NCBI GenBank assembly: GCA_012845835.1
Contig: JABAKD010000030.1
Span: forward strand, 14,231,076-14,295,075
Source of the DNA: Undaria pinnatifida
Taxonomy: Eukaryota; Sar; Phaeophyceae; Laminariales; Alariaceae
DNA length: 64,000 bases
Direction: 5' to 3'
Below the pieces are notes generated by a model. The model was given only the letters and a program-made list of their open reading frames with translations. It had not been told where the DNA came from and did no database searches. Numbering within the stretch: position 1 is the stretch's first letter; each line of letters starts with the position of its first letter. The translations under genes were made by a program, and so were the position numbers. Positions 1 to 64,000 of this stretch are shown piece after piece.

Positions 1-330
1 CCTTTTGTTCAAAATCAGGCCCCGACGTCCTTCAAAACTCCGCCCTCCCCTCACCGGATATTCGACTTACAGGATCCACTTTTGATAAACTGATGAATTT
101 CCTTCCACAGCTGTCAGATTTTGTCCCCCTCAGAAACAAACGGGTTTTATAGTTTCCGCGCACAGACTGACTAACATCACCCTGTTGACCCTGATAGCTA
201 CACTGTAGTTGCAAGGGGAGTCGCCGACCTATATCCTTAATGAGGACACACAACCCGTAATACGCGCGACCGGAGTATCACACACAGCTTGCAAAGATGA
301 GTTTCGACAAAAACTTCGATCTCACAGCTG
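1..330 (+). repeat. Dispersed repeat family A, copy 1
   Basis: From a CTCCTCACCGG-type module through CACAGCTGTCAGATTTTGTC to a terminal module TTGACCCTGATAGC...GATCTCACAGCTGGAG. The left edge is cut by the window. The same ~330-bp order recurs at 4905-5250 and 22560-22885. Confidence 0.9.
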
Positions 331-1980
331 GAGCATATGTTAATTTTTATAATATAATACAATAGGCATATTGAAACTAGCAAGAACGACATTCCGACGA
401 TTTGGGGCAAAGGAGGGTTATATTTTAAGGATCTCCGCCATTCAGAAGGAATTTTAGCCTTAAAGCAAGGGCGCACAAAAAAACAAAATCGACACCTCTG
501 CTTACGTACTAAAACTTTTTTTCGCTCTTCCAGAGGGGGGGGGGGTTACGAAGACCCCATCCCCCCCCATTACGCCACAGAATTTCCTACGCAAACTACC
601 CCATTCTAAATTATGTATAATAAAGGGGCAGGGGGGGTACATAGCAGACACGCAGCCCCCTGCCTGGTCACGCAGCAGCAGCCTGCGTACCAGCTACGCA
701 CAGCGCAGAGCAACGGAGAAAAAGGGAGAGAGCAAGAGAGAGTGGTCACAATGAGCACAGCCTCCACGGTGAAGGGACCTCTGCTACAACCCTCCTTCGA
801 CAAGACAGCTTGGATACAAAGCGCCTGCGGAAAGCCAGCCGATGGCGAGGACTTCACCTGCTGCTGCGAGGCCAACATTACTTCGGTGACGGTTCAGGAA
901 TGGACGAGGGCCAGGCCATTGAGCATGAGTGTTCGGCGCAGCACAGTGAGTGGAGAGGCATGAGGGCTGTACCGTGATGTTGGATCGTATCGTGTACCTC
1001 GCAGCAGCAGCAGCGGCAAGCACTGGAAAGACAAAACTCTGGTTTATCATAATATGTAAAAGTGCTCACCATCGAGCAGTGTGTCGTTCTGCCTCCTCCC
1101 CAATAACTGACAAAATCAGCAGTAGCAGAAGCCTAGCCTTGGCAGCAGCAGCAGCAGCAGTAGAGCAGCAATACCAGAAGCCGTAGCTGCATGATCAAAG
1201 TCGACGAAAAAAACGCGCGCGAAATGCGGATCAACTAACTAAGCAACCTCCGCTGTCTGGTCCCTGCACGCCTTTTGCATGCGAGCAGAGCACTTCTGCC
1301 TATCGGAAAAATCGCCGCGAAGACCAGCAGCGGCAATTGGGTGTGCAAGAAGTGCAAGCGCGATTTCGGACGCAAAATAGAGCAACTGAGCCGGACCCAC
1401 GTGGAGACTCACGAACAGTCGCTTCAACACAAGTGAGGACTTGTGGGGACAGCAGTTGTTGCATTCGCTAGCACAAGCAGTTTCGATTAAAAAATTGAAA
1501 AACGTCAGCTGTGAGTACGACCGATTAAATGGTTGAAACTCAACTTTGCAAGCTGCGTGGTGCATCAGATCTATGTTTCATTTATGATACGGTGTTTGTG
1601 AAATATACCTGGTTGTTAATACACTGCTTCACAATTTTTGACGGGACGTCGTTCGCGCGTGTTTAGCAGTTGGGGAACTGCCACGCTGGACGTATTTTAC
1701 TCGCGCAAGTGTATGAGGCTGCAGGTCTTACCGATGTGTGTATGTGAGAAGCAGGAGCATATTCGTATTTTCTTTCCACGGCTGATCAATTGCTATTGCT
1801 CATGTCGCATGTTGCATGTCGACCAACGTGTGTCGACAGGGGTCCTGGTGCCGCGGCGGCGGTGGGAGCGGGCGCACATTGCTGGGTTTTTTCAAACCGA
1901 AGAGCGCCACGGACGGCGCGAAGGAGTCGCCGGTGTTGATGGACAATTGTAGAGCGGGGGTGCAAGTGGTGACGCTGACG
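240..1980. other. No supported gene; GCA-triplet stretches
   Basis: After the first family A copy I see a G-run (537-545), GCA/GCAG triplet stretches at ~1003-1020 and ~1140-1165, and the zinc-finger-like fragment. Open frames here are short and conflict with each other. Confidence 0.6.
1318..1434 (+). pseudogene. C2H2-like zinc-finger fragment
   Basis: A ~38-codon stretch reads NWVCKKCKRDFGRKIEQLSR then THVETHEQSLQHK and a stop (C-x2-C-x14-H-x3-H). The spacing is slightly long for a classical finger, no flanking finger exists and the start is not visible. An orphan exon or chance match is possible. Confidence 0.3.
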
Positions 1981-1984
1981 TGGT

Positions 1985-2235
1985 ATCACGTATATCCTGT
2001 AAGTCGTACAACCGGTGAGGGGAGGGCGGGGTTTTTTGAAGGCGTGGGGGTCGGGGGGGGGGGGGGGGGGGCGGAGGGCGGGGGGGGAGAGGCGTTTATT
2101 TTTTTGGAAAGTAGAGGAGGAAGCGGGGGGGGGGCGGGGGCCCAATCTGTGCGCGGAAGCTATAAACCCTTGAAGGAGACAAATCTGACGGTTGTGGAAG
2201 GAGTGCATCAGTTTGTCACGGGGGGGGGGGGGGGG
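1985..2235 (-). repeat. Family A modules, reverse orientation
   Basis: The CCTGTAAGTCGTACAACCGG module (1993-2050) and the CTGTGCGCGGAAGCTATAAA module (2145-2219) are separated by a G-rich linker with runs of G. The terminal module is absent. Confidence 0.75.
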
Positions 2236-2540
2236 GCGTATGGTACCAGGTGTGGTAGAAGGTGATTTTTTGTTCTCGCGACAATGAGGTAACCCCTTGT
2301 CGAACCCGGGGGGAAGAGGGGAAGGCGTACAGAAATGGCGATTACAGCTCGTGGGCCATTTATTACCGCATGCAGATTTTTTTTTTTTTCACACCGGATG
2401 TGCCATTGGACGCTCCTTGGATATGCCGGTCGACGTGCCCACAGTCCACACATAGCTCGTTGGGTGCGCTTTATGGAAAACTCTGTGTTGTGTTTTTTTT
2501 CTAGCACGTACGGTATCGTATATGGTACGTATTGTATGCC

Positions 2541-2665
2541 ACGGGAGTTATGAGCAGGGGTGAGGGTGGTGCGGGCGCGGGCGGTGACGCCGACGTGGTT
2601 GAGACGGGAGTTGTGAGCAAGGGTGAGGGTGGTGCGGGCGCGGGCAGTTTCGCTGACGTGAAGTT
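2541..2665 (+). repeat. 63-bp tandem duplication
   Basis: ACGGGAGTT(A/G)TGAGCA(G/A)GGG and GGTGCGGGCGCGGGC occur twice with a 63-base period. Confidence 0.88.
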
Positions 2666-3414
2666 GTGAACGGGCTTGAGGATTGTGAGGGCGCGGGCGT
2701 TGATATGGATGGTGTTTTCTCCGACGCTGCAGACGGGAGTGGTCCCGCCGATAGGACGCTTGTCCACGCTCTCATCTTCTGCGCGGGATTACGTCCGGCT
2801 GTCCGGGAACCTGTTCTCCAACACTACCCATCAATCTCCATGGTATTGGCAACCAGGGGGTGTCGTGGGAGGCTCGGAGAAACCTGAATCGCGTGTCTCT
2901 CCACGCGGTGCCAACTGCCTCCCGCGGCATCTCGAGCCCAGGCTGTGTGGGAACGGTAGAACAACCAGGAGGTACGTGCGCGCCGTGTTTGGACATCAAG
3001 GGCACAAGGGCTTACAGGGTTCCGTGCACAAGCGCGGCGCTTGCCCACCGTTGACTATTTCCGACTACATTGACCACCTTGCATTGACGCAAGGATTTAA
3101 TACCTAAACAACCTAAAGTACAGTTTGGCATCCTTTGCTCTTGCAATGCTGGCTTGCTTGCCAAACCTCTTTGTTAACGCAAGTCTTGAAAAGTGTGCAG
3201 CGAACCATCCACAGGGGCACAGCAAAGAAAGGAACCACCAAGCAAGCAAAGCCAAAAAAAAAAAAGTGGGCCTCGGGGGGGGGACGGGGGGGGGGGGGGT
3301 AGGTGTGCGGGATAACTTTCCTTGTGCGCCCTCGCCTAAAAGTGGTATACCTCTATGGTAGCACGCGTCGGAAGGTAAATATAGCTTGTGGAAGCTGTCC
3401 GATGGGCCCACGAA

Positions 3415-3700
3415 AGTAAAAGATCTAGTACTAGCAGCCTGCCCGATGAGCCGTATAGTTTTGTAATCTACGGATACATGATTCATGATTCACGTATGTA
3501 CGAGCGTTATAGGATATTTGGTATTGGGAAATGAGTGTTTTCTATTAGATGATGGTGTGTTGTCAGAATGTCAGTCACCCCGCTTGAAACATGCCTTCGA
3601 CCCGGTACGTTTAGTTCTGGGTTGATTCTGATGGGGTACGCCCTTTATATCAGTCTTGGTTTGGTCCAGTTTTTTGCCCCTGATTCGCGGGCGGCTTCTG
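3415..3700 (+). repeat. Repeat family B, copy 1 (empty site)
   Basis: AGATCTAGTACTAGCAGCCT to GGTTTGGTCCAG, direct repeat of 14300-14705, lacking the 121-bp insert present there. Confidence 0.88.
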
Positions 3701-4559
3701 GCCGATCTTGGCTCATCCCATGTCTTGATTGTGATAATATACTCGGATGTACGCGACAGTAATATAATGCATTCTTCTACGTAATGATCAACACCTGGGA
3801 CTTCTTTTTTATCCGCTGCCACCGCGCAACCAATGCCCCCGCATGAGGTGGCCCACGCGAGCAAGCCGACCTGAGCATGGGTTTTCCCATCAACCTAGTG
3901 AACCATGGCCATTTCATTGGAACCGTGCTCGGGGAGGTGAACGCGCTGGACCGGGGCTGACTCAAGACACTTTTTCCCCGGGATGCTTCAGGAGCGATTT
4001 TTCTTCGTCATCGACCTCCACCCTACACGACAGTGACGAAACCCGCACGTACACCAGCAGCAACAGAGAGCAATACCATCGAGGCACAGCCTAAGACAAC
4101 CAGATACATGAAGAGGCGGAGCAGTCAGGGATGGACAGCGTGAGCCAGAATACCCACGGCCCTTCGCCTGCTAGCCAGACCTCCTTGTACGTGCTTGCAT
4201 TGAGCGAGCGATTTCGGGGCTGATTTTTGAGCTGCAGTTACAAGCAATTTTGCGCGACGATGGATGAAAACCCTTCCCCCCCTCCCCCTTTTCTGTTCTC
4301 TCTTGCTCAAACGCCCCACCTAATATCGAAATCCGCCAGAGTAATAATCACTTCCACGCACTGGATATCACCTCACAATTATCTTTCTAGAGCCGTCGAT
4401 GCCGGTGCTGCAATTCCCACCCCCCCCCCCCGCGCCCCCAACGCCCCCTCCTTCCCCACCACCCGCACCATCCCCTAGACCTAGCACCACGCGTATAGCA
4501 AACCCCTACATCTATGCGACCTAAAGCCCTTTCGCCCCCCCTTTCCCACCCCCCACCTC

Positions 4560-5250
4560 CCCACCCCCCCCACCCCACCCCCACCCCCTCGAACACTCCG
4601 CCGTCTCCTCACTGGTTGTACGACTTACAGGATATACATGATAATTTGGTGCATTCTATCCAAAACCGTCACATTTATCCCCTTAAAGGATGTATAGTTT
4701 CCACGCACAGATTGAGCTGCCCCGCCCGTTCCCCCCTCCTCACCCCTCTCGATCACCCCCCCCACACCCCCCCACCCCCACCCCCTTGAACGCTCCGCCC
4801 TCTCCTCACTGGTTGTGCGACTTACACGGTAGGATTTTTACAGTTTCTACGCACAGATTTAGCTGCCCCGCCCCCCCCCCCCTCACCCTCCCCCCCCCCA
4901 CTCCCGATCCCTTTTGATCAAAATCAGGCCCCCACGTCCTTAAAAACTCCGCTCTCCCCTCACCGGATATACGACTGTGCAGGATTCGCTTGATGAACTG
5001 ATGCATTTCCTTCCACAGCTGTCAGATTTTGTCCCTCTCGAAAACGGGTTTTGTAGTTTCCGCGCACAGACCGACTAACATCCCCCTGTTGACCCTGATA
5101 GCTACACTGTAGTTGCAGGGGGAGTCGCCGACCTATATCCTTAATGAGGACACACAACGCGTAATACGCGCGATCGGAGTATCACGCACAGCTTGCAAAG
5201 ATGAGTTTCGACAAAATCCTCGATCTCACAGCTAGCTGGAGTGTATTTTT
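4560..5250 (+). repeat. Family A array
   Basis: Three successive modules at ~4600-4740, ~4795-4870 and 4940-5100, separated by C-rich linkers and followed by the terminal module ending in GATCTCACAGCTAGC. Confidence 0.88.
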
Positions 5251-5259
5251 ATTTTTATA

Positions 5260-6160
5260 ATATATTAACACGGTATGCTTTTTTATCACGGTCGGGTGTG
5301 AGTTGGCACGACTTACGTGATACATCAGATCTGAGAGGGTCCTGGCTCATTGATGAATCTGGGTTTTTCAGTTCTTGGATGTTGATGGATTTTGCTTAGC
5401 TCAACAGCAGTTGTTCTAGTTCTATGCATATGCAATAGCATCGGCACCAAACCAACAGGGAACTGAGTACTGAGTGAGGCCGTAAACGCCAAGCAGGCAG
5501 ATGGCATCTTGGAATACAACACCTCTTAGTGAATATACTTGTGGGAGGTATAAGTTTGTTTGCGTGTATGATGTGGCCCCTCAACAAGAGGTGGTGCTGG
5601 TGCTGGTACGTAATGCAGCAGTAGCTATGTAGTTTCAATAATCGAAGCATTAGACTACTTGCTTGCATTTTGGAACGGGTCTACCTGCCGTTCTATGAAT
5701 CAATTACTGCTGTGGTGTAAACGCGTATGTATGTGTATGACCCACACCCTGCAAGATTAAGAAAGATGGTACACTGCAAGATTTAGAAAGATGGTACATA
5801 CACTCGTGGTTCTTCCTGCCCGATATCGTTCCCTTTGTGTCAAGCCACTCGGGGCGACAACGTGCAATTGCCCAGGTGGATAAGGTGGAAAAGAGGACAC
5901 AGCCTCGGCCAGGAGACCAATGAGGCGGAGGGAAGGTCGACCTGACGGCCGGGGTCAGTGGTACTAGAGAGGGATGGATGTAGTACGAGATGAAATGTGA
6001 ATGACTTTTCAACGAACGGTCGTTCTATTTTTTCGTTGTTTTGTGCCGGTTTTTTGTGTGCTTCTTGAAATTGTATGATATACGCTGCTGACGACGTATC
6101 TGGCAGCAGATTATTATGGTACTGCTGCTGCTGTAGTCTACGCAATCCGACGAAATATTT
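5260..6160. other. No gene seen
   Basis: AT-rich sequence with a short duplicated GCAAGATT(A/T)AGAAAGATGGTAC at 5751-5795. Nothing coding is recognisable. Confidence 0.6.
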
Positions 6161-6333
6161 TCATTTTTCATTTCCGTGCTTTCTAAATACGAGTGTTGAA
6201 ATTGTTTATGTAGTAGCCCCCCCCGTGACTGAGCTGGTAGGTGAGATATGACCACATGTATGTAGCCCGTTCCCGCCATGAGACCGCAGAGAATTGATTA
6301 CCTATGCTGCATGATTTGGCAATCGGGGGTATG

Positions 6334-6680
6334 CATGGCTGTTGCGGGCTACATATATGTGGTCATACCTTACCTACCAGCTCAGTCACGGGGAGGGCTA
6401 CTACATGTCCCCAACCTCCAATTTTAATACTCGTATTTAGAAAGCACGGAAATAATTAAATAATTCGTCGGATTGCATACAGTACCATAATCTGCTGCCA
6501 GATGCGTCGTCAGCAAGCAGCAGATTATGGTACTGTATGCAATCCGACGAATTATTTAATTATTTCCGTGCTTTCTAAATACGAGTATTAAAATTGGAGG
6601 TTGGGGACATGTAGTAACCCCCCCCGTGACTGAGCTGGAGGTAAGGAATGGCCACATATATGTAGCCCGCAACAGCCATG
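6334..6680. repeat. 165-bp near-perfect inverted repeat (hairpin)
   Basis: Arms 6334-6498 and 6517-6680 with an 18-base loop. Arms differ only by a few substitutions and indels. Related partial copies of the same unit flank it at 6160-6320 (direct to the right arm) and 6700-6835. Confidence 0.92.
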
Positions 6681-6919
6681 AGACCGCAGATAATTGATCA
6701 GCTATGGAGGTTGGGGATATGCAGTAGCCCACCCCGTGGATGAGCTGGTAGGTAAGGTATGACCACATACATGTAGCCCGCTCCCGTCATGAGAGCAGAG
6801 AATTGATCAGCCATGCTGCATGATTTGGCAATTGGGTGTTGCGATCTACTATTTCTTGTCAAGGCATCTGCTCATGATACTATTACAATTTGGTTTGTCT
6901 TGTGATTTTTCGGGGCTAT

Positions 6920-7130
6920 GCAGAATATTATCCAAGTGTGAGAAAATATGTGTTTTGTACATACATAAGAAGTTTGACCAATCAGATCAATGCGGTAATT
7001 CATAGTTGCATGAGCGATAGCCTTGGGTACACCTGGCCCAGCTGTGTAGGCGACGACCTGCACGCGGAGCGCGTAGGGAAGCAGAGTCAGAGCTACAGGT
7101 CCAAGGTGAGATACAGACTAGTTTAAGTTC
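6920..7130 (+). repeat. Split direct repeat A1
   Basis: About 94% identical by eye to 12421-12630, from GCAGAATATTAT to GTTTAAGTTC. It ends 15 nt before the gag ATG. Confidence 0.9.
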
Positions 7131-7145
7131 GTGCACTCCCCGACG

Positions 7146-8615
7146 ATGGAAGAGTGCAAATCACCGGAGGCTGAGGCTGTCGTGGCTGCTGCTGTACGCG
7201 GTCCTAATCAGGCTGCCTCGGATGCTACGCGAGTCGAGGCAGAGGCTTATGCTGCTGTCGCTGCTGTGCAAGCTGGGTTCGACGCTCGCCGTGCCGAAGC
7301 TCTGGCTGCTGTGCAAGCTGAGTCCGAAGGTCGCCGTGCCGCAGCCGCTTCGGCTGCTGCTACTGCTGCGTCTGCCACCGCGGCACCATCTTTGCACAGC
7401 CTCAGTCCCGCTGTGTCCGAGGCTGCGGGGGTCACATCGGCTGAAGTGCTGCACTGGCAAGGACAGGTGTCTGACGATTTCGCTCGGATAGACGGAGACG
7501 TGAGTCGCCTCAAGTCGCCGATGGATCGACTGCTCGCCTCCTTCAAAACCTTGCAGAATGCGGTGGCTGGGGGCGCGTCAAAAGTCGAGAACGTCGAGGC
7601 CATGTTACAGCAGTTCATGGACAACTTTGCCGATCGGCAGCCGGCCCCGCGGGACAGTGAGGACGTGAGGGAGCGCCACGTCCAAAAGTCGCAATTAACC
7701 GACGACACGGCGCTCTGGAGAAAGATGGCGTCAAGAAAACATTGGGTGCTCCGCGGGCGCATACCTCCCAACATTGGCGACTCGGCGGCGGGTATCCAGT
7801 CCTTCGTAGGCGAGGCCGTCAACGTCACGACGTCAGTGGCTACCCAGCTCCGCGCGATCAGTGACTTTGACGTTCGTGCGTACGGGCCGCGGGCGGAAGG
7901 GATGGTCGACCACCTGCTGATGGTCGCTGACCGCCTTGATTCCTTGCGCCAGGCTCTTGTGGCGGTCCTGTCTGTTGGGTTTTCCCTCGACAGCGACGGC
8001 GACCGTCATTGCCGGGAGAGGGTGGCAACGATCGATGCCGCCTTCACGTCAGCGTCGGCCGACCTACGCCGGCACACCCTGAGAAATATGATCCTACTCT
8101 CTGGCCCCGCGGCGCGGGCTGTCATGAGCGAGATGGTAAACGACGATCTTCGCCTGTGGGTCAACGACCTCATGCGATTTGCACAGCAAGTCCGTCCGCC
8201 GATGGTGCCCCCTCCGTCCGACTTCACGTTCTCGATGCCGCCCGTGCCTTCGTTCAAGCGCACGAGCGCCTTTTGCTCTAGTGGGGGCGACGTTCTCAAG
8301 CTCGTCGAAGGATTGCACGTTCCCCGCGACAGCCAGGACAGGCCGTCCAAGAGAAAAAGCAACCCGGCCAGCCCCGGTACACCACGGAAAAAATCGCTGC
8401 CCAGTGCCGGCAGTTTGCTTCTCTGGGCCGATGCCGGTTCTCCAACTGCAAATTCTTGCATTCGGCTCCCCCGGCCGACGCCACTTCACCCGATGCCCTT
8501 CGCGACAGTTGTTGGCAGTTCGGCGGTGCCGGCTGTTGGGTCGCGGGCGTTGGCGCTGCGCTCAGAGCCCCGCGGTGGGTCCGGGGGTGGTAGTGGCGGC
8601 GCGGGTTCTGGATGA
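7146..8615 (+). CDS. gag: Gag-like ORF1 of the Ngaro/DIRS-like element
   Basis: The ATG at 7146 follows repeat A1 and an in-frame TAG. The ~489-codon product starts with an Ala/Glu/Arg-rich region (residues ~10-85) with several EAxAxxAA patterns likely to be helical. A second helical block around SRLKSPMDRLLASFKTLQNA follows, then a globular middle. The C-terminus in this frame is low complexity. In the +2 frame, 8405-8461 encodes a CCCH zinc finger, CRQFASLGRCRFSNCKFLH (C-x8-C-x4-C-x3-H). The undamaged protein therefore probably ended with that finger, and a frameshift lies near 8330. I assign gag by position and composition only. Confidence 0.6.
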   Translation: MEECKSPEAEAVVAAAVRGPNQAASDATRVEAEAYAAVAAVQAGFDARRAEALAAVQAESEGRRAAAASAAATAASATAAPSLHSLSPAVSEAAGVTSAEVLHWQGQVSDDFARIDGDVSRLKSPMDRLLASFKTLQNAVAGGASKVENVEAMLQQFMDNFADRQPAPRDSEDVRERHVQKSQLTDDTALWRKMASRKHWVLRGRIPPNIGDSAAGIQSFVGEAVNVTTSVATQLRAISDFDVRAYGPRAEGMVDHLLMVADRLDSLRQALVAVLSVGFSLDSDGDRHCRERVATIDAAFTSASADLRRHTLRNMILLSGPAARAVMSEMVNDDLRLWVNDLMRFAQQVRPPMVPPPSDFTFSMPPVPSFKRTSAFCSSGGDVLKLVEGLHVPRDSQDRPSKRKSNPASPGTPRKKSLPSAGSLLLWADAGSPTANSCIRLPRPTPLHPMPFATVVGSSAVPAVGSRALALRSEPRGGSGGGSGGAGSG

Positions 8616-8767
8616 GGACACGGGCCCTACCTGTCGGTTGGGCCAACACCTAGGGGGGCGGCTGCTGAGCGTGCCGTTGGTAGAGCGGCGACAGCGCCGG
8701 GGCCAGCGGGGGAGCGGGGAACCGGCCGACCACCCAAGGCGTAGGGGGGGGACTACGTGGGCGTGCG

Positions 8768-10927
8768 TTGGTAGCTCTGGCTGGCGATGAGGGTGTGGGG
8801 CGTGCTCGCGTGGAGGTGGCTCCGGGCTCGGTCCCCTTCGGAGAGAAAGGTACGGTTTCTTGTGTGCGTGTGCGTGATTTGCCGGCTGACTTGCTGCGTG
8901 TACAAGGGGAGATTGATGGCGTACGTTTGGGTTCCTTGCGACTCGTTGCGATCGACGCTTGGTTGGTTGCTCGGGCGGTTGTGGTGCAGTCGATGGCCGA
9001 GCAAGGCTCCGCGAGCCTCGGTCACCTCGCATCGGTAAGCTCCTCCCTCTTGAGAAAGTGTCAGGGCAGCGTTGCCCAACTTATGTCCACCATCGGCCCC
9101 TCACTGTTTTCGCCGCATATTAACGTGGCTACCGTACGGCACTGGTTTGGATACGTCAAGAAATTTCCCTCTACCTCCTTACTGCTTCGCGTGTTGGCGC
9201 CGGGCGCACCAGTGGGGGTATCAGGAGGGGGGGATCTGACCGCTGAACTTGCTTATGGTAAATCACCCGGGAATCGCACAACACGACGTCGCGATCCACA
9301 AACAGATTTGCGAGGACGTCGTGTACGGCCGCGCATTGGTATTTTATCTGCGTTTCGCTGGCGAAATTCTGGGGCTTCGTATTTCACCGCTTAGCGTCGT
9401 TCTAGAACCCAAATTTCGGAAAATTCACGATCTCACGTTTGCGCGCGCGGGGGGTCGGACCAGTGTTAACGGTGACACGGATTTTGATTCCGCGCCACCG
9501 TCCGAGCTCGGCCAAGTGCTTCGTGAGGTTTTACTACGGGTAATGTTTTTGAGACAGACCCACAGTAGTAGTGTTCGAATCCTCTTGTGCCGTGTAGACG
9601 TCAAAGAGGCGTTTCGACAGGTTTTGGTTGACCCGGCAGGTGCGCCGGTTTTCGGTTATGTGCGTTCGGTGATCGCGTCGTCGTGGATTTACGCTTGCAA
9701 TTTGGGTGGCGTAATAGCCCGGGGTTTTGGGGGTTGATGGCATCCGCGCTCGAGCATGCTCACACCCACTCAACGTTTCAAGGCGCAGATGTTTCCCAAC
9801 AATGGGCTGTGGCCGTCGCGCACGCCCGAATTTCCCCGCCGCGGGGGGTTCCAGTTGTCTCTGTCACGGGTGATTGTGGGCCTGTTTCTGGCTCCAGTGG
9901 CAACGCCGGGAACTACTTTTTTATGAGGTATTACGTAGACGATGGCATTCTCGTCGAAATGCAATGGTGGCCGGACGGTCGCCGTTGTTTGCGCGCTGTC
10001 CAGTCGTTGGCGTCGGGCCATTTTCGCTTGTTGGGTGAACGTGGCGTCTCTGATCCGCCCCTCCTGTCCGCCAGAGAAATCACTGACTGGGACACGCACC
10101 TGGAGGTGTTGGGTTGGATCACTGACACAGAGGTGCTTACGGTATCGTTGCCATCCCATAAGCGGCTCAAGCTGCAAAATCTCCTTGCGGAGTGGCCCTC
10201 GTGTCGTACATCTCCTTTAGCGAGGCAGGTGTCGCAGCTCGTTGGCTTCCTTATACATGCCTCCTTTGCTGTGCGTCCGGGGCGGTTTTTCGTGAACCGT
10301 TTGTTGGCTTCGGTGGGTATGCCGCGCATATCTGCCGGAGCCGATTTTGGTTTTCGTACGGCCAACCCCGGGCGGAGCCTGGTCTTGGGACCCGAGTTTC
10401 AAGGGGACCTCGAGTTTTGGCCGTGGTTTGTTGAGGAGGGATTGGACGCGCGCGGAGGAACCTTGTCGGCTCCGATGTATCATTTGCTCGAGCGCCCCTC
10501 CCAACGTAATCTATTTTCGGATGCATCCAAAACCGCTTTCAGGGGTTTCTGCCTTGAAACTGGGGTATACTGGAGAAACGATCTTGACGCTGGGGAACGA
10601 TCTCGCTTTTGTGGGTCGAGCAGGTCAGTTGCAGGAGAGGACGATGTATCGATTAACGTCCTCGAACTGCTAGGTGTAGTCGTCTCCGCGTGGGTCCTCG
10701 TGTCTCCGTGTGCCGAGCGCCCGGCCGCGTTGGGGGACTGCGTGTTGTTGCGTGGCGACAACGAAGCAGCCGTAGAGTGGGTGCGGCGGTGTCGAGGTGG
10801 GAAGGAGCCGAGATCGGGCGCGTTGATGCGCCTCCTTGGTGTGCTCGAATTGTCCTCTGGTTGGCACTTTGACGCGAAACACGTGCGGGGTATTTTTAAC
10901 GTTGCCGCTGACGGTATCTCACGCTGA
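8768..10927 (+). pseudogene. pol: Reverse transcriptase-RNase H, frameshifted
   Basis: RT motifs are seen at 9586-9650 (CRVDVKEAFRQVLVDP), 9700-9740 (LQFGWRNSPGFWGLM) and 9925-9950 (RYYVDDGILVE, the YVDD catalytic box). RNase H follows: LFSDASKTAFRGF near 10510, INVLELLGVV near 10650, RGDNEAAVEWV near 10755 and KHVRGIFNVAADGISR at the end. Reading shifts frame near 9255 and again near 9690, so the polyprotein is broken twice. Copies DNA from element RNA in cytoplasmic particles in active relatives. The C-terminal third (9683-10927) is a long open frame. Confidence 0.88.
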
Positions 10928-11016
10928 GATCGCGCTTCCGTCCTCGTCAATCTGCGTGCCGTTCGACCGGAAATTCCGTGGCAGGAGCATGATCTGGGGG
11001 CCGCGGGCATATCCCT

Positions 11017-12137
11017 ATGTACTTCGGTGTTGGCCTCGAACTCATGCGACACGCCATTGCGGCCTCGTCTGAACGCACTTATCAGGGGCATTTTGGCGCA
11101 TGGGTAGAATTTCGGGTACGTTGTGGCCTGCCAGTGTTTCTCGAGCGGTGCCGAGATGGCATGGCTAACGTTTGGCATATGTTTAAGTACGACGCGTACG
11201 CCTTTTCGACCAAGAGATTGCGGTCGGCAACTATTGATAGCCATTTGTCAGCGATCAAGTTCTTCCACCGTATTTCGAGAGGTTTTGATATCGACACCAC
11301 TCATCCCGTGATTGCTAATGCCCTTAAAGGCACCGCTCGTTTGCATGCCGACGTCGGCAACCAGGCAACCGTGCGGCGGCCCGTTTCGTGGGATATGCTG
11401 CTCGCGGGCGAGAACCTGATCCCCACGTGGCGTGCCGGGGGTCGTGTTTTGTGGCTTGCCCTGTGCGCTTCGTTCTGTCTCTTGACTCGCGCGTCAGAAA
11501 TGGTTGCGGAGAAACCCGGTTACGAATTCACGAGACTTATTGTTTGCAGCGCGCTGATGTTGCCTTCTTTCGCGGAAATATTCAGCTTACTGTTGCGCTG
11601 TGGTCGACCGCGGATCGTGTTGAGGTTCGGTTTCGCGGGTCGAAGGGTGACCAACTGCGGAAAGGGGCTGTTGTCACGCGTGTGCGAAAGGGTCCGTCGA
11701 TGCGCGTGGGGGAAGGTGGCGGCGCCGTCGATCTCATGATCGAATTGATGTCTTGTTACTTGTTTTTTCCCTCTTCGGCCCCCTTGGTTGCGTTTGGCGT
11801 TGGTAATGGCAGATGATCCATGTGGACACAACATCAAGCAACGACAGCTTTGCGGAAAGTGGTTGCGTTGGCGGGTGTGCGTGTGAAGGAGTACGCCTTG
11901 CACTCCCTGAGGATTGGAGGCGCAACGCACTTGTCAGCAGCGGGTGCAACACCGGAGGTGTTGCATCGTGAGGGCCGATGGGCGTCCAATGCTTATAAGA
12001 CGTATGTCCGTAGTCACGGAAAGGGCGCCAGTTGGGTAGCAAGCGTTATGGCCCAGGAAGGAATTAGCGCTGGGGTTCAGCCGGGGCAGGGCACCGAGTG
12101 GGGGCGAGTTAACCCACCCTTAGATCTGACTAGTTAG
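11017..12137 (+). pseudogene. Tyrosine recombinase (YR), frameshifted
   Basis: The N-terminal SAM-like part includes SSERTYQGHFGAWVEF and a conserved SAIKFFHR helix. The catalytic part has LLTRASEM (first Arg), HSLRIGGAT (H-x-x-R) and EGRWASNAYKTYVR with the presumed nucleophilic Tyr. A frameshift near 11510 and an in-frame TGA at 11814 break it. In the family this enzyme integrates the circular DNA copy. It is placed after RNase H with only ~90 bases between, as in Ngaro. Confidence 0.87.
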
Positions 12138-12259
12138 GCAAACGCGGAATTACTAACAAGTGTGTTATCCCGTGTGCACTCTACGACTCGCGAGTAGGGG
12201 GGGGGCGGGGAGGTGAGACTACATCCGTAATACGGGTCAACTACCAGTTGTGCTGGAGG

Positions 12260-12415
12260 CTGGCGTCGAGAGTTCGATGTCGCCAGTTGGGCTGGGAGTT
12301 GACTCGTGTATACGGATGTTAGCGGGGGGTTGCAGCCCCGGGGTATCCCCATCTCCAACCCCCCTCTCCGGGCGGGGGGTTGTGCATTAATATAATACAA
12401 CTTCGAAAGCAAAGT
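12260..12415 (+). repeat. Split direct repeat B1
   Basis: From CTGGCGTCGAGAGTTCG to CGAAAGCAAAGT, nearly identical to 13161-13325. The other copy has a short extra CCGGCGGGG-type insertion. Confidence 0.88.
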
Positions 12416-12420
12416 GCAAA

Positions 12421-12630
12421 GCAGAATATTATCGAAGTATGAGAAAACATGTGTTTTGTACGTACGTAAGAAGTTCGACCAATCAGTTCAATGCGGTAAT
12501 CCATAGTCGTATGAGCGATAGCCTTGGGTACACCTGGCCCAGCTGTGTAGGCGACGACCTGCACGCGGAGCGCGTAGGGGAGCAGAGTCAGAGCTACAGG
12601 TCCAAGGTGTGATAAGACTAGTTTAAGTTC
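12421..12630 (+). repeat. Split direct repeat A2
   Basis: Internal partner of A1, starting five bases after B1 ends, as expected of the B1-A2 junction in Ngaro-type elements. Confidence 0.9.
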
Positions 12631-13160
12631 CCACCCACCCGCCCGTGCTTTTGAGGGAGTCAGTGGAGGGGGAGTTAATCGGTCGCAGTAACGTTGCGCG
12701 TGTTTGTTACTGTTTTGGTAAACGTACCCGTTTGCGCTGAAGATGCGACGGGGTTTCGTAGATTGCGCAGGTTGCGGTGGGGGCTAGCTGCATCAGTGGT
12801 ATAGCGTGGTGCAAGGGGGGTGTTCGTTGTTGTGTTTTTAATTTTTTTCAGCATGTGTAATATCTGAGTATCCCTCCGTGCGGTGGGGTTACGTATGACT
12901 GTTTTACGCAGATATTATGTTGACAGTTAACAGCGAACGTTGTGGCGGTGCATCGACTCGGATTTAGCGCGCAATCTATTAAGTGTGGGAGAGGGGAATT
13001 GTCCGTATATTGGCAAGTAAGTGCATTTGTTAATGTACATGGTGTGTGCAGGCGTGCATATATATTACACGCGTGTGTACGTTTTTATATGCTGCACAGT
13101 ATAGGTGGTTGCCTCGCATGTCTTCTTCGAGTTGCCAACGATTGTTCGTCGTTGGCTGTA

Positions 13161-13325
13161 CTGGCGTCGAGAGTTCGATGTCGCCAGTTGGGCTGGGAGT
13201 TGACTCGTGTATACGGATGTTAGCGGGGGGTTGCCGGCGGGGCAGCCCCGGGGTATTCCCATCTCCAACCCCCCTCTCCGGGCAGGGGGTTGCGCGTTAA
13301 TATAATACAACTTCGAAAGCAAAGT
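13161..13325 (+). repeat. Split direct repeat B2 (right end of element)
   Basis: Terminal copy of B1. The 530 bases between A2 and B2 contain no recognisable gene. Confidence 0.88.
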
Positions 13326-14299
13326 ATATGGAAGATGTTAGGTGTGCTGAAAGTATACCTGGTAGTATTGGTTGAAAGTGTGCACGAATAAATTGTGCAC
13401 GATTTGCACTTGAATCAGTAACATCGGCGATAGTCATTGCGCAAGCATACGCGCATATGCACGTATGTCACGAATGATAATTTATGGTCGGTTGACTTCT
13501 GGTTGTGGTATGATATCACTCTCCCAACGGGTGTCTTTGGTGAAATCCTTCAATCCTCATTATTACGATATTGTTGTTGTTGTTGTTCTCACATGATTAA
13601 CTCTTTTGTCGAAAATCTTGAGTCCGTGATCACACAAAGGTGCTGGAGCCCTAGGAAGATCCGAAAAACCAAATGAAATCAAAGTTCGTCCAGGAAATAC
13701 TACGCTTTCTCGCCTAAAAACGTACGATACGAAGAATGGCGCACAACAAGTGAAAATATCCAATGTGCAAAACTGAACTCACATGGCCGCGGGTGTCCAC
13801 TCAACTACAGCATAGAGTTACCCCGTTCTCACAACCAACCAACTCGCGGCTACAGACTACAGCGGTTGGGCTGCCTGCACCGTACGGACCACACGGTAAT
13901 CGTGAGCACATATGATATGGTAGGAGATGTGATGTTTGATTGCCTGATCATATGGTCAGGGCTGAAATCTGTTTTATTCTATCAACTCTGTTGGTACAGG
14001 TCGCAAGGCATCTTGTCTCGTTCAGCGGACACGTCGATTCAAAATCGATGCGCTTGGACTGATGATCAGATTGAGATGGTGATTTACCACTGTAGGTATA
14101 ATATAGTGTTGGGGGGATATTGGATTTGATTTTTTGACGCCGTTATTTATTCGGGTTTTGTATTTGTTCGACTGGTCATGTCGGATGTCAAATATCATGT
14201 CGTATGTGCTGGTAGAATCAACGGGAACTATGTTTTATTGTCGGGATAAATGCATCAGATGTAGAGGCACTGCTGTCAAGGTAGACATACAAGCAGGGC

Positions 14300-14705
14300 A
14301 GATAAAAGATCTAGTATTTGCAGCCTGCCCGATGAGCCGTATTATAGTTTTTGTAATCTATGGAGACATAATTCATGATTCACGCGTTATAGGATATTGA
14401 GTATTGGGAAATTAGTGTTTTCTATTAGATGATGTTTTTTATTTTTTTTATCCTCCGGCGGATGGGGAAAAATAAAGCTTTAGCTCACCACACTTCCACG
14501 TATTTTCATACGCGTCGTGTGTCGATTTAACTCAGTTGCTTTCGCAGCCCAACGATATTAGATGATGGTGTGTTGTCAGAATGTCAGCCACCCCACTTGA
14601 AACATGCCTTCTACGGTATGTTTAGTTCTGGGTTGATTCCGATGGGGTACGCCCTTTTATATCAGTCTTGGTTTGGTCCAGTTTTTGCCCCTGATTTGTG
14701 GGCGG
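14300..14705 (+). repeat. Repeat family B, copy 2
   Basis: Matches 3415-3700 and is interrupted by the 121-bp SINE-like insert. It is followed by a CATCAA microsatellite at 14707-14748. Confidence 0.88.
14435..14555 (-). repeat. 121-bp SINE-like insertion with 12-bp TSD
   Basis: The insert is bounded by TATTAGATGATG at 14423-14434 and 14556-14567. Read on the minus strand, it runs from CGTTGGGCTGCG to an A-rich tail. The same surrounding sequence without the insert exists at 3530-3580, giving an empty-site comparison. Confidence 0.88.
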
Positions 14706-14879
14706 CTTCATCAACATCATCAACATCATCAACATCATCAACGCCATCACTCGAATCATGGGACTTCGAAAGCATTTAATCGCGCAGCCCGACCAACGCT
14801 TATCTATCTATGCGCTAGAACCAATGATAGTGCTAAAACGCATATACTCGACGAGTACTATTATAGACTGTCAGACTAA

Positions 14880-16050
14880 CATGTAGGTAGCTACTTACTT
14901 GTGAGGACCTCAACCTGTTAGAATGTCCAGAATGACAGTATCATTGAAACATTCCTAGTTAACCCCAAAAGTGTACCCCCTGCCGTGGGACGAGTCCCTA
15001 ACCCTAACTACCCGTACTTTTCTACAGCACGTCGTACGAGGAGTGTTCGTTTTTGGACGCGTGCTACGGTAGAGGTGCACCAACCTTTTTTTTTTTTTTG
15101 AGGTCTCAATTTGGAGGTTAAGACCTCTCTAACTAAGGCAAAACAACACTGGTTTTAGAAAAAAACAACACGAGCTGGTCAGGCTGAAGAAGTAAAATTC
15201 ACTCAACAAGGCATGTATCACGAACCGCGACGAATTGGGCCGTACTACACATACATATCCTTTTGATCAGCCAATCAACGCACAGGTAGGTTTCAACATC
15301 GCGAATACTACGAGTAGTCACCCTACGCCCCCGCCCCGATCAGTCACAAAATAGGCGATTTTGGACAAAATCACGATTTTGTAGCGGAATTTATTTTCCA
15401 AGATGGGGGTTGATAAGATAAGACTCGTCGAGGGGTTCCCCTACGACTATTCAGGGTGACCTACGAAATGGTTTGGAGTGCTCCCCGTAGATGAATATAT
15501 CTGTAGATTCGACGCGAAGCCACGTCATGGTTGGGGTTAAACCAGGTGATTGTAGACGTCACTTTCACGCTCAGGCCATCATAGATGGGCGACAATGTAA
15601 GTGATTTCCTACCGCTACGTAAACATCAAAGAGTGAGTACGCCCACCAGGAAAACGAACGAAGAATTTATTTGCGGTTTATAGACTATAGCCCGCCCCCT
15701 CTGGAGATTATCACCTTAGCGGTATTTTTTCGACTTCTTCGTAATCGTCCCCTCACAAGTTGTGCCGGGTTTTTCTGGGGGTGGTGGGAGCAAATTGAAC
15801 GTTTAAGCCTGCACAGACCATGTAATACTTTGCGACCGTTTCAGTACAAATTAGTAGCCGTACTTCGTAGTGATGCTTTACCCTGCCCTGCGCGGTCAGA
15901 CACAACTCTGCCGTATGTGCCATGCAGCAAACGATTGCGCCTCTGCCTGTACGTACCACCATCCACTATATTTTCTATCCACCACACACGCTATCTCACT
16001 GATCCCCCCCACCCCCCCACCCCTCTCCGCACCGCCTTCCAGCCTCACTA
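14880..16050. other. No gene seen
   Basis: Unique-looking sequence with a T-run near 15090; no domain or repeat match found inside the window. Confidence 0.55.
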
Positions 16051-16055
16051 CAATA

Positions 16056-16232
16056 ATGTCTGGACGTGGACGCGGTGAGATGTGCGGTAGGTTCGGCGGC
16101 CGCGGGCGCGGCGGAAGGGGAGACGCGGGCGGAACGTCTGCCGCTGGCAGGGGCGGCCACGAGCGCGGCGGGCGCGGGCCGTCCGCCGACCTCATCGGTG
16201 AGGAAAGAACGCCAAAGAAGTTTCCCCGCTAG
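16056..16232 (+). CDS. Small RGG-rich ORF
   Basis: ATG 16056 opens a 58-codon frame starting MSGRGRGEMCGRFGGRGRGG, rich in RGG/GRG as in RNA-binding GAR tails. There is no folded domain. It may be an exon of a larger gene or a chance product of a GC-rich repeat. A second RGG-coding stretch lies 680 bases downstream on the same strand. Confidence 0.3.
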   Translation: MSGRGRGEMCGRFGGRGRGGRGDAGGTSAAGRGGHERGGRGPSADLIGEERTPKKFPR

Positions 16233-16813
16233 GAATGTCGCCGCGGCCCGGTGGAAAAGTCCAGATGCGTTTAGATCGAGGTTGAGATTAACAAAACAAG
16301 GCCACCGCCGCCGATTGCTATTTCCATTGCCATTTGAGATCGAATTAAGGTAGAGATTGGCCCTGCCGGGTCCCATTGTTGTTTAGATAAGCACGTTTCG
16401 GAAGAGCGCGACTCGTTACGAGTATCAGCATGCTGTGCGCGTGTTGTATTACCCTTACCGCTGCTCTCCGGACCGCCCCACCGAAAAAAACAACCAGTAG
16501 CCTGAGCTGCTCCCGCGGTGTGGCGACTTGTGTAATCGTTGAATCGTTTCCTTTCTTTCGGCTTTTTTTTTTCCCCTAGGAAGTCTTCAAAGGAATTAAG
16601 AAAATTAAATACCGCTCGCCGCCTCTGCCACCACCGCCTAAAAACATTAAAAAAACGACAGCATGGAACGCCTCGATTGAGGAATACAAAACCGTGACTA
16701 CAGCAGCACAACTTACACCGTGATAAAAGCAGCAGTACGATATCATGTCTGTAACAACCTTTCAGTGATGCCACAAACACAGCACCCTTCCCTCCTCCCA
16801 CCTCCCTCAGCTC

Positions 16814-17035
16814 ATGCCTTCCCTCTCCTTCGCCCCACCCAACTTCCCATCATATCCGCACGGCGTAACCGAAGTCGTGCGCCCTTGCGAGGACGAGACG
16901 TACCCGCGCCCGTGCGAGATGACCGCGGGCAGGGGAGGCGGGCGCGGCAGGGGCCGTGGAGAAGGCCGCGGAAGGGGACGCGGCGAAGGCCGCGGAGAGG
17001 GACGCGGCAGCGGACGCGGAAGGGGGAGCGCTTAG
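16814..17035 (+). CDS. Second RGG/GEG-rich ORF
   Basis: 73 codons: a Pro/Glu leader, then MTAGRGGGRGRGRGEGRGRG and similar repeats to a TAG. It resembles the 16056-16232 frame in composition, suggesting either two exons or a duplicated GAR-type tail. No expression signal is visible. Confidence 0.3.
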   Translation: MPSLSFAPPNFPSYPHGVTEVVRPCEDETYPRPCEMTAGRGGGRGRGRGEGRGRGRGEGRGEGRGSGRGRGSA

Positions 17036-17039
17036 CTTA

Positions 17040-18320
17040 TCCCTCTTCGCACTGCGAAAATGCTCCCATTCTACATGTGCCCTCTCTAATCCCAAGTACT
17101 TTTCCCCCCAAATGGGGTTTCAGCTCTACAACGGTTAAACATCGGGAGGGAGGGGTGGGGGTTGCTCTCTCAGGGAGAGATGGGGGAGGGGAGGGGGGGG
17201 GGTCTTCCTTTTTTCCCTCCAGGCTAGGGCGTACCGAGAGGCAGGGAAAGAGTAGGGGGGAGAGGGCGTTGCGTACTCAGAATGTGGCGTGTTTTTTGCT
17301 TTGGGAACCTTTTAAGGGTTCTCGAGTCAACGAAATCGTCGATCCTGCTCGCGGGTTGTGCCTGTTGGAATGAGACGCTGGTAAATATATCGATACCTTC
17401 ATATGTGTTGTGCCGAAGCGTCCTTCGCGAGACTGACTCTGGTTTGTGATGGACGGTGTTGAAGGGAGGGGGGGGGGCGTTGCTTGTCGGGAGGGTTTCT
17501 TTCTGAACCTTCTCATGTGCGACACCCGGTGTGTCCAGACGGGCCCATTTGAGAAACTCGGCGGTAGGCCGCGGCACCCATTGACGGTGGCGGGTAGGCT
17601 CTGCGATAACGGAGCGTAGTGGGTCGCGTTCGTTTGTTTGTTGTTTTCAGAAGAAGTCTTGTGGTATTTTAAGTCGTACAACTTGGTGGGACCAATTAAG
17701 ACGGAGGTTTCCGTCAAGGTCGGCCAAGCTTGGACATGTTGTATGGTGTGAAATTGGGCGGCCGTTTGTTATTTTTTCGTGTCACTAGTTTCGTATGTTA
17801 TATATGCGTTTGGCCATAAAAGTTAGTTTTATACGGGTACGTAAAAGATGTAGTTCCTGGGGAACAGAGGGTTGAAAATTACAAAAAGGACGTGGCATGC
17901 AGGATTAATTGTTGCCAACAAGTAGAAACAAATATTGATCGCGCCAAACAAACGCAAGGAAGGCTAACATAGAAACAAGAAATATTGATACGTGCAAATG
18001 TATTTTGCGCGTTATTGATACAGTATAAACAAAAAAATAGACACTCCTGGGGTTGTGTTGCCCCGTCTCTCTCAGCGATCACCGGAAGTCGCTTCGAGCC
18101 GTCTCCAACTCGAAGCACGATCTGACATGACAGTGGAGTCGAGAGAGACCGGTTGAGGAGGCTAGAAGAGCAGCCGGCGTGAGAAGGATTAGGATTGACA
18201 CGCGAAAAGGTAATGAAAGCTTGACTACACGGGATTCATTCAACCCTTTCTACTTCGAGTCCATGCGTTTTCGAAGCCAAAACATACATGTTTTGATGGA
18301 TCATCAGGCGTCAAGGGAAT
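17040..18320. other. No gene seen
   Basis: G-rich runs at 17160-17210 and 17466-17477, then AT-rich sequence up to the Copia insertion. Minus-strand frames of 100-150 codons lack recognisable domains. Confidence 0.5.
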
Positions 18321-18327
18321 TGGGGGG

Positions 18328-18750
18328 TGTTGAGAGTATGAACCTTGGATTCAAATCTAAGTTGATGCGCAGCCTATTCGCACGAATAAGATATGCAGTT
18401 GAACCTTACGTTGAATCTTACGTTGAATCTTCCGTGGAACCTAGATGTAAACGTAGATTTGAGTATGTTAAGGTTGTCCCGTTGTCCTAGTATTTTACCG
18501 GACTATAGGCATTTTTCCGTGATGATCAAGTGGTGATGCAACCCACCATGATCACTCTCTCCCTACTCCCCCTTCTCTCCCTACTTTCCCTTCTTCTTCT
18601 TCTCTCTTTGGCCTCAAGCGCCCTTTCCAAACTATCCACTTTTCTTTCTTATCACAAGTGATCTTAACAGACACTTCGGTGCCACCTCTGCATCTCTTCG
18701 CATAGAAGACATAGCCTTCACACAACCATGGTGTTCACAGGCTATTCACA
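18328..18750 (+). repeat. Copia 5' LTR
   Basis: 423 bp, starting TG and ending CA. I count roughly 15-20 differences from the 3' LTR, including a 3-bp and a 1-bp indel, so the insertion is not recent. Confidence 0.9.
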
Positions 18751-18761
18751 GGTTATGGGCC
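18751..18761 (+). promoter_or_regulatory. Primer-binding site, half initiator tRNA-Met
   Basis: GGTTATGGGCC directly abuts the 5' LTR. It is complementary to the anticodon stem-loop region (CAU anticodon) of initiator tRNA-Met, as in Drosophila copia, rather than to a tRNA 3' end. That points to priming by an internally cleaved half-tRNA. Confidence 0.75.
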
Positions 18762-18863
18762 TTCGACCTCCGATATAAACATCGATCGGCACCAAGCGAC
18801 CTCTCATTGAAGTTTGTCGCATCTTACCGGGAAGTTTGAGAGAAACTTTCATTAAGGCGGCTA

Positions 18864-18970
18864 CAGCATCAGCATCAGCATCAGCATCAGCATCAGCGAT
18901 CAGCATCAGCATCAGCATCAGCATCAGCATCAGCGTCAGCGATCAGCATCAGCATCAGCATCAGCATCAC
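18864..18970 (+). repeat. (ATCAGC)n array in the Copia leader
   Basis: Imperfect ATCAGC hexamer repeats broken by two CAGCGATC/CAGCGTC variants, ending at the gag ATG. Confidence 0.95.
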
Positions 18971-18971
18971 C

Positions 18972-20327
18972 ATGGGAGAGTCCACAAAAGCAGGTGATGC
19001 GGTAGACAAGCTCGTTAGAGCCCTCAACGGCAAATTTAATGGCCTTAAGTTCGACGTATGGAAACGCACGGCTCAGTCCGTGATAAGTATGCGTCATACC
19101 GGGATCTCTGATATCCTAGAAGGGCGTCCTTGCCCCGAGCCCGAACTAATTAGTCCTCGTTCATCTCATAGAAAAAGTAGGTCTTCACGAGCTGTAACTC
19201 GCAGCCAGGCCGCTGACGAAACGGAGACTCAGTCCGGGGAAACACCCCCAGCTGACACAGCAGAAAATGTACAGCCAGACGCAGGGAGTACTCCCGTGGA
19301 CATGGCGCGTCTGCTACCATCATCCTCAGGATATTCTACAGTCCCAGCCGCAACATCAGTTTTATGGGCCACGGATGACAACATCTCGAATTCAGAAGAC
19401 ATCAAGCACTAGCACCGCAACAACCGTCTTCTCTTCGACTTCTTGTTCCTGAGTACATCAGGAGCTGCGGCAAGCCTTCTTCTACAATTCAAGCCCAAAC
19501 GAGGTGAACTTGCGAATGGAAAGGCTGCTTGGGATGGTATGGTTAGAAAATATCAAAGTTCCACCCGCCAATGTAGACGTATGCTCACACAACAACTAAC
19601 GCATATGGCCATGACGGATGGGCAAGACCCAGACGTGTTCATAAACGAAGTATACTATTTACTGGATGGATTGGTGGACATGGGAGAGGTATTCAACGAT
19701 GACAGCATATTGGACATAGTGCTGGAAGGACTCACGGATGAATACCTGCAAATAAAATATAGCGCCGAAGCAGATGATGACTTCACACTCGACCGAGCTG
19801 TGGATGAATACCTGCAAATAAAACATAGCGCCGAAGCAGATGATGACTTTACACTCGACCGAGGTATGATAACAATGCGTAATAGGTACGCGAATAGAGC
19901 TATGCGAAACGGGCCTTTGTGAAACGCGAAGGGGCGTGAATCTGCTATGGTAGTCACGTCAACATCCTCAGCAGTAGTGACCTCTTCACACTGCAAAAAG
20001 CTAGGCCATCGATTTCAAAATTGCTTTAAACGCAAGGGAAAAATGGCGGGGAAGAAACCTCCCCCGACACCTCGAAATAATTCGTGGTGTAGCCTGCATA
20101 ATACCGATCGCCACGATAATAGCGACTGTCGGTCTTAAATGCGGGACGACGATATAACCCGTCGCCCTCGTCCTGGTCAACAAAATGGCCGGCATAATAA
20201 CAGCCGCAGCGCTCACGCCAACACCGCCACAACTCCAACTTCAACAACGCAAATGGAAGCTTACGTCCCAGTGACACATGCTCCATCCACTACTGCGGCT
20301 GCGACTACAGCGGCTACTTCTACGTAG
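18972..20327 (+). pseudogene. gag: Copia gag (UBN2-type) with stop codons
   Basis: One reading frame of about 452 codons runs from ACCATGG (ATG 18972) to 20327. Only three stops interrupt it (ending 19412, 19922, 20138), with no frameshift. Domains: an N-terminal capsid-like part; a UBN2-like core with LFDFLFLSTSG and QDPDVFINEVYYLLDGLVDMGE; an incomplete zinc knuckle CKKLGHRFQNC (first Cys replaced); and a second Cys/His cluster WCSLHNTDRHDNSDC. The 22-residue segment DEYLQIKYSAEADDDFTLDR + AV is tandemly duplicated at 19737-19865. It would form the particle shell. Confidence 0.85.
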
Positions 20328-20369
20328 GATCATATTGAAGTGGCGTGGTTAACTTACAGCAGCGACCTT

Positions 20370-20400
20370 TGTTTGTTTGTTTGTTTGTTTGTTTGTTTTT
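20370..20400. repeat. (GTTT)n microsatellite
   Basis: Six to seven GTTT units downstream of the Copia gag frame, inside the element. Confidence 0.95.
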
Positions 20401-20907
20401 TTCTTTTTCAGGATATAGCTCGATGATGGACTATAATTGCACCCATCATAGCCTATTACAGTACTATCAGTATTCGTAGTTCTATCTGCTTCTTAATATT
20501 TTATTTTTGCGGAAGTACGTAAGTAAATTAAACAAACAATTGAATAGTGAGAATGTTTATTTTGTCGTGACGGACACTTGTCCACATTTCTCTTTATTTG
20601 TCTAGTATTGTTTATCTATTTGGTACTATTCAGGAAACGTGTTTAAAACCCAGTAGACGCACAATTGCGTTTTATCTTCTAGGATATTTATCGCTGGCGA
20701 TTACACCAAGCGTAGTTTTTATACGTATATTTCCTTGTAAGGTTTTATTTTTTGTAAATGTGTGAGTAACATGGATACATCCATATTGCCGCGGTTGATA
20801 CACCGGACTGAATATGAGACCCATTTGTTTTGTTTTTTTATTCTTTTACGAATTTGTTTTCCAAGTATGAGGATTCTCTAGCAATCTGACTTTGCATTAT
20901 GGGGGCG

Positions 20908-21333
20908 TGTTGAGAGTATGAACCTTGGAAACAAATCTAAGTTGATGCGCAGTCTATTCGCACGAATAAGATATGCAGTTGAACCTTGCGTTGAATCTTA
21001 CGTTGAATCTTCCGTGGAACTAGATGTAAACGTAGGTTTGAGTATGTTAAGGTTGTCCCGTTGTCCTAGTATTCCACCGGACTATAGGCATTTTTCCGTG
21101 ATCAAGTGGTGATGCAACCCACCGTGATCACTCTCCCTTCTCTCCCCACTCTCCCTTCTCTCCCTGCTTTCCCTTCTTCTTCTTCTCTCTTTGGCCTCAA
21201 GCGCCCTTTCCAAACTATCCACTTTTCTTTCTTATCACAAGTGATCTTAACAGACATTTCGGTGCCACCTCTGCATCTCTTCGCATAGAAGACAGAGCCT
21301 CCGCACAACAATGGTGTCCACAGGCTATTCACA
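20908..21333 (+). repeat. Copia 3' LTR
   Basis: 426 bp, preceded by the purine-rich TATGGGGGCG that would prime plus-strand synthesis, and followed by the GGGGG target duplication. Confidence 0.9.
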
Positions 21334-21780
21334 GGGGGGTGGGTGGGGGGTCTATGATGTATGTTTTACTTACAATACTTCACATTATTTGTACCAACAA
21401 GACGTGGGGGGCTATGATGTATGTTTTACTTACAATACTTCACATTCTCTTCACCAACAAGACGTTTTTGGAGAAGTTTGAATGGCCGTGAACCAATCCG
21501 GGACAAATAATCGAAACCTAGACAAGGCCACATCAACCCCCCCCCCCCCCCCCCCCAAGGCTTGGATCGTGTCCTCCAAAACCTTGTCAAATGAGTTGTT
21601 ACACGAATTGGTAGGGTCAGGTCCATAATTCCCGCATGGATTTTAGCATAAGCAGCCTTTTTGTGCATAAGACAAAGCGTATGTGCGAGAAGAATATGCT
21701 CGAGCATATTTTAGCTAATAGAACATATCAGGTACACACATAGGCGATGAGCATTGCTGCTTCATTTTGGGCATCTATCT

Positions 21781-21905
21781 ACTTTCCAGCTTCTGGACAA
21801 GCCGTGGTCACAGGTGTCGTCCCTTTTCCCCCCCGGTTCTTGCCTTCAGTTTTTATCGCGCATACTAAGGTTCAGCAATCCCACTGCTCTTCGATTTTTC
21901 ATCGA
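21781..21905 (-). repeat. Truncated copy of the tRNA-headed SINE body
   Basis: TTCCAGCTTCTGGACAAGCC to TTTTTCATCGAGTG matches the body of the element at 59185-59310 in the same orientation. The tRNA-like head and the A-tail are missing. Confidence 0.8.
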
Positions 21906-22394
21906 GTGTGTAGCTGTATATACCGGATCATTGTATACCACAGTTCTACTAAGTACCTGCTGTACGTAGTAGTACTCGTATTATCCTATATCTCTGAAAT
22001 AATGAGCGCCTGCCTGTAACACGCATCAAGTGGAATAGTTGCTATCATCCGCCTCCGTTCCCCGCCACCATCGCCACACCACCTTCCCTGGCACACACGC
22101 ACACAACCCCCCCCACACCGCCCCCCTCCCCCAATGACCCACCGAAAATCATATCTGCTAGCGTAATAAACACTACCAGACCGATTATATGACCTCATTA
22201 CCTTTCTAGCCATCCATGCTGTAGCTCCAATACCCCCCCACACACACACCCTCCTTCCTCACCAACCGCACCATCGCCTAGACCTATTCATAGCACCACG
22301 GATATAGTAACAAGTTCCCTCCGGGTATACATTTACACAATCTAGAGCGATTAAGAATCCCCCTTCCCCCTTTTCCTCCCCCCCCTCCCCCTTT

Positions 22395-22890
22395 CGAACA
22401 CCCCCCCCCCCTCTCCTCACCGGTTGTACGATTTACAGGATATAATACATGATAAACTGATGATGCGTTCCTCCCACAACTGTCAGATGTGTCCCCTTCA
22501 AGGGTTTATAGCTGCAGCACAGATTGAGTTCCCGCCCCCCTCTACTACCCCGCCCCCCCCGGCCTCCGGCCCTCACGCCTTGAAAAATCTCCGCCCTCCC
22601 CTCACCGGCTGTACGACTTACAGAATATACTTGATAAACTGATGCCGTTCCTTCCACAGCTGTCAGGCTTTGTTCCCCTTCAGAAACGGGTTTTGTAGTT
22701 TCCGCGCACAGATTGATCAACATCACCCTTTTGACCCTGGTACAAGCTACACTCTGTACTTCCAAGGGGAGTCGCCGACCTAGATCCTTAACGAGGACAC
22801 ACACCCAGTAATACTCGCGATCGGAGTATCACACACAGCTTGCAAAGATGAGTTTCGACGAAATCTTCGATCTCACAGCTAGAGTGTATT
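22395..22890 (+). repeat. Family A array
   Basis: Two modules (22405-22540, 22595-22720) with C-rich linkers, then the terminal module TTGACCCTGGTACAAGC to GATCTCACAGCTAGAGTG. Confidence 0.88.
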
Positions 22891-24911
22891 TTTATTGTGT
22901 ACCAGGTATAATATATACCGGACCGGTATGAGTTCGGTATAATAGTGGAAGCGTCTGGGACCTGGTTTTGGGATGTTTTGCTTTTTCGGCATGGTCCGAC
23001 AGGTAGGAGTTGAACGTGTGTAATGTATGTGCCTGAAATATGCCGGAAAACTCTGGACAGCAGGAGGAGCTTTCGAATGGGCCTACTTATATTAGAAGGA
23101 GCTCACTGTGAAGGTGAAGCTCAACATGTTGTGTGTTGAACATGGCCAGGCACTTATTTATTAATAGCACAAAAGTCACCAAACTTAAACAACCACATAA
23201 TTTAATATATAGTACTTGTCATGTAGTATGACAAGGGATATTCATATTATTTATATATTTTTTGCCCTCCGACAATATAATAGCGTAGATGCCGTTCCGA
23301 TGTAAATCGAACACCCTTCCGTAAAGCAGCAGTAGTACCTATCTCTGAAGTCGAATGATCGCGCCATAAAGCAATGGTATCTTCTTGGTATCCTCAATGA
23401 ATGGCGGTGTTAGGACCGTTTTGATTAAATTAAACCCAGGGTCGGTCCCAGATGCTTACACTATGCATCATGCGGTCTACAATTAAGCTGCACGATGAGT
23501 ATCGACCCTAAATTCATCGAACTCACAGCTGACGACGTGTTTAGACAGTTTTTCTCAAAATACTACCACACCAAATAGTACCACCCGGCCATACACGATA
23601 TCGCCGTAGTACCAACCTCCTCAGTCTTCATTTTTATCGTGAGAAAGATATAACCCCTTTCTTCTTCGTTCATCGACTCGCGCCCACCCTACGCGCAACT
23701 CAGATCCGGGGTCATTACTGTTCGCGGACTCTTTTCTTCCCTCCCCATTACGGGTGGCAGTACGAGCCTTCGTTTTTGTCGCGAGAATGGGACAGAGTAG
23801 TATTTGTTTTCTTCCCTCGCCGACTTGTCGCGTCCCGAATTTCTCCCACGTTTCCACTCGGAACGTATCTCTTTTCTTCTTCCCTCGCCGACTTGTCGTG
23901 TGTGTGTCGAATTTATCCCACGCTGCCACACGGTAACAATAAATAAAGTAGTTCCGACTATTAAACATCAATCGGTCGAACTCCCAGTCGACGAATTTAC
24001 TTATTCTGTACCAGCAATATGGCGAGATGCCGGGAGGTGTGAGGGAAGGGACGCAAGGGTGTCAGCTTCGCTTGGAGACAGCACCGGTTCTTCTTCTCGT
24101 AGATTTCTTATTACTGGCGTTGAGCTATGAGAAGCTCGAGGAGACGGGAAAGCTGGAGTGAGACCTTGGCGGCCGGGAGGGGAGGGGGGCTCACAGAGTT
24201 CGGGCTTCTCCCCAGCATTGCTGCTGTGCTCTCTTCTGGACCTTTTTCTATGGAACGTGCGTAGAACGTTCCCCTAGATGTTCTTTTTCTTATTGGCGCT
24301 TGAAGCGCTTGCAGCTACGTTGTCCAGAGGTATTCTAACTTTTGCGCTGTGGCGCTTATGGCGCTTACGTCTATCTATCTTGTCCAGAGGAAGATTGCTC
24401 TATCACCGAGAGCACTCTTCTTGTGATATAAGCTAGCTAGATTCTATGGGATATCTTCTCCACTCAGAATATTCCGTTCAAGAGAATATTCTTTTGACCG
24501 ATAGACCAAAACTTTGCGGTGGCTCTCTTTCCGAACCTATTGTCATCTGTATTGACACTCTATTACATTTGCCCACCCTGAATAATAGTCGTATATGCAG
24601 ACCTCAAGACGGTCGAAGGGTGATGACAAAGTTCATCCTAAAGTACCGTGAAAGGGGGTTGAAGATGCGGCTATTCGGAACAAAGATATGAGGTTATGGA
24701 TTCCCCCACACCTCGTAATGAGGCCTAAACGCCACCGATAGGACCATTCACTAATAAAGCAGATCGCTGAAAGAAACACCATAACAAGATAGAAGAAGAC
24801 AAGCTAGAGGAAGACCGAAAACCCAGAATAGGGCAACCTAAGCATAGCAGCCGAGCTCTTGCTTCGGTTGCCCCCCTCCCCAACCCTCTCCACGAACCCA
24901 TTATCGCTGAC

Positions 24912-25460
24912 ATGTACGGCTACAGCCGCGACCGCGGCCACTCCAGCCTAATCGCACCCGCCCCGCTCTCCCCCCCCCACGCACCCCTCAGTGCCTGCGA
25001 CCTTGCGGGCACAGCCGCTGCAGGTCGCGCCAACCCATACGTCCGCCGTGACGCCTGGGACCACTACATTCCAGCTACCGTCGCCGGCCCAGCCGGTTAC
25101 CACAACCTACCACGTGCTACCGCCTGCCCTGCCCTTGCCCCCCCTTACTCGCTTGGCATCCTCACGACCGATGGTTTTACCGCGCGGGGCCATTGATTGG
25201 GATTTCAGCGATGCCAGACACCGCTGCATGCAGAGTACACGCGGAACAGCTTTCTCTGATGTGTCACCGGCGCCACACCGCCTGTCGGGCTTGTTCACCC
25301 CCGATAGCGACCCATCGGTCGCGTTCGTCCAGGTCCGTGCCGCCGCCGCTAGTTTATTCGACAAGGTTATCGATTCCTTGGAAAGAGGGCGCATTTTCTC
25401 TATCTGGCGCTCCGGCGGTGGTGTGACGTCGTCGAGGGTGACGTCGTCGAGGGTGGCCTG
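24912..25460 (+). other. GC-rich ORF cluster, unrecognised
   Basis: Two overlapping plus-strand frames (94 and ~150 codons) of Pro/Ala-rich sequence. The only order seen is SLFDKVIDSLERGRIFSIWR near 25360 and a 15-bp duplicated GACGTCGTCGAGGGT at 25427-25456. No domain recognised; coding status doubtful. Confidence 0.2.
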
Positions 25461-25924
25461 GTAGGGGCGGAAGCTGTGAGTACGTATGTTGTGAGGTCCG
25501 CGGGTAGGTGCTTGGGGATGTCGCTGGTGTCGTCGGGGTTGTGACAGGGCTTGCATCGTTTGACGGAGACGCGTGGCTTAGAGCCTCGTCCTGGAAGGCC
25601 TGAAGGAAGATCGAGGAAGAGCAGCTTGTGCTGTAGGGGGTGGTTGTCGGGGGTGTCGGAGTAGCCGCGGTCGCTGCTGTAGCCGCGTATTACGGTGAGA
25701 GTGGGTTCGTGGAGAGCGTTGGGGAGGGGGGCAACCTGAGCAAGAGCTCAGTAGATGGACTTACAAAACAAAGCCCTGCGGGGTTTGAGAATTTTAGTAT
25801 GAGATCGTTATTTCGTCATATTCCTTTTTGCTTGCCTTGGCACTCTACGATTATATGACATAGTAATATGTAACTCTGGATTAGCAAAAACAATGGACTA
25901 CGAGCCGACACACACCGTTGATCA

Positions 25925-26625
25925 TTCAGTATTATTAGGATAAGAGCTTCCATCTGTAGGAGCGCAGGGGCCTGGCGTTTTGGATCCACGCTTTAGTTTC
26001 TGTATTCCCTCTGGTAGTGTGTGAGATGGGCGTTCGAAGAGCTTCAGGGTCAAATGCGCACCGCCCGACGCCTGATGTCAAACGCCAGATCTCACTCGTC
26101 GGCCTTCATTCGATCAATACAGGTGTGTGAGCGTGCGTTTTCATTACATCAAGAGCAGAAGAGAGATCACTTCGGAACTGTAGCGATCGACGTCCACCGC
26201 ATGTTCCATCATGACTCGACAGCACTAACAACACGAGCATCAGGCCTGGGCTGGACCTCCGCTGGCCTGCCACATGTTTTATACAGGGAGTACACAGGAA
26301 CTTGCGTACAAACCCAGTAGACACAAGTAGTCCACTCCAAAAGTAAACTCACACTATAACACTTATTGTTTCATGCATACTGAATTCCACAGATGTCTGT
26401 TTTTGTGCCTCTCAGTGCGGGTTATACAGTTTCCATGCGCTGAGCAAGGTTGAACGTTTTAGTCCTGTTGACCCTGGCGTTCGCAGGGGAGTCACCGACC
26501 TGTATACTCCACGAGGGTATACACACCCGGTAACACGCGCGATCGAAGTATCACACGCAACTTGCAAAGCTGAGTTTTGATCACAAAACCTTTTTGGTCG
26601 ATCTCACAGCTAAAGTGTAATTTTT
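25925..26625 (+). repeat. Repeat family D joined to family A end, copy 1
   Basis: CTGTAGGAGCGCAGGGGCCTG through CACAGATGTCTG, then a diverged family A terminal module. Matches 42125-42935 in direct orientation. Confidence 0.88.
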
Positions 26626-27057
26626 TATTTTTTAAATATCTAGTCTAACCATTAGGAACGGAGAAATAATCCCATACATTTTCAACTATATTGATAAAAT
26701 AAACTCAACTATATAAACATATATAAAATCATTCCTTGAATATAGAGCCATTCCTTGGTGTCATGGACTTTGGTCCGGAGTTTTTTGTCTCGGCCTAAGT
26801 ATGCGATTCGCGGAACTGGAATTCTCGGTCGAATATGGCTTGGTTCGAGCGCCGCCTTCGGAGGCGGCTCCAACGCCCCTCGCCCTGCCGTGTCCGTTCC
26901 GCACATCGACGTGAACGCGGACGGGCGCCGAGCGAGACGAGCGAGTGTCGAGGAGGAATTTTGGAAAAATTGTTGAATCTTAATGGCTGCAACGCCTGAA
27001 TGATTTACAAAATAGGCATCATTTCCAAACGGTATGTGCTAATGTTTGGAATTTTGC

Positions 27058-27277
27058 GTACCGGGTGAGAACAGCAGTATGTACGACGAGCATGAACGCC
27101 AACTGACGGCATTGGCAAACACACAACATCAGGTGCATGCAGCAGCAGTAGCCGAAGAGCGAAACTTCTAGCACATACTGCAGCAACTAGTAGCAACCAG
27201 AACCACAGCAGATAGCTCAAAGTGCAGTACGAGTGCAGTTGGCAAGTTTAGTCGTACACGCATCACTCTGTCCAATA
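27058..27277 (+). repeat. 220-bp direct repeat, left copy
   Basis: GTACCGGGTGAGAACAGCAG to CACTCTGTCCAATA. Nearly identical to 27521-27736, separated by 243 bp. The unit can be read as TG...CA, so a tiny LTR-type element is conceivable, but I see no primer site. Confidence 0.88.
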
Positions 27278-27520
27278 GTCTATATATAACAGCATCTCAA
27301 GCAGGTAGAAGAGCCGTCTCTTCGGCCTCTGGCCTTGGCTTTAGCACGGCCGCTGACACTCCAGGCAGCCTCTGCCGTAGGCATGAACGAGTGCGGTTGA
27401 TTCGCAGCAAACTATCCCGCTGTGCTCGCCTCTATGTGGCCATTGTCCATGCCATTTCATGTCACCTCCCTTCTGTTTTGAGCTCGTCGTCGTGCCGTCG
27501 AGGTACGAGGAAACCCGTAC

Positions 27521-27736
27521 GTACTGGGTGAGAACAGCAGTATGTACGACGAGCATGAACGCCAACTGACGGCATTCGCAAACACACAACATCAGGTGCA
27601 GCAGCAGTAGCCGAAGGGCGAAACTTCCAGCACATACAGCAGCAACTAGTAGCAACCAGAACCACAGCAGATAGCTCAAAGTGCAGTACGAGTGCCGTTG
27701 GCAAGTTTAGTCGTACACGCATCACTCTGTCCAATA
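27521..27736 (+). repeat. 216-bp direct repeat, right copy
   Basis: Partner of 27058-27277. It differs mainly by a deleted GCATGC in the GCAGCA run. Confidence 0.88.
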
Positions 27737-29076
27737 CATAACAACGGTTTTATGCTCATATTGATGGAGAAAAAAATACCAGGTCGTATTACATTTATTT
27801 CCTGTAAGAATGATACGTCGTACGAGCGGACGTTCTGATTCTGGTGCCGTGAGACCATCGAGCACACCGCATGTTTTACCCAAACAAGAGCCAACAAGAG
27901 GCAGCGCACAGGGGCCCCCAACACAGAGACACGTGACAACCACGGCCAGCTGTCGGTCGCGTAATTGTCCGGTGGTCCGTGCTTCGGTGGGTGTATCGGA
28001 AGTCGTTCGTAGTACTGCTGTAGATCGTCGAAAAACCACGTGGCATCGTGCTGGTGGCAAGACTCGCCAGTAGACCCCCCAAAATTTATTTACCTTTTCT
28101 TTTTCTTGGCCCCATGCACCCATTTATTTCCTTTCCTTTCTCTTCTTTGTTTGTTTATTTTTTTCCAATTGACTTGCGTCTGTTGTGCGCATGCGTAGTG
28201 ATAGATACCACGTGTAATATATACGTGGTAGTCTTTCTTGGTTGGCAAGCGGTATAGTCGGTTTTCCCAGGCGCGAGTAATGAGACGTATGCACCGGTAT
28301 GGACCTGGCACATCATAGACTGACTCCCGATTTCACTTTTATATGTTTCTGGTGGAGACATGAATTGCGTCAGCTGTGATTTATGCGTGTACCACCTTTG
28401 GTTTGTGTTTTTCCCCTAGGGTATTCCTCAGCTCCAGAGTGACTGGAGCCTGTCCTGTGACCACGGACTTGATTATGCGAGTTAATGTGAGAACGACAAC
28501 AACAACAACTGAAATATTGCCTGTTTCTTGACCTTTCAGCTGCTTCCTGCAAACTTGGTTTTTCTGCCAACACGATTTTGAAATTTTTCGCGATTTTTTC
28601 TTCCTTTTTGTCTAGTAGGTTGAACTTCCTACTGCCGCTAATTGCCGCCTGACAGCTGTGCATTATTAGTTGCGGAACGGTCCAGCTTTAGCTTTTCTTT
28701 GATTCGCTCCATTTGTTTTGTACTTGACGAAGCTTCAGCGGCTGAGATCTGGGCTTGGCTCATCAGCTCGACACCGCCCAGCACCCCATCGCAGCGCTAT
28801 AGCTTACAGCAACGAAGCGCCGTGCAGTGCCCTGCGATGCCCTGCGGCTCAGCTCAGCAGCGCACCGCTAGCTCAGCAGAGCGACGCGCTATGCTTTGCC
28901 GTGCTCTGCCATCGCGGTCGTTCGTTATTCATGATATCTAAAACTCCGCGTACGCTGATATTTAGGTATTTGGCGCTTTATTCTATACATATCGCGTCAA
29001 CCATCGTAATATCATACAATATGGGGGAGGGAAAGTAATCTCTATGCAAAGATCCTGTTTTTTTTAATCATTTGTC

Positions 29077-29208
29077 AGCCGGCCGCCCCGGTGGTCTATT
29101 AATAATAGTGGTTTTACCCTTGAATACTACTAACGTTTGGTTGTCCTTGAGTTCGACACCCACCACGATGAGATTTGACTTTATTTGCAAAAATGCACAA
29201 AAAAAAAA
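29077..29208 (+). repeat. Short SINE-like element, tRNA-type head
   Basis: Starts AGCCGGCCGCCCCGGTGG, has GAGTTCGACACCC as a B-box candidate 70 bases later, and ends in an A11 run. The head resembles that of the 59143-59464 element, but the body is absent or different. Confidence 0.55.
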
Positions 29209-29257
29209 CAGGCATCAATCAACTGCTGAGAGCGCCTAGCAGCGTGGGTTGGTTCGA

Positions 29258-30425
29258 CGCGAGTCGACGAGGGAAGAACATGCTGGATTCTCCTGGCGGT
29301 AAAAATGAAAGCACGTGCCGAAGTGGGGAGGGAGGAGGAGGGCCCGCTATTGACCCCGGATCTGAGTTACTACTGGGAGGGAGCGCGAGAGTGGTGCGGG
29401 GATAATAAATGGGATGAAGAAAAAAAATGTTGCAAAGGTATATTATTATTACTACCAGTAAATAATAAGTCAGTCTCTAGGAAATACGCACGGCACTATC
29501 AGCAGTCGTCATGGTAGAGACACTCCGGATATTATGCATTGAGGGGACGCGTCCAATTTCGACAACGTGAAAGCCCCCACGAAGAAAAGACAGCAGACAC
29601 ACATACCCCGCCTTCCCGAGAAAAAACAGAGAAGAAGCGCTACGCCAACCTCCCGTACGAGCAAAGCCACCCGCGCACCAATCTTAGACAACGCCGCCTC
29701 AACGAGAGATCGCCCTCCTCTTCTACGTTTTCCTCCTCGCCCGCGACCACGCAGACCAATCAATGCAACAGCCTTCACGTAACAAACAAAGCAATCTTCT
29801 TCCAAAACCTCGCCGGCTGACATGTATGTCCTCATGTCGACGTTTGATGCAAACCGACTTTGCATCCTGTCGACTTCGAACCTCCATTGAGCAGTGCAGT
29901 CTCTTCATTAATGCCAAGGCCTCTTTTGTTCGCCTAGAGGCGACGCAGGTTCTCAATAATACTCTTTTCGGTATTTTTGTTTGATAGACGCCAACCTTTA
30001 CTTGACGGCGCATTAAATAGTTTGTTTCGCCTATCCTTGCCTTCTTTATTGTATAATATTACGTTTTTTCTTTTGTCAAAGCATGACTTTCAGAATCCCA
30101 TGTTCGTATGAAACTCTTGGCATTACTTTAAAGTTCAATGCATGCCAAATCGGACAGCTACACCTTAAGTGGTCGAAGTGCTGCCCTGCCCTACCCGAAG
30201 CACTTGTAGTCTATATTATCTAGCCCCAACCCTTTTTCTTTTTTCTTATTTTTTTTTGTTCATCCCATTTATCATCCTCGCATTACTCTCGCGCTCCCTC
30301 CCAGTAGTAGCTCAGATCCGGGGTCACATAGCGGGCCCTCCTGCCCCCTCCCCACTACGGTACATACGTTCTTTTTTATCGCGAAAATAATTCAACATTT
30401 TCTTCCCTCGTCGATTCGCGTCAAA
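29258..30425. repeat. Inverted repeat pair around an 800-bp core
   Basis: Arms 29258-29445 and 30236-30425 are inverted copies (TCGACGAGGGAAGAA...GACCCCGGATCTGAG...GGGAGCGCGAGAG). A third relative lies at 23630-23930. The core has a 93-codon ORF with no recognisable domain. It could be a DNA element with long inverted ends; no target duplication was identified. Confidence 0.7.
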
Positions 30426-30814
30426 TTGAACGCTGTAACCCCCCAAAAAGGCTAGATTGATTGTAATAGCAGAGTAGACTGTAATGATACTTGACACCTG
30501 ACACTGCTGTGTCACGCAAAGCATGACGTGCACCGTTATGCTTGCCCTTGAGTTTGCATATGCCCAAAACTGTATGCAATACACCGGTATGTATGTCGTA
30601 TGTATGTCGTACACACAGCAGCAGCAATATCATACAATTTGTTTGTTTTGCCAAACAAAGCTCTCTCGTGATGAGTTTCATTAAAACAAACACATAATGA
30701 CGAACTGCCTCTTGGGCACCCGACATACGGCAGTAGACATCTCATATGATTCACGGAGTTAAAGACTTTGTGCACATATAGTATAAAACATGAAAAATAC
30801 CGTCCTCCATCTGT

Positions 30815-31110
30815 GAGATCGAAGATTTCGTCGACGCTCATCTTTGCAAGCTGTGTGTGATACTCCGATCGCGTGTATTGCTGGGTGTGTCCACATCAAG
30901 GACATACAGTAGGTCGGCGACCCCGCTTGGAGCTACGGGGCAGCTTGTACGAGGGTAAACGGGGTGGTGTTAATCAATCTGTGCGCGGGAACCATGAAAC
31001 CCGTTTTTGATGGGGACAAAATCTGACGGCTGTGTAATGCACCAGTTTACTATGTATATCCTGTGGTCGTATGACCGGTTGAGGAGAGGGGAGCGGGTAT
31101 AGGGGGGATA
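30815..31110 (-). repeat. Family A copy, reverse orientation
   Basis: Reverse complement of the terminal module (GTGAGATCGAAGATTTCGTC at left), followed by TCTGTGCGCGGGAACC and ATCTGACGGCTGTG. Confidence 0.85.
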
Positions 31111-31540
31111 GGTCGCATAAACGAATAGGAGCTTACTGCACGCGTAATGCTAGTAGGTGATGGTGGGGGCGGCGGGGAAGGGGGGGGGTGTTATGTTGAG
31201 GTACGGCCTGGGAGGCCAGTACTTACCTCAAGGGTAATTGGCAGTTTTGGTATTTAATGGGATGGCGTTCTGTATTTGGGATCATCGTAAAATGAGACAG
31301 ACAGGGCCCTCCCAACCAGATGCTGTCCGGGCTCTGGAAAAATAAATGTGCTTCTTCTTCGTACTACCTCTTCGGAGGCTATCAAAGTGAAAGTGACTAA
31401 TCACCAAGGACTAGCTAAATAGACAAACCTGCCCGAGGATACTCTGTGTCTTCGCCCTATTTATTAATAAATTGCGTCGTAGGCATGAATTCGTCATTTT
31501 CTAGTCTGGATCGGACCTCCTCTATTTCTCCGGCGATTTA

Positions 31541-34019
31541 TTGCGGCGTTGCAGTCCATTCCATCGAGGCAAAGTCTCTGTTTTCCCCTCGGATAGCATC
31601 TCACGCCACCGTCTGTCGGGGAGCGACGCCGAGCGGGCACAGAACTCTGAGCAGGAGGCGTCCGTGGCGGCAGAGAGGGCGGAGCAAGCCCTCGCTCAAG
31701 CAGTTGCATCAGCTGCGGCGGGAGCTACCGCGGCCCCCTCGCCTTCGGCGCGCCAGCAGGGCGTTGCCTCCCGGAAAAAACGGCCCGGGGACGACGCCTT
31801 TTTCAAGGACACCGTCGAGTGCATGGCCTCTGAGCCGAGGGTAGAGTTTCCTTCGAAGTTAGCGGCCGCGGTTGTGGAAACGGCCTCCGCCCTCCTCGCT
31901 CCATTTAAGAAGGTGTCGCTGTATGACGCAGGGCCTGGGATAGCAAGGATAATACCACCTATCCCGGGCAGAAGAGAGCCGCCCCAACTCTTGCCCTCAT
32001 GAAGGCCCTTCGAATGGCTCACGACGAGGCTCACGACCCCGTCTTGTGGCCGACTCCGGGGAAGAAGTTGGAGGAACGCAGCCGTGGGAAAACGCGACGC
32101 GTCGAAAGTCGCGATTGCAGAGACCGCCACCGTGGGGGTGGTGGCTCCGGGGGTGGCGGTGGCCAAGCTGGGGATGGAGGCAAAAGCGATGAGAGTGGCG
32201 ACCACCATCACCGCCTCGGAGGCGGCAGCGGTAGTGGAGGCGGAGGAGGCGTATCGGGTGTTTGTGGTGGCTCAGGATGCCGCCAAGAGAGAAATCATGG
32301 TCGCAACAATCGGGCGGCGGTCGCAGCTCTGGGGGAGCACCATCACTGCCTCGGAGGCGGCAGCGGTGGTGGAGGCGGAGGAGGCGTATCGGGTGTTTGT
32401 GGTGGCTCAGGACGCCGCCAAGGAAGAGATCATGGTCGCAACAATCGGGCGGCGGTCGCAGCTCTGGGGGAGGCAACGGAGGGCGGAGGAACGGCGCGAG
32501 AGGGCGTTCATCGTGTGACGGCTCCCGCTCGTCTTCGGCCTCAAGCACGGACCACGGGAAGGTGACCGTGGTAGCGGGCAACAGGCAAGTGACTCCTTCC
32601 ACCTAGGGGGTATTGCTTCCTCCGCCGAGCGCCTGAGCAAACTGACTGTGTCGGGTGATCACACTACACCTGTTTCTTTGGATTTGGCCCGCGCTCGTGC
32701 CTCCGCGATTGCCACTGCCGCTGCTACAGCCAGAGCCACGCGCGATGATTCGGTTAAGCGTGCCTATGTCAAGTTTCCCCACAAAGACGTAGCCCGCATT
32801 TCTCTGACTACCGCTCCCCACTTCTTTTGAACAAGTCTGACGGCGTGCAGCAACTCACACGCTCGGTTAGATCTGCAATGTCCGGCATTCTCATGCGCTA
32901 TAACGACCGTTGTACAGAGGACGCAAGATCGCCCACGTGGGTGCCCGGCTGGGACCACCCGCTCCACATGGCGTTCACACGTGCTGTAACGCTTGACAAG
33001 CCCACGACCGCCCGCATGACGACCTTGATCGCCGATTGTTTGGGCAGGTGTCGCGAGCCATGGCAGGGGGAGCATATGGGCCTGTGGCCTTCACCCACCT
33101 GTTGCGCCTGCTGATGCCGCACTTCGACCTGGTCGACACGGGGGAGGGCTGTACCAAATTGCATACTTTTGAAGTGTGAAATGGCACGCCCTTTGTCATT
33201 TCAGTCGGAAGTTTCGCGTACTAGTATCAACAGTTAGGGGGAGCGAGCGTGTCTTGTCTCCGGGGCCGGATGTGGTATTGGAGGTGGTTCGGATGGTGGT
33301 GAATGAGCAGTTTTCGACTCTTATGCCTACGTGTGTACCCTGGTTCGAAAGTAACGGACCCGAGACCATACGTCTCGTTGGGTGCTATGTGGAGGGCTTT
33401 TAGTGACTTGGCTCATAACAAGACACCTGCAGCCAACGGCGAAAAAAACTTTTATCCGCCTGTTTCTTCGACGGCAGCGCGGTCACCCGCCCCGGCGGGG
33501 CCCCGGCCGGCAGATCATGGGCGCGACCAGGGCCAAGTGCCGTCCCAGTCACTTTCATAGAAGACGGGATCGAGCCATAATCCAATTGTCATGCCCATCA
33601 ATGATTCATCTGACCCTTGGCTTGACCAGACATCAAGCTGCTGGCCACTAGAATAACACCAGTATGCAGAAGTTTTCGCCGTCAGTGCCTCGTTTAAGAC
33701 CGACGACCCTCCCTTTTGAAGCGGACATATTTCACTCTTCGCTCGCGCTGATGCCCTCCGAGAAAACCCTGGGCTTTGCCTCAACTGCCACGACGACAAC
33801 CACTCCTTCAAGCATTGTAGGCATCAGAATGCGAACGGCCGTTTAAACCCTGAACTTGACCAACTTGGTGACAATGACGCATACCGACGTTGGCAAGCGT
33901 GCATGATCTGCTACCGCCGAGACGGCAAACCTCCTCGCCCGAAAAACAACAAGAAATATCATCGCCATCATTCAGGTCAATTGCGAGGGTACCACCGGAA
34001 TCAGGGCCAGGTAAACTGA
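31541..34019 (+). pseudogene. gag: Ty3/Gypsy gag, broken
   Basis: The N-terminal part (31541-32002) is an Ala/Glu-rich coiled coil (EQEASVAAERAEQALAQAVA). A perfect 135-bp, 45-residue tandem duplication follows (32201-32470). The nucleocapsid end at 33777-33818 is a classical CCHC knuckle, CLNCHDDNHSFKHC, followed by RRDGKPPRPKNNKK and a stop at 34017. The pieces lie in different frames, with stops at 32000 and 32516 and further shifts between 32830 and 33780. Nucleic-acid packaging is the expected role. Confidence 0.72.
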
Positions 34020-34377
34020 GGGCCAGGTAAACTGTCATAACGATAGCACATACACGTCGGACCCCCATGGTGGTATCCCGCGCTCGCCTGCCTCTTCTGC
34101 CCCCGCCCCTGCTCTCGGAATGCGCTTCGGAGCCGCCCATAACCGGGGTGGAAATCGTACCGCGCGCCAGCCTGGCACATTCCGTACCGGCAATTGACAG
34201 CTCGACGGCGGTACGACACACCCAGCCTGTGCGTCAGCGGCACTGCTGGGGACACCTCTTCTGGTTTCACAAGATTATCGTGTACCTGTTGCTAGCCTGT
34301 TCAATAACGCAGCACACATTGCCCCTGTTAAGAACTCACGGGTTCCTACGCCGTCTGTTGACGATTCCCACGGCGTA

Positions 34378-34600
34378 GTGTCGGCGGCGGGAACCAGCGC
34401 TTCGAGCGTGGTTCCCCTAAGGCAGGCTATTTTTTCGACGACGAGAACGCACGCTCCCAACGCCGTTCCCCTCGGTCATGGTCTGAGTTCGGCGACGGGA
34501 ACCCTCGCTTCCATCACCGTTCCCTTCAGCCACGGCATAAATTCGGCAATGGGGGTACGCGTTCCAAGCGCCGCACCCATCAACCATGGCGCGAGAGCTT
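34378..34600 (+). repeat. 54-bp in-frame tandem repeat
   Basis: Four 54-bp units, phased at 34411, 34465, 34519 and 34573, encode 18-residue repeats of the type SATGTLASITVPFSHGIN. It lies between gag and the NADAR region in an otherwise open frame (34378-34956). Confidence 0.85.
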
Positions 34601-34846
34601 GCGTTTTGCGCGCTCGCCCCAGGCATGTGTCCCGCAGCCATAAGGCTGCGGTGACGGCGCGTCGCCTTTTTAGGCGAACGTGTTCACCCCCCCCCCTCCC
34701 TGACCATGTGATGGCGGTCGGTTTGAGGTATGGGACAGCCGACCCGGAAACACTTTTTCCTGACCACGAGGTGGCGGTCGGTTTCGGGTGTGGGAAGGCC
34801 AACACTAAAACACCGAGGACTGACTCCACGATAGCCCCCCCAAAAA

Positions 34847-35070
34847 AACAGCGATTTTCTTCAACGAACGTTTCATGGCTGCTCGACGCGAGGGAGGGTG
34901 CTACAAAAAAATATCTTCATACATCATTTTGTTTGCAAAGGACTATACAACAATGACATCGGGGTGGCAAGGGGCACCGTAATTCAGGAGATACGACCGG
35001 GAGCTGATTTTGAAACCGGCGATTTTGTTCAAGAAAAGTTGGGGGGGCTACAGTAGAACAACTCTGAAAT
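34847..35070 (+). pseudogene. Fragment of unknown small protein, copy 1
   Basis: Encodes PPKKQRFSSTNVSWLLDARE, then after an interrupting stretch IGVARGTVIQEIRPGADFET and GDFVQEKLGGLQ. The two halves reappear separately at 39258-39345 and 38812-38910. I do not recognise the family. The basic start and short helical segment could be a DNA-binding module, but that is a guess. Confidence 0.45.
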
Positions 35071-35215
35071 ATTTTGCGAGGCTCGATCCGGTGTTTGTTC
35101 GCGATATCAGCGGGTGCTCTATCCTTTTTTCAATCAAGAACGAGTCAACAAGATTGGTAACCTCGTCTCCCTTCTCCAAGGGGCCTAACGGAAAATAGCC
35201 TTCTCGGGTGGAATT

Positions 35216-36266
35216 TTGTTGCCACCTGCCCAAGATCCGCTCCTGAAAACGCCCACAGGCTCTACGGGTCCTGATTCGTCTTCTAGCACGCTAAGCCACG
35301 TGCATCAGGCCACGTCTGCCCCAGTGGTACAGGAAGGAGATCCGACACTGCGCGACGGGCCAGTGGCGACGCCACGGCCTCCAGCCCTATCAACTAGACG
35401 TTATTTCCGTACAATTACGGGAGAATCGCGCCTCTCGTCAAGCAGAAACAATTCAGAACCCGATGCCCCTTCGGGCGCAGTTAGAGCAGTTTCTTGCGGT
35501 TTTGCGCCAACAAGCGAAGGGGCCACGACGCAAGAAACCGAGGGATCGGACTCGCGTCGTGCTCCCGAGACCTGGTGTTCCCGCAAGGGGACACCACAGG
35601 CCCAAAGTGCCGAGGCCTGGTGTTCTCGGACGGGGACATTGCAGGCCCAAAATTTCTCCAACACGGCTTTTGACCCTTCTTTCGAGTACTCCACAGACAG
35701 AGTGGTGTTGTTCTGCCAGCCCTCATTCTTTTCACAGTGGTTTCCTTCGTCATTTGTCGCGGACGGCGTGTCATATTCTTGCCCGGAGCAGTATATGGTG
35801 GCCGAAGGGGCCCGGCTTTTTAAAAACCGTCTAGCAGTGAAGCTCATCAAGTCGTCGCCTGACCCAAGCACACATAAACGCATCGCTCGAGGCGTGCGCA
35901 TCTTTGACTCTGCTGTTTGAGACAGGGAGAAGCAAAGCGTCGTGTTATCTGGCACTTACGCCGAATTCAGGCAGAATTCAGCCATGAAAAATCACCTTTT
36001 GAGCACCGGCAACAAGCTTCTGACTGAAGCCAGTCCTCTAGACCCAGTGTGGGGCATTGGCCTCCGGGCGGATGATCTCAGGGCCAACAGCCCATGCCAG
36101 TGGAGAGGGAAACATTTGCTCGGGTGAGGCATTTTATGCCGTTCGCGCAGAAACTCGCGAAAGTGAAATTGGGTTGACGCATCCGACCCCCCCTAGTTGG
36201 TTCCGCACTTGCACTGCGAATGCAGAAACCCAAGAATTTTTGTCGGCGCCGCGACCGGGCCGCTAG
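35216..36266 (+). pseudogene. NADAR-domain protein within Gypsy element
   Basis: A Ser/Thr-rich leader is followed by a NADAR domain: FFSQWFPSSFVADG, YSCPEQYMVAEGARLF, GTYAEFRQNSAMKNHLLSTG, LLTEASPLDPVWGIGLRADD and WRGKHLLG/EAFYAVR. These match the family signatures for the Glu of EQY, the EASP-D-WGIG loop and the W-GK-LLG helix. NADAR proteins (YbiA/RibX, and the NADARs paired with DarT) hydrolyse N-glycosidic bonds of riboflavin intermediates or remove ADP-ribose from guanine. A TGA at 35918 sits where the family has a conserved Trp, and a frameshift at ~36118 falls inside LLG-EA. No ATG supports the start; it may be a polyprotein segment. Confidence 0.85.
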
Positions 36267-36289
36267 CAGCGGCCAGCGCCCGCACAGAT

Positions 36290-36809
36290 CCTCCTTCGGA
36301 GTTTTCGACCTACTTCTCGGACGCGCTGACCGACTCGAAACGCCGTGAAGTCTTGGAGATAGCTTTTTTGGCGCCGGCCCTGAGCTTGCGCTGTCAGAAC
36401 ACGGCCCCTGTCTCGTCGGGGGTACTGGGACGCTGGACGACTTTTCGTTTACTATCAAAGTCGCTTGTATCAGTCGAGCAACGCTCGACTCGGAGAGACA
36501 TTGGACTTCTCTTGATTTGGAGGCCGGAAGCATTGTTTGGGCTCTCAAACGCCTCCGAGGATACTTTGGGGAACGTGATTCCGCACATTTTCCGGCCACA
36601 AGACACTACCAGGTAGAGAGCGTTGGCAAAGTGGGGACCTACAATGCACGAGTCCAGCGGTAGCTTGAGTTCGTCACCGCGTTCGATTACACATCGAGTA
36701 CCGCAAAGGCAGCGCCAACTGCAACGCCGATTTTCTGACTCGCTTGCCAGAGCTTGCCACGGAGCATGACCGCAGTGGCTTGACAAGCTTTAACCCCGTG
36801 GATTGACAA
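36290..36809 (+). pseudogene. pol: Ty3/Gypsy RNase H
   Basis: In one frame LDLEAGSIVWALKRLRGYFG (Gypsy RNase H core), then SVGKVGTYNARVQR, a TAG, and LEFVTAFDYT. After a frameshift, IEYRKGSANCNADFLTRLPE, the usual end of the Gypsy RNase H domain. It degrades template RNA in the hybrid. The RT palm that should precede it is missing; the NADAR frame lies there instead. Confidence 0.82.
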
Positions 36810-36887
36810 GCCTCAACCGCGTTGAAGATAGCGGTATTTACCTCATACGGATCTGTGGGCTGCACACTCCCTCTTCGCCGATCCCAG

Positions 36888-37055
36888 GGGTCGGTTTGGG
36901 TGGGCTCGTGCCCCGCACCGAAAGCACTGCCTTGGGTGGGCTCGTATCCCGCACCGAAAGCACCGCCTTAGGTGGGCCCGCACCCCACGCCCCTCGCCGA
37001 AAGCATTGTCTTGGCTGGGCTCGTGCCCCGCACTGAACATGCTGCCTGGGGTGGG
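36888..37055 (+). repeat. 36-bp tandem repeat in Gypsy polyprotein
   Basis: GGTGGGCTCGTGCCCCGCAC-type units of about 36 bp, four to five imperfect copies. They encode GLVPRTESTALG-like dodecapeptides downstream of RNase H. Confidence 0.8.
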
Positions 37056-37699
37056 ATCCCCCTCACCTCTACCGAATTTCACGATTTTCGCACACAAAAG
37101 CCACGTATGTGGATTAACAGCCTTTCTGCTTCCCCTGGGGAACTCGTAGCTCATGTTCACCGCCGAAGGCTGTACCAGCCGCGGGTCGGTTTCGCCTGCC
37201 GCTGAAACACCGTTTTCGCTTCGGATTTTGCCATACCCATTGAGGGCGGCACGCGCTCCGCAGAAGCTCTGGCTGCAGCGACGACTGTCGCACAGTTGAC
37301 TCCTCTATCAAGGAGTTTCACACAGAAGACGGACTCCGCCGCAACCACCGGTTCGACCGTGTCCGCCTCTGCCTCGCTTGGCACTCCAGCGCCTCCGTCT
37401 GCGACACCGCCTTCGAACCGCATCTCAATTTGGACGCGTCGAGAACAGCGAAAGCAACCGGTAATACACCCCCCGCTGTAGATTAAGGCTTCGGGCTCGA
37501 CGGGGCCCCTCGACCATCTACCCGGCGTGTCAACACCCGCCATAAATCCCACGACCGCGGCAGACCCCGTCGACCGCCGCGACCCCTGCTCCTACCGCCT
37601 CTCCGGTCCCCACGGTTCCATTTCCGTCCGTCCGTGACCGCTCAGAGCCTATTGGGACTTCTATATTACGATTTCCGCCAACTCTTGGCGACAACCCAA

Positions 37700-38540
37700 C
37701 TGCACCTACACAGTTAAACGCCCTCGACAACGTCGATGAACTGCAGTTCGCTGATTCCGTCGCGCGAGTTTCGCCTGCCGACTGGAAGGAAGAACATCAC
37801 GCTGAGCGGACATGCCATGCCGTTGTGCGCTGCATCACTATCGGCCGGCCGCCGGCCCTGCCACTCGACTTCTTGTTGTGTTGCCCCTCGCACATGTGTC
37901 TTCGCAAAAGCGTCCCCCCCCTTTCGGACACCCAGGAGCTGGCAAATAAAGGTCGCCTACCTATAACCGACGACGACTCGTCTGTAACCCGCGGCGACTT
38001 CATCATGGTGCTAGACAAGACGCATTGGATGGGACTCTCTGAACGATCCTCGGAGCGGGACATGGACCTCCAACACTCTCGAAACCACATTGTACGTTAT
38101 TGGGCCGGCACCCCGGACCAACCGCGCCAAACCAACCGACTCTGCCGCCGAATGCGCGTTGGTGCGGCACAACGTGATCTTTCTCGGAACAAAGGCGAAC
38201 ATGTTGGCGCCCAGCTACGCTCCCGCCACGCGCACAGAGTGAATTAACCGCCTCCGCGACACAGTACTCCCTAAGGGAGCCCACATTTGGTACAAGGACG
38301 ACGATGGGTTGTGGTGGCTTGGGAAAATCAGCGCAATTGCAACCAAAAGCGGGGTATATCTGGTCCGAGGTTTGGACGACCCGAGGCCGATTGAACTTCT
38401 TCCCTCTCCGGCGCGCTACATGACTTCGACGGGGATCGTACGAGGCTCTTGGTATCTTCAGGTCCAAGTCGACAGCGCCTTCCCGCGGGGGATCCAACGT
38501 AGCGTAGATGAACCTCGAGGCGCGGCCGTGACTAGTTGAC
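37700..38540 (+). pseudogene. pol: Gypsy polyprotein C-terminal region, integrase deleted
   Basis: Segments SVARVSPADWKEEH, ELANKGRLPITDDD, DKTHWMGLSERSSERDMDLQ, RYWAGTPDQPRQTNRL and WWLGKISAIATKSGVYLVRG resemble the regions before and after the integrase in brown-algal Gypsy polyproteins as I remember them. The HHCC and DDE integrase blocks that should lie between ITDDD and DKTHW are absent, so an internal deletion near 37980-38010 is inferred. Several frameshifts are present. Confidence 0.6.
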
Positions 38541-38811
38541 TTTCAAGCCGCCGCAGCACCTCGATAGTTTTCCTTTTTTTTTCTTGGTTATGAGGTTTGG
38601 AGTTCTTATCCTTGGGTTGTTTGTGTTGTTTCGAGCGTTTGGATAGGATGTGGGGCGATTCTTACATTTTTTTAGTCCCTCCCCCTTGCTCAGTACCGGG
38701 CCAAGGTCTGGGTAATCAGGACTATCGGTTTTTCTGTTCGTTAAAATTCACCCTGCCGAGGCCCTACACCTTCGCATATAGTTTCTTGTTTGCAATAGAG
38801 TATCAAACGAT

Positions 38812-39345
38812 GAGGTCAGGGTGGCAAGAGGCACAGTGTACCAGGAGATACGGCCGGGAGCTGGTTTTAAAACCGGCCGTTTCGTTAAATAAATGTTGGG
38901 GGGGCTACCGCAGAACGACTCTTGTGTCGCATTTGGTCTACTTTTTTCGGCTAGACACTTCTGCCCCTCGAGGGGCTGTTGGTAGTGTCGCCTTCCGTTT
39001 AGGGTATTTGTTGTTTCCTCATCCCCCCCCTACGCCGTGCCGGTGGTCTGCGGGAGGTAATTGGCATGACTTCCCCTTGTCTTGGCGCCTGTGTTTCCCT
39101 TCTATTCGCGTTTCTTCGTCTCGCCCCCTCCCACCACGCTGACGGTACGCGGGAGGCTTTCGACGATGGTCCCCCCGGCGACCTGGGTACCCTGTTCACT
39201 CGTAACGTGGCACGGGACTGTGTGTTATTTATCTATTCATTTGTGTCTAATTCTACGATGCCCCCCTCCAAAAAACAGCGATTTTCTTTGACGAACGTTG
39301 CATGGCTGCTTAACACGAGCAAGGATGCTGTGAATAACGGAATAA
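38812..39345 (+). pseudogene. Fragments of the same unknown protein, order swapped
   Basis: 38812-38910 encodes GVARGTVYQEIRPGAGFKTG and RFVK followed by a stop. 39258-39345 encodes MPPSKKQRFSLTNVAWLLNT and SKDAVNNGI. Relative to 34847-35070, the C-terminal half comes first. The sequence between carries no recognisable gene. Confidence 0.45.
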
Positions 39346-39636
39346 GCGTTTTCGAATTCAGCGGGGGCTGGCGGCGGCCAAGCAGGCGGTGTCGGTTCCG
39401 GCGACTACTGCTGCTGCTGATCTTGATCCTGCTGCTGCTACTGCGTTGGCGACGGCCATTGCTCCTCCTGCTCTTCCTTCATAGCTACTCTAGTCTCAAA
39501 TTCCACCATTATCCCTTTTCCCCCGTGCGTCAAAGGCCATCCCTTTTTCCGTTCCAACCACCACACTTGCGTCTCCGATCACCACATATTTTTCACTTTG
39601 GTTAACCAATCTTTCAACCACAACCACCCCCTTTTG

Positions 39637-40161
39637 TTAATCTTCGCCAAATTCCTCTGGTGGCGAAGGCGGGAGCGGCTCCGCTGCCAGCGACTGCTGC
39701 GGCGGTAGCGGCTCGGGCGGTTGCGGTGACGTTTTTGGCTCGGCCACTTCTGCGTTCTCTTCCAACCTTCCCGACTCGGGTTGGTTTGCGAAAAATTCCT
39801 CCGATCGCTGTTCCTCCAACGACCACGCTATTGGTACTGATGAAATCATTTTTTAAAACAGCTCTTGCTGCTGCTCATGGATGCCTTGCATTCGTTGCCA
39901 TTTGAACTGGCCGACTATCTCTGGGAGAGTTCCCTCTAGGAATTGTTGAGTCGTCGGGAATGCAGCACTCCCGTTGGCGTCTGTCCATCCCTGACTGCTC
40001 TTTCCACGGAGGATTATCCTGGCAAGATCCTGTACTTGCAATGCAGTAAACCAAGTCATGCGCTTGTCAGTAAAAGCTGGGTCTCGACCTTGTCGTCCTC
40101 GGAGACTGAGTAGCCTTCGTAGAAAATTGGTTCCCCTCCATCTAGACTGTAGCCGCCGCAC
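39637..40161 (-). pseudogene. Unrecognised ORF with one stop codon
   Basis: One frame of ~175 codons from 40161 to 39637 is interrupted only by a TAA at 39855. The first half (MTWFTALQVQDLARIILRGK, QQFLEGTLPEIVGQFKWQRM) looks globular. The second is Pro/Glu-rich (PPEPLPPQQSLAAEPLPPSP). No domain was recognised; a retroelement gag piece is possible. Confidence 0.3.
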
Positions 40162-40954
40162 TACTCGCTGCAGTCGACAATCATCCTCGTCTCGAGCTCC
40201 TCAGAGAGCCCTACGTCCAAAGGCACAAGTTGTCTTATCGTGCGATCGTGCTATTAATAGCATAATCGACTATCTGTATGCCCGGCGTCGGGTGGCTCAC
40301 GGGGAGATTGCTCTCGGTACCCGACGAGGGACCATCAGGCGGGGGAGAAGATAATAAGATAGAACATATATATTAAAGTATTAGCGTCCCGGAGACCACT
40401 GAACATGCGCACCCGAAGACAACTATTAGTAATGGTGTACTGAGCCAAAGGGGGCTGAACTCGAACATATCGAAGATTGGGACCGCCAATCATATCAATA
40501 GTTCTACTCTACCATCTCCGTATAGATTCTATGCAAACATACATATCACACATCAGACTTGTGCACAGGCATAAACCAACAGGGATTATCGCTACAACTC
40601 ATGAAGACGAAGATGGAATCTAACGACTGCTGTCCGTCGTCCCTCTTATTTCGATCGCTGTTTTTTCCTCCGAGCAATGAATATCAACGACGAAAACGGA
40701 GGGGTTTCAAGAACGAGCGTTGAAGGTACGGAAGGCACGGCTTGAGCATCACGACAAACCGACGTTATCAGTAACGCTGCAAAAACTTGTAGAATATTAT
40801 CGTATGGTTGGGGAGCTGGGGGAGGCAGAGAGTTTGTTACGGGTAGCAGTGGCATTTTCTATTTAATACGTAAATGTCTATCCCCTGTCGCGGTAGTGTC
40901 TACAATACTGATTTTTTCAACCCGCTGTGGAGGAGACTTTTGTTCAGATTTGGG

Positions 40955-41165
40955 CAGATGTTGTTGAGTGTACGACGTGTACGAGAGGGTAGTGTAACCG
41001 CCTGAGAGTACGTAGAGACAACAGGCAAGTTTTTCCCTCTGGAACATGTTATATGCCTCAGACAGGACGCACTAATTGGCTTTACTAGTGGGTCCTGGAT
41101 AATATAGGTCTACCCTCCGTGTTCTTCCATCGTGAGCGCCTTGATATAAGCCCGTCCCTGCAAAC
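40955..41165 (+). repeat. Repeat family C, copy 1
   Basis: GTTGTTGAGTGTACGACGTG through ATATGCCTCAGACAGG to GAGCGCCTTGATATAAGCCC. Related to 43970-44285. Confidence 0.75.
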
Positions 41166-42124
41166 TTATCTTGAGTTTTGATCTCCTCCCCGGCCCCCCT
41201 CTCCCCGCGCGACGCGGTGCGCGGCTGTGTATGGTGTAAAATGAGCGTCATAGGTAGCCAGCCCTTACCTGTAACAATATACGAAGCATGTATCAGTTTG
41301 ACGTTTGCTGTAGTAGTTTGTGGTAACTTGCTGCGCTGAGTGAGGCTGTAGGGTGCTGGCTGTGCTGTGCCCTGATATTTCGAGCAGTACATATAATCCG
41401 GTATAGGCTGGTTGTAGCTAGTATATTATTTCGACCTTGGCCACTCAACCACCTGGAATCCACGTATTCGAAATAGTCTAGTACCCAGTACGGTATTCAG
41501 CAAGATCTGCAGACTGATTGATGGCTGAGAGATGGCTTGATGTTTGATTTGAAACATGTGAACTTGATATGACTTGCGGAAAAACGAACAGAAAATCAAT
41601 GTTCTAAAATATATGTAGGAAAACCCGTACGTACCTCTGATGGTAAACGACACCAGGTGTATACACTTCAAAGTCCTTTTTGGTCGATCTCACAAACCTG
41701 AAGTGTACTTTTTTTTTTAAATACACCAAGCGCTCAGTGCTTGGCCCCACGTGGTAGCCTGAATGACCAGATAAAACTAATGGCCAATAATAATGGCTCA
41801 CGCTTTTGGTGATGCCAGTTCTTACACGTCGGCTCTTTGGACGTTTCGACCCATCCGGGTGATCCTTGTTTGTTGCTGTCCCAATTCCATTCATATTGTA
41901 ACAGTTTTCTTCAATTATGATGGAGGAAGTCGTTCCGTGTTTTTAACGGCATGAATCTCACGAGGTGAAATCGGAAATTCCGACTTTCCCCAACGACTAT
42001 ACAGATGAGCTAAATTTTGTGGCCTGCGGGTGCTCTACCCAGAAATGACCATGGAGACGTTCTCAAAAAGCAAAATAGCAACATCAATCAGCAACGAGGC
42101 GACATGCACCTCCGATCACTATGT

Positions 42125-42935
42125 ATTAGTGAAAGAGCTTTCATCTGTAGGAGTGCAGGGGTCTGGCGTTTTGGATCCACGCTTTAGTTTGTGTGTTCCC
42201 TGGTAGTGTGTGAGATGGGCGTTCGAAGAGCTTTAGGATCAAGTGTGCACCGCCCGGCGCATGATGCAGAACGCCAGATCTCACTCGCCGCCCTTTATGC
42301 GATCAATGCAGGTGTGTGAGTGTGCCTTTGCAATACATCAAGAGCAGAAGAGAGATCACTTCGGAACGGTAGCGATCGACGTCCACCGTATGTTACATCA
42401 TGACTCGACAGCATTAACAACCCGAGCATCAGGCCTGGGCTGGATCTCCGCTCGCCTGTATATACAGGGAGTACACAGGAACTTGGGAACAAACCCGGTA
42501 GACCCAAGAAGCTCACTCCAAAAGCTAACTCACACTAACAATTGCTTTATGCATACTGAATTCCACAGATGTCTGGGTGTGTCCTCCTCAGTGCGGGTTA
42601 TTGTTAAGAGGGGCTCTGGTGGAATCGAATAAAGCTACGTCTCTGCGAAAGCTCAGAAATTGAGTACTTTCCGAGGGCCTGTTCAATTGGCATACCTGCA
42701 GGGGACTCTCTGTGCCCCCGCCCAATACTCCATTACTTGTATACAGTTTTTGTGCGCAGAACAAGGTTGAATGTCTTAGTCCTGTTGACCCTGGCATTGG
42801 CAGGGATTCACCGACCTGTATCCTTCACGACGGTATGCACACCCCGTAACACGCGCGATCGAAGTATCACACGCAGCTTGCAAAGCTGAGTTTTGATCCA
42901 AAAAAATTAGTCGATCTCACAGCTCAATCAAGTAT
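42125..42935 (+). repeat. Repeat family D, copy 2, with a 138-bp insertion
   Basis: Same order as 25925-26625. Extra bases 42602-42739 sit between TAT at 42599-42601 and TAT at 42740-42742, where the other copy is uninterrupted. Confidence 0.85.
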
Positions 42936-43969
42936 ATGTTTTCGTTTTTCAAATATATACAGCAATGCGGTTCACAATAACTAGAAAAATGGTGCCATCT
43001 ACCGGTCGGTGCGCACGAAGGATTAAGCGATGTCTGCGCCCCCCCCCCCCCCCCCCCCCGCTGCCAGGGCGGTGAAAACCCGACATGTTTCGTCCCGCTA
43101 TGGTAGGGATGCGAGGATCAATATTCCTATTGATACTGGTGCTTGGTTCCCGAAAAAAAGGCTCCGGTATGATGTGGTCTGGGTATACGGTTGTTGAATT
43201 TGATATTCCGACTTTGCTACGGTCTTGGTATGCGGTTGGTTGTTCAATTTGATATTCTGGTGTGTGATATGGTCTTGGTATGGGGTCTCGAATTTGGGGT
43301 TCCAGCATGATATGGTCTTGGCATGTGGTTCTTGAGTTTAAGATTCTGGTATAAGGTACCTGGTGGTACGGTTTTCGGTTGTGGTTCTTGAACATAATGT
43401 TATGGTATGATATGGTATTCTTGCTGTGTGGTTATTGAATTTGATATTACTTCTGGTATGCCAAAAGCTATTTTTGGAATTGATGGGGTGCGCAGTGAAG
43501 AAAAAAACGGTTGCAACGGCATTTCACTGCATACGCTGTGATTGGTTGGCATTCTAAAGGTTGTGTTGAATGAACAGTGAAAGAGGGCACCGATTGCGAC
43601 GGAATTTCACTGCATACGCTTTGGTTGGCATTTAATTGGGACGAAAGGGTGAACAGTGAACTAGGAGAAGACCGGTTACAGCGTCCTTGCACTGTAGAAG
43701 CAATGGGTATGCCACCACATCTCGGCGTGCTGTTTCCTGGACGTGCCTCCTCTTGCTCGCCCCTCCCGACTCTGACGGGAGCGGCCTCGGCCGTTCTTGC
43801 CTCGTGTCGTTACAGCCCCTGCAAAAATACTGATTTTTGCCAAGCTTCTGTTGTGTAGTGACCTGATTTTGAGCTTCTGTTGCGTAGTGACCTGCTTTCG
43901 GGATCTGGCGATTTCAATTTGTGACTCACCATGGGTACTTCGAAAGATGATTTGTGATCTTGTGCACCT

Positions 43970-44285
43970 AGCAGGGAGGCTGTTGAGTGTACGAGGTGTA
44001 CGGATGGGAGTGTACCCGGCTGGGAGTATACGCACAGACAACCGGCACTTTATCGCAGGGCGGCTGTTGAGTGTACGAGGTGTACGGGTGGGAGTGTACC
44101 CGGCTGGGAATATACGTACAGACATCCGGTACTTCGTCCCTGAGATGTCTCATGCGTCCCAGTCAGGGACGCACTGTTAACAGTTCACATACTGTTCTTT
44201 GTTCCAGGAAACTATTAAATATATGCCTACCCTCCCGGAGTGTTCTTCCATCATGAGGGCCTTGGTATAGCCCCGTCCCGGCCTG
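43970..44285 (+). repeat. Repeat family C, copy 2, with internal 85-bp tandem duplication
   Basis: GGCTGTTGAGTGTACGAGGT begins two consecutive units (43979 and 44064), followed by GTTCTTCCATCATGAGGGCC as in copy 1. Confidence 0.8.
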
Positions 44286-44289
44286 CCAG

Positions 44290-45230
44290 CCCACAATCTG
44301 TGTCGCCAACAGTTAAACCACCTAAAAGCTCGGTTTCATGTGAGCGTGTGACGAGGTTTTGTACGAAGATGCGCACGCTTCCGTGGTTGGCTTGGTCGAG
44401 ATAGTAGATACCACCCTGTGTGTTTCCGGAAACCATAAGTACATCCCGGATGGACACCAATGGATTGTTATTGAGCAGATCGTACTATTGGAACCTTTGC
44501 ATTTGATGGTTACTGAAGTAGATAATAGCTGGAATGACACGGGACGACGACGGAGCAAATATAGTTATGATGCATAGATGGCATGACACGGAAAGGGGTA
44601 GTACCGCAAAAGTGTGACACAAAAATAGAAACCAAAACGCCAGCCATCGACACTGATGTGGGAGCAAAAGGGGGAGAAGGTAACCCAAGTATACCGTCAC
44701 AGGGGCACCAGTTTTTTTTCGGCCATCACCACCGTGATGAGTCTCATTTGGCAACAATTAGTACTTAGCGAAGGCTTGCTGGAAGATCCTCACTCGCCTT
44801 CCTTCCCGATGGCTCGTGACAACGATAGATACTTCGAAGCGTATCCTCTTCTAATCTTTATTTTCGTTTGTCGATATTTGTTATGGAGCTCACCGGAACC
44901 AGACGTGCCGGTGTTAGACTTACCTGAACAATACCTACAGGCACCGGATTACGCAAGCACGAAGTTCATTGAAGCCCAGGTGCATCTTCTGTGATAGCCG
45001 TCGCAACCACTGATCGCTTATAAACCGTCAAATCGTGGGCAGCCATTAGGAGAGCATCGTTGACGGAGGGGGGAACCCAGCTGCTGCCCCCCTCTCCAAA
45101 GGAGGCAATACAATGCCGTTGAAAAGTTCATATAAAATCATGGTTTTTAGATTCATTATGGTGTAGTGGGCTGGAGATAAAAAAAACACGGCGCGGTGTC
45201 CAGGGACGCCTCCGCTGTGGGAGCCCGCCG
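44290..45230. other. ORF fragments of unknown origin
   Basis: Three plus-strand frames (44359-44577, 44583-44768, 44656-44994) without a recognised domain. HQWIVIEQIVLLEPLHLMVT is vaguely like the middle of hAT transposases, which I consider too weak to name. Confidence 0.3.
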
Positions 45231-45330
45231 GAACTAACTACAATATGTGCGCTCGCCAGAACCAAAAAAAATATATGCGCGTTCGGGTGCACTCGTCTTC
45301 GTCATCTGCCGTTCACGTCGACACCTACTG

Positions 45331-45392
45331 AAGAACTACAGTATCCTACCGAAGAACTACAGTATCCTACTGAAGAACTACAGTGGAATCTG
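45331..45392 (+). repeat. Short tandem repeat GAAGAACTACAGTATCCTAC
   Basis: Three ~24-bp units coding LKNYSIL-like peptides in a 142-codon ORF that I do not recognise. Confidence 0.8.
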
Positions 45393-45864
45393 CGCCTATG
45401 GCAGGCCATGTTACCACTACACAAGTAGCAATACATACAAAGAGGTAGTAGAGCCTCTTCACGAGGCCATTAATAGCATTTTGACAAACTCCTCCCTCAA
45501 ACAGCCTATTTTAGACCTTCCACATTGTCAACGGTCCACTGGGTCGACCCTTCACTTTTCTGCCTGCTGGCCCACCACTCGCGCTGCTCTCTCCCCGCTT
45601 GGAGAACAATGGTCTTGGTGGCTGTTGCGCCCCCGCAGCACGACGTGCTGGCATTCTCCTACCCGCACTCGATAACGTAGGAGGCAAGCTCTTGCACTAC
45701 CGCACTGAAATGTAGCTGTACAATGCGCGGGTGTGGTGTCATCACCACGTGGAAGAGAGGAAAGCGAAGAGAGAGAGCATGAGGTGGCGCGCAGACGGTC
45801 GGGTTGCGGCTGGAACGCTGGCATACTCGCGGTACAACATCAGCAATACACATTAAAATATATA

Positions 45865-46165
45865 TTTCCCATGGTACTGCATGAAAAGCAATGCCATGGC
45901 ACGCCACAATGATGCACTCTCATGGACGTAGGGTTAAGGTTGGGATTAGATTGTGGTTAGAAAGTCCATAGCACGGCAACGGCAGTCCCATGGAATTGCC
46001 ATGGGAAAAACTTAGTTTCATGGCATGCTACAATGGTCGATGCCATGGAAACCCATGACAAAGCCGCGAAAGCCCATGGCACTGCCATGGCACTGCTATG
46101 AAAAATTACGGCGGTTCGTGAAATCCAATGAACGCCCAGGACATGTCACTACTCCCATGGCACAT
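45865..46165. other. CCATGG-rich stretch downstream of PRORP
   Basis: Eight CCATGG palindromes within about 290 bases, just past the PRORP stop codon (presumed 3' UTR or immediate downstream DNA), together with related GGCATG and CCATAG variants. Function unknown. Confidence 0.8.
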
Positions 46166-46193
46166 TTTCACAATACCTCCGCAATCAGCAAGG

Positions 46194-46331
46194 TCATCTG
46201 CCTTCCTCTCGGAGAGCATCCTCCCTCGAACGGTTTTCCCCCGAAACGGCGTCCAAGTTTATGCACAACCACTTGGTCGCGGGCTCTCCGTTTTCTTCCC
46301 TGATGGGCACGTGCCATGTGCGTCCTGACGC
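46194..46331 (-). CDS. PRORP: PRORP last exon
   Basis: After acceptor GGCAG|GCGTCA the exon reads ASGRTWHVPIREENGEPATK then WLCINL and ends at TGA 46196-46194. The His of TWHVP and the Cys of WLC are the second pair of zinc ligands of the family. This exon therefore confirms the gene identity independently of the nuclease motifs. Confidence 0.9.
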   Translation of the reverse strand, partial: ASGRTWHVPIREENGEPATKWLCINLDAVSGENRSREDALREEGR

Positions 46332-49300
46332 CTGCCTCAAACACGTAAACGGAGTGCACGACAGCGGTGGAAAAGAAGCGGGATCGCGTCAGCACCTCAA
46401 CTGCGCTACGGCTATCGGAATGGGGTGCCTGGCGCTATCACCCCCGACGCTGCAACCCTTCCAAGAAAGCAGGACTCACATGATGGAACGAGAGTGTGGG
46501 ATGGAAGTAGGGTTGGGGGGGTCGGCTGCACGCATTCCAGATGGTGTGCTTTTTTAACTGGGAAGATGGGACGGTGGAGCGTTCCGATGGATCTGTCGGC
46601 TGTCGTGCACGGACGGTGCAACAAACGAAGGCAATACCGGTGTGTTGTATGTAAGCCGTGCCCCCACCCACCTGCATATCCCTAGTGAAGGCTGGAGAAG
46701 GCCACACTATTGGCGGCGGCGGTGTCACTGTCAGGCAGTTATCTCGATCGACAGCGTCACCCCCTTCACAGCGTGGTGACTCGCCAAGATCCGCGTGCTC
46801 CTCCTGTTCCTCCCCCACCACCTCCTCCCCCTCATCTTCCTCCTCCTCCTCTTCCTCCTTCCCTAAAGCACTATTGTCAAAACTAGTGTTGCCGTACATA
46901 CCGGAGGGGCTTATGTTCTCAGCCCCCGTCTGTGCGGGAAAATAAAAGCGCCGAACCTGAGAGTTCCTCCATCTTGGCGCGTAGGGAATACATCAAGGGC
47001 AAAATTAAGCAGACGCGCACGTGCGGGAACGTGGAAGGGGTGGGACGGGGTGTGATCATGGCTGAGGGGGGGGCGGGGGGGGGGGGTCGTTTTCTGCGCT
47101 CGGAAAACAGTCAGCCCGGAAAACTCCTATTCTCGAAGAGCGAATAGAGACAGCGACGGGGCATATGTGTGCGATCGATTGCTACGATGAAAGTGCACGG
47201 CCGAGCTGTTTACAGGCCGAGTAGGCAGAGCAAGAGTCGCTCATTTCATGCTTGCGCACATCATCACACAGCACGGATCTACTATTAATAGAGAGATGAA
47301 GTTGGTGTCAGCGAGTGGGTCGCGGGTCGGGAGTGGGGGAGCAACACAAGGCACAACGAAAACGGCAAACAACGGGAGGTAGGAAGTGTTCACCTACCCG
47401 AACTATTCCGTTGACGGCCACGCGCCTTCTAGCGCGTTTCAGAAGGACCCCAAAGGAATCATATCTTTGCAGCAAATAGATCTGGCCTGCCACACGCTCT
47501 CACGTCGAGAGACGTGTACAAGCGTGGGTAAACAGCCAAAAAAGAGCAATTCCGCCCGCGGCAAGCGAAGCAGTTCGGCTTATTTTTCGATGTTTCTGCT
47601 GCAGTGTACGGGCCAGGAGGGATGCCACGTCCTAACAGCAGATGGCGACTCACCGGTGGAACGGTACCGGTTGAAGCAAGGCCATCCTGTGGTTCCTCAT
47701 CTCGTCGTTGGTCACCACCGTCGGCAGGCGGTTCATTCCCGCCAGCTTCGGTGCAACGCCGTCCCCTTCCCCGCGGTCTCTTTTTTCCCCCGCGCCGCGT
47801 ATCCTCGCTTGCCCGGCGATACCAGCCGCTGCATCGAGCTGCGCACCATCGGTGCTGCCCTGGCGCTCGCCACTATCGACATCATTCACGCCTCCGCTAG
47901 CGGTTACCTCCCGCTCGTCGTTATCTCCTTCACGGACGCCTTCGTCTGAGCTGACCGTGAAGTACATCCAAAACAGGTCATCGTCCGTGCCGTCTGCACA
48001 GCTGACGAACATAGTCGTCCAGCAGTGCGAACAAGGAGGGAGAACAGGGAGGGGGGGGGGGGCGACACCGCGAGGAAGGAACGCCGGGACGACCGGGAGG
48101 TGACGGGGGCAGCACGGGGGGGGGGGGTTACGTTCTCGTGCCTCAAAATTGTGGTCTCTAACCAAACAGTAAGCAGTACGGGAGGAAAGGGTAGGTAACA
48201 CCGGCGGGGGTTGTCATTTTATGAATGGCCGTAGTAGTATGACCATAGCTGTTAGCCCTCGCACCCCTACAATGACGGGACGGAACACCACAGGTTTTCA
48301 CCGGCCAGGCAGACATCGCGTGCACCCGAGCGCAAGGTGCAGTGAGCGTTCGGCGAGTCGCATGAAGGTTGAGCTGCATCTTAGTAAGAACCGCTTGCGA
48401 GGTGGACCTAGGTGCTTTAGGCGTAATTCCTTGCGTATCGGATGACAGCTTCGAATCAAGTCATATGTTTTCTGGTGTGGCCTTTTCACAAACAGCAATG
48501 GGTATACCATTTAACTGCTTCGTCGGGGGGGGGGGGTGTACCCATTTCACGCAAAGCCGTAGTGATATGACCATAGCTATTAGGCCCTCGCATCCTTGCA
48601 ACGCCGGGACGGAACACGACAGTTTTCACTAACCAGGCAGGCATCACGTGCACCAAGCGCGAACTGCCGTGAGGTGTTCGGCGAGTCGCATTAAGAGTGA
48701 GCTGCATCCTGCCAAAAACCACTTGTAAGGCGGACGTCCGCACCTTGTGCGTGCTTTCTTGAGTATGATAGATTCGAACGAATTAATTTGTTTTCTGGTG
48801 TGGACGTTTCCAGACGTTTCCAGAGACAGCAATGGGGATACTACAGAACTGCCTCGTGGATGTCCTACCATGCGCACACTACGTGATATCGTTGCCCTTG
48901 CGTGGTGTTAAGGTTCTCCATTCCGCACAATATGATCTAACTCTACCATCAACTCGGTTTCCGCTAAAAACATAAAATCGACAAAAAAAGGCATCCTGGT
49001 GGTCTACTTCACGTTGTGAGAGCCGCGCTTTACGGCCTCGTTGCCAACCGACGCCAACCCCAGCAGGTTGGCGAGGAGGGGCGGGGACTACAGCAGTAGG
49101 CTTGCACCGCCCGAACGGTTACTGAGCAGGTGGGCGGGGGGACGCATTGCAGTAGCGCACCTGTACATAACCTTCCGCTCCTTCCATCCGTTGACGATCT
49201 CGACATCCCCTGCGCTCATAGCCGACGCAGCGTTCTGGAGCGGCAGAGATCACATAAAAAAAAAGGAAGAACGCGGGATGCAAACACGGCACGCCCATCA

Positions 49301-52300
49301 CACAAAAATGGATACGCAACACCACCGCCCACCCCCAAAAGAAGCTAACTTAAATCAAACAAAACACAACACAATCCCTTCGCGCTGGAACGCCAGCGGC
49401 ACAAAAAAGCAAACAAGAGGGAGAAAGAGCAGAGTCACCGGCACACCCTCATGTTTCCCACAGTGACCAAGGGTACGGTGGCGGGGTGGGTCCCATTTCG
49501 AGGGACTTTTTTTTTTTCCATGGCTCGGGGTCAGCCGCGCGAATGACCCCTGTTCCGTTCGTTCTTAATCTTCCGGGCTGTTTTACCTTTGCGATATTAA
49601 TCCACAATGCGACGGTGAGCTGCGCTGCGCCAAAACACCGCCCAGAGTATTTACGGCCGTGAGGTACGGAGCCACTCGTGCGAGTATGATATGATATCAT
49701 ATCATATCATATCACATCATATCATATCATATCATATCATAGCTCCAACCCGGTACTGACAATGGGGGTATATCATAACATCAGCATAACATCATCATAA
49801 CAACACCATAACATCCCCCCTATTTAATGCTAATCATGTCGTAGCCTTTGTCATATACCGATCCCGTACGTGCCCCCACTACTGCGAGAGCGTACACGTG
49901 CCCCTTAGTACGAACTCCCATTATTGGCGGTACCTTAACGCCCTTGGACCGGGAGGAATTCGGCACCACCGCCCTTAGGTAGCGCTCCGGCAGGATCACC
50001 AAGACCTTCTCCCCACAGGCCTCCAGCAGCTGCACCACAATGTCCACCTGTTGAAAATACGACAGCAAGCATCGCAAAGGTGAGGGAAAACGCACGCACC
50101 ACGCCTTGGTGGACCGCACAGGGAAGGAAAAACGCACGCACCACGGCTGGATGGAACAACCTGGGGTTATTCCGCCTGCGCGAGGGCTCAGAAAGAGCGC
50201 GTTGTTGCGCTGCTGGTGTTTTTGTAGCTAGGGCCAATGTGTGTCGCTGCTTGTGACGAAACAAACCGATTCCAGCGTCACGGCAAAAAAAGAAGCTTGG
50301 CCTATAATCATACCACATGTCTTATTCCGCCGCTCCTTCCGATACTAAGGGTGCCCAGCCTACGAACAACGCGCGATGCAACGAAACAAAAACTCAAACA
50401 TCATCATCAACAAGGCATAAACGCGGGTGCGTCTGATCGACCCACCCGCCCACACCTGTGCAATCTGGAACTGCCCCCCCTCCTTGTTCTGTCGGTAGTA
50501 AGCAACGTTGCAGCCATCCACAACGACAGTGTAGTGCAAGCCCTGTGATGGTACGCAAGCGCGGGAGGGGGGTGAGCGGACAGGACGGGTGCAACGCAAA
50601 CACTTTGCCTAGTGGTGGTGGTTGGTGGTGGATCCCGCAGATGTGGTGCGTTGCCGGGGCGGTGTCATTCGCGTCAAGGGCGGCGGGCGCCCGAGTTTGT
50701 ATAAGCGGGTACGATGTTACATGCACGGTAGTGCGGTAGATCACACTAGCAGTGGGAGGGCATTCAATACTAGATATTGTGGGGGTACCAGGAGTGCGAA
50801 ACAACCTATGGCGCTGGGACTCATTCGTGCCGCAGATAAAAAAGCTGAAGGCTATGGGAGGCAGCACGGAGCGAGGCAAATACAGTACAACCGCGTGGGC
50901 TGGCACGCGCCAGCAGGTAGATAGGCGGGTGGACAAACAGCAGGCAGAAACAAAGGTCGTCAAACCGACGAACCGACCGACCGACATGGACAGACTGACA
51001 AAACATGGGACAGACGGACAGACAGAGAAAAGGGCAATCCAGGCAGACAACAAAAGAATGCAAGCAATTGGCATTTCGCAAAGTGCATTGAGGCGCTACC
51101 TCTCTCCGCCTTTCTTTCAGCCATTCCGCGAACTGTTCCAGACCCCCATGCGCTCCTTGCACCCCTCGTTCCGCCCGCCCTTCCTCCCCCTCTCCCCCTG
51201 TTTTCCTCCCTCCGTTAGACCGATTATCTTCCATCCCACCCTCCGTTCCGGTTCTCTTTGCCGGCGGCGAAGCCGTGGAGCACACCCAACCCCCTCCGCC
51301 CTCTATCGCCATTTTTTTTAACGCAGACCGCACACGCGCTCGCTCGGGGAGGTCGAGCCCCACCACTTCCAGGCGTGTGCCGCAGCAGTCGCACACGCCC
51401 TCGGCGGACGCAGAGGAAATACGGCAGGAGGGGACGGTGGATGAAATCACCCCGTCCTCGTCCCCAACTCCGTTGCTTGCGCTCAAGTCGAAGTTGGAGT
51501 TGAAAGCACCGAGAAGAATCTGCAGGTAACTCCTCCTGTCACCGGCACCGTCACCTATCTCCGCGATCACGTGCAAATCGCCAGAGGAGAGGGGGGCGGG
51601 GGTAACGAGGGAAGGCTGGGGTGAGGTGGCGGAGGACAATCGACGCTCACCGGCGGGGAGAATTATTGGTCGCGCTGTGTCACCACCGCGCCCCAGGTGC
51701 TGCTCGCAACCACCCGGACACGAGCTCTACCAAAGAGAATGATAGAAGCGGCTGGGCATGAAAACTCCCCGCGCTTTGACCCCTGTCTCCAAGTGGCAGC
51801 CGAAGTGAAAATAAACAAAGTTGGGGATATGCAGAAAAACACGTGCTACGTGCTTCCGCGCGATTTCCTCAGGCAGTCGTTCACGTGAAAACCCGCTCTT
51901 TATGACTCATGCTTCAACACTGTTTTCAAAGTGTCACTGAAAAGCCCAACACACGTCACCAGCTGTAAACAACGTCACCAAACAGCCCGATACTGTCAGC
52001 AGCTGTCAACGGGCTACGTCAGGCAGCTGTGCCCTTTGCGTGTATGATACGCCAGGCGCCTGTATGCATGTGTGTCGCTGATGCCGCTGCTGGTGGTATT
52101 GCTATCTTTGTTGGTAATACAAAAGTATCGCGATCTCCCTCTCCCTGCTCCGCTGCCGTTGCTGCTGCTTCATGCTGCCGTTGCTGTTGTGATGCTAATC
52201 AATACTACTGCTGGTATTGTTGTCTACGTTGCTATTGAGGCTATTTTTTCTCTGGTGGTGCTGGTACAACCACAACGGCATACAACACTACTCGTGCCTG

Positions 52301-55300
52301 TTTGTCATGGTAGGCGTGTGTCTACCCCTCCGTGCAGCATGCCTGTTGCCCCTGCTCTACTGCCGTCGTCTACTACTGCTAATCCTTTCTCTGCTGCTGC
52401 TGCTGTGACGCTTCTTGCTGCTGCTGGGGCGAAGTTCTATGATGCCACCGCCGCAATATTCTCTGTTGTTGCAGCTCCTATAGGCACTACTCATTTTCTT
52501 GATTCCGCCATTCACGCTGTACCCTCATCTTATATGTGTGTTGTTTTTGTCCTCACATTAGTTCGGTTCTTTCTACCCAACGTCATCAGTAGAACGCCCA
52601 GCGTTCATCCCGATTCTTCATCCTAGAGAGATACAACTTCTGTGGTCACAGAGTGTGAAACGTACAAACAGAAAACAAATCATTGGCGTGTCCCCAAAAG
52701 TGGCGGTGTACCCACCGGCCACTGAAAACAGGCATTGCCGTGCATGCTGCCAACAGCAGCAGCTTACATATATGAGCATCGACCATTCATCTTGTTGAAC
52801 TCACAGTTGACGGATTTGAAATAGTTTTACAACAAAATACGCACTCCTGTACATTATACCGGTATAAAATGCATGGATTTCTGGCATTTTTGGCCGTAGG
52901 AGTGTGTACCTTGCGTCACCCGCTTTGCTTCGCCCCGACCTATGAGTATCGCCTATATAAAAGCCGAAGAGGATATCTTGTAGATAATATTAAGGATTCT
53001 TCCTTCCTACTGTTGCTGCGCTCTTCTACTACCACGCACTGGTGTTGGTGCTCGCTCTGTTGTCAATGTTACCTCGGCAAAGGATTGCGGTGATGAGGGA
53101 ACAAGAAAAGAAACAGCACAAATCGCACGGCAGGCGCCGCAAGCGGCTATGAACGAGAGACAAGCAACCAAAATTGCTTGCACCAAGAAGGCGCTGCTTC
53201 TTCTACTGTTTCTGCATATCGCCATCTCTTTATCGTCTTCCGTCTATCTGTGTCTGTTGCTATGAAGCCCCTACTGTCGGCGTAGATTCCCGCGTGATGT
53301 GGTACTAGTATAGCGTTGACCCATAGGCAACGAAAGAGCCCTGTACAACAAGCAGATACTTTGTCGCGGAGAATCAATCAGAGCAAGCTCGGATTGGTCA
53401 TCGAGACGCTCCTGGCCTCGGCTCTCCTCTTGACGCTTGGGGTACCATTATTATGCGCTTCTTTCAAGATATTATACCGAATATCACAGGTACGGTGTAT
53501 GATATCGGCCTTTCTACGAACCGTTCCAGAAACCTGCCCTCCACCTACTTTTCTGATATCTTCATCTTGCGTCGCCCTCTTCGCCTCGCCTCGACCAACA
53601 CTTGATACTTAATGCTGCACGCCGAAGGGATATATGGTAATGTTCTAGGAAAAAACACAGGGGTTTCGTGCGCTGTCGACACCGTTGGGCGACGGCTCGA
53701 GCGAGCAGGTTCACGCGGACAAAACAAGGCCACGCGTAAAGACCAACCCTCACACCTTCTCCGCCCACGGCCGACGACGCACCCGCCGAAGCAACGCTAG
53801 GGCCAGAACTGAGTTCGAAGCCCGACCTACTCAGCCATCGCAAGTACGCCTCGACCGAGCCGTCAAGCACGCGCTTCCCTAGCTCCCCCGCTGCCGCCCA
53901 GCCCTTGATCATGCCGATATACTCCTCTGGAGTTGGTTGGACACCTTGTGCCTCCATGTGTGACCACACCACCGCGGCCAAGGCCATGTCAGGCTGAACA
54001 AAACGAGAAGGGGAACAGGAGGGGGAGAGGGGGGCATTCTTAGGTGATCGTGCCTCGACCGGCAGGCTGCCATGCAAACGCCGCCACGGGAAGTGCACAA
54101 ATAAGTGTAAAAGAGCAAGCAGCGAGGAATAGAGAGGCAGTCTCGGGGGCGAAGATATTGCCGTTGCCTGAGGTTCCATCGCAGACAAGCTTCCCGGATG
54201 CACCAAAGAGGACACGTGCTAAACAACACAGCCGCAATCGATGGGCTTATTGAAAGTCTGGCTCCTTCAGCAAAGCGCTCGCATGTCGTCGCGGGCGATT
54301 CCGTCGTACCCTCACGTAGCTAACATCGAACGATGGACCGGAGGAGCACCGCGCATGTGTTGTGCTACTGGCGAGTGGTGACAGGCTGTGAAAAGAAGAA
54401 TGCGAGACGAAACGGAAGACGAAAAACGCGCAACGACCACAACAGCATCAACGACAGCAAACACGAACCTTGTTGCACAAACCGTGCAGGACTGGCGTGT
54501 AGGTCCTCAAGCGTGGCTTCACGCCCCCTTCCACCATTTCTTGGAGCTTCAAAAACGCCTCTTCAAAGGCGCCTCTCCCCGCCGCTTCCCTCAAGAGAAA
54601 CGCGTAGTGATTCTCGCGGGGTTTGAATCCGGCAGCCTTCATGTCGACGAGTACGCGCACGCCCTGGGAGACCTTCGGGTAGAATACCAGCACGAATGGG
54701 TGGCGGGCTCGGTCAATCGAAAGTTCGCCTTATACGAGCCAGGAGTCGCCGTTAGCGGTCAGCGCGGTTTACCGCCGCAGTGACCCAAAAGCCAAGTAAG
54801 TGCACATCGAACTCAAGCCTGCGAAATAACCTCGCGAATGTGATAGCATTTAGAGCAAAAACCGCATGTTACGACGAGTTACTACTGTACGAGATAGGTA
54901 TCACATTTATGTCAATCGGCCGGATCTCCCGGCTGCTGCGAGGCTCCCGTGCTCGATTAAGGCCACGGGGGATCGCACAGGAATACTTGGAGTAGGAGCT
55001 CGTATGGGGGCATTTCGCGTACATGTAAAACCACTTGAATCGGAGGATGGTATCTGCAGACAAGATCCTCATGTCGAATTTTTAGAAAAAATGCAGCGAA
55101 GACCCAATAATACAGAGCTTTTTAGGTGCTCTCAGCCCTTTTTTCAACTCCATAACTAACTACCCTATTTTCGAGTGCCCCTCTTCTTTTCTCCAAAGAC
55201 CTACCCCAAACAACAAAGAGAGTTATATCATCCGCCTGGTGAGCAGCAAGCTTTTGGTGAAATCCGTTTTTTCATCGGTGATGTGCCCATTGTATTAGGC

Positions 55301-57666
55301 TCCCGCGCGTGAATTAAAGTATTTCAGCGATTTCGGTAGCTTTTGGTGTTGCTGGCTCGCAAATTCGAACTCACGAAAACATCTCGTGAGTCGCTTCTGG
55401 CTGCCTACGACTGCTAGCTGGCGCACCCGACGTCGCAATACACCCCACCAGAAGCTTCCCTCAATTTCGCGGGCCGCGGTTGTTTGTAGGGAGCTGTAGC
55501 TGCCCGCTAGTGAAGTGCATACGTTCTGCTGGGGGTCTTGTTTTGTCTCGTCTTGTGTACCCCAAAATGCGACCACTGCAGTGCCTCAAAGTCGAGGCTT
55601 GGACCTCCGCTGAGACCAAGAGAGACGTCGATCTGACGAGACTCACAGTACCTGTGGGCTGAGCCTTTTTTCATAGGTTTCCGGGTCTGTGTTCCACGAA
55701 CCAGCCGAAGCTCTAAACGCAGCGTGTTGACCTAGCCATGTGTTTTACTTCTTTCTTTTTTATTCTCCGGCGGATGGGGATTTTTTTTTTTTTTTTTTTT
55801 TTTTTTATCCTCCGGCGGATGGGGAAAAATAAAGCTTTAGCTCACCACACTTCCGCGTTTTTTCATACGCGTCGTGTGTCGATTTAACTCAGTTGCTTTC
55901 GCAGCCCAACGCTAGCTGGCGCACCCTTCGAGTCCCATTGTAGGTATAGCGTAAGCTGTCCCTATCATTGGTCCTCGTTACAACCCCGGCAGCGCAAGCT
56001 GCCGTTGTATACGGGTGCGTGTGTATGTCGACCCGGCCTGTCCCCTGAGGGTCAGGTTCGGTGGAGATAGCCACCCGGAATGTCATCTTTCCGGGTAGTG
56101 TGGGACTTGCGCAAGCTCACCCACTAACAAAACCCCTGGCCATGGGAGATAGCCTTCCGCCGGACTTGGTCCAGTTACGGTCCACCCTACCCATTCGGGC
56201 GTTGGTCCTCGGCGGATGGGGAAAAATAAAGCTTTAGCTCACCACACTTCCACGTATTTTCATACGCGTCGTGTGTCGATTTAACTCAGTTGCTTTCGCA
56301 AGCTTTCGCAAGTGTTTTGCTGTTCGATAAAACACCTAGATATTAGGGTTACCGGAAAACCAGGGACGAGGGGACGCTTGGGTCCCCGAATGGCCTCAAG
56401 GACACTACTGAAAGGTCACCCCCCGCCTTCTGGGGGGGCGTAGCGCATGACCCAAAAGTCACGCCAGCGCCGCTCAACGGACACGGCATGCGAAGTACAG
56501 CACACCAGTACAGCATGTACAGCAGTTTCGTGATTGCATTCGCGTTGTCTTGTCGGTTTCAGTCTTCTCTCTGACGTCAGCGTAACCGAAAAACGCCAAC
56601 ACAAATCCAGGTCGACCAGCTTCTATATAACGAATGTTCCACACACACACGTTCCTGTCACGTACCATCTACCTGGTGTTATCCGGCGTGCGAGTCATAC
56701 TGACACTTCACTTCCCGAGAGTGCCGACCTCATTCACAGCAAGGGGTCATGGCAGGGCATGCTGTACCCAAGGGAAGGGCTGAACCCGGGGATAAAAGCA
56801 CGCTCCTCGTGCCTGCGGGGTGTGGCATTTTATACCAGGTAGACATGATGACATGACGTCAAGCTTCGTACTTGTTAGCGGAGTAGTGAGACGAAAACAA
56901 GGCGGATCATGTTATGATAAAAGAAAGCACGGCGGAGACGCATTCTCGCCAACTCTGCTCAGGCACTGCTGTAGAGCGTCCGCAGCTTTGAGCCGACTAT
57001 GGTGGCAAGTAGGCGCCGTTCCGCTACAGCAGCGCTACCGAAACGCGACGCGCAGCAAGAACGGCGAGGGCACACACTCGCCTTGTCTCCTTCGCACAAG
57101 CTCAAGACAGCGTTGAACACGTTTTCGGTTCGACGGCACCCCAGCTCGCCGGCCATATCGTACACGGAAAAGGCGCTCTCTGCATCCCGTGCCCGGACAA
57201 ACCCCACCAGGGCCTCGGCGAAAGCTCTCTGTCGCTTCTTCGGCGACTCCGGCAAGTCCAGCATTCCCTGGCGGAGAGAATCGCCGATTTCACGGAGCCT
57301 AGGCAAAGCTGTCGACATGTTGACGTTGCCTGTGAACGCCGACGACGTACCGGACGGCGGTTGCAAGGTGACGAGTCTCTCGTGGAGCGGGAAAGCTTGT
57401 CCTCCGCTGTCAACAAAACTCGATGGCAAGCGGTGTAGCAGGCCTGCCCGGCTTCTGCCTCGCTTTAACGGGCAGTGCGGCGTGGCGATGAAGGTGGCAG
57501 CACTCGATAACGATACGACGCCGGTTGCAGTGCTGCTCGCCACGCCAACAGCAGTAGCAGCAGCAGCGGCGGCGGTGGCAACAGCAGCAGCGGCGGCGGT
57601 GGCAACAGCAGCAGCAGCCCTTTTGAAGCGATGTTTACGATCGCTCAAGCTTTCCGGCCGCCGCAT
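46194..57666 (-). CDS. PRORP: Protein-only RNase P (PRORP), multi-exon gene
   Basis: Single-protein RNase P that removes the 5' leader of precursor tRNAs; family members act in nucleus, mitochondria or plastids. Minus-strand exons give, in order: basic Ala-rich N-terminus, PPR repeats (exons 1-3), a C-x2-C zinc half-site (VCDCCG, exon 4), then the NYN metallonuclease: VVVDGCNVAYY (exon 5), DDDLFWMY and TNDEMRNH (exon 7). The end is TWHVPI...KWLC, whose His and Cys complete the zinc site. All four aspartates matching Arabidopsis PRORP1 D399/D474/D475/D493 are present. Start ATG 57666 is the first after an in-frame TGA; stop 46196-46194. Splice phases agree for exons 1-7 and for the last junction. 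Exon(s) between 47654 and about 46880, which should encode the W-x-x-R region, are not resolved. Predicted length exceeds 800 aa against the usual 500-600 because of low-complexity inserts. Nothing looks broken, so I infer a functional gene. Targeting is not decidable by eye. Confidence 0.9.
46672..46882 (-). CDS. PRORP: PRORP penultimate exon (start uncertain)
   Basis: Ends in VTPPPP...PAFTRDMQ|GTGGGT, matching the PRORP 'PPP-x-S-x-x-I/M-Q' stretch before the final zinc ligands, and joins the last exon in phase 0. The 5' part is a run of Glu codons, so the acceptor could be at 46882 or closer to 46727. Confidence 0.6.
47654..47993 (-). CDS. PRORP: PRORP exon 7 (catalytic Asp cluster)
   Basis: Encodes GTDDDLFWMYFTVSS, carrying the paired catalytic aspartates, and 70-80 residues later VVTNDEMRNHRMALL with the fourth Asp, then PVPFHR. 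In plant PRORP these blocks are only about a dozen residues apart. The intervening acidic, Gly/Ala-rich segment is therefore an insertion or a retained in-frame intron. The donor CACCG|GTGAGT is a perfect match to the splice consensus. Confidence 0.85.
48185..48830 (+). repeat. 319-bp tandem duplication in PRORP intron 7/8 flank
   Basis: ATGACCATAGCT recurs at 48239 and 48558, with matching order through TGTTTTCTGGTGTGG and ACAGCAATGGG. An inverted relative is at 43035-43125. It sits in the intron between PRORP exons 6 and 7. Confidence 0.85.
49684..49815. repeat. ATATC and ATAACATC microsatellite
   Basis: Runs of ATCAT/ATATC from 49684 to 49740, then ATAACATC-like repeats to 49815. In a PRORP intron. 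Confidence 0.95.
49870..50047 (-). CDS. PRORP: PRORP exon 6 (NYN domain)
   Basis: The acceptor TTCAACAG|GTGGAC joins exon 5 exactly (IAQ-VDIVVQLLEACGEKVLVI), followed by LPERYL, the family's LVILH-x-x block. The 3' end is less certain. A donor C|GTACGG at 49870 gives the phase that exon 7 needs and places a KGHVYA stretch before the DDD motif. A donor at AAG|GTACCG (49934) is the alternative but leaves a phase mismatch. Confidence 0.7.
50456..50542 (-). CDS. PRORP: PRORP exon 5 (NYN domain, first catalytic Asp)
   Basis: A 29-codon exon in phase 0 on both sides (CACAG|GGC ... CACAG|GTGTGG). It reads YTVVVDGCNVAYYRQN then FQIAQ, the start of the NYN/PIN-like fold. The Asp in VVDG is the first metal ligand. 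The usual Ala after VDG is Cys. Confidence 0.9.
51100..51554 (-). CDS. PRORP: PRORP exon 4 (central domain, zinc half-site)
   Basis: Contains EGVCDCCGTRLEVVGLDLPE, matching the PRORP central domain with the first two zinc ligands, and ends in QFAEWLKERRRE just before the nuclease domain. About 54 Gly/Arg/Glu-rich residues between those blocks are an insertion relative to the plant protein. They are open and in frame, but an unspliced mini-intron cannot be excluded. Confidence 0.85.
53756..53993 (-). CDS. PRORP: PRORP exon 3 (last PPR)
   Basis: The acceptor TTCAG|CCTGAC follows a strong pyrimidine tract and joins exon 2 in phase 0. The product AAVVWSHMEAQGVQPTPEEY and following AAAGELGKRV is a PPR repeat. 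The donor GAAG|GTGTGAG is in phase 1, and the first base of the next acceptor fits it. Confidence 0.85.
54469..54728 (-). CDS. PRORP: PRORP exon 2 (PPR repeats)
   Basis: Encodes two PPR motifs: VRVLVDMKAAGFKP and EEAFLKLQEMVEGGVKP, then RLRTYTPVLHGLCNK, the family's typical 'P-x-L-R-x-Y-x-P' stretch. The acceptor ATAAG|GC has a CTAAC branch-like site about 25 nt upstream. Donor is AAG|GTTCGT, phase 0. Confidence 0.82.
55750..55915 (-). repeat. Second copy of the 121-bp SINE-like family
   Basis: The same GGCGGATGGGGAAAAATAAA to TCGCAGCCCAACG body, with a T-run of about 29 bases and a repeated TCCGGCGGATGGGGA on its far side. It lies inside PRORP intron 1. Confidence 0.88.
56205..56305 (-). 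repeat. Third, tail-less copy of the 121-bp family
   Basis: Matches from GGCGGATGGGGAAAAAT to CAGTTGCTTTCGCA, then a 10-bp AGCTTTCGCA duplication. There is no A-tail. Also in PRORP intron 1. Confidence 0.85.
57078..57666 (-). CDS. PRORP: PRORP exon 1 (N-terminus and first PPR)
   Basis: About 196 codons from ATG 57666. It begins with basic residues (RKHRFKR) followed by an Ala-rich stretch coded by a GC-rich triplet repeat (57540-57620). It ends in a PPR helix pair around AFSVYDMAGELG and FNAVLSLCEGDK. The donor is placed at A|GTGTGT (57078/57077) because that phase joins the next exon. A GC donor four bases earlier is the alternative. Confidence 0.8.
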
Positions 57667-57815
57667 TTCGCGGCCACTGCTGGGCGCAACAGGTAGTCAG
57701 CGCTACTTGCCGTGGCAACGCCGCATCGAGAGCTGCTCTTCCGAGCAAAGGCCCTGTATCGATTGCGAGCAGCTCCGCTTTCCTGTTTCAGTTTTTGCTG
57801 ACACACGACGCACAC

Positions 57816-58893
57816 TAGGGCCTTACCCAATAAGCTAGCATATCTTTTAGCTTATATTGGCTTTTTGAGCTTATGGAAAAGCTTATGCCCGACCGAGCAT
57901 AGCCACCATGCCAAATAGCTTATGTGGGAGCATAACAAGGGAAATCGAGCATAAAAGGTGGTTATGCCCGCCTCCATTTCAGGTGTATATGTTCGAATGG
58001 TTGTCTGGCAGCACGGTGGAGACGCCAAATGGGTGGCCGCACGGTGATAATGCAGTTCACGAGGCTTAATTACACCCATTGTCAGCTCTGTTTATCGCGA
58101 TATTGGACGGTTCTACACATAAGAACACTTAAACACGCACACACACGCGCGCGCGCCCACGCGCCCACGCGAGCACAAAAAAAGCGGAGAGCGCAAGGGA
58201 CGCTGCCGATCTTCCGATCTTCCGATCTTGCAGTGATGGCAACCGCTCTTCTCAAGTACAACAGGGGGCGGGGTGCGGGGGTACTGTGTGTATTCGGCTG
58301 GCTGTGTTTGGCTAGCTCGCTAACTCTGTTTTAGTTGTCGAGTTTCGAGTAGAGAGTTCAAGCAAGTTTTCCAATTGACATGGAGGGCAGTTCATAGTGG
58401 GTGGTGGTATGGCAAAGACAGCAAGGCACTGCTGTGCGCACTGTGCTGTATATGGACACAACACAATAACACACGACAACATCAATCAGTAGTAGTATGA
58501 TATACGTAAACATACCAGTATACACTTTCGAAGTATATAGGAGCATAGACTATATATAGACTATACGATCGTATAGTCTATATTTTACTTTTTCAGCACT
58601 GAAACACCTGCACCTGCCATGTGGCTTGTAGAAAAAAAAACAAATAGCGTAAGAACCCACATTTCACGAGCATATCGACGACAAGCAGGGATGCCCAACG
58701 AGTGTTAGACGAGCAAACACGCTTTTATCGAACAAAAATCAAGCTAGAGATGCAACAAAGAGCGAGCATAAGTCGAGCTTATCCCTGCAAAACTGGCATA
58801 AATCGCGAGCTTATTTCCAGTTTTAAAGCCTATACCCGCTAAAAACTAAAAGCTTATATTCAGAAAAAAAAAAGCTTATTGGGTAAGGCCCTA
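57816..58893. mobile_element. hAT-type non-autonomous DNA transposon
   Basis: The ends are inverted copies of TAGGGCCTTACCCAATAAGC. They are flanked by an exact 8-bp duplication, ACGCACAC, at 57808-57815 and 58894-58901, as hAT elements make. Sub-terminal regions carry many copies of AGCTTAT/ATAAGCT in both directions, a layout typical of transposase-binding sites. Inside I see a purine/pyrimidine-alternating run near 58140, a 30-bp palindrome at 58554-58583, and no transposase. It lies about 150 bp upstream of the PRORP start codon. Confidence 0.85.
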
Positions 58894-59142
58894 ACGCACA
58901 CATTTTTGTCGAGCGGAGTTCAACACCTGACGCAAGCAGGACCATTTAGAGGGGATCGGTGAGGCCGACTGCTTCTTTCATTTTTTATTTTTACTGTTTT
59001 TCTCAAGGTATCAAAGGTATCCCATATACAAGTATATGGTCCCATGATGCATCCGCGCATCAGGAAACGTCACCACCGACTTCTGCTGTGCATAACAGCA
59101 TGTAGCGCAAAAGTGGGAAATTGCTCTGCCACCGTTTCATGT

Positions 59143-59464
59143 TTTTTTTTTTTTTTTTTTTTTTTTTCCCTCACACTTTTACTTTCCAGCTTCTGGACAC
59201 AAGCCGTGGTCACAGGTGTCGTCCCTTCTCCCCCCCGGTTCTTGCCTTCAATTTTTATCGCGCATAGGGTTCAGCAATCCCACTGCTCGTCGATTTTTTA
59301 TCGAGTGTTGCTAACTCACGCTCTCGCGCTTTCCGCAAGTCAATTTGTGCACAAGAAGAAGTCCCAACGAATTTATACGCGTATGCACTCGGCGGGGCTC
59401 GAACTCACGAAACTGACCTATACCAGGCTGGAGGATAACCTGATACGCCACCGGGGCGACCGGC
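59143..59464 (-). repeat. tRNA-headed SINE with A-tail
   Basis: Read on the minus strand, it starts AGCCGGTCGCCCCGGTGG. It has an A-box-like TGGCGTATCAGG and a B-box-like GAGTTCGAGCC, a ~230-bp body, and ends in a 25-26 base A-tract (T-run at 59142-59167). TCATGT at 59137-59142 and 59465-59470 is the likely target duplication. The tRNA-like fold does not close an acceptor stem, so it is not a tRNA gene. Confidence 0.75.
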
Positions 59465-59631
59465 TCATGTAACGTCCACGCGCCCTTTCATTAATGCCAA
59501 ACCGTACTACCGCCGTTGTTTCACGACAACCAAATTCCCCAAGTATTTCAATCTATAAACCGCTAGTCTAGTTAACGACGACAAAGAAATATTCGACTAA
59601 TAGGGCCGTTCTTATCGGAGAGCTTTTTTTG

Positions 59632-59690
59632 TCCTAATTTTCCTAATTTTCCTAATTTTCCTAATTTTCCTAATTTTCCATATTTTGTCT
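59632..59690. repeat. (CCTAATTTT)n 9-bp microsatellite
   Basis: Five to six direct copies of CCTAATTTT, with related single copies to 59800. Confidence 0.95.
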
Positions 59691-59860
59691 TAAAATACGG
59701 AGGCGTTATGTCATAATTTAGGAAATTCTTCAGGCCCAAAAAATATGGAAAAGTTAACAATCACAAATTAGGAAATCCTGTCGTCGATTTCCTAATTTCG
59801 AAGGCAGTGCTCCCACAAGCGCCGTGGCTCAACGCTGGGACCATCGGGTAGCCTCAAACG

Positions 59861-62354
59861 TTGACCACTGTGGCCCAACATTATGGCCGACGGAAGGAAG
59901 TGGCCTGGGCCTCCAGAGGATTCATCCTTGACTCGGACGAAGCAACGATCCATGAGCCTTCCCAACTTTCAAAACACGAGGCGCAGAAACCAAAGGCTAT
60001 CGCTGGTGTCCTCGTCGTGTTCGGCATGCTCCTGACAGCAGGAGCTACACTCTATGCTCCCAAGACACGGACGCCTATCTACGAGCCGCACGGTATGACA
60101 TTGCCAGAGTTCAGAGAGAATCTACGTCGGCGCAAGGCTTTCCGCAGGACTGTTCGAATGTCTGAGGCGAGCTTCGTGAAGCTTCGTCCAGCTATCCAAA
60201 AGAACGAGCGCTTTGAAAGTGAGTATCATGTGATGTACCCTGGTACCTGGTGTACGAGTACCTAGTTTGTCTTCGCATCCCAAGGCTGTACCCTCTGCAG
60301 CCCCGATGCGTTGTAAGGCTCAGCACTCGCTTGGAGCATCTCCCATCTACCATACCCTCTGTATATGATAGCTTGTATGCCCGGTACGTTGCACGGCAAC
60401 TCGTGCTGCTGCAAGGCGGTATGTACTCATGATCTAAAAACCACCTGTACATACGCAAGTAATAAAACATCAGCTGTGAGATGATCTTCCACAAAATCCC
60501 GGCCATAGAACACATGGTACGACTACGAGTACGTGCTACCTTCGAGTACGTGATACCGGCACCAGGTACCTGGTATACGAGTACGTAGTTTGTCTTCGCA
60601 TCCCAAGGCTGTACCCTCTGCAGCCCAGATGCATTGTAAGGCTCAGCTCTCGCTTGGAGCATTTGCCATCTACCATCCCATCTGTACATGACAGTTTGTA
60701 TGCCCGGTACGTTGCACGGCAACTCGTGCTGCTGCAAGGCGGTGTGTACTCATGAACAAAAAACCACCTGTACAGAGTCTATACAAATCAATAAAACATC
60801 AGCTGTGAGATAGATCTTCCACAAAATCCTGGCACATGGAACGACTACGAGTACATGCTACCTACGAGTACGTGATACCGGCACCAGGTACCTGGTGTAT
60901 GAGTACGTGGGTGAATCTTTCGTGGTTTACGGAGGGAGCTATGTGTCAGGGTTATGACAGCTGTTCGTACATACAGTAGCACTGCAACAGCAGTAGTCGC
61001 GTTAGGCAATGCAACGGTAGTGCATTGCGGCAAGCAGAAGTGCGTTGCGGCAGGCACAGCAACGGGATGAGCAATGCTGCTGTACCGGATGGGTTGGAGC
61101 TCGGTCGAGGTGGACACCAACATTCTATCGTTTTTGCTCTTACCCAGGACTGCGTTGCGCGAAGCATGGAGCTATCTAGGTGGAAATCCGGCTGGCGATA
61201 GGCCTGCGAATGCTGGCGGCGGGTTCCTACCTGGATATCGCACCGAGGTTTGGCATTTCACCGTCCACGGTTTTCACCATCATGGGAAAGGTCGTCGACG
61301 CGATCAACAACACCCGTGAAGTCGGCCAGTTCTGTCTTTCCGCGGACAGACGAAAAGTGCCGATTTTTTGCCGCGGGATTCGAGGTGAGGGTACGTGTAC
61401 TATTGATATATCAGCAACCTGTCACAGCAGCAGTAGTCTATGGCGTGGTTATGCAAGCTGTACGTAAGATATTGAATTCTATAGAGATGGTTTCCGAAGG
61501 CAGGCCTGCTTATTTCTTCGTGAGGAACCTTGGTTCTGGCGTCCTGATGTGACCCCCTCTGAAGTACGCCTCCCCGGCCCTGTTCTTGTTCGTCGATATG
61601 TCAGGCCAAGAGCACCAACGGAATCTTCGATCATGTTGTGTCTGCCACAGATGATCTGTTGATCGAGATGAAAGCGCTACCTGCAAAGAGCACCTCCCAC
61701 ACCGTATCGTACTTCTCAGGCAGCAAGACGGGATTCGGCTTTAACATACATGCGACGTGCGATGCCAACTATCGCTTCTGCAGCGTCTCGATCATCGCTC
61801 CGGGGGCTGCCAACGATTGGTCGGCGTGGACCCCATCTTCTGTGGCAAAGGCAACTATGCGCCTTCCAGACGGGTACCACATCACCGAGTGTGCGGCGTA
61901 CCCAATCAGCGGCAAGTTGCTCACGCCGTACCCCGGGAAAAGCTTGCCATAGGACCAGGACACCTTCAACTTCTACCTGAGCCACCTGCGGGTGAAGATC
62001 GAACAGTCGTTCGGCATCCTCGTGTCAACGTGGGGCATTCTGTGGAGGCCCCTCAGCGTAGGGTTCGCAGGCCGGACTGACCTGATCGTCGCCCTCTTCC
62101 ACCTGTAAAACTTCTGCCGACATGAGCAAACCAAAGTGGTCGCGTCGGAAGAAGACTACAAGACAGAAAAGGGGCGAATCCTACTGGCGACGGGCGGGGT
62201 TCTGCCGCCTGCGTGCAAGAGTGCGGTCCAACCGGCAGGCCCAGCCGCCAAACCCACGCGAAGCGGCGAAACTCCCACGGGAGCGGCCACCACTTCGCTC
62301 TTAGCCTACAACAGACAGTTTCGCCCGAAGGAGAATATTCTCAGGAACGCCTAG
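59861..62354 (+). pseudogene. PIF/Harbinger transposase (DDE_Tnp_4), broken
   Basis: The exon-like segment 59861-60218 ends in FRRTVRMSEASFVKLRPAIQ at a GTGAGT donor. After about 960 bases, 61180-61384 gives IRLAIGLRMLAAGSYLDIAP and FGISPSTVF. From ~61610 to 62354 one frame carries ATDDLLIEMKA (first catalytic Asp), GFGFNIHATCDANYRF, NDWSAW, AAYPISGKLLTPYPGK, NFYLSHLRVKIEQSFGIL (catalytic Glu) and NFCRHE. Stops at 61950 and 62106 interrupt it. The GD-x-x-YP motif reads EC-AAYP, so the second catalytic Asp is replaced by Cys. Cut-and-paste transposition would not work. Confidence 0.85.
60238..60900 (+). repeat. ~323-bp tandem duplication in transposase intron
   Basis: TTTGTCTTCGCATCCC recurs at 60266 and 60589. 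The preceding ACCTGG-TACGAGTAC motif occurs a third time at 60890-60905, giving two full copies and the start of a third. Confidence 0.88.
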
Positions 62355-62699
62355 ATTACTACGCGTTGTATAATGCGTAGGTAGAGAGTTTGTCGGCATC
62401 CGAGCGTTGTACGGCGGGGGCGATTGTGCGGTACAAGGAGGATGGGAATGGCGTGTGGAGGATGGGAGGTGGGCCGGAGTATAAGCCTATTGGAGTTGGA
62501 CGTGATGGTCGTCAACGGGTGAGCGTTGGGCCAGAAAAAGGACGAGTGTCAACCGTGGTGATGAACGTCTGATGGCATGGCCTTTTCAATACTGAGGCGG
62601 AGGGGGGGGGGGGTTGGTTGTTGGATTCGACACGTGCATCTGACGGCGTGGTTTTTCTAATTCCAGGTGGTGAGTTCGAAGACAGCTGCCTATACCCCC

Positions 62700-63930
62700 C
62701 CCCCCCTCCCCCAGTTATTATTGTTTGTCGAGCGTCAGAAACAAAAGCCCCCCGCCCCCTATCTTGGTTTGTATATTATCGTGTAAATAATGGTGTGTTT
62801 TATCGTGAGAGCACCCCGGTGCAGCCGGCCACGGTTTTATTATTTTTAAATAGGAGTGCAGGGTGTTGGCCGTCGAGCATCAGAAACGAACCCCCCCCCT
62901 TCTCTATTTTTCAAATCCTGCCTGACGAAGCAGTGGAGGGTGTAACTTTGGGGTTTGTCGTGAGAGTACCACGGTGTAGATTGCCCCCTTCTTTTTTGTT
63001 TGAATAGGGGCGCAGGGAGTTATTTGTCCATCATCCGTAACGAACCCATCCCCCGCTCTCGTTTTTTCCCTCCCAGTCTGGTGGAGCAGGGGAGGGTGTA
63101 ATTTTGTGGCTTATCGTGAGAGTACCACGGTGCAGCTGGCACCCGTTTCTTTATTATAGGAGTCCAGGGTATTGGTTTTGGTCCCCCCCCCCCCCCCCCC
63201 GCCGTTTTCTTCCTCCCAGTCCGGTCAAGCGGTGGAGGGTGTAATTTTGTGGTCTATCGTGAGAGTACCACGGTGCAGCTGGCCCCGGTTTTTTTTGTTT
63301 TGAAGAGGAGTCCAGGGTATTGGTCGTCGATCGTCGGAAACAAAGCCCACCCCTCTCGTTTTTTCCTCCCTGTCTGGTCAAGCAGTAGAGGGTGTAATTT
63401 TGTGCTTTATCGGGATAGTAGCGCGGTGCAGCTGGCGCCCCCCTTTTTTTTTAAGAGGAGTCCAGGGTATTGGTTGTCGATCCCCGTCCCCCCCCACCCC
63501 GTTTTGTTCCTCCCAGTCTGGTCAAGCAGTGCAGGGTGTATTTTTGCGGTTTATCGTGATAGTACCACGGTGCAGCTGACGCCCCCCCGCTTTTTTTTCA
63601 AGAGGAGTCCAGGGTATTGGTTGTTGATCCCCCCCCCTCCTCCCAATTTTTTCCCCTGTCTGGTTAAGCAGTGGAGGGTGTAATTTTGTGGTTTATCGTG
63701 AGAGTACGCCGGTGCAGCTGCCTTCCCCTTTTTGTATATATAGCAATTCAAGGTATTGGTTGTCGATCGTCCGAAACGAAGCCCCCCCTTCCATTTTTTT
63801 CTTTTCAGTCAGATGAAGCAGTGGAGGGTGTAAGTTTTTTTTTTTTCGTCAGAGTACCCTGGTGCAGCTGGCCCGATTTTTTTTCAATAAGAGTGCGAGG
63901 TTTTGTTTGTCCATCGTCAGAAACGTAGCC
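62700..63930. repeat. ~150-bp satellite array at right edge
   Basis: Eight monomers are marked by GGTG(C/T)AG at 62820, 62975, 63131, 63274, 63427, 63571, 63713 and 63863. Spacing is 142-156. Each contains GGAGGGTGTAATTTTGTGG, GAGAGTACCACGGTGCAGCT, a T-tract, GGAGTCCAGGGTATTGGT and a C-tract. T- and C-tract length changes account for most spacing variation. The array continues toward the window end. Confidence 0.92.
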
Positions 63931-64000
63931 CCCCCTCCCCTACCATTTCCCTCCGCGGGTCCATGGTCATACGACTTCGACCATGCACGATTTCAACCCC

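Follow-up and report, generated by a model that had tools for sequence, protein, structure and literature searches.

The window analysed here, a stretch of 64,000 nucleotides from the brown alga Undaria pinnatifida, raises the question of how a NADAR domain came to stand inside a Ty3/Gypsy retrotransposon, and of what such a domain might do in the element. We consider it very probable that the feature is a decayed, non-autonomous Ty3/Gypsy copy, related to autonomous elements in which Pol begins with a NADAR domain of the YbiA type. The anatomy and the descent of the element, as read from sequence comparison and set out below, appear close to certain, and its biochemical role is discussed separately.

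The NADAR Domain and the RNase H of the Window Copy

The presence of a NADAR domain, recognized in an earlier note from the letters alone, is confirmed by the Pfam profile PF08719, which matched the forward strand at 35723-36127 over profile positions 11-153 of 163, with an E value of 8.6e-30 and a score of 104.6 bits when the stops were read as X, against a curated cut-off of 35.1. Each of the two open pieces of the domain was also matched alone (E 2.4e-8 and 3.8e-16). The domain is broken, given that it contains one internal in-frame TGA (35918-35920) and ends at a second (36125-36127). At the active site, Lys50 is replaced by Gly and the position of Trp89 is occupied by a stop, with E43 and the Glu of the last strand both being kept, and the domain retains 74% amino acid identity with that of an intact copy.

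A Gypsy-type RNase H, represented by its C-terminal two thirds, lies on the forward strand at 36460-36678, in a frame different from that of the NADAR (RT_RNaseH, profile positions 33-103 of 105). This match is below the cut-off of 24.8 bits in the long frame (E 2.1e-4, 21.8 bits) and above it when the open piece is taken alone (E 1.2e-5, 25.8 bits). Pfam, run at E 0.1 on all three forward frames of 20001-48002 and on the reverse frames of 30001-39002, matched no models other than those of the NADAR and the RNase H, and recovered no RT, integrase, or gag.

Anatomy of the Window Copy

An intact copy from the same genome (L009/L010) was used as the reference for the collinearity of the window, through tblastn and blastn, and the two are collinear along L009 except for two deletions and a number of inserts. 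The features of the window copy are as follows:

31655-34194, forward strand: putative gag region, degenerate, collinear with the open reading frames upstream of the L009 pol, with no Pfam gag match
about 32586-33045, forward strand: extra stretch in the gag region, absent from the intact copy (comparison with L009)
34198-34745, forward strand: N-terminal part of pol, 51% amino acid identity to residues 1-182 of the L009 pol
34746-35065, forward strand: insertion of about 320 bp in pol, seen as a gap in the collinear L009 match
35066-36454, forward strand: pol linker and NADAR, 75.8% nucleotide identity to L009 3732-5131
36454/36461, forward strand: first deletion joint, 2088 bp of the L009 pol (5132-7219) gone, including all of RVT_1
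36461-36919, forward strand: C-terminal part of the RNase H (RT_RNaseH, 36460-36678) and subsequent pol, tblastn to L009 pol2
37035-37978, forward strand: pol from the RNase H to the integrase, tblastn to residues 1-320 of L009 pol3
37978-37990, forward strand: second deletion joint, about 1457 bp gone, including Integrase_H2C2 and rve
37990-39125, forward strand: C-terminal tail of pol and 3' untranslated part, broken at about 38715-38922, 68% nucleotide identity to L010 48-1124, and matching residues 672-786 of L011 pol3
42611-42727, forward strand: LTR-like fragment, 82% to L010 1603-1716 (the 267-bp LTR of the intact copy)

Both the RT and the integrase core of Ty3/Gypsy have been deleted from the window copy, which is therefore a non-autonomous derivative. 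The earlier note had placed the NADAR between the Gypsy gag and the RNase H of the same strand, "where RT should be". The RNase H part of this description stands; the gag is missed by Pfam and supported by the collinearity of 31745-34194 with the ORFs upstream of pol in an intact copy, and the putative gag is recognized as such by its position and homology alone. The RT is missing, as that wording implies, but the NADAR does not occupy its place, given that the NADAR of the intact copies lies upstream of the RT. The NADAR as a replacement of the RT was rejected, the RT having been lost through the 2088-bp deletion relative to the intact copy.

Partial copies of the 320-bp insertion are present at 38786-38922 and 39252-39329, and the pol tail corresponding to that of the window is weakly chromodomain-like in the intact copies. 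An LTR pair was not seen on the two sides of the window copy; the LTR-like fragment at 42611-42727 may be an unrelated insertion. One repeat is present twice in the window (42076-42959 and 25882-26642, 84-85% identity), with about 138 additional base pairs, similar to the Gypsy LTR, in the 42076-42959 copy at a point where the other is unbroken. The window also contains a Copia-type gag at 19413-19919 (Retrotran_gag_2, E 1.8e-10) and a tandem array at 62928-63936, in which a unit of approximately 142-150 bp is repeated 5-6 times and a 297-bp period can also be followed through much of the array.

Intact Copies in the Same Genome

The genome (511 Mb in 68 contigs) was searched with PF08719, and the best 150 of the 1454 candidates were scored, all 150 being above the cut-off. 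A hand count from the table of these matches found 38 of the 150 with no stop in the domain and an open frame of at least 1000 aa, including nine frames of 2473 aa and five of 2371 aa. In the Pol frame of L009, which is 2473 aa long, Pfam recovered the domains in the order NADAR, RVT_1, RT_RNaseH, Integrase_H2C2, and rve, and the NADAR of the intact copies is the N-terminal domain of Pol, upstream of the RT, RNase H, and integrase. In L011, the NADAR is followed by Integrase_H2C2 and rve (Pfam on two of the three pol pieces), and tblastn aligned its RT and RNase H, while in L013 the NADAR is found in an ORF of 313 aa and a later ORF contains RVT_1 and the RNase H, the scan of this copy having covered the RT/RNase H part. 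The NADAR of three intact copies scored 166.7-172.7 bits, against the PF08719 cut-off of 35.1.

Paired LTRs with TG..CA ends and a target-site duplication were found in three copies: C30:12054764-12070223, with 267-bp LTRs that are 100% identical and TATA on both flanks; C22:20725749-20741529, with 494-bp LTRs (99.8% identical) and a GTAT repeat; and C3:206031-221810, with 494-bp LTRs (98% identical) and a GTAG repeat. These 4-bp junction repeats were read by eye, with the start of the LTR being shifted three bases to TG for C22 and C3. The 5' LTR of the C25 copy (L011) was not found in the stretches examined, and no LTR pair was established for three further copies (L023-L028), although one pair of L027/L028 stretches aligned at 86%. 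The ORFs upstream of pol in the intact copies returned no Pfam match for gag or protease.

The C30:12054764-12070223 copy is flanked by arrays of units of approximately 830 bp (L017 1264-4199 and L010 1754-5001), which are 88-92% alike across the two sides. Tandem repeats with shifts of approximately 84 bp lie upstream of gag in the NADAR-Gypsy element (L017 6564-8000 and L023 3843-5152), and are common to two copies. Fragments of a second NADAR-Gypsy lineage are found in the window at 24028-25749, comprising an LTR-like stretch at 24028-24801 and a pol tail at 25406-25673, both on the reverse strand, and a gag-like stretch at 24835-25371 on the forward strand.

Selection on the NADAR Domain

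The NADAR part was compared by the NG86 method in 42 sequences, 37 of them distinct, and the 35 stop-free sequences provided 595 pairs. Of these pairs, which are not independent, 255 were binned, the remainder being outside the dS bins or the length limit. The median omega was 0.37 at a dS of 0.02-0.1 (n = 96), 0.50 at 0.1-0.3 (n = 118), 0.37 at 0.3-0.7 (n = 11), and 0.19 at 0.7-1.5 (n = 30). Some close stop-free pairs have values of 0.65-0.95 (L068-L069, 0.95; L049-L057, 0.76), because decaying copies are included, and the deep pairs have values of 0.17 (L035-L066), 0.25 (L035-window), and 0.35 (L049-L067).

The comparison of L009 with the window returned an omega of 0.295 for the NADAR, and of 0.66 and 0.72 for two parts of pol upstream from it. 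In the pair L009-L014, omega was 0.40 for the NADAR, 0.14 for the RT, 0.15 for the RNase H, and 0.63 for the upstream linker. The NADAR, RT plus RNase H, and linker had values of 0.30, 0.25, and 1.4 (few changes), respectively, in L011-L013, and of 0.56, 0.38, and 0.76 in L011-L015. In the near pairs, then, the NADAR (0.30-0.56) exceeds the RT/RNase H (0.14-0.38), and these comparisons indicate that the NADAR is more constrained than the linkers and less constrained than the RT. Purifying selection acts on the NADAR of the autonomous lineages, and the domain is in frame with pol in the intact copies, which upholds the proposal that the domain is part of the element.

Between the two autonomous lineages, the NADAR is 45% identical (L035-L049). 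In the comparison of L009 with L011, where dS is saturated, dN was 0.525 for the NADAR and 0.162 for the RT, a difference of approximately threefold. This faster change of the NADAR between the lineages could reflect either a weaker constraint or a swap of the domain.

The Family of Copies Without RT

The window copy has a sister, L016, on the opposite strand at 52 kb past the end of the window, with 91.5% identity over 5.8 kb. Both deletions, the insert of about 320 bp, through which the match continues, and the internal TGA are common to the two copies. A query with 35100-36800 of the window returned 127 match rows from the best 40 of 1280 candidates and, once the window itself and its sister (94%) are set aside, most places had a best row that began at approximately 35470 or 35610 and continued to 36800, lacking the 2.1 kb of the RT, at 79-84% identity. 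When 36080-36560 was used as the query, all 40 of the scored matches (the best 40 of 954), including the window and its sister, crossed the joint between the NADAR and the RNase H, and the other 38 were 82-83% identical to the window. As the ranking by score favors copies with no break across the query, the number of RT-less copies is given here, rather than their share.

The NADAR part was sampled in nine RT-less copies (L072-L076 and L157-L160), which share 80-84% identity with the window and, where compared, 83-95% with one another. All nine copies leave the NADAR frame through a frameshift or a stop, as read by eye, although L074 and L076 do so only close to the C-terminal end. Among the window and L072-L076, the first codon position has 315 pairwise differences, the second 316, and the third 299, and L157-L160 have a similar pattern. 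The comparison of the same RT-less copies with the intact L035, by contrast, revealed about twice as many differences at the third position. The flat pattern within the family, together with this excess of third-position differences, indicates that the NADAR was under selection on the line between these copies and the autonomous one, and has drifted inside the RT-less family. In the window copy and the sampled RT-less copies, the NADAR is a drifting relic.

Active Site

The active-site residues of the Phytophthora nicotianae NADAR, whose structure has been solved, as named in the available text of PMC11543638 and PMC11125620, were mapped by alignment onto the NADARs of the elements, with the chain number being inferred as the number in the papers plus 2, E43 being placed by its spacing from K50, and the last-strand Glu by its position. 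The tally was based on 30 distinct element rows from 40 copies, all chosen to be stop-free. Glu43 and Lys50 are each kept in 28 of the 30 rows, and the last-strand Glu in all 30, followed by Lys75 (27/30), Arg79 (30/30), Trp89 (27/30), Asp130 (28/30), and Trp133 (29/30). All 30 rows have Phe at the position of Tyr84, and either Lys or Arg at that of Arg93, while Asp86, another residue of the P. nicotianae site, is not conserved. As judged by this alignment, the NADAR of the autonomous copies keeps its catalytic residues.

Origin of the NADAR

A scan of bacteria confirmed 107 of 126 candidates, of which 80 loci were kept; the scan reaches close relatives only, and is made up of bacteria, with no eukaryotes. 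The closest of the 80 loci belong to Nannocystis and other Myxococcota or Planctomycetota, at 59-60% identity, whereas the best phage NADAR among those listed has 54% identity. These YbiA-like proteins of Nannocystis and the Planctomycetota are the products of bacterial genes outside any retroelement, unlike the NADAR of the elements. The two element lineages were placed, in a 90-row tree, within a single supported group that also contains 16 rows from myxobacteria and planctomycetes, but apart from one another, being united in 2% of 200 bootstrap trees. In a tree of 35 rows, with 26 hand-picked bacteria, a single clade of both lineages was not rejected (p-AU 0.354). The two trees are compatible with one capture of the NADAR or with several. 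When the C-terminal tail was used for a locus search of IMG/VR, nine pattern matches and no relative came back. Based on these sequence comparisons, the NADAR of the elements has a myxobacterial affinity. In Ectocarpus, the available text of PMC12477816 reports that matches to the NADAR outside the genus are almost exclusively bacterial.

Comparison with Known Elements

The earlier note knew of no description of this arrangement, although one has in fact been published: according to the accessible part of Dinatale et al. (2025; PMC12477816), a NADAR is found at the N terminus of Pol across a whole Gypsy lineage of Ectocarpus, for example in Gypsy-12_Ec32, and its involvement in the processing of the RNA intermediate was suggested. 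The NADAR in the Gypsy Pol is, for this reason, a known arrangement, to which the window copy adds one more, worn-out member. As far as the published description goes, the elements of Undaria are similar to the Gypsy-12_Ec32 lineage in carrying, toward the N terminus of Pol, a NADAR of the YbiA family whose relatives are mostly bacterial. A putative C-terminal chromodomain is described in the Ectocarpus lineage; the pol tails here have weak Chromo matches (E 0.023 in L010 and 0.096), both of which are below the cut-off. The Undaria genome is also larger (511 Mb, compared with 200.2 Mb in Ectocarpus), and has two lineages, with NADARs that are 45% identical, and a family of RT-less derivatives. 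No RT-less family or selection test was found in the available portion of PMC12477816, and what is added here comprises the two diverged NADAR lineages in a larger genome, the selection tests, the RT-less family, and the myxobacterial affinity.

The same paper, in its available part, describes Tx1 LINEs of Crassostrea gigas that are also retrotransposons with a YbiA-type NADAR, but these elements are non-LTR, and the domain is found in ORF1 rather than Pol. In positive-strand RNA viruses (for example, nidoviruses, hepe-like viruses, and picornaviruses), as described in the accessible text of PMC9503650, the NADAR is likewise part of the polymerase polyprotein, although the polymerase is an RNA-dependent RNA polymerase, and not an RT.

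Possible Roles of the NADAR in the Element

The NADARs of bacteria, phage, and P. nicotianae hydrolyze guanine-linked ADP-ribose on DNA substrates, according to the available text of PMC11543638 and PMC11125620. The NADAR of the autonomous element may likewise remove ADP-ribose, or a related ADP-ribosyl adduct, from guanine in the RNA or cDNA of the element, and its action during reverse transcription would undo a modification made by the host. This de-ADP-ribosylation of nucleic acids, in line with the protection suggested in the earlier note, is a plausible but tentative reading, to which we give slightly less than an even chance. The number of RT-less copies suggests that this family, to which the window copy belongs, would have been spread in trans by its autonomous relatives, and it would no longer need the NADAR. 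Counting against the overall reading are the omega values of up to 0.95 in some close pairs, the greater divergence of the NADAR than of the RT between the two lineages and its higher omega in the near pairs, the changes at Tyr84, Asp86, and Arg93, and the lack of Pfam matches for gag and protease.

It is rather unlikely, though still worth weighing, that the domain acts on small molecules, such as ADP-ribose derivatives, breakdown products of NAD, or riboflavin intermediates, and so counters host signaling or NAD depletion. Riboflavin intermediates are also cleaved by NADARs, and soluble ADP-ribose derivatives have been proposed as substrates of viral NADARs (PMC9503650, available text), while the active-site residues kept in the elements are compatible with small molecules and nucleic acids alike. 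The fusion in Pol with the RT and integrase would nevertheless be a better fit for a nucleic-acid substrate, and the same text favors macromolecular adducts for the NADARs of eukaryotic RNA viruses, which tend to be found in polyproteins with the polymerase.

Less likely again is a non-catalytic role in binding or structure, such as the reading of ADP-ribose at the chromatin or the packing of the particle. A reader of ADP-ribose would fit the targeting of elements whose tails are already weakly chromodomain-like, but the catalytic Glu and Lys, in 28 of the 30 rows, and the last-strand Glu, in all 30, argue against this role, in rows that were all chosen to be stop-free.

There is very little to recommend the view that the window NADAR is a working single-domain gene, the sole coding asset of an RT-less element. 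Its 74% amino acid identity to the intact copy and an omega of 0.25-0.30 against intact copies would be expected of such a gene, but it has two in-frame TGA codons and has lost the Lys and Trp of the active site. The flat codon positions among the RT-less copies, and the frame broken in nine of nine sampled (by eye, and only near the C-terminal end in L074 and L076), led to the rejection of the NADAR as an asset kept by this family. The insertion of an unrelated gene or pseudogene into a single Gypsy copy, a nested event that the earlier note had set against its own reading, is suggested by the different frames and the stops of the window NADAR and RNase H, but is effectively ruled out by the intact copies, which have the NADAR in frame at the same position, and by the collinear pol on either side.

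Under the preferred reading, in which the NADAR is a Pol domain of the autonomous elements, a more specific scenario can be offered as speculation, and is on balance improbable. The domain might be a fast-changing module of counter-defense, a captured bacterial ADP-ribose hydrolase that is diversified or swapped much faster than the RT. If so, the host would ADP-ribosylate the intermediates of reverse transcription, and the element would respond, while the RT-less parasites would lose the NADAR because they use it in trans.

A published oddity, functionally unexplained, is now found in a second genome, in young intact copies. As selection keeps the NADAR in these copies, whether it has a role in retrotransposition can be asked more sharply, and the genome itself provides a natural contrast between the autonomous lineages, where the enzyme is retained, and the RT-less family, where the NADAR drifts.
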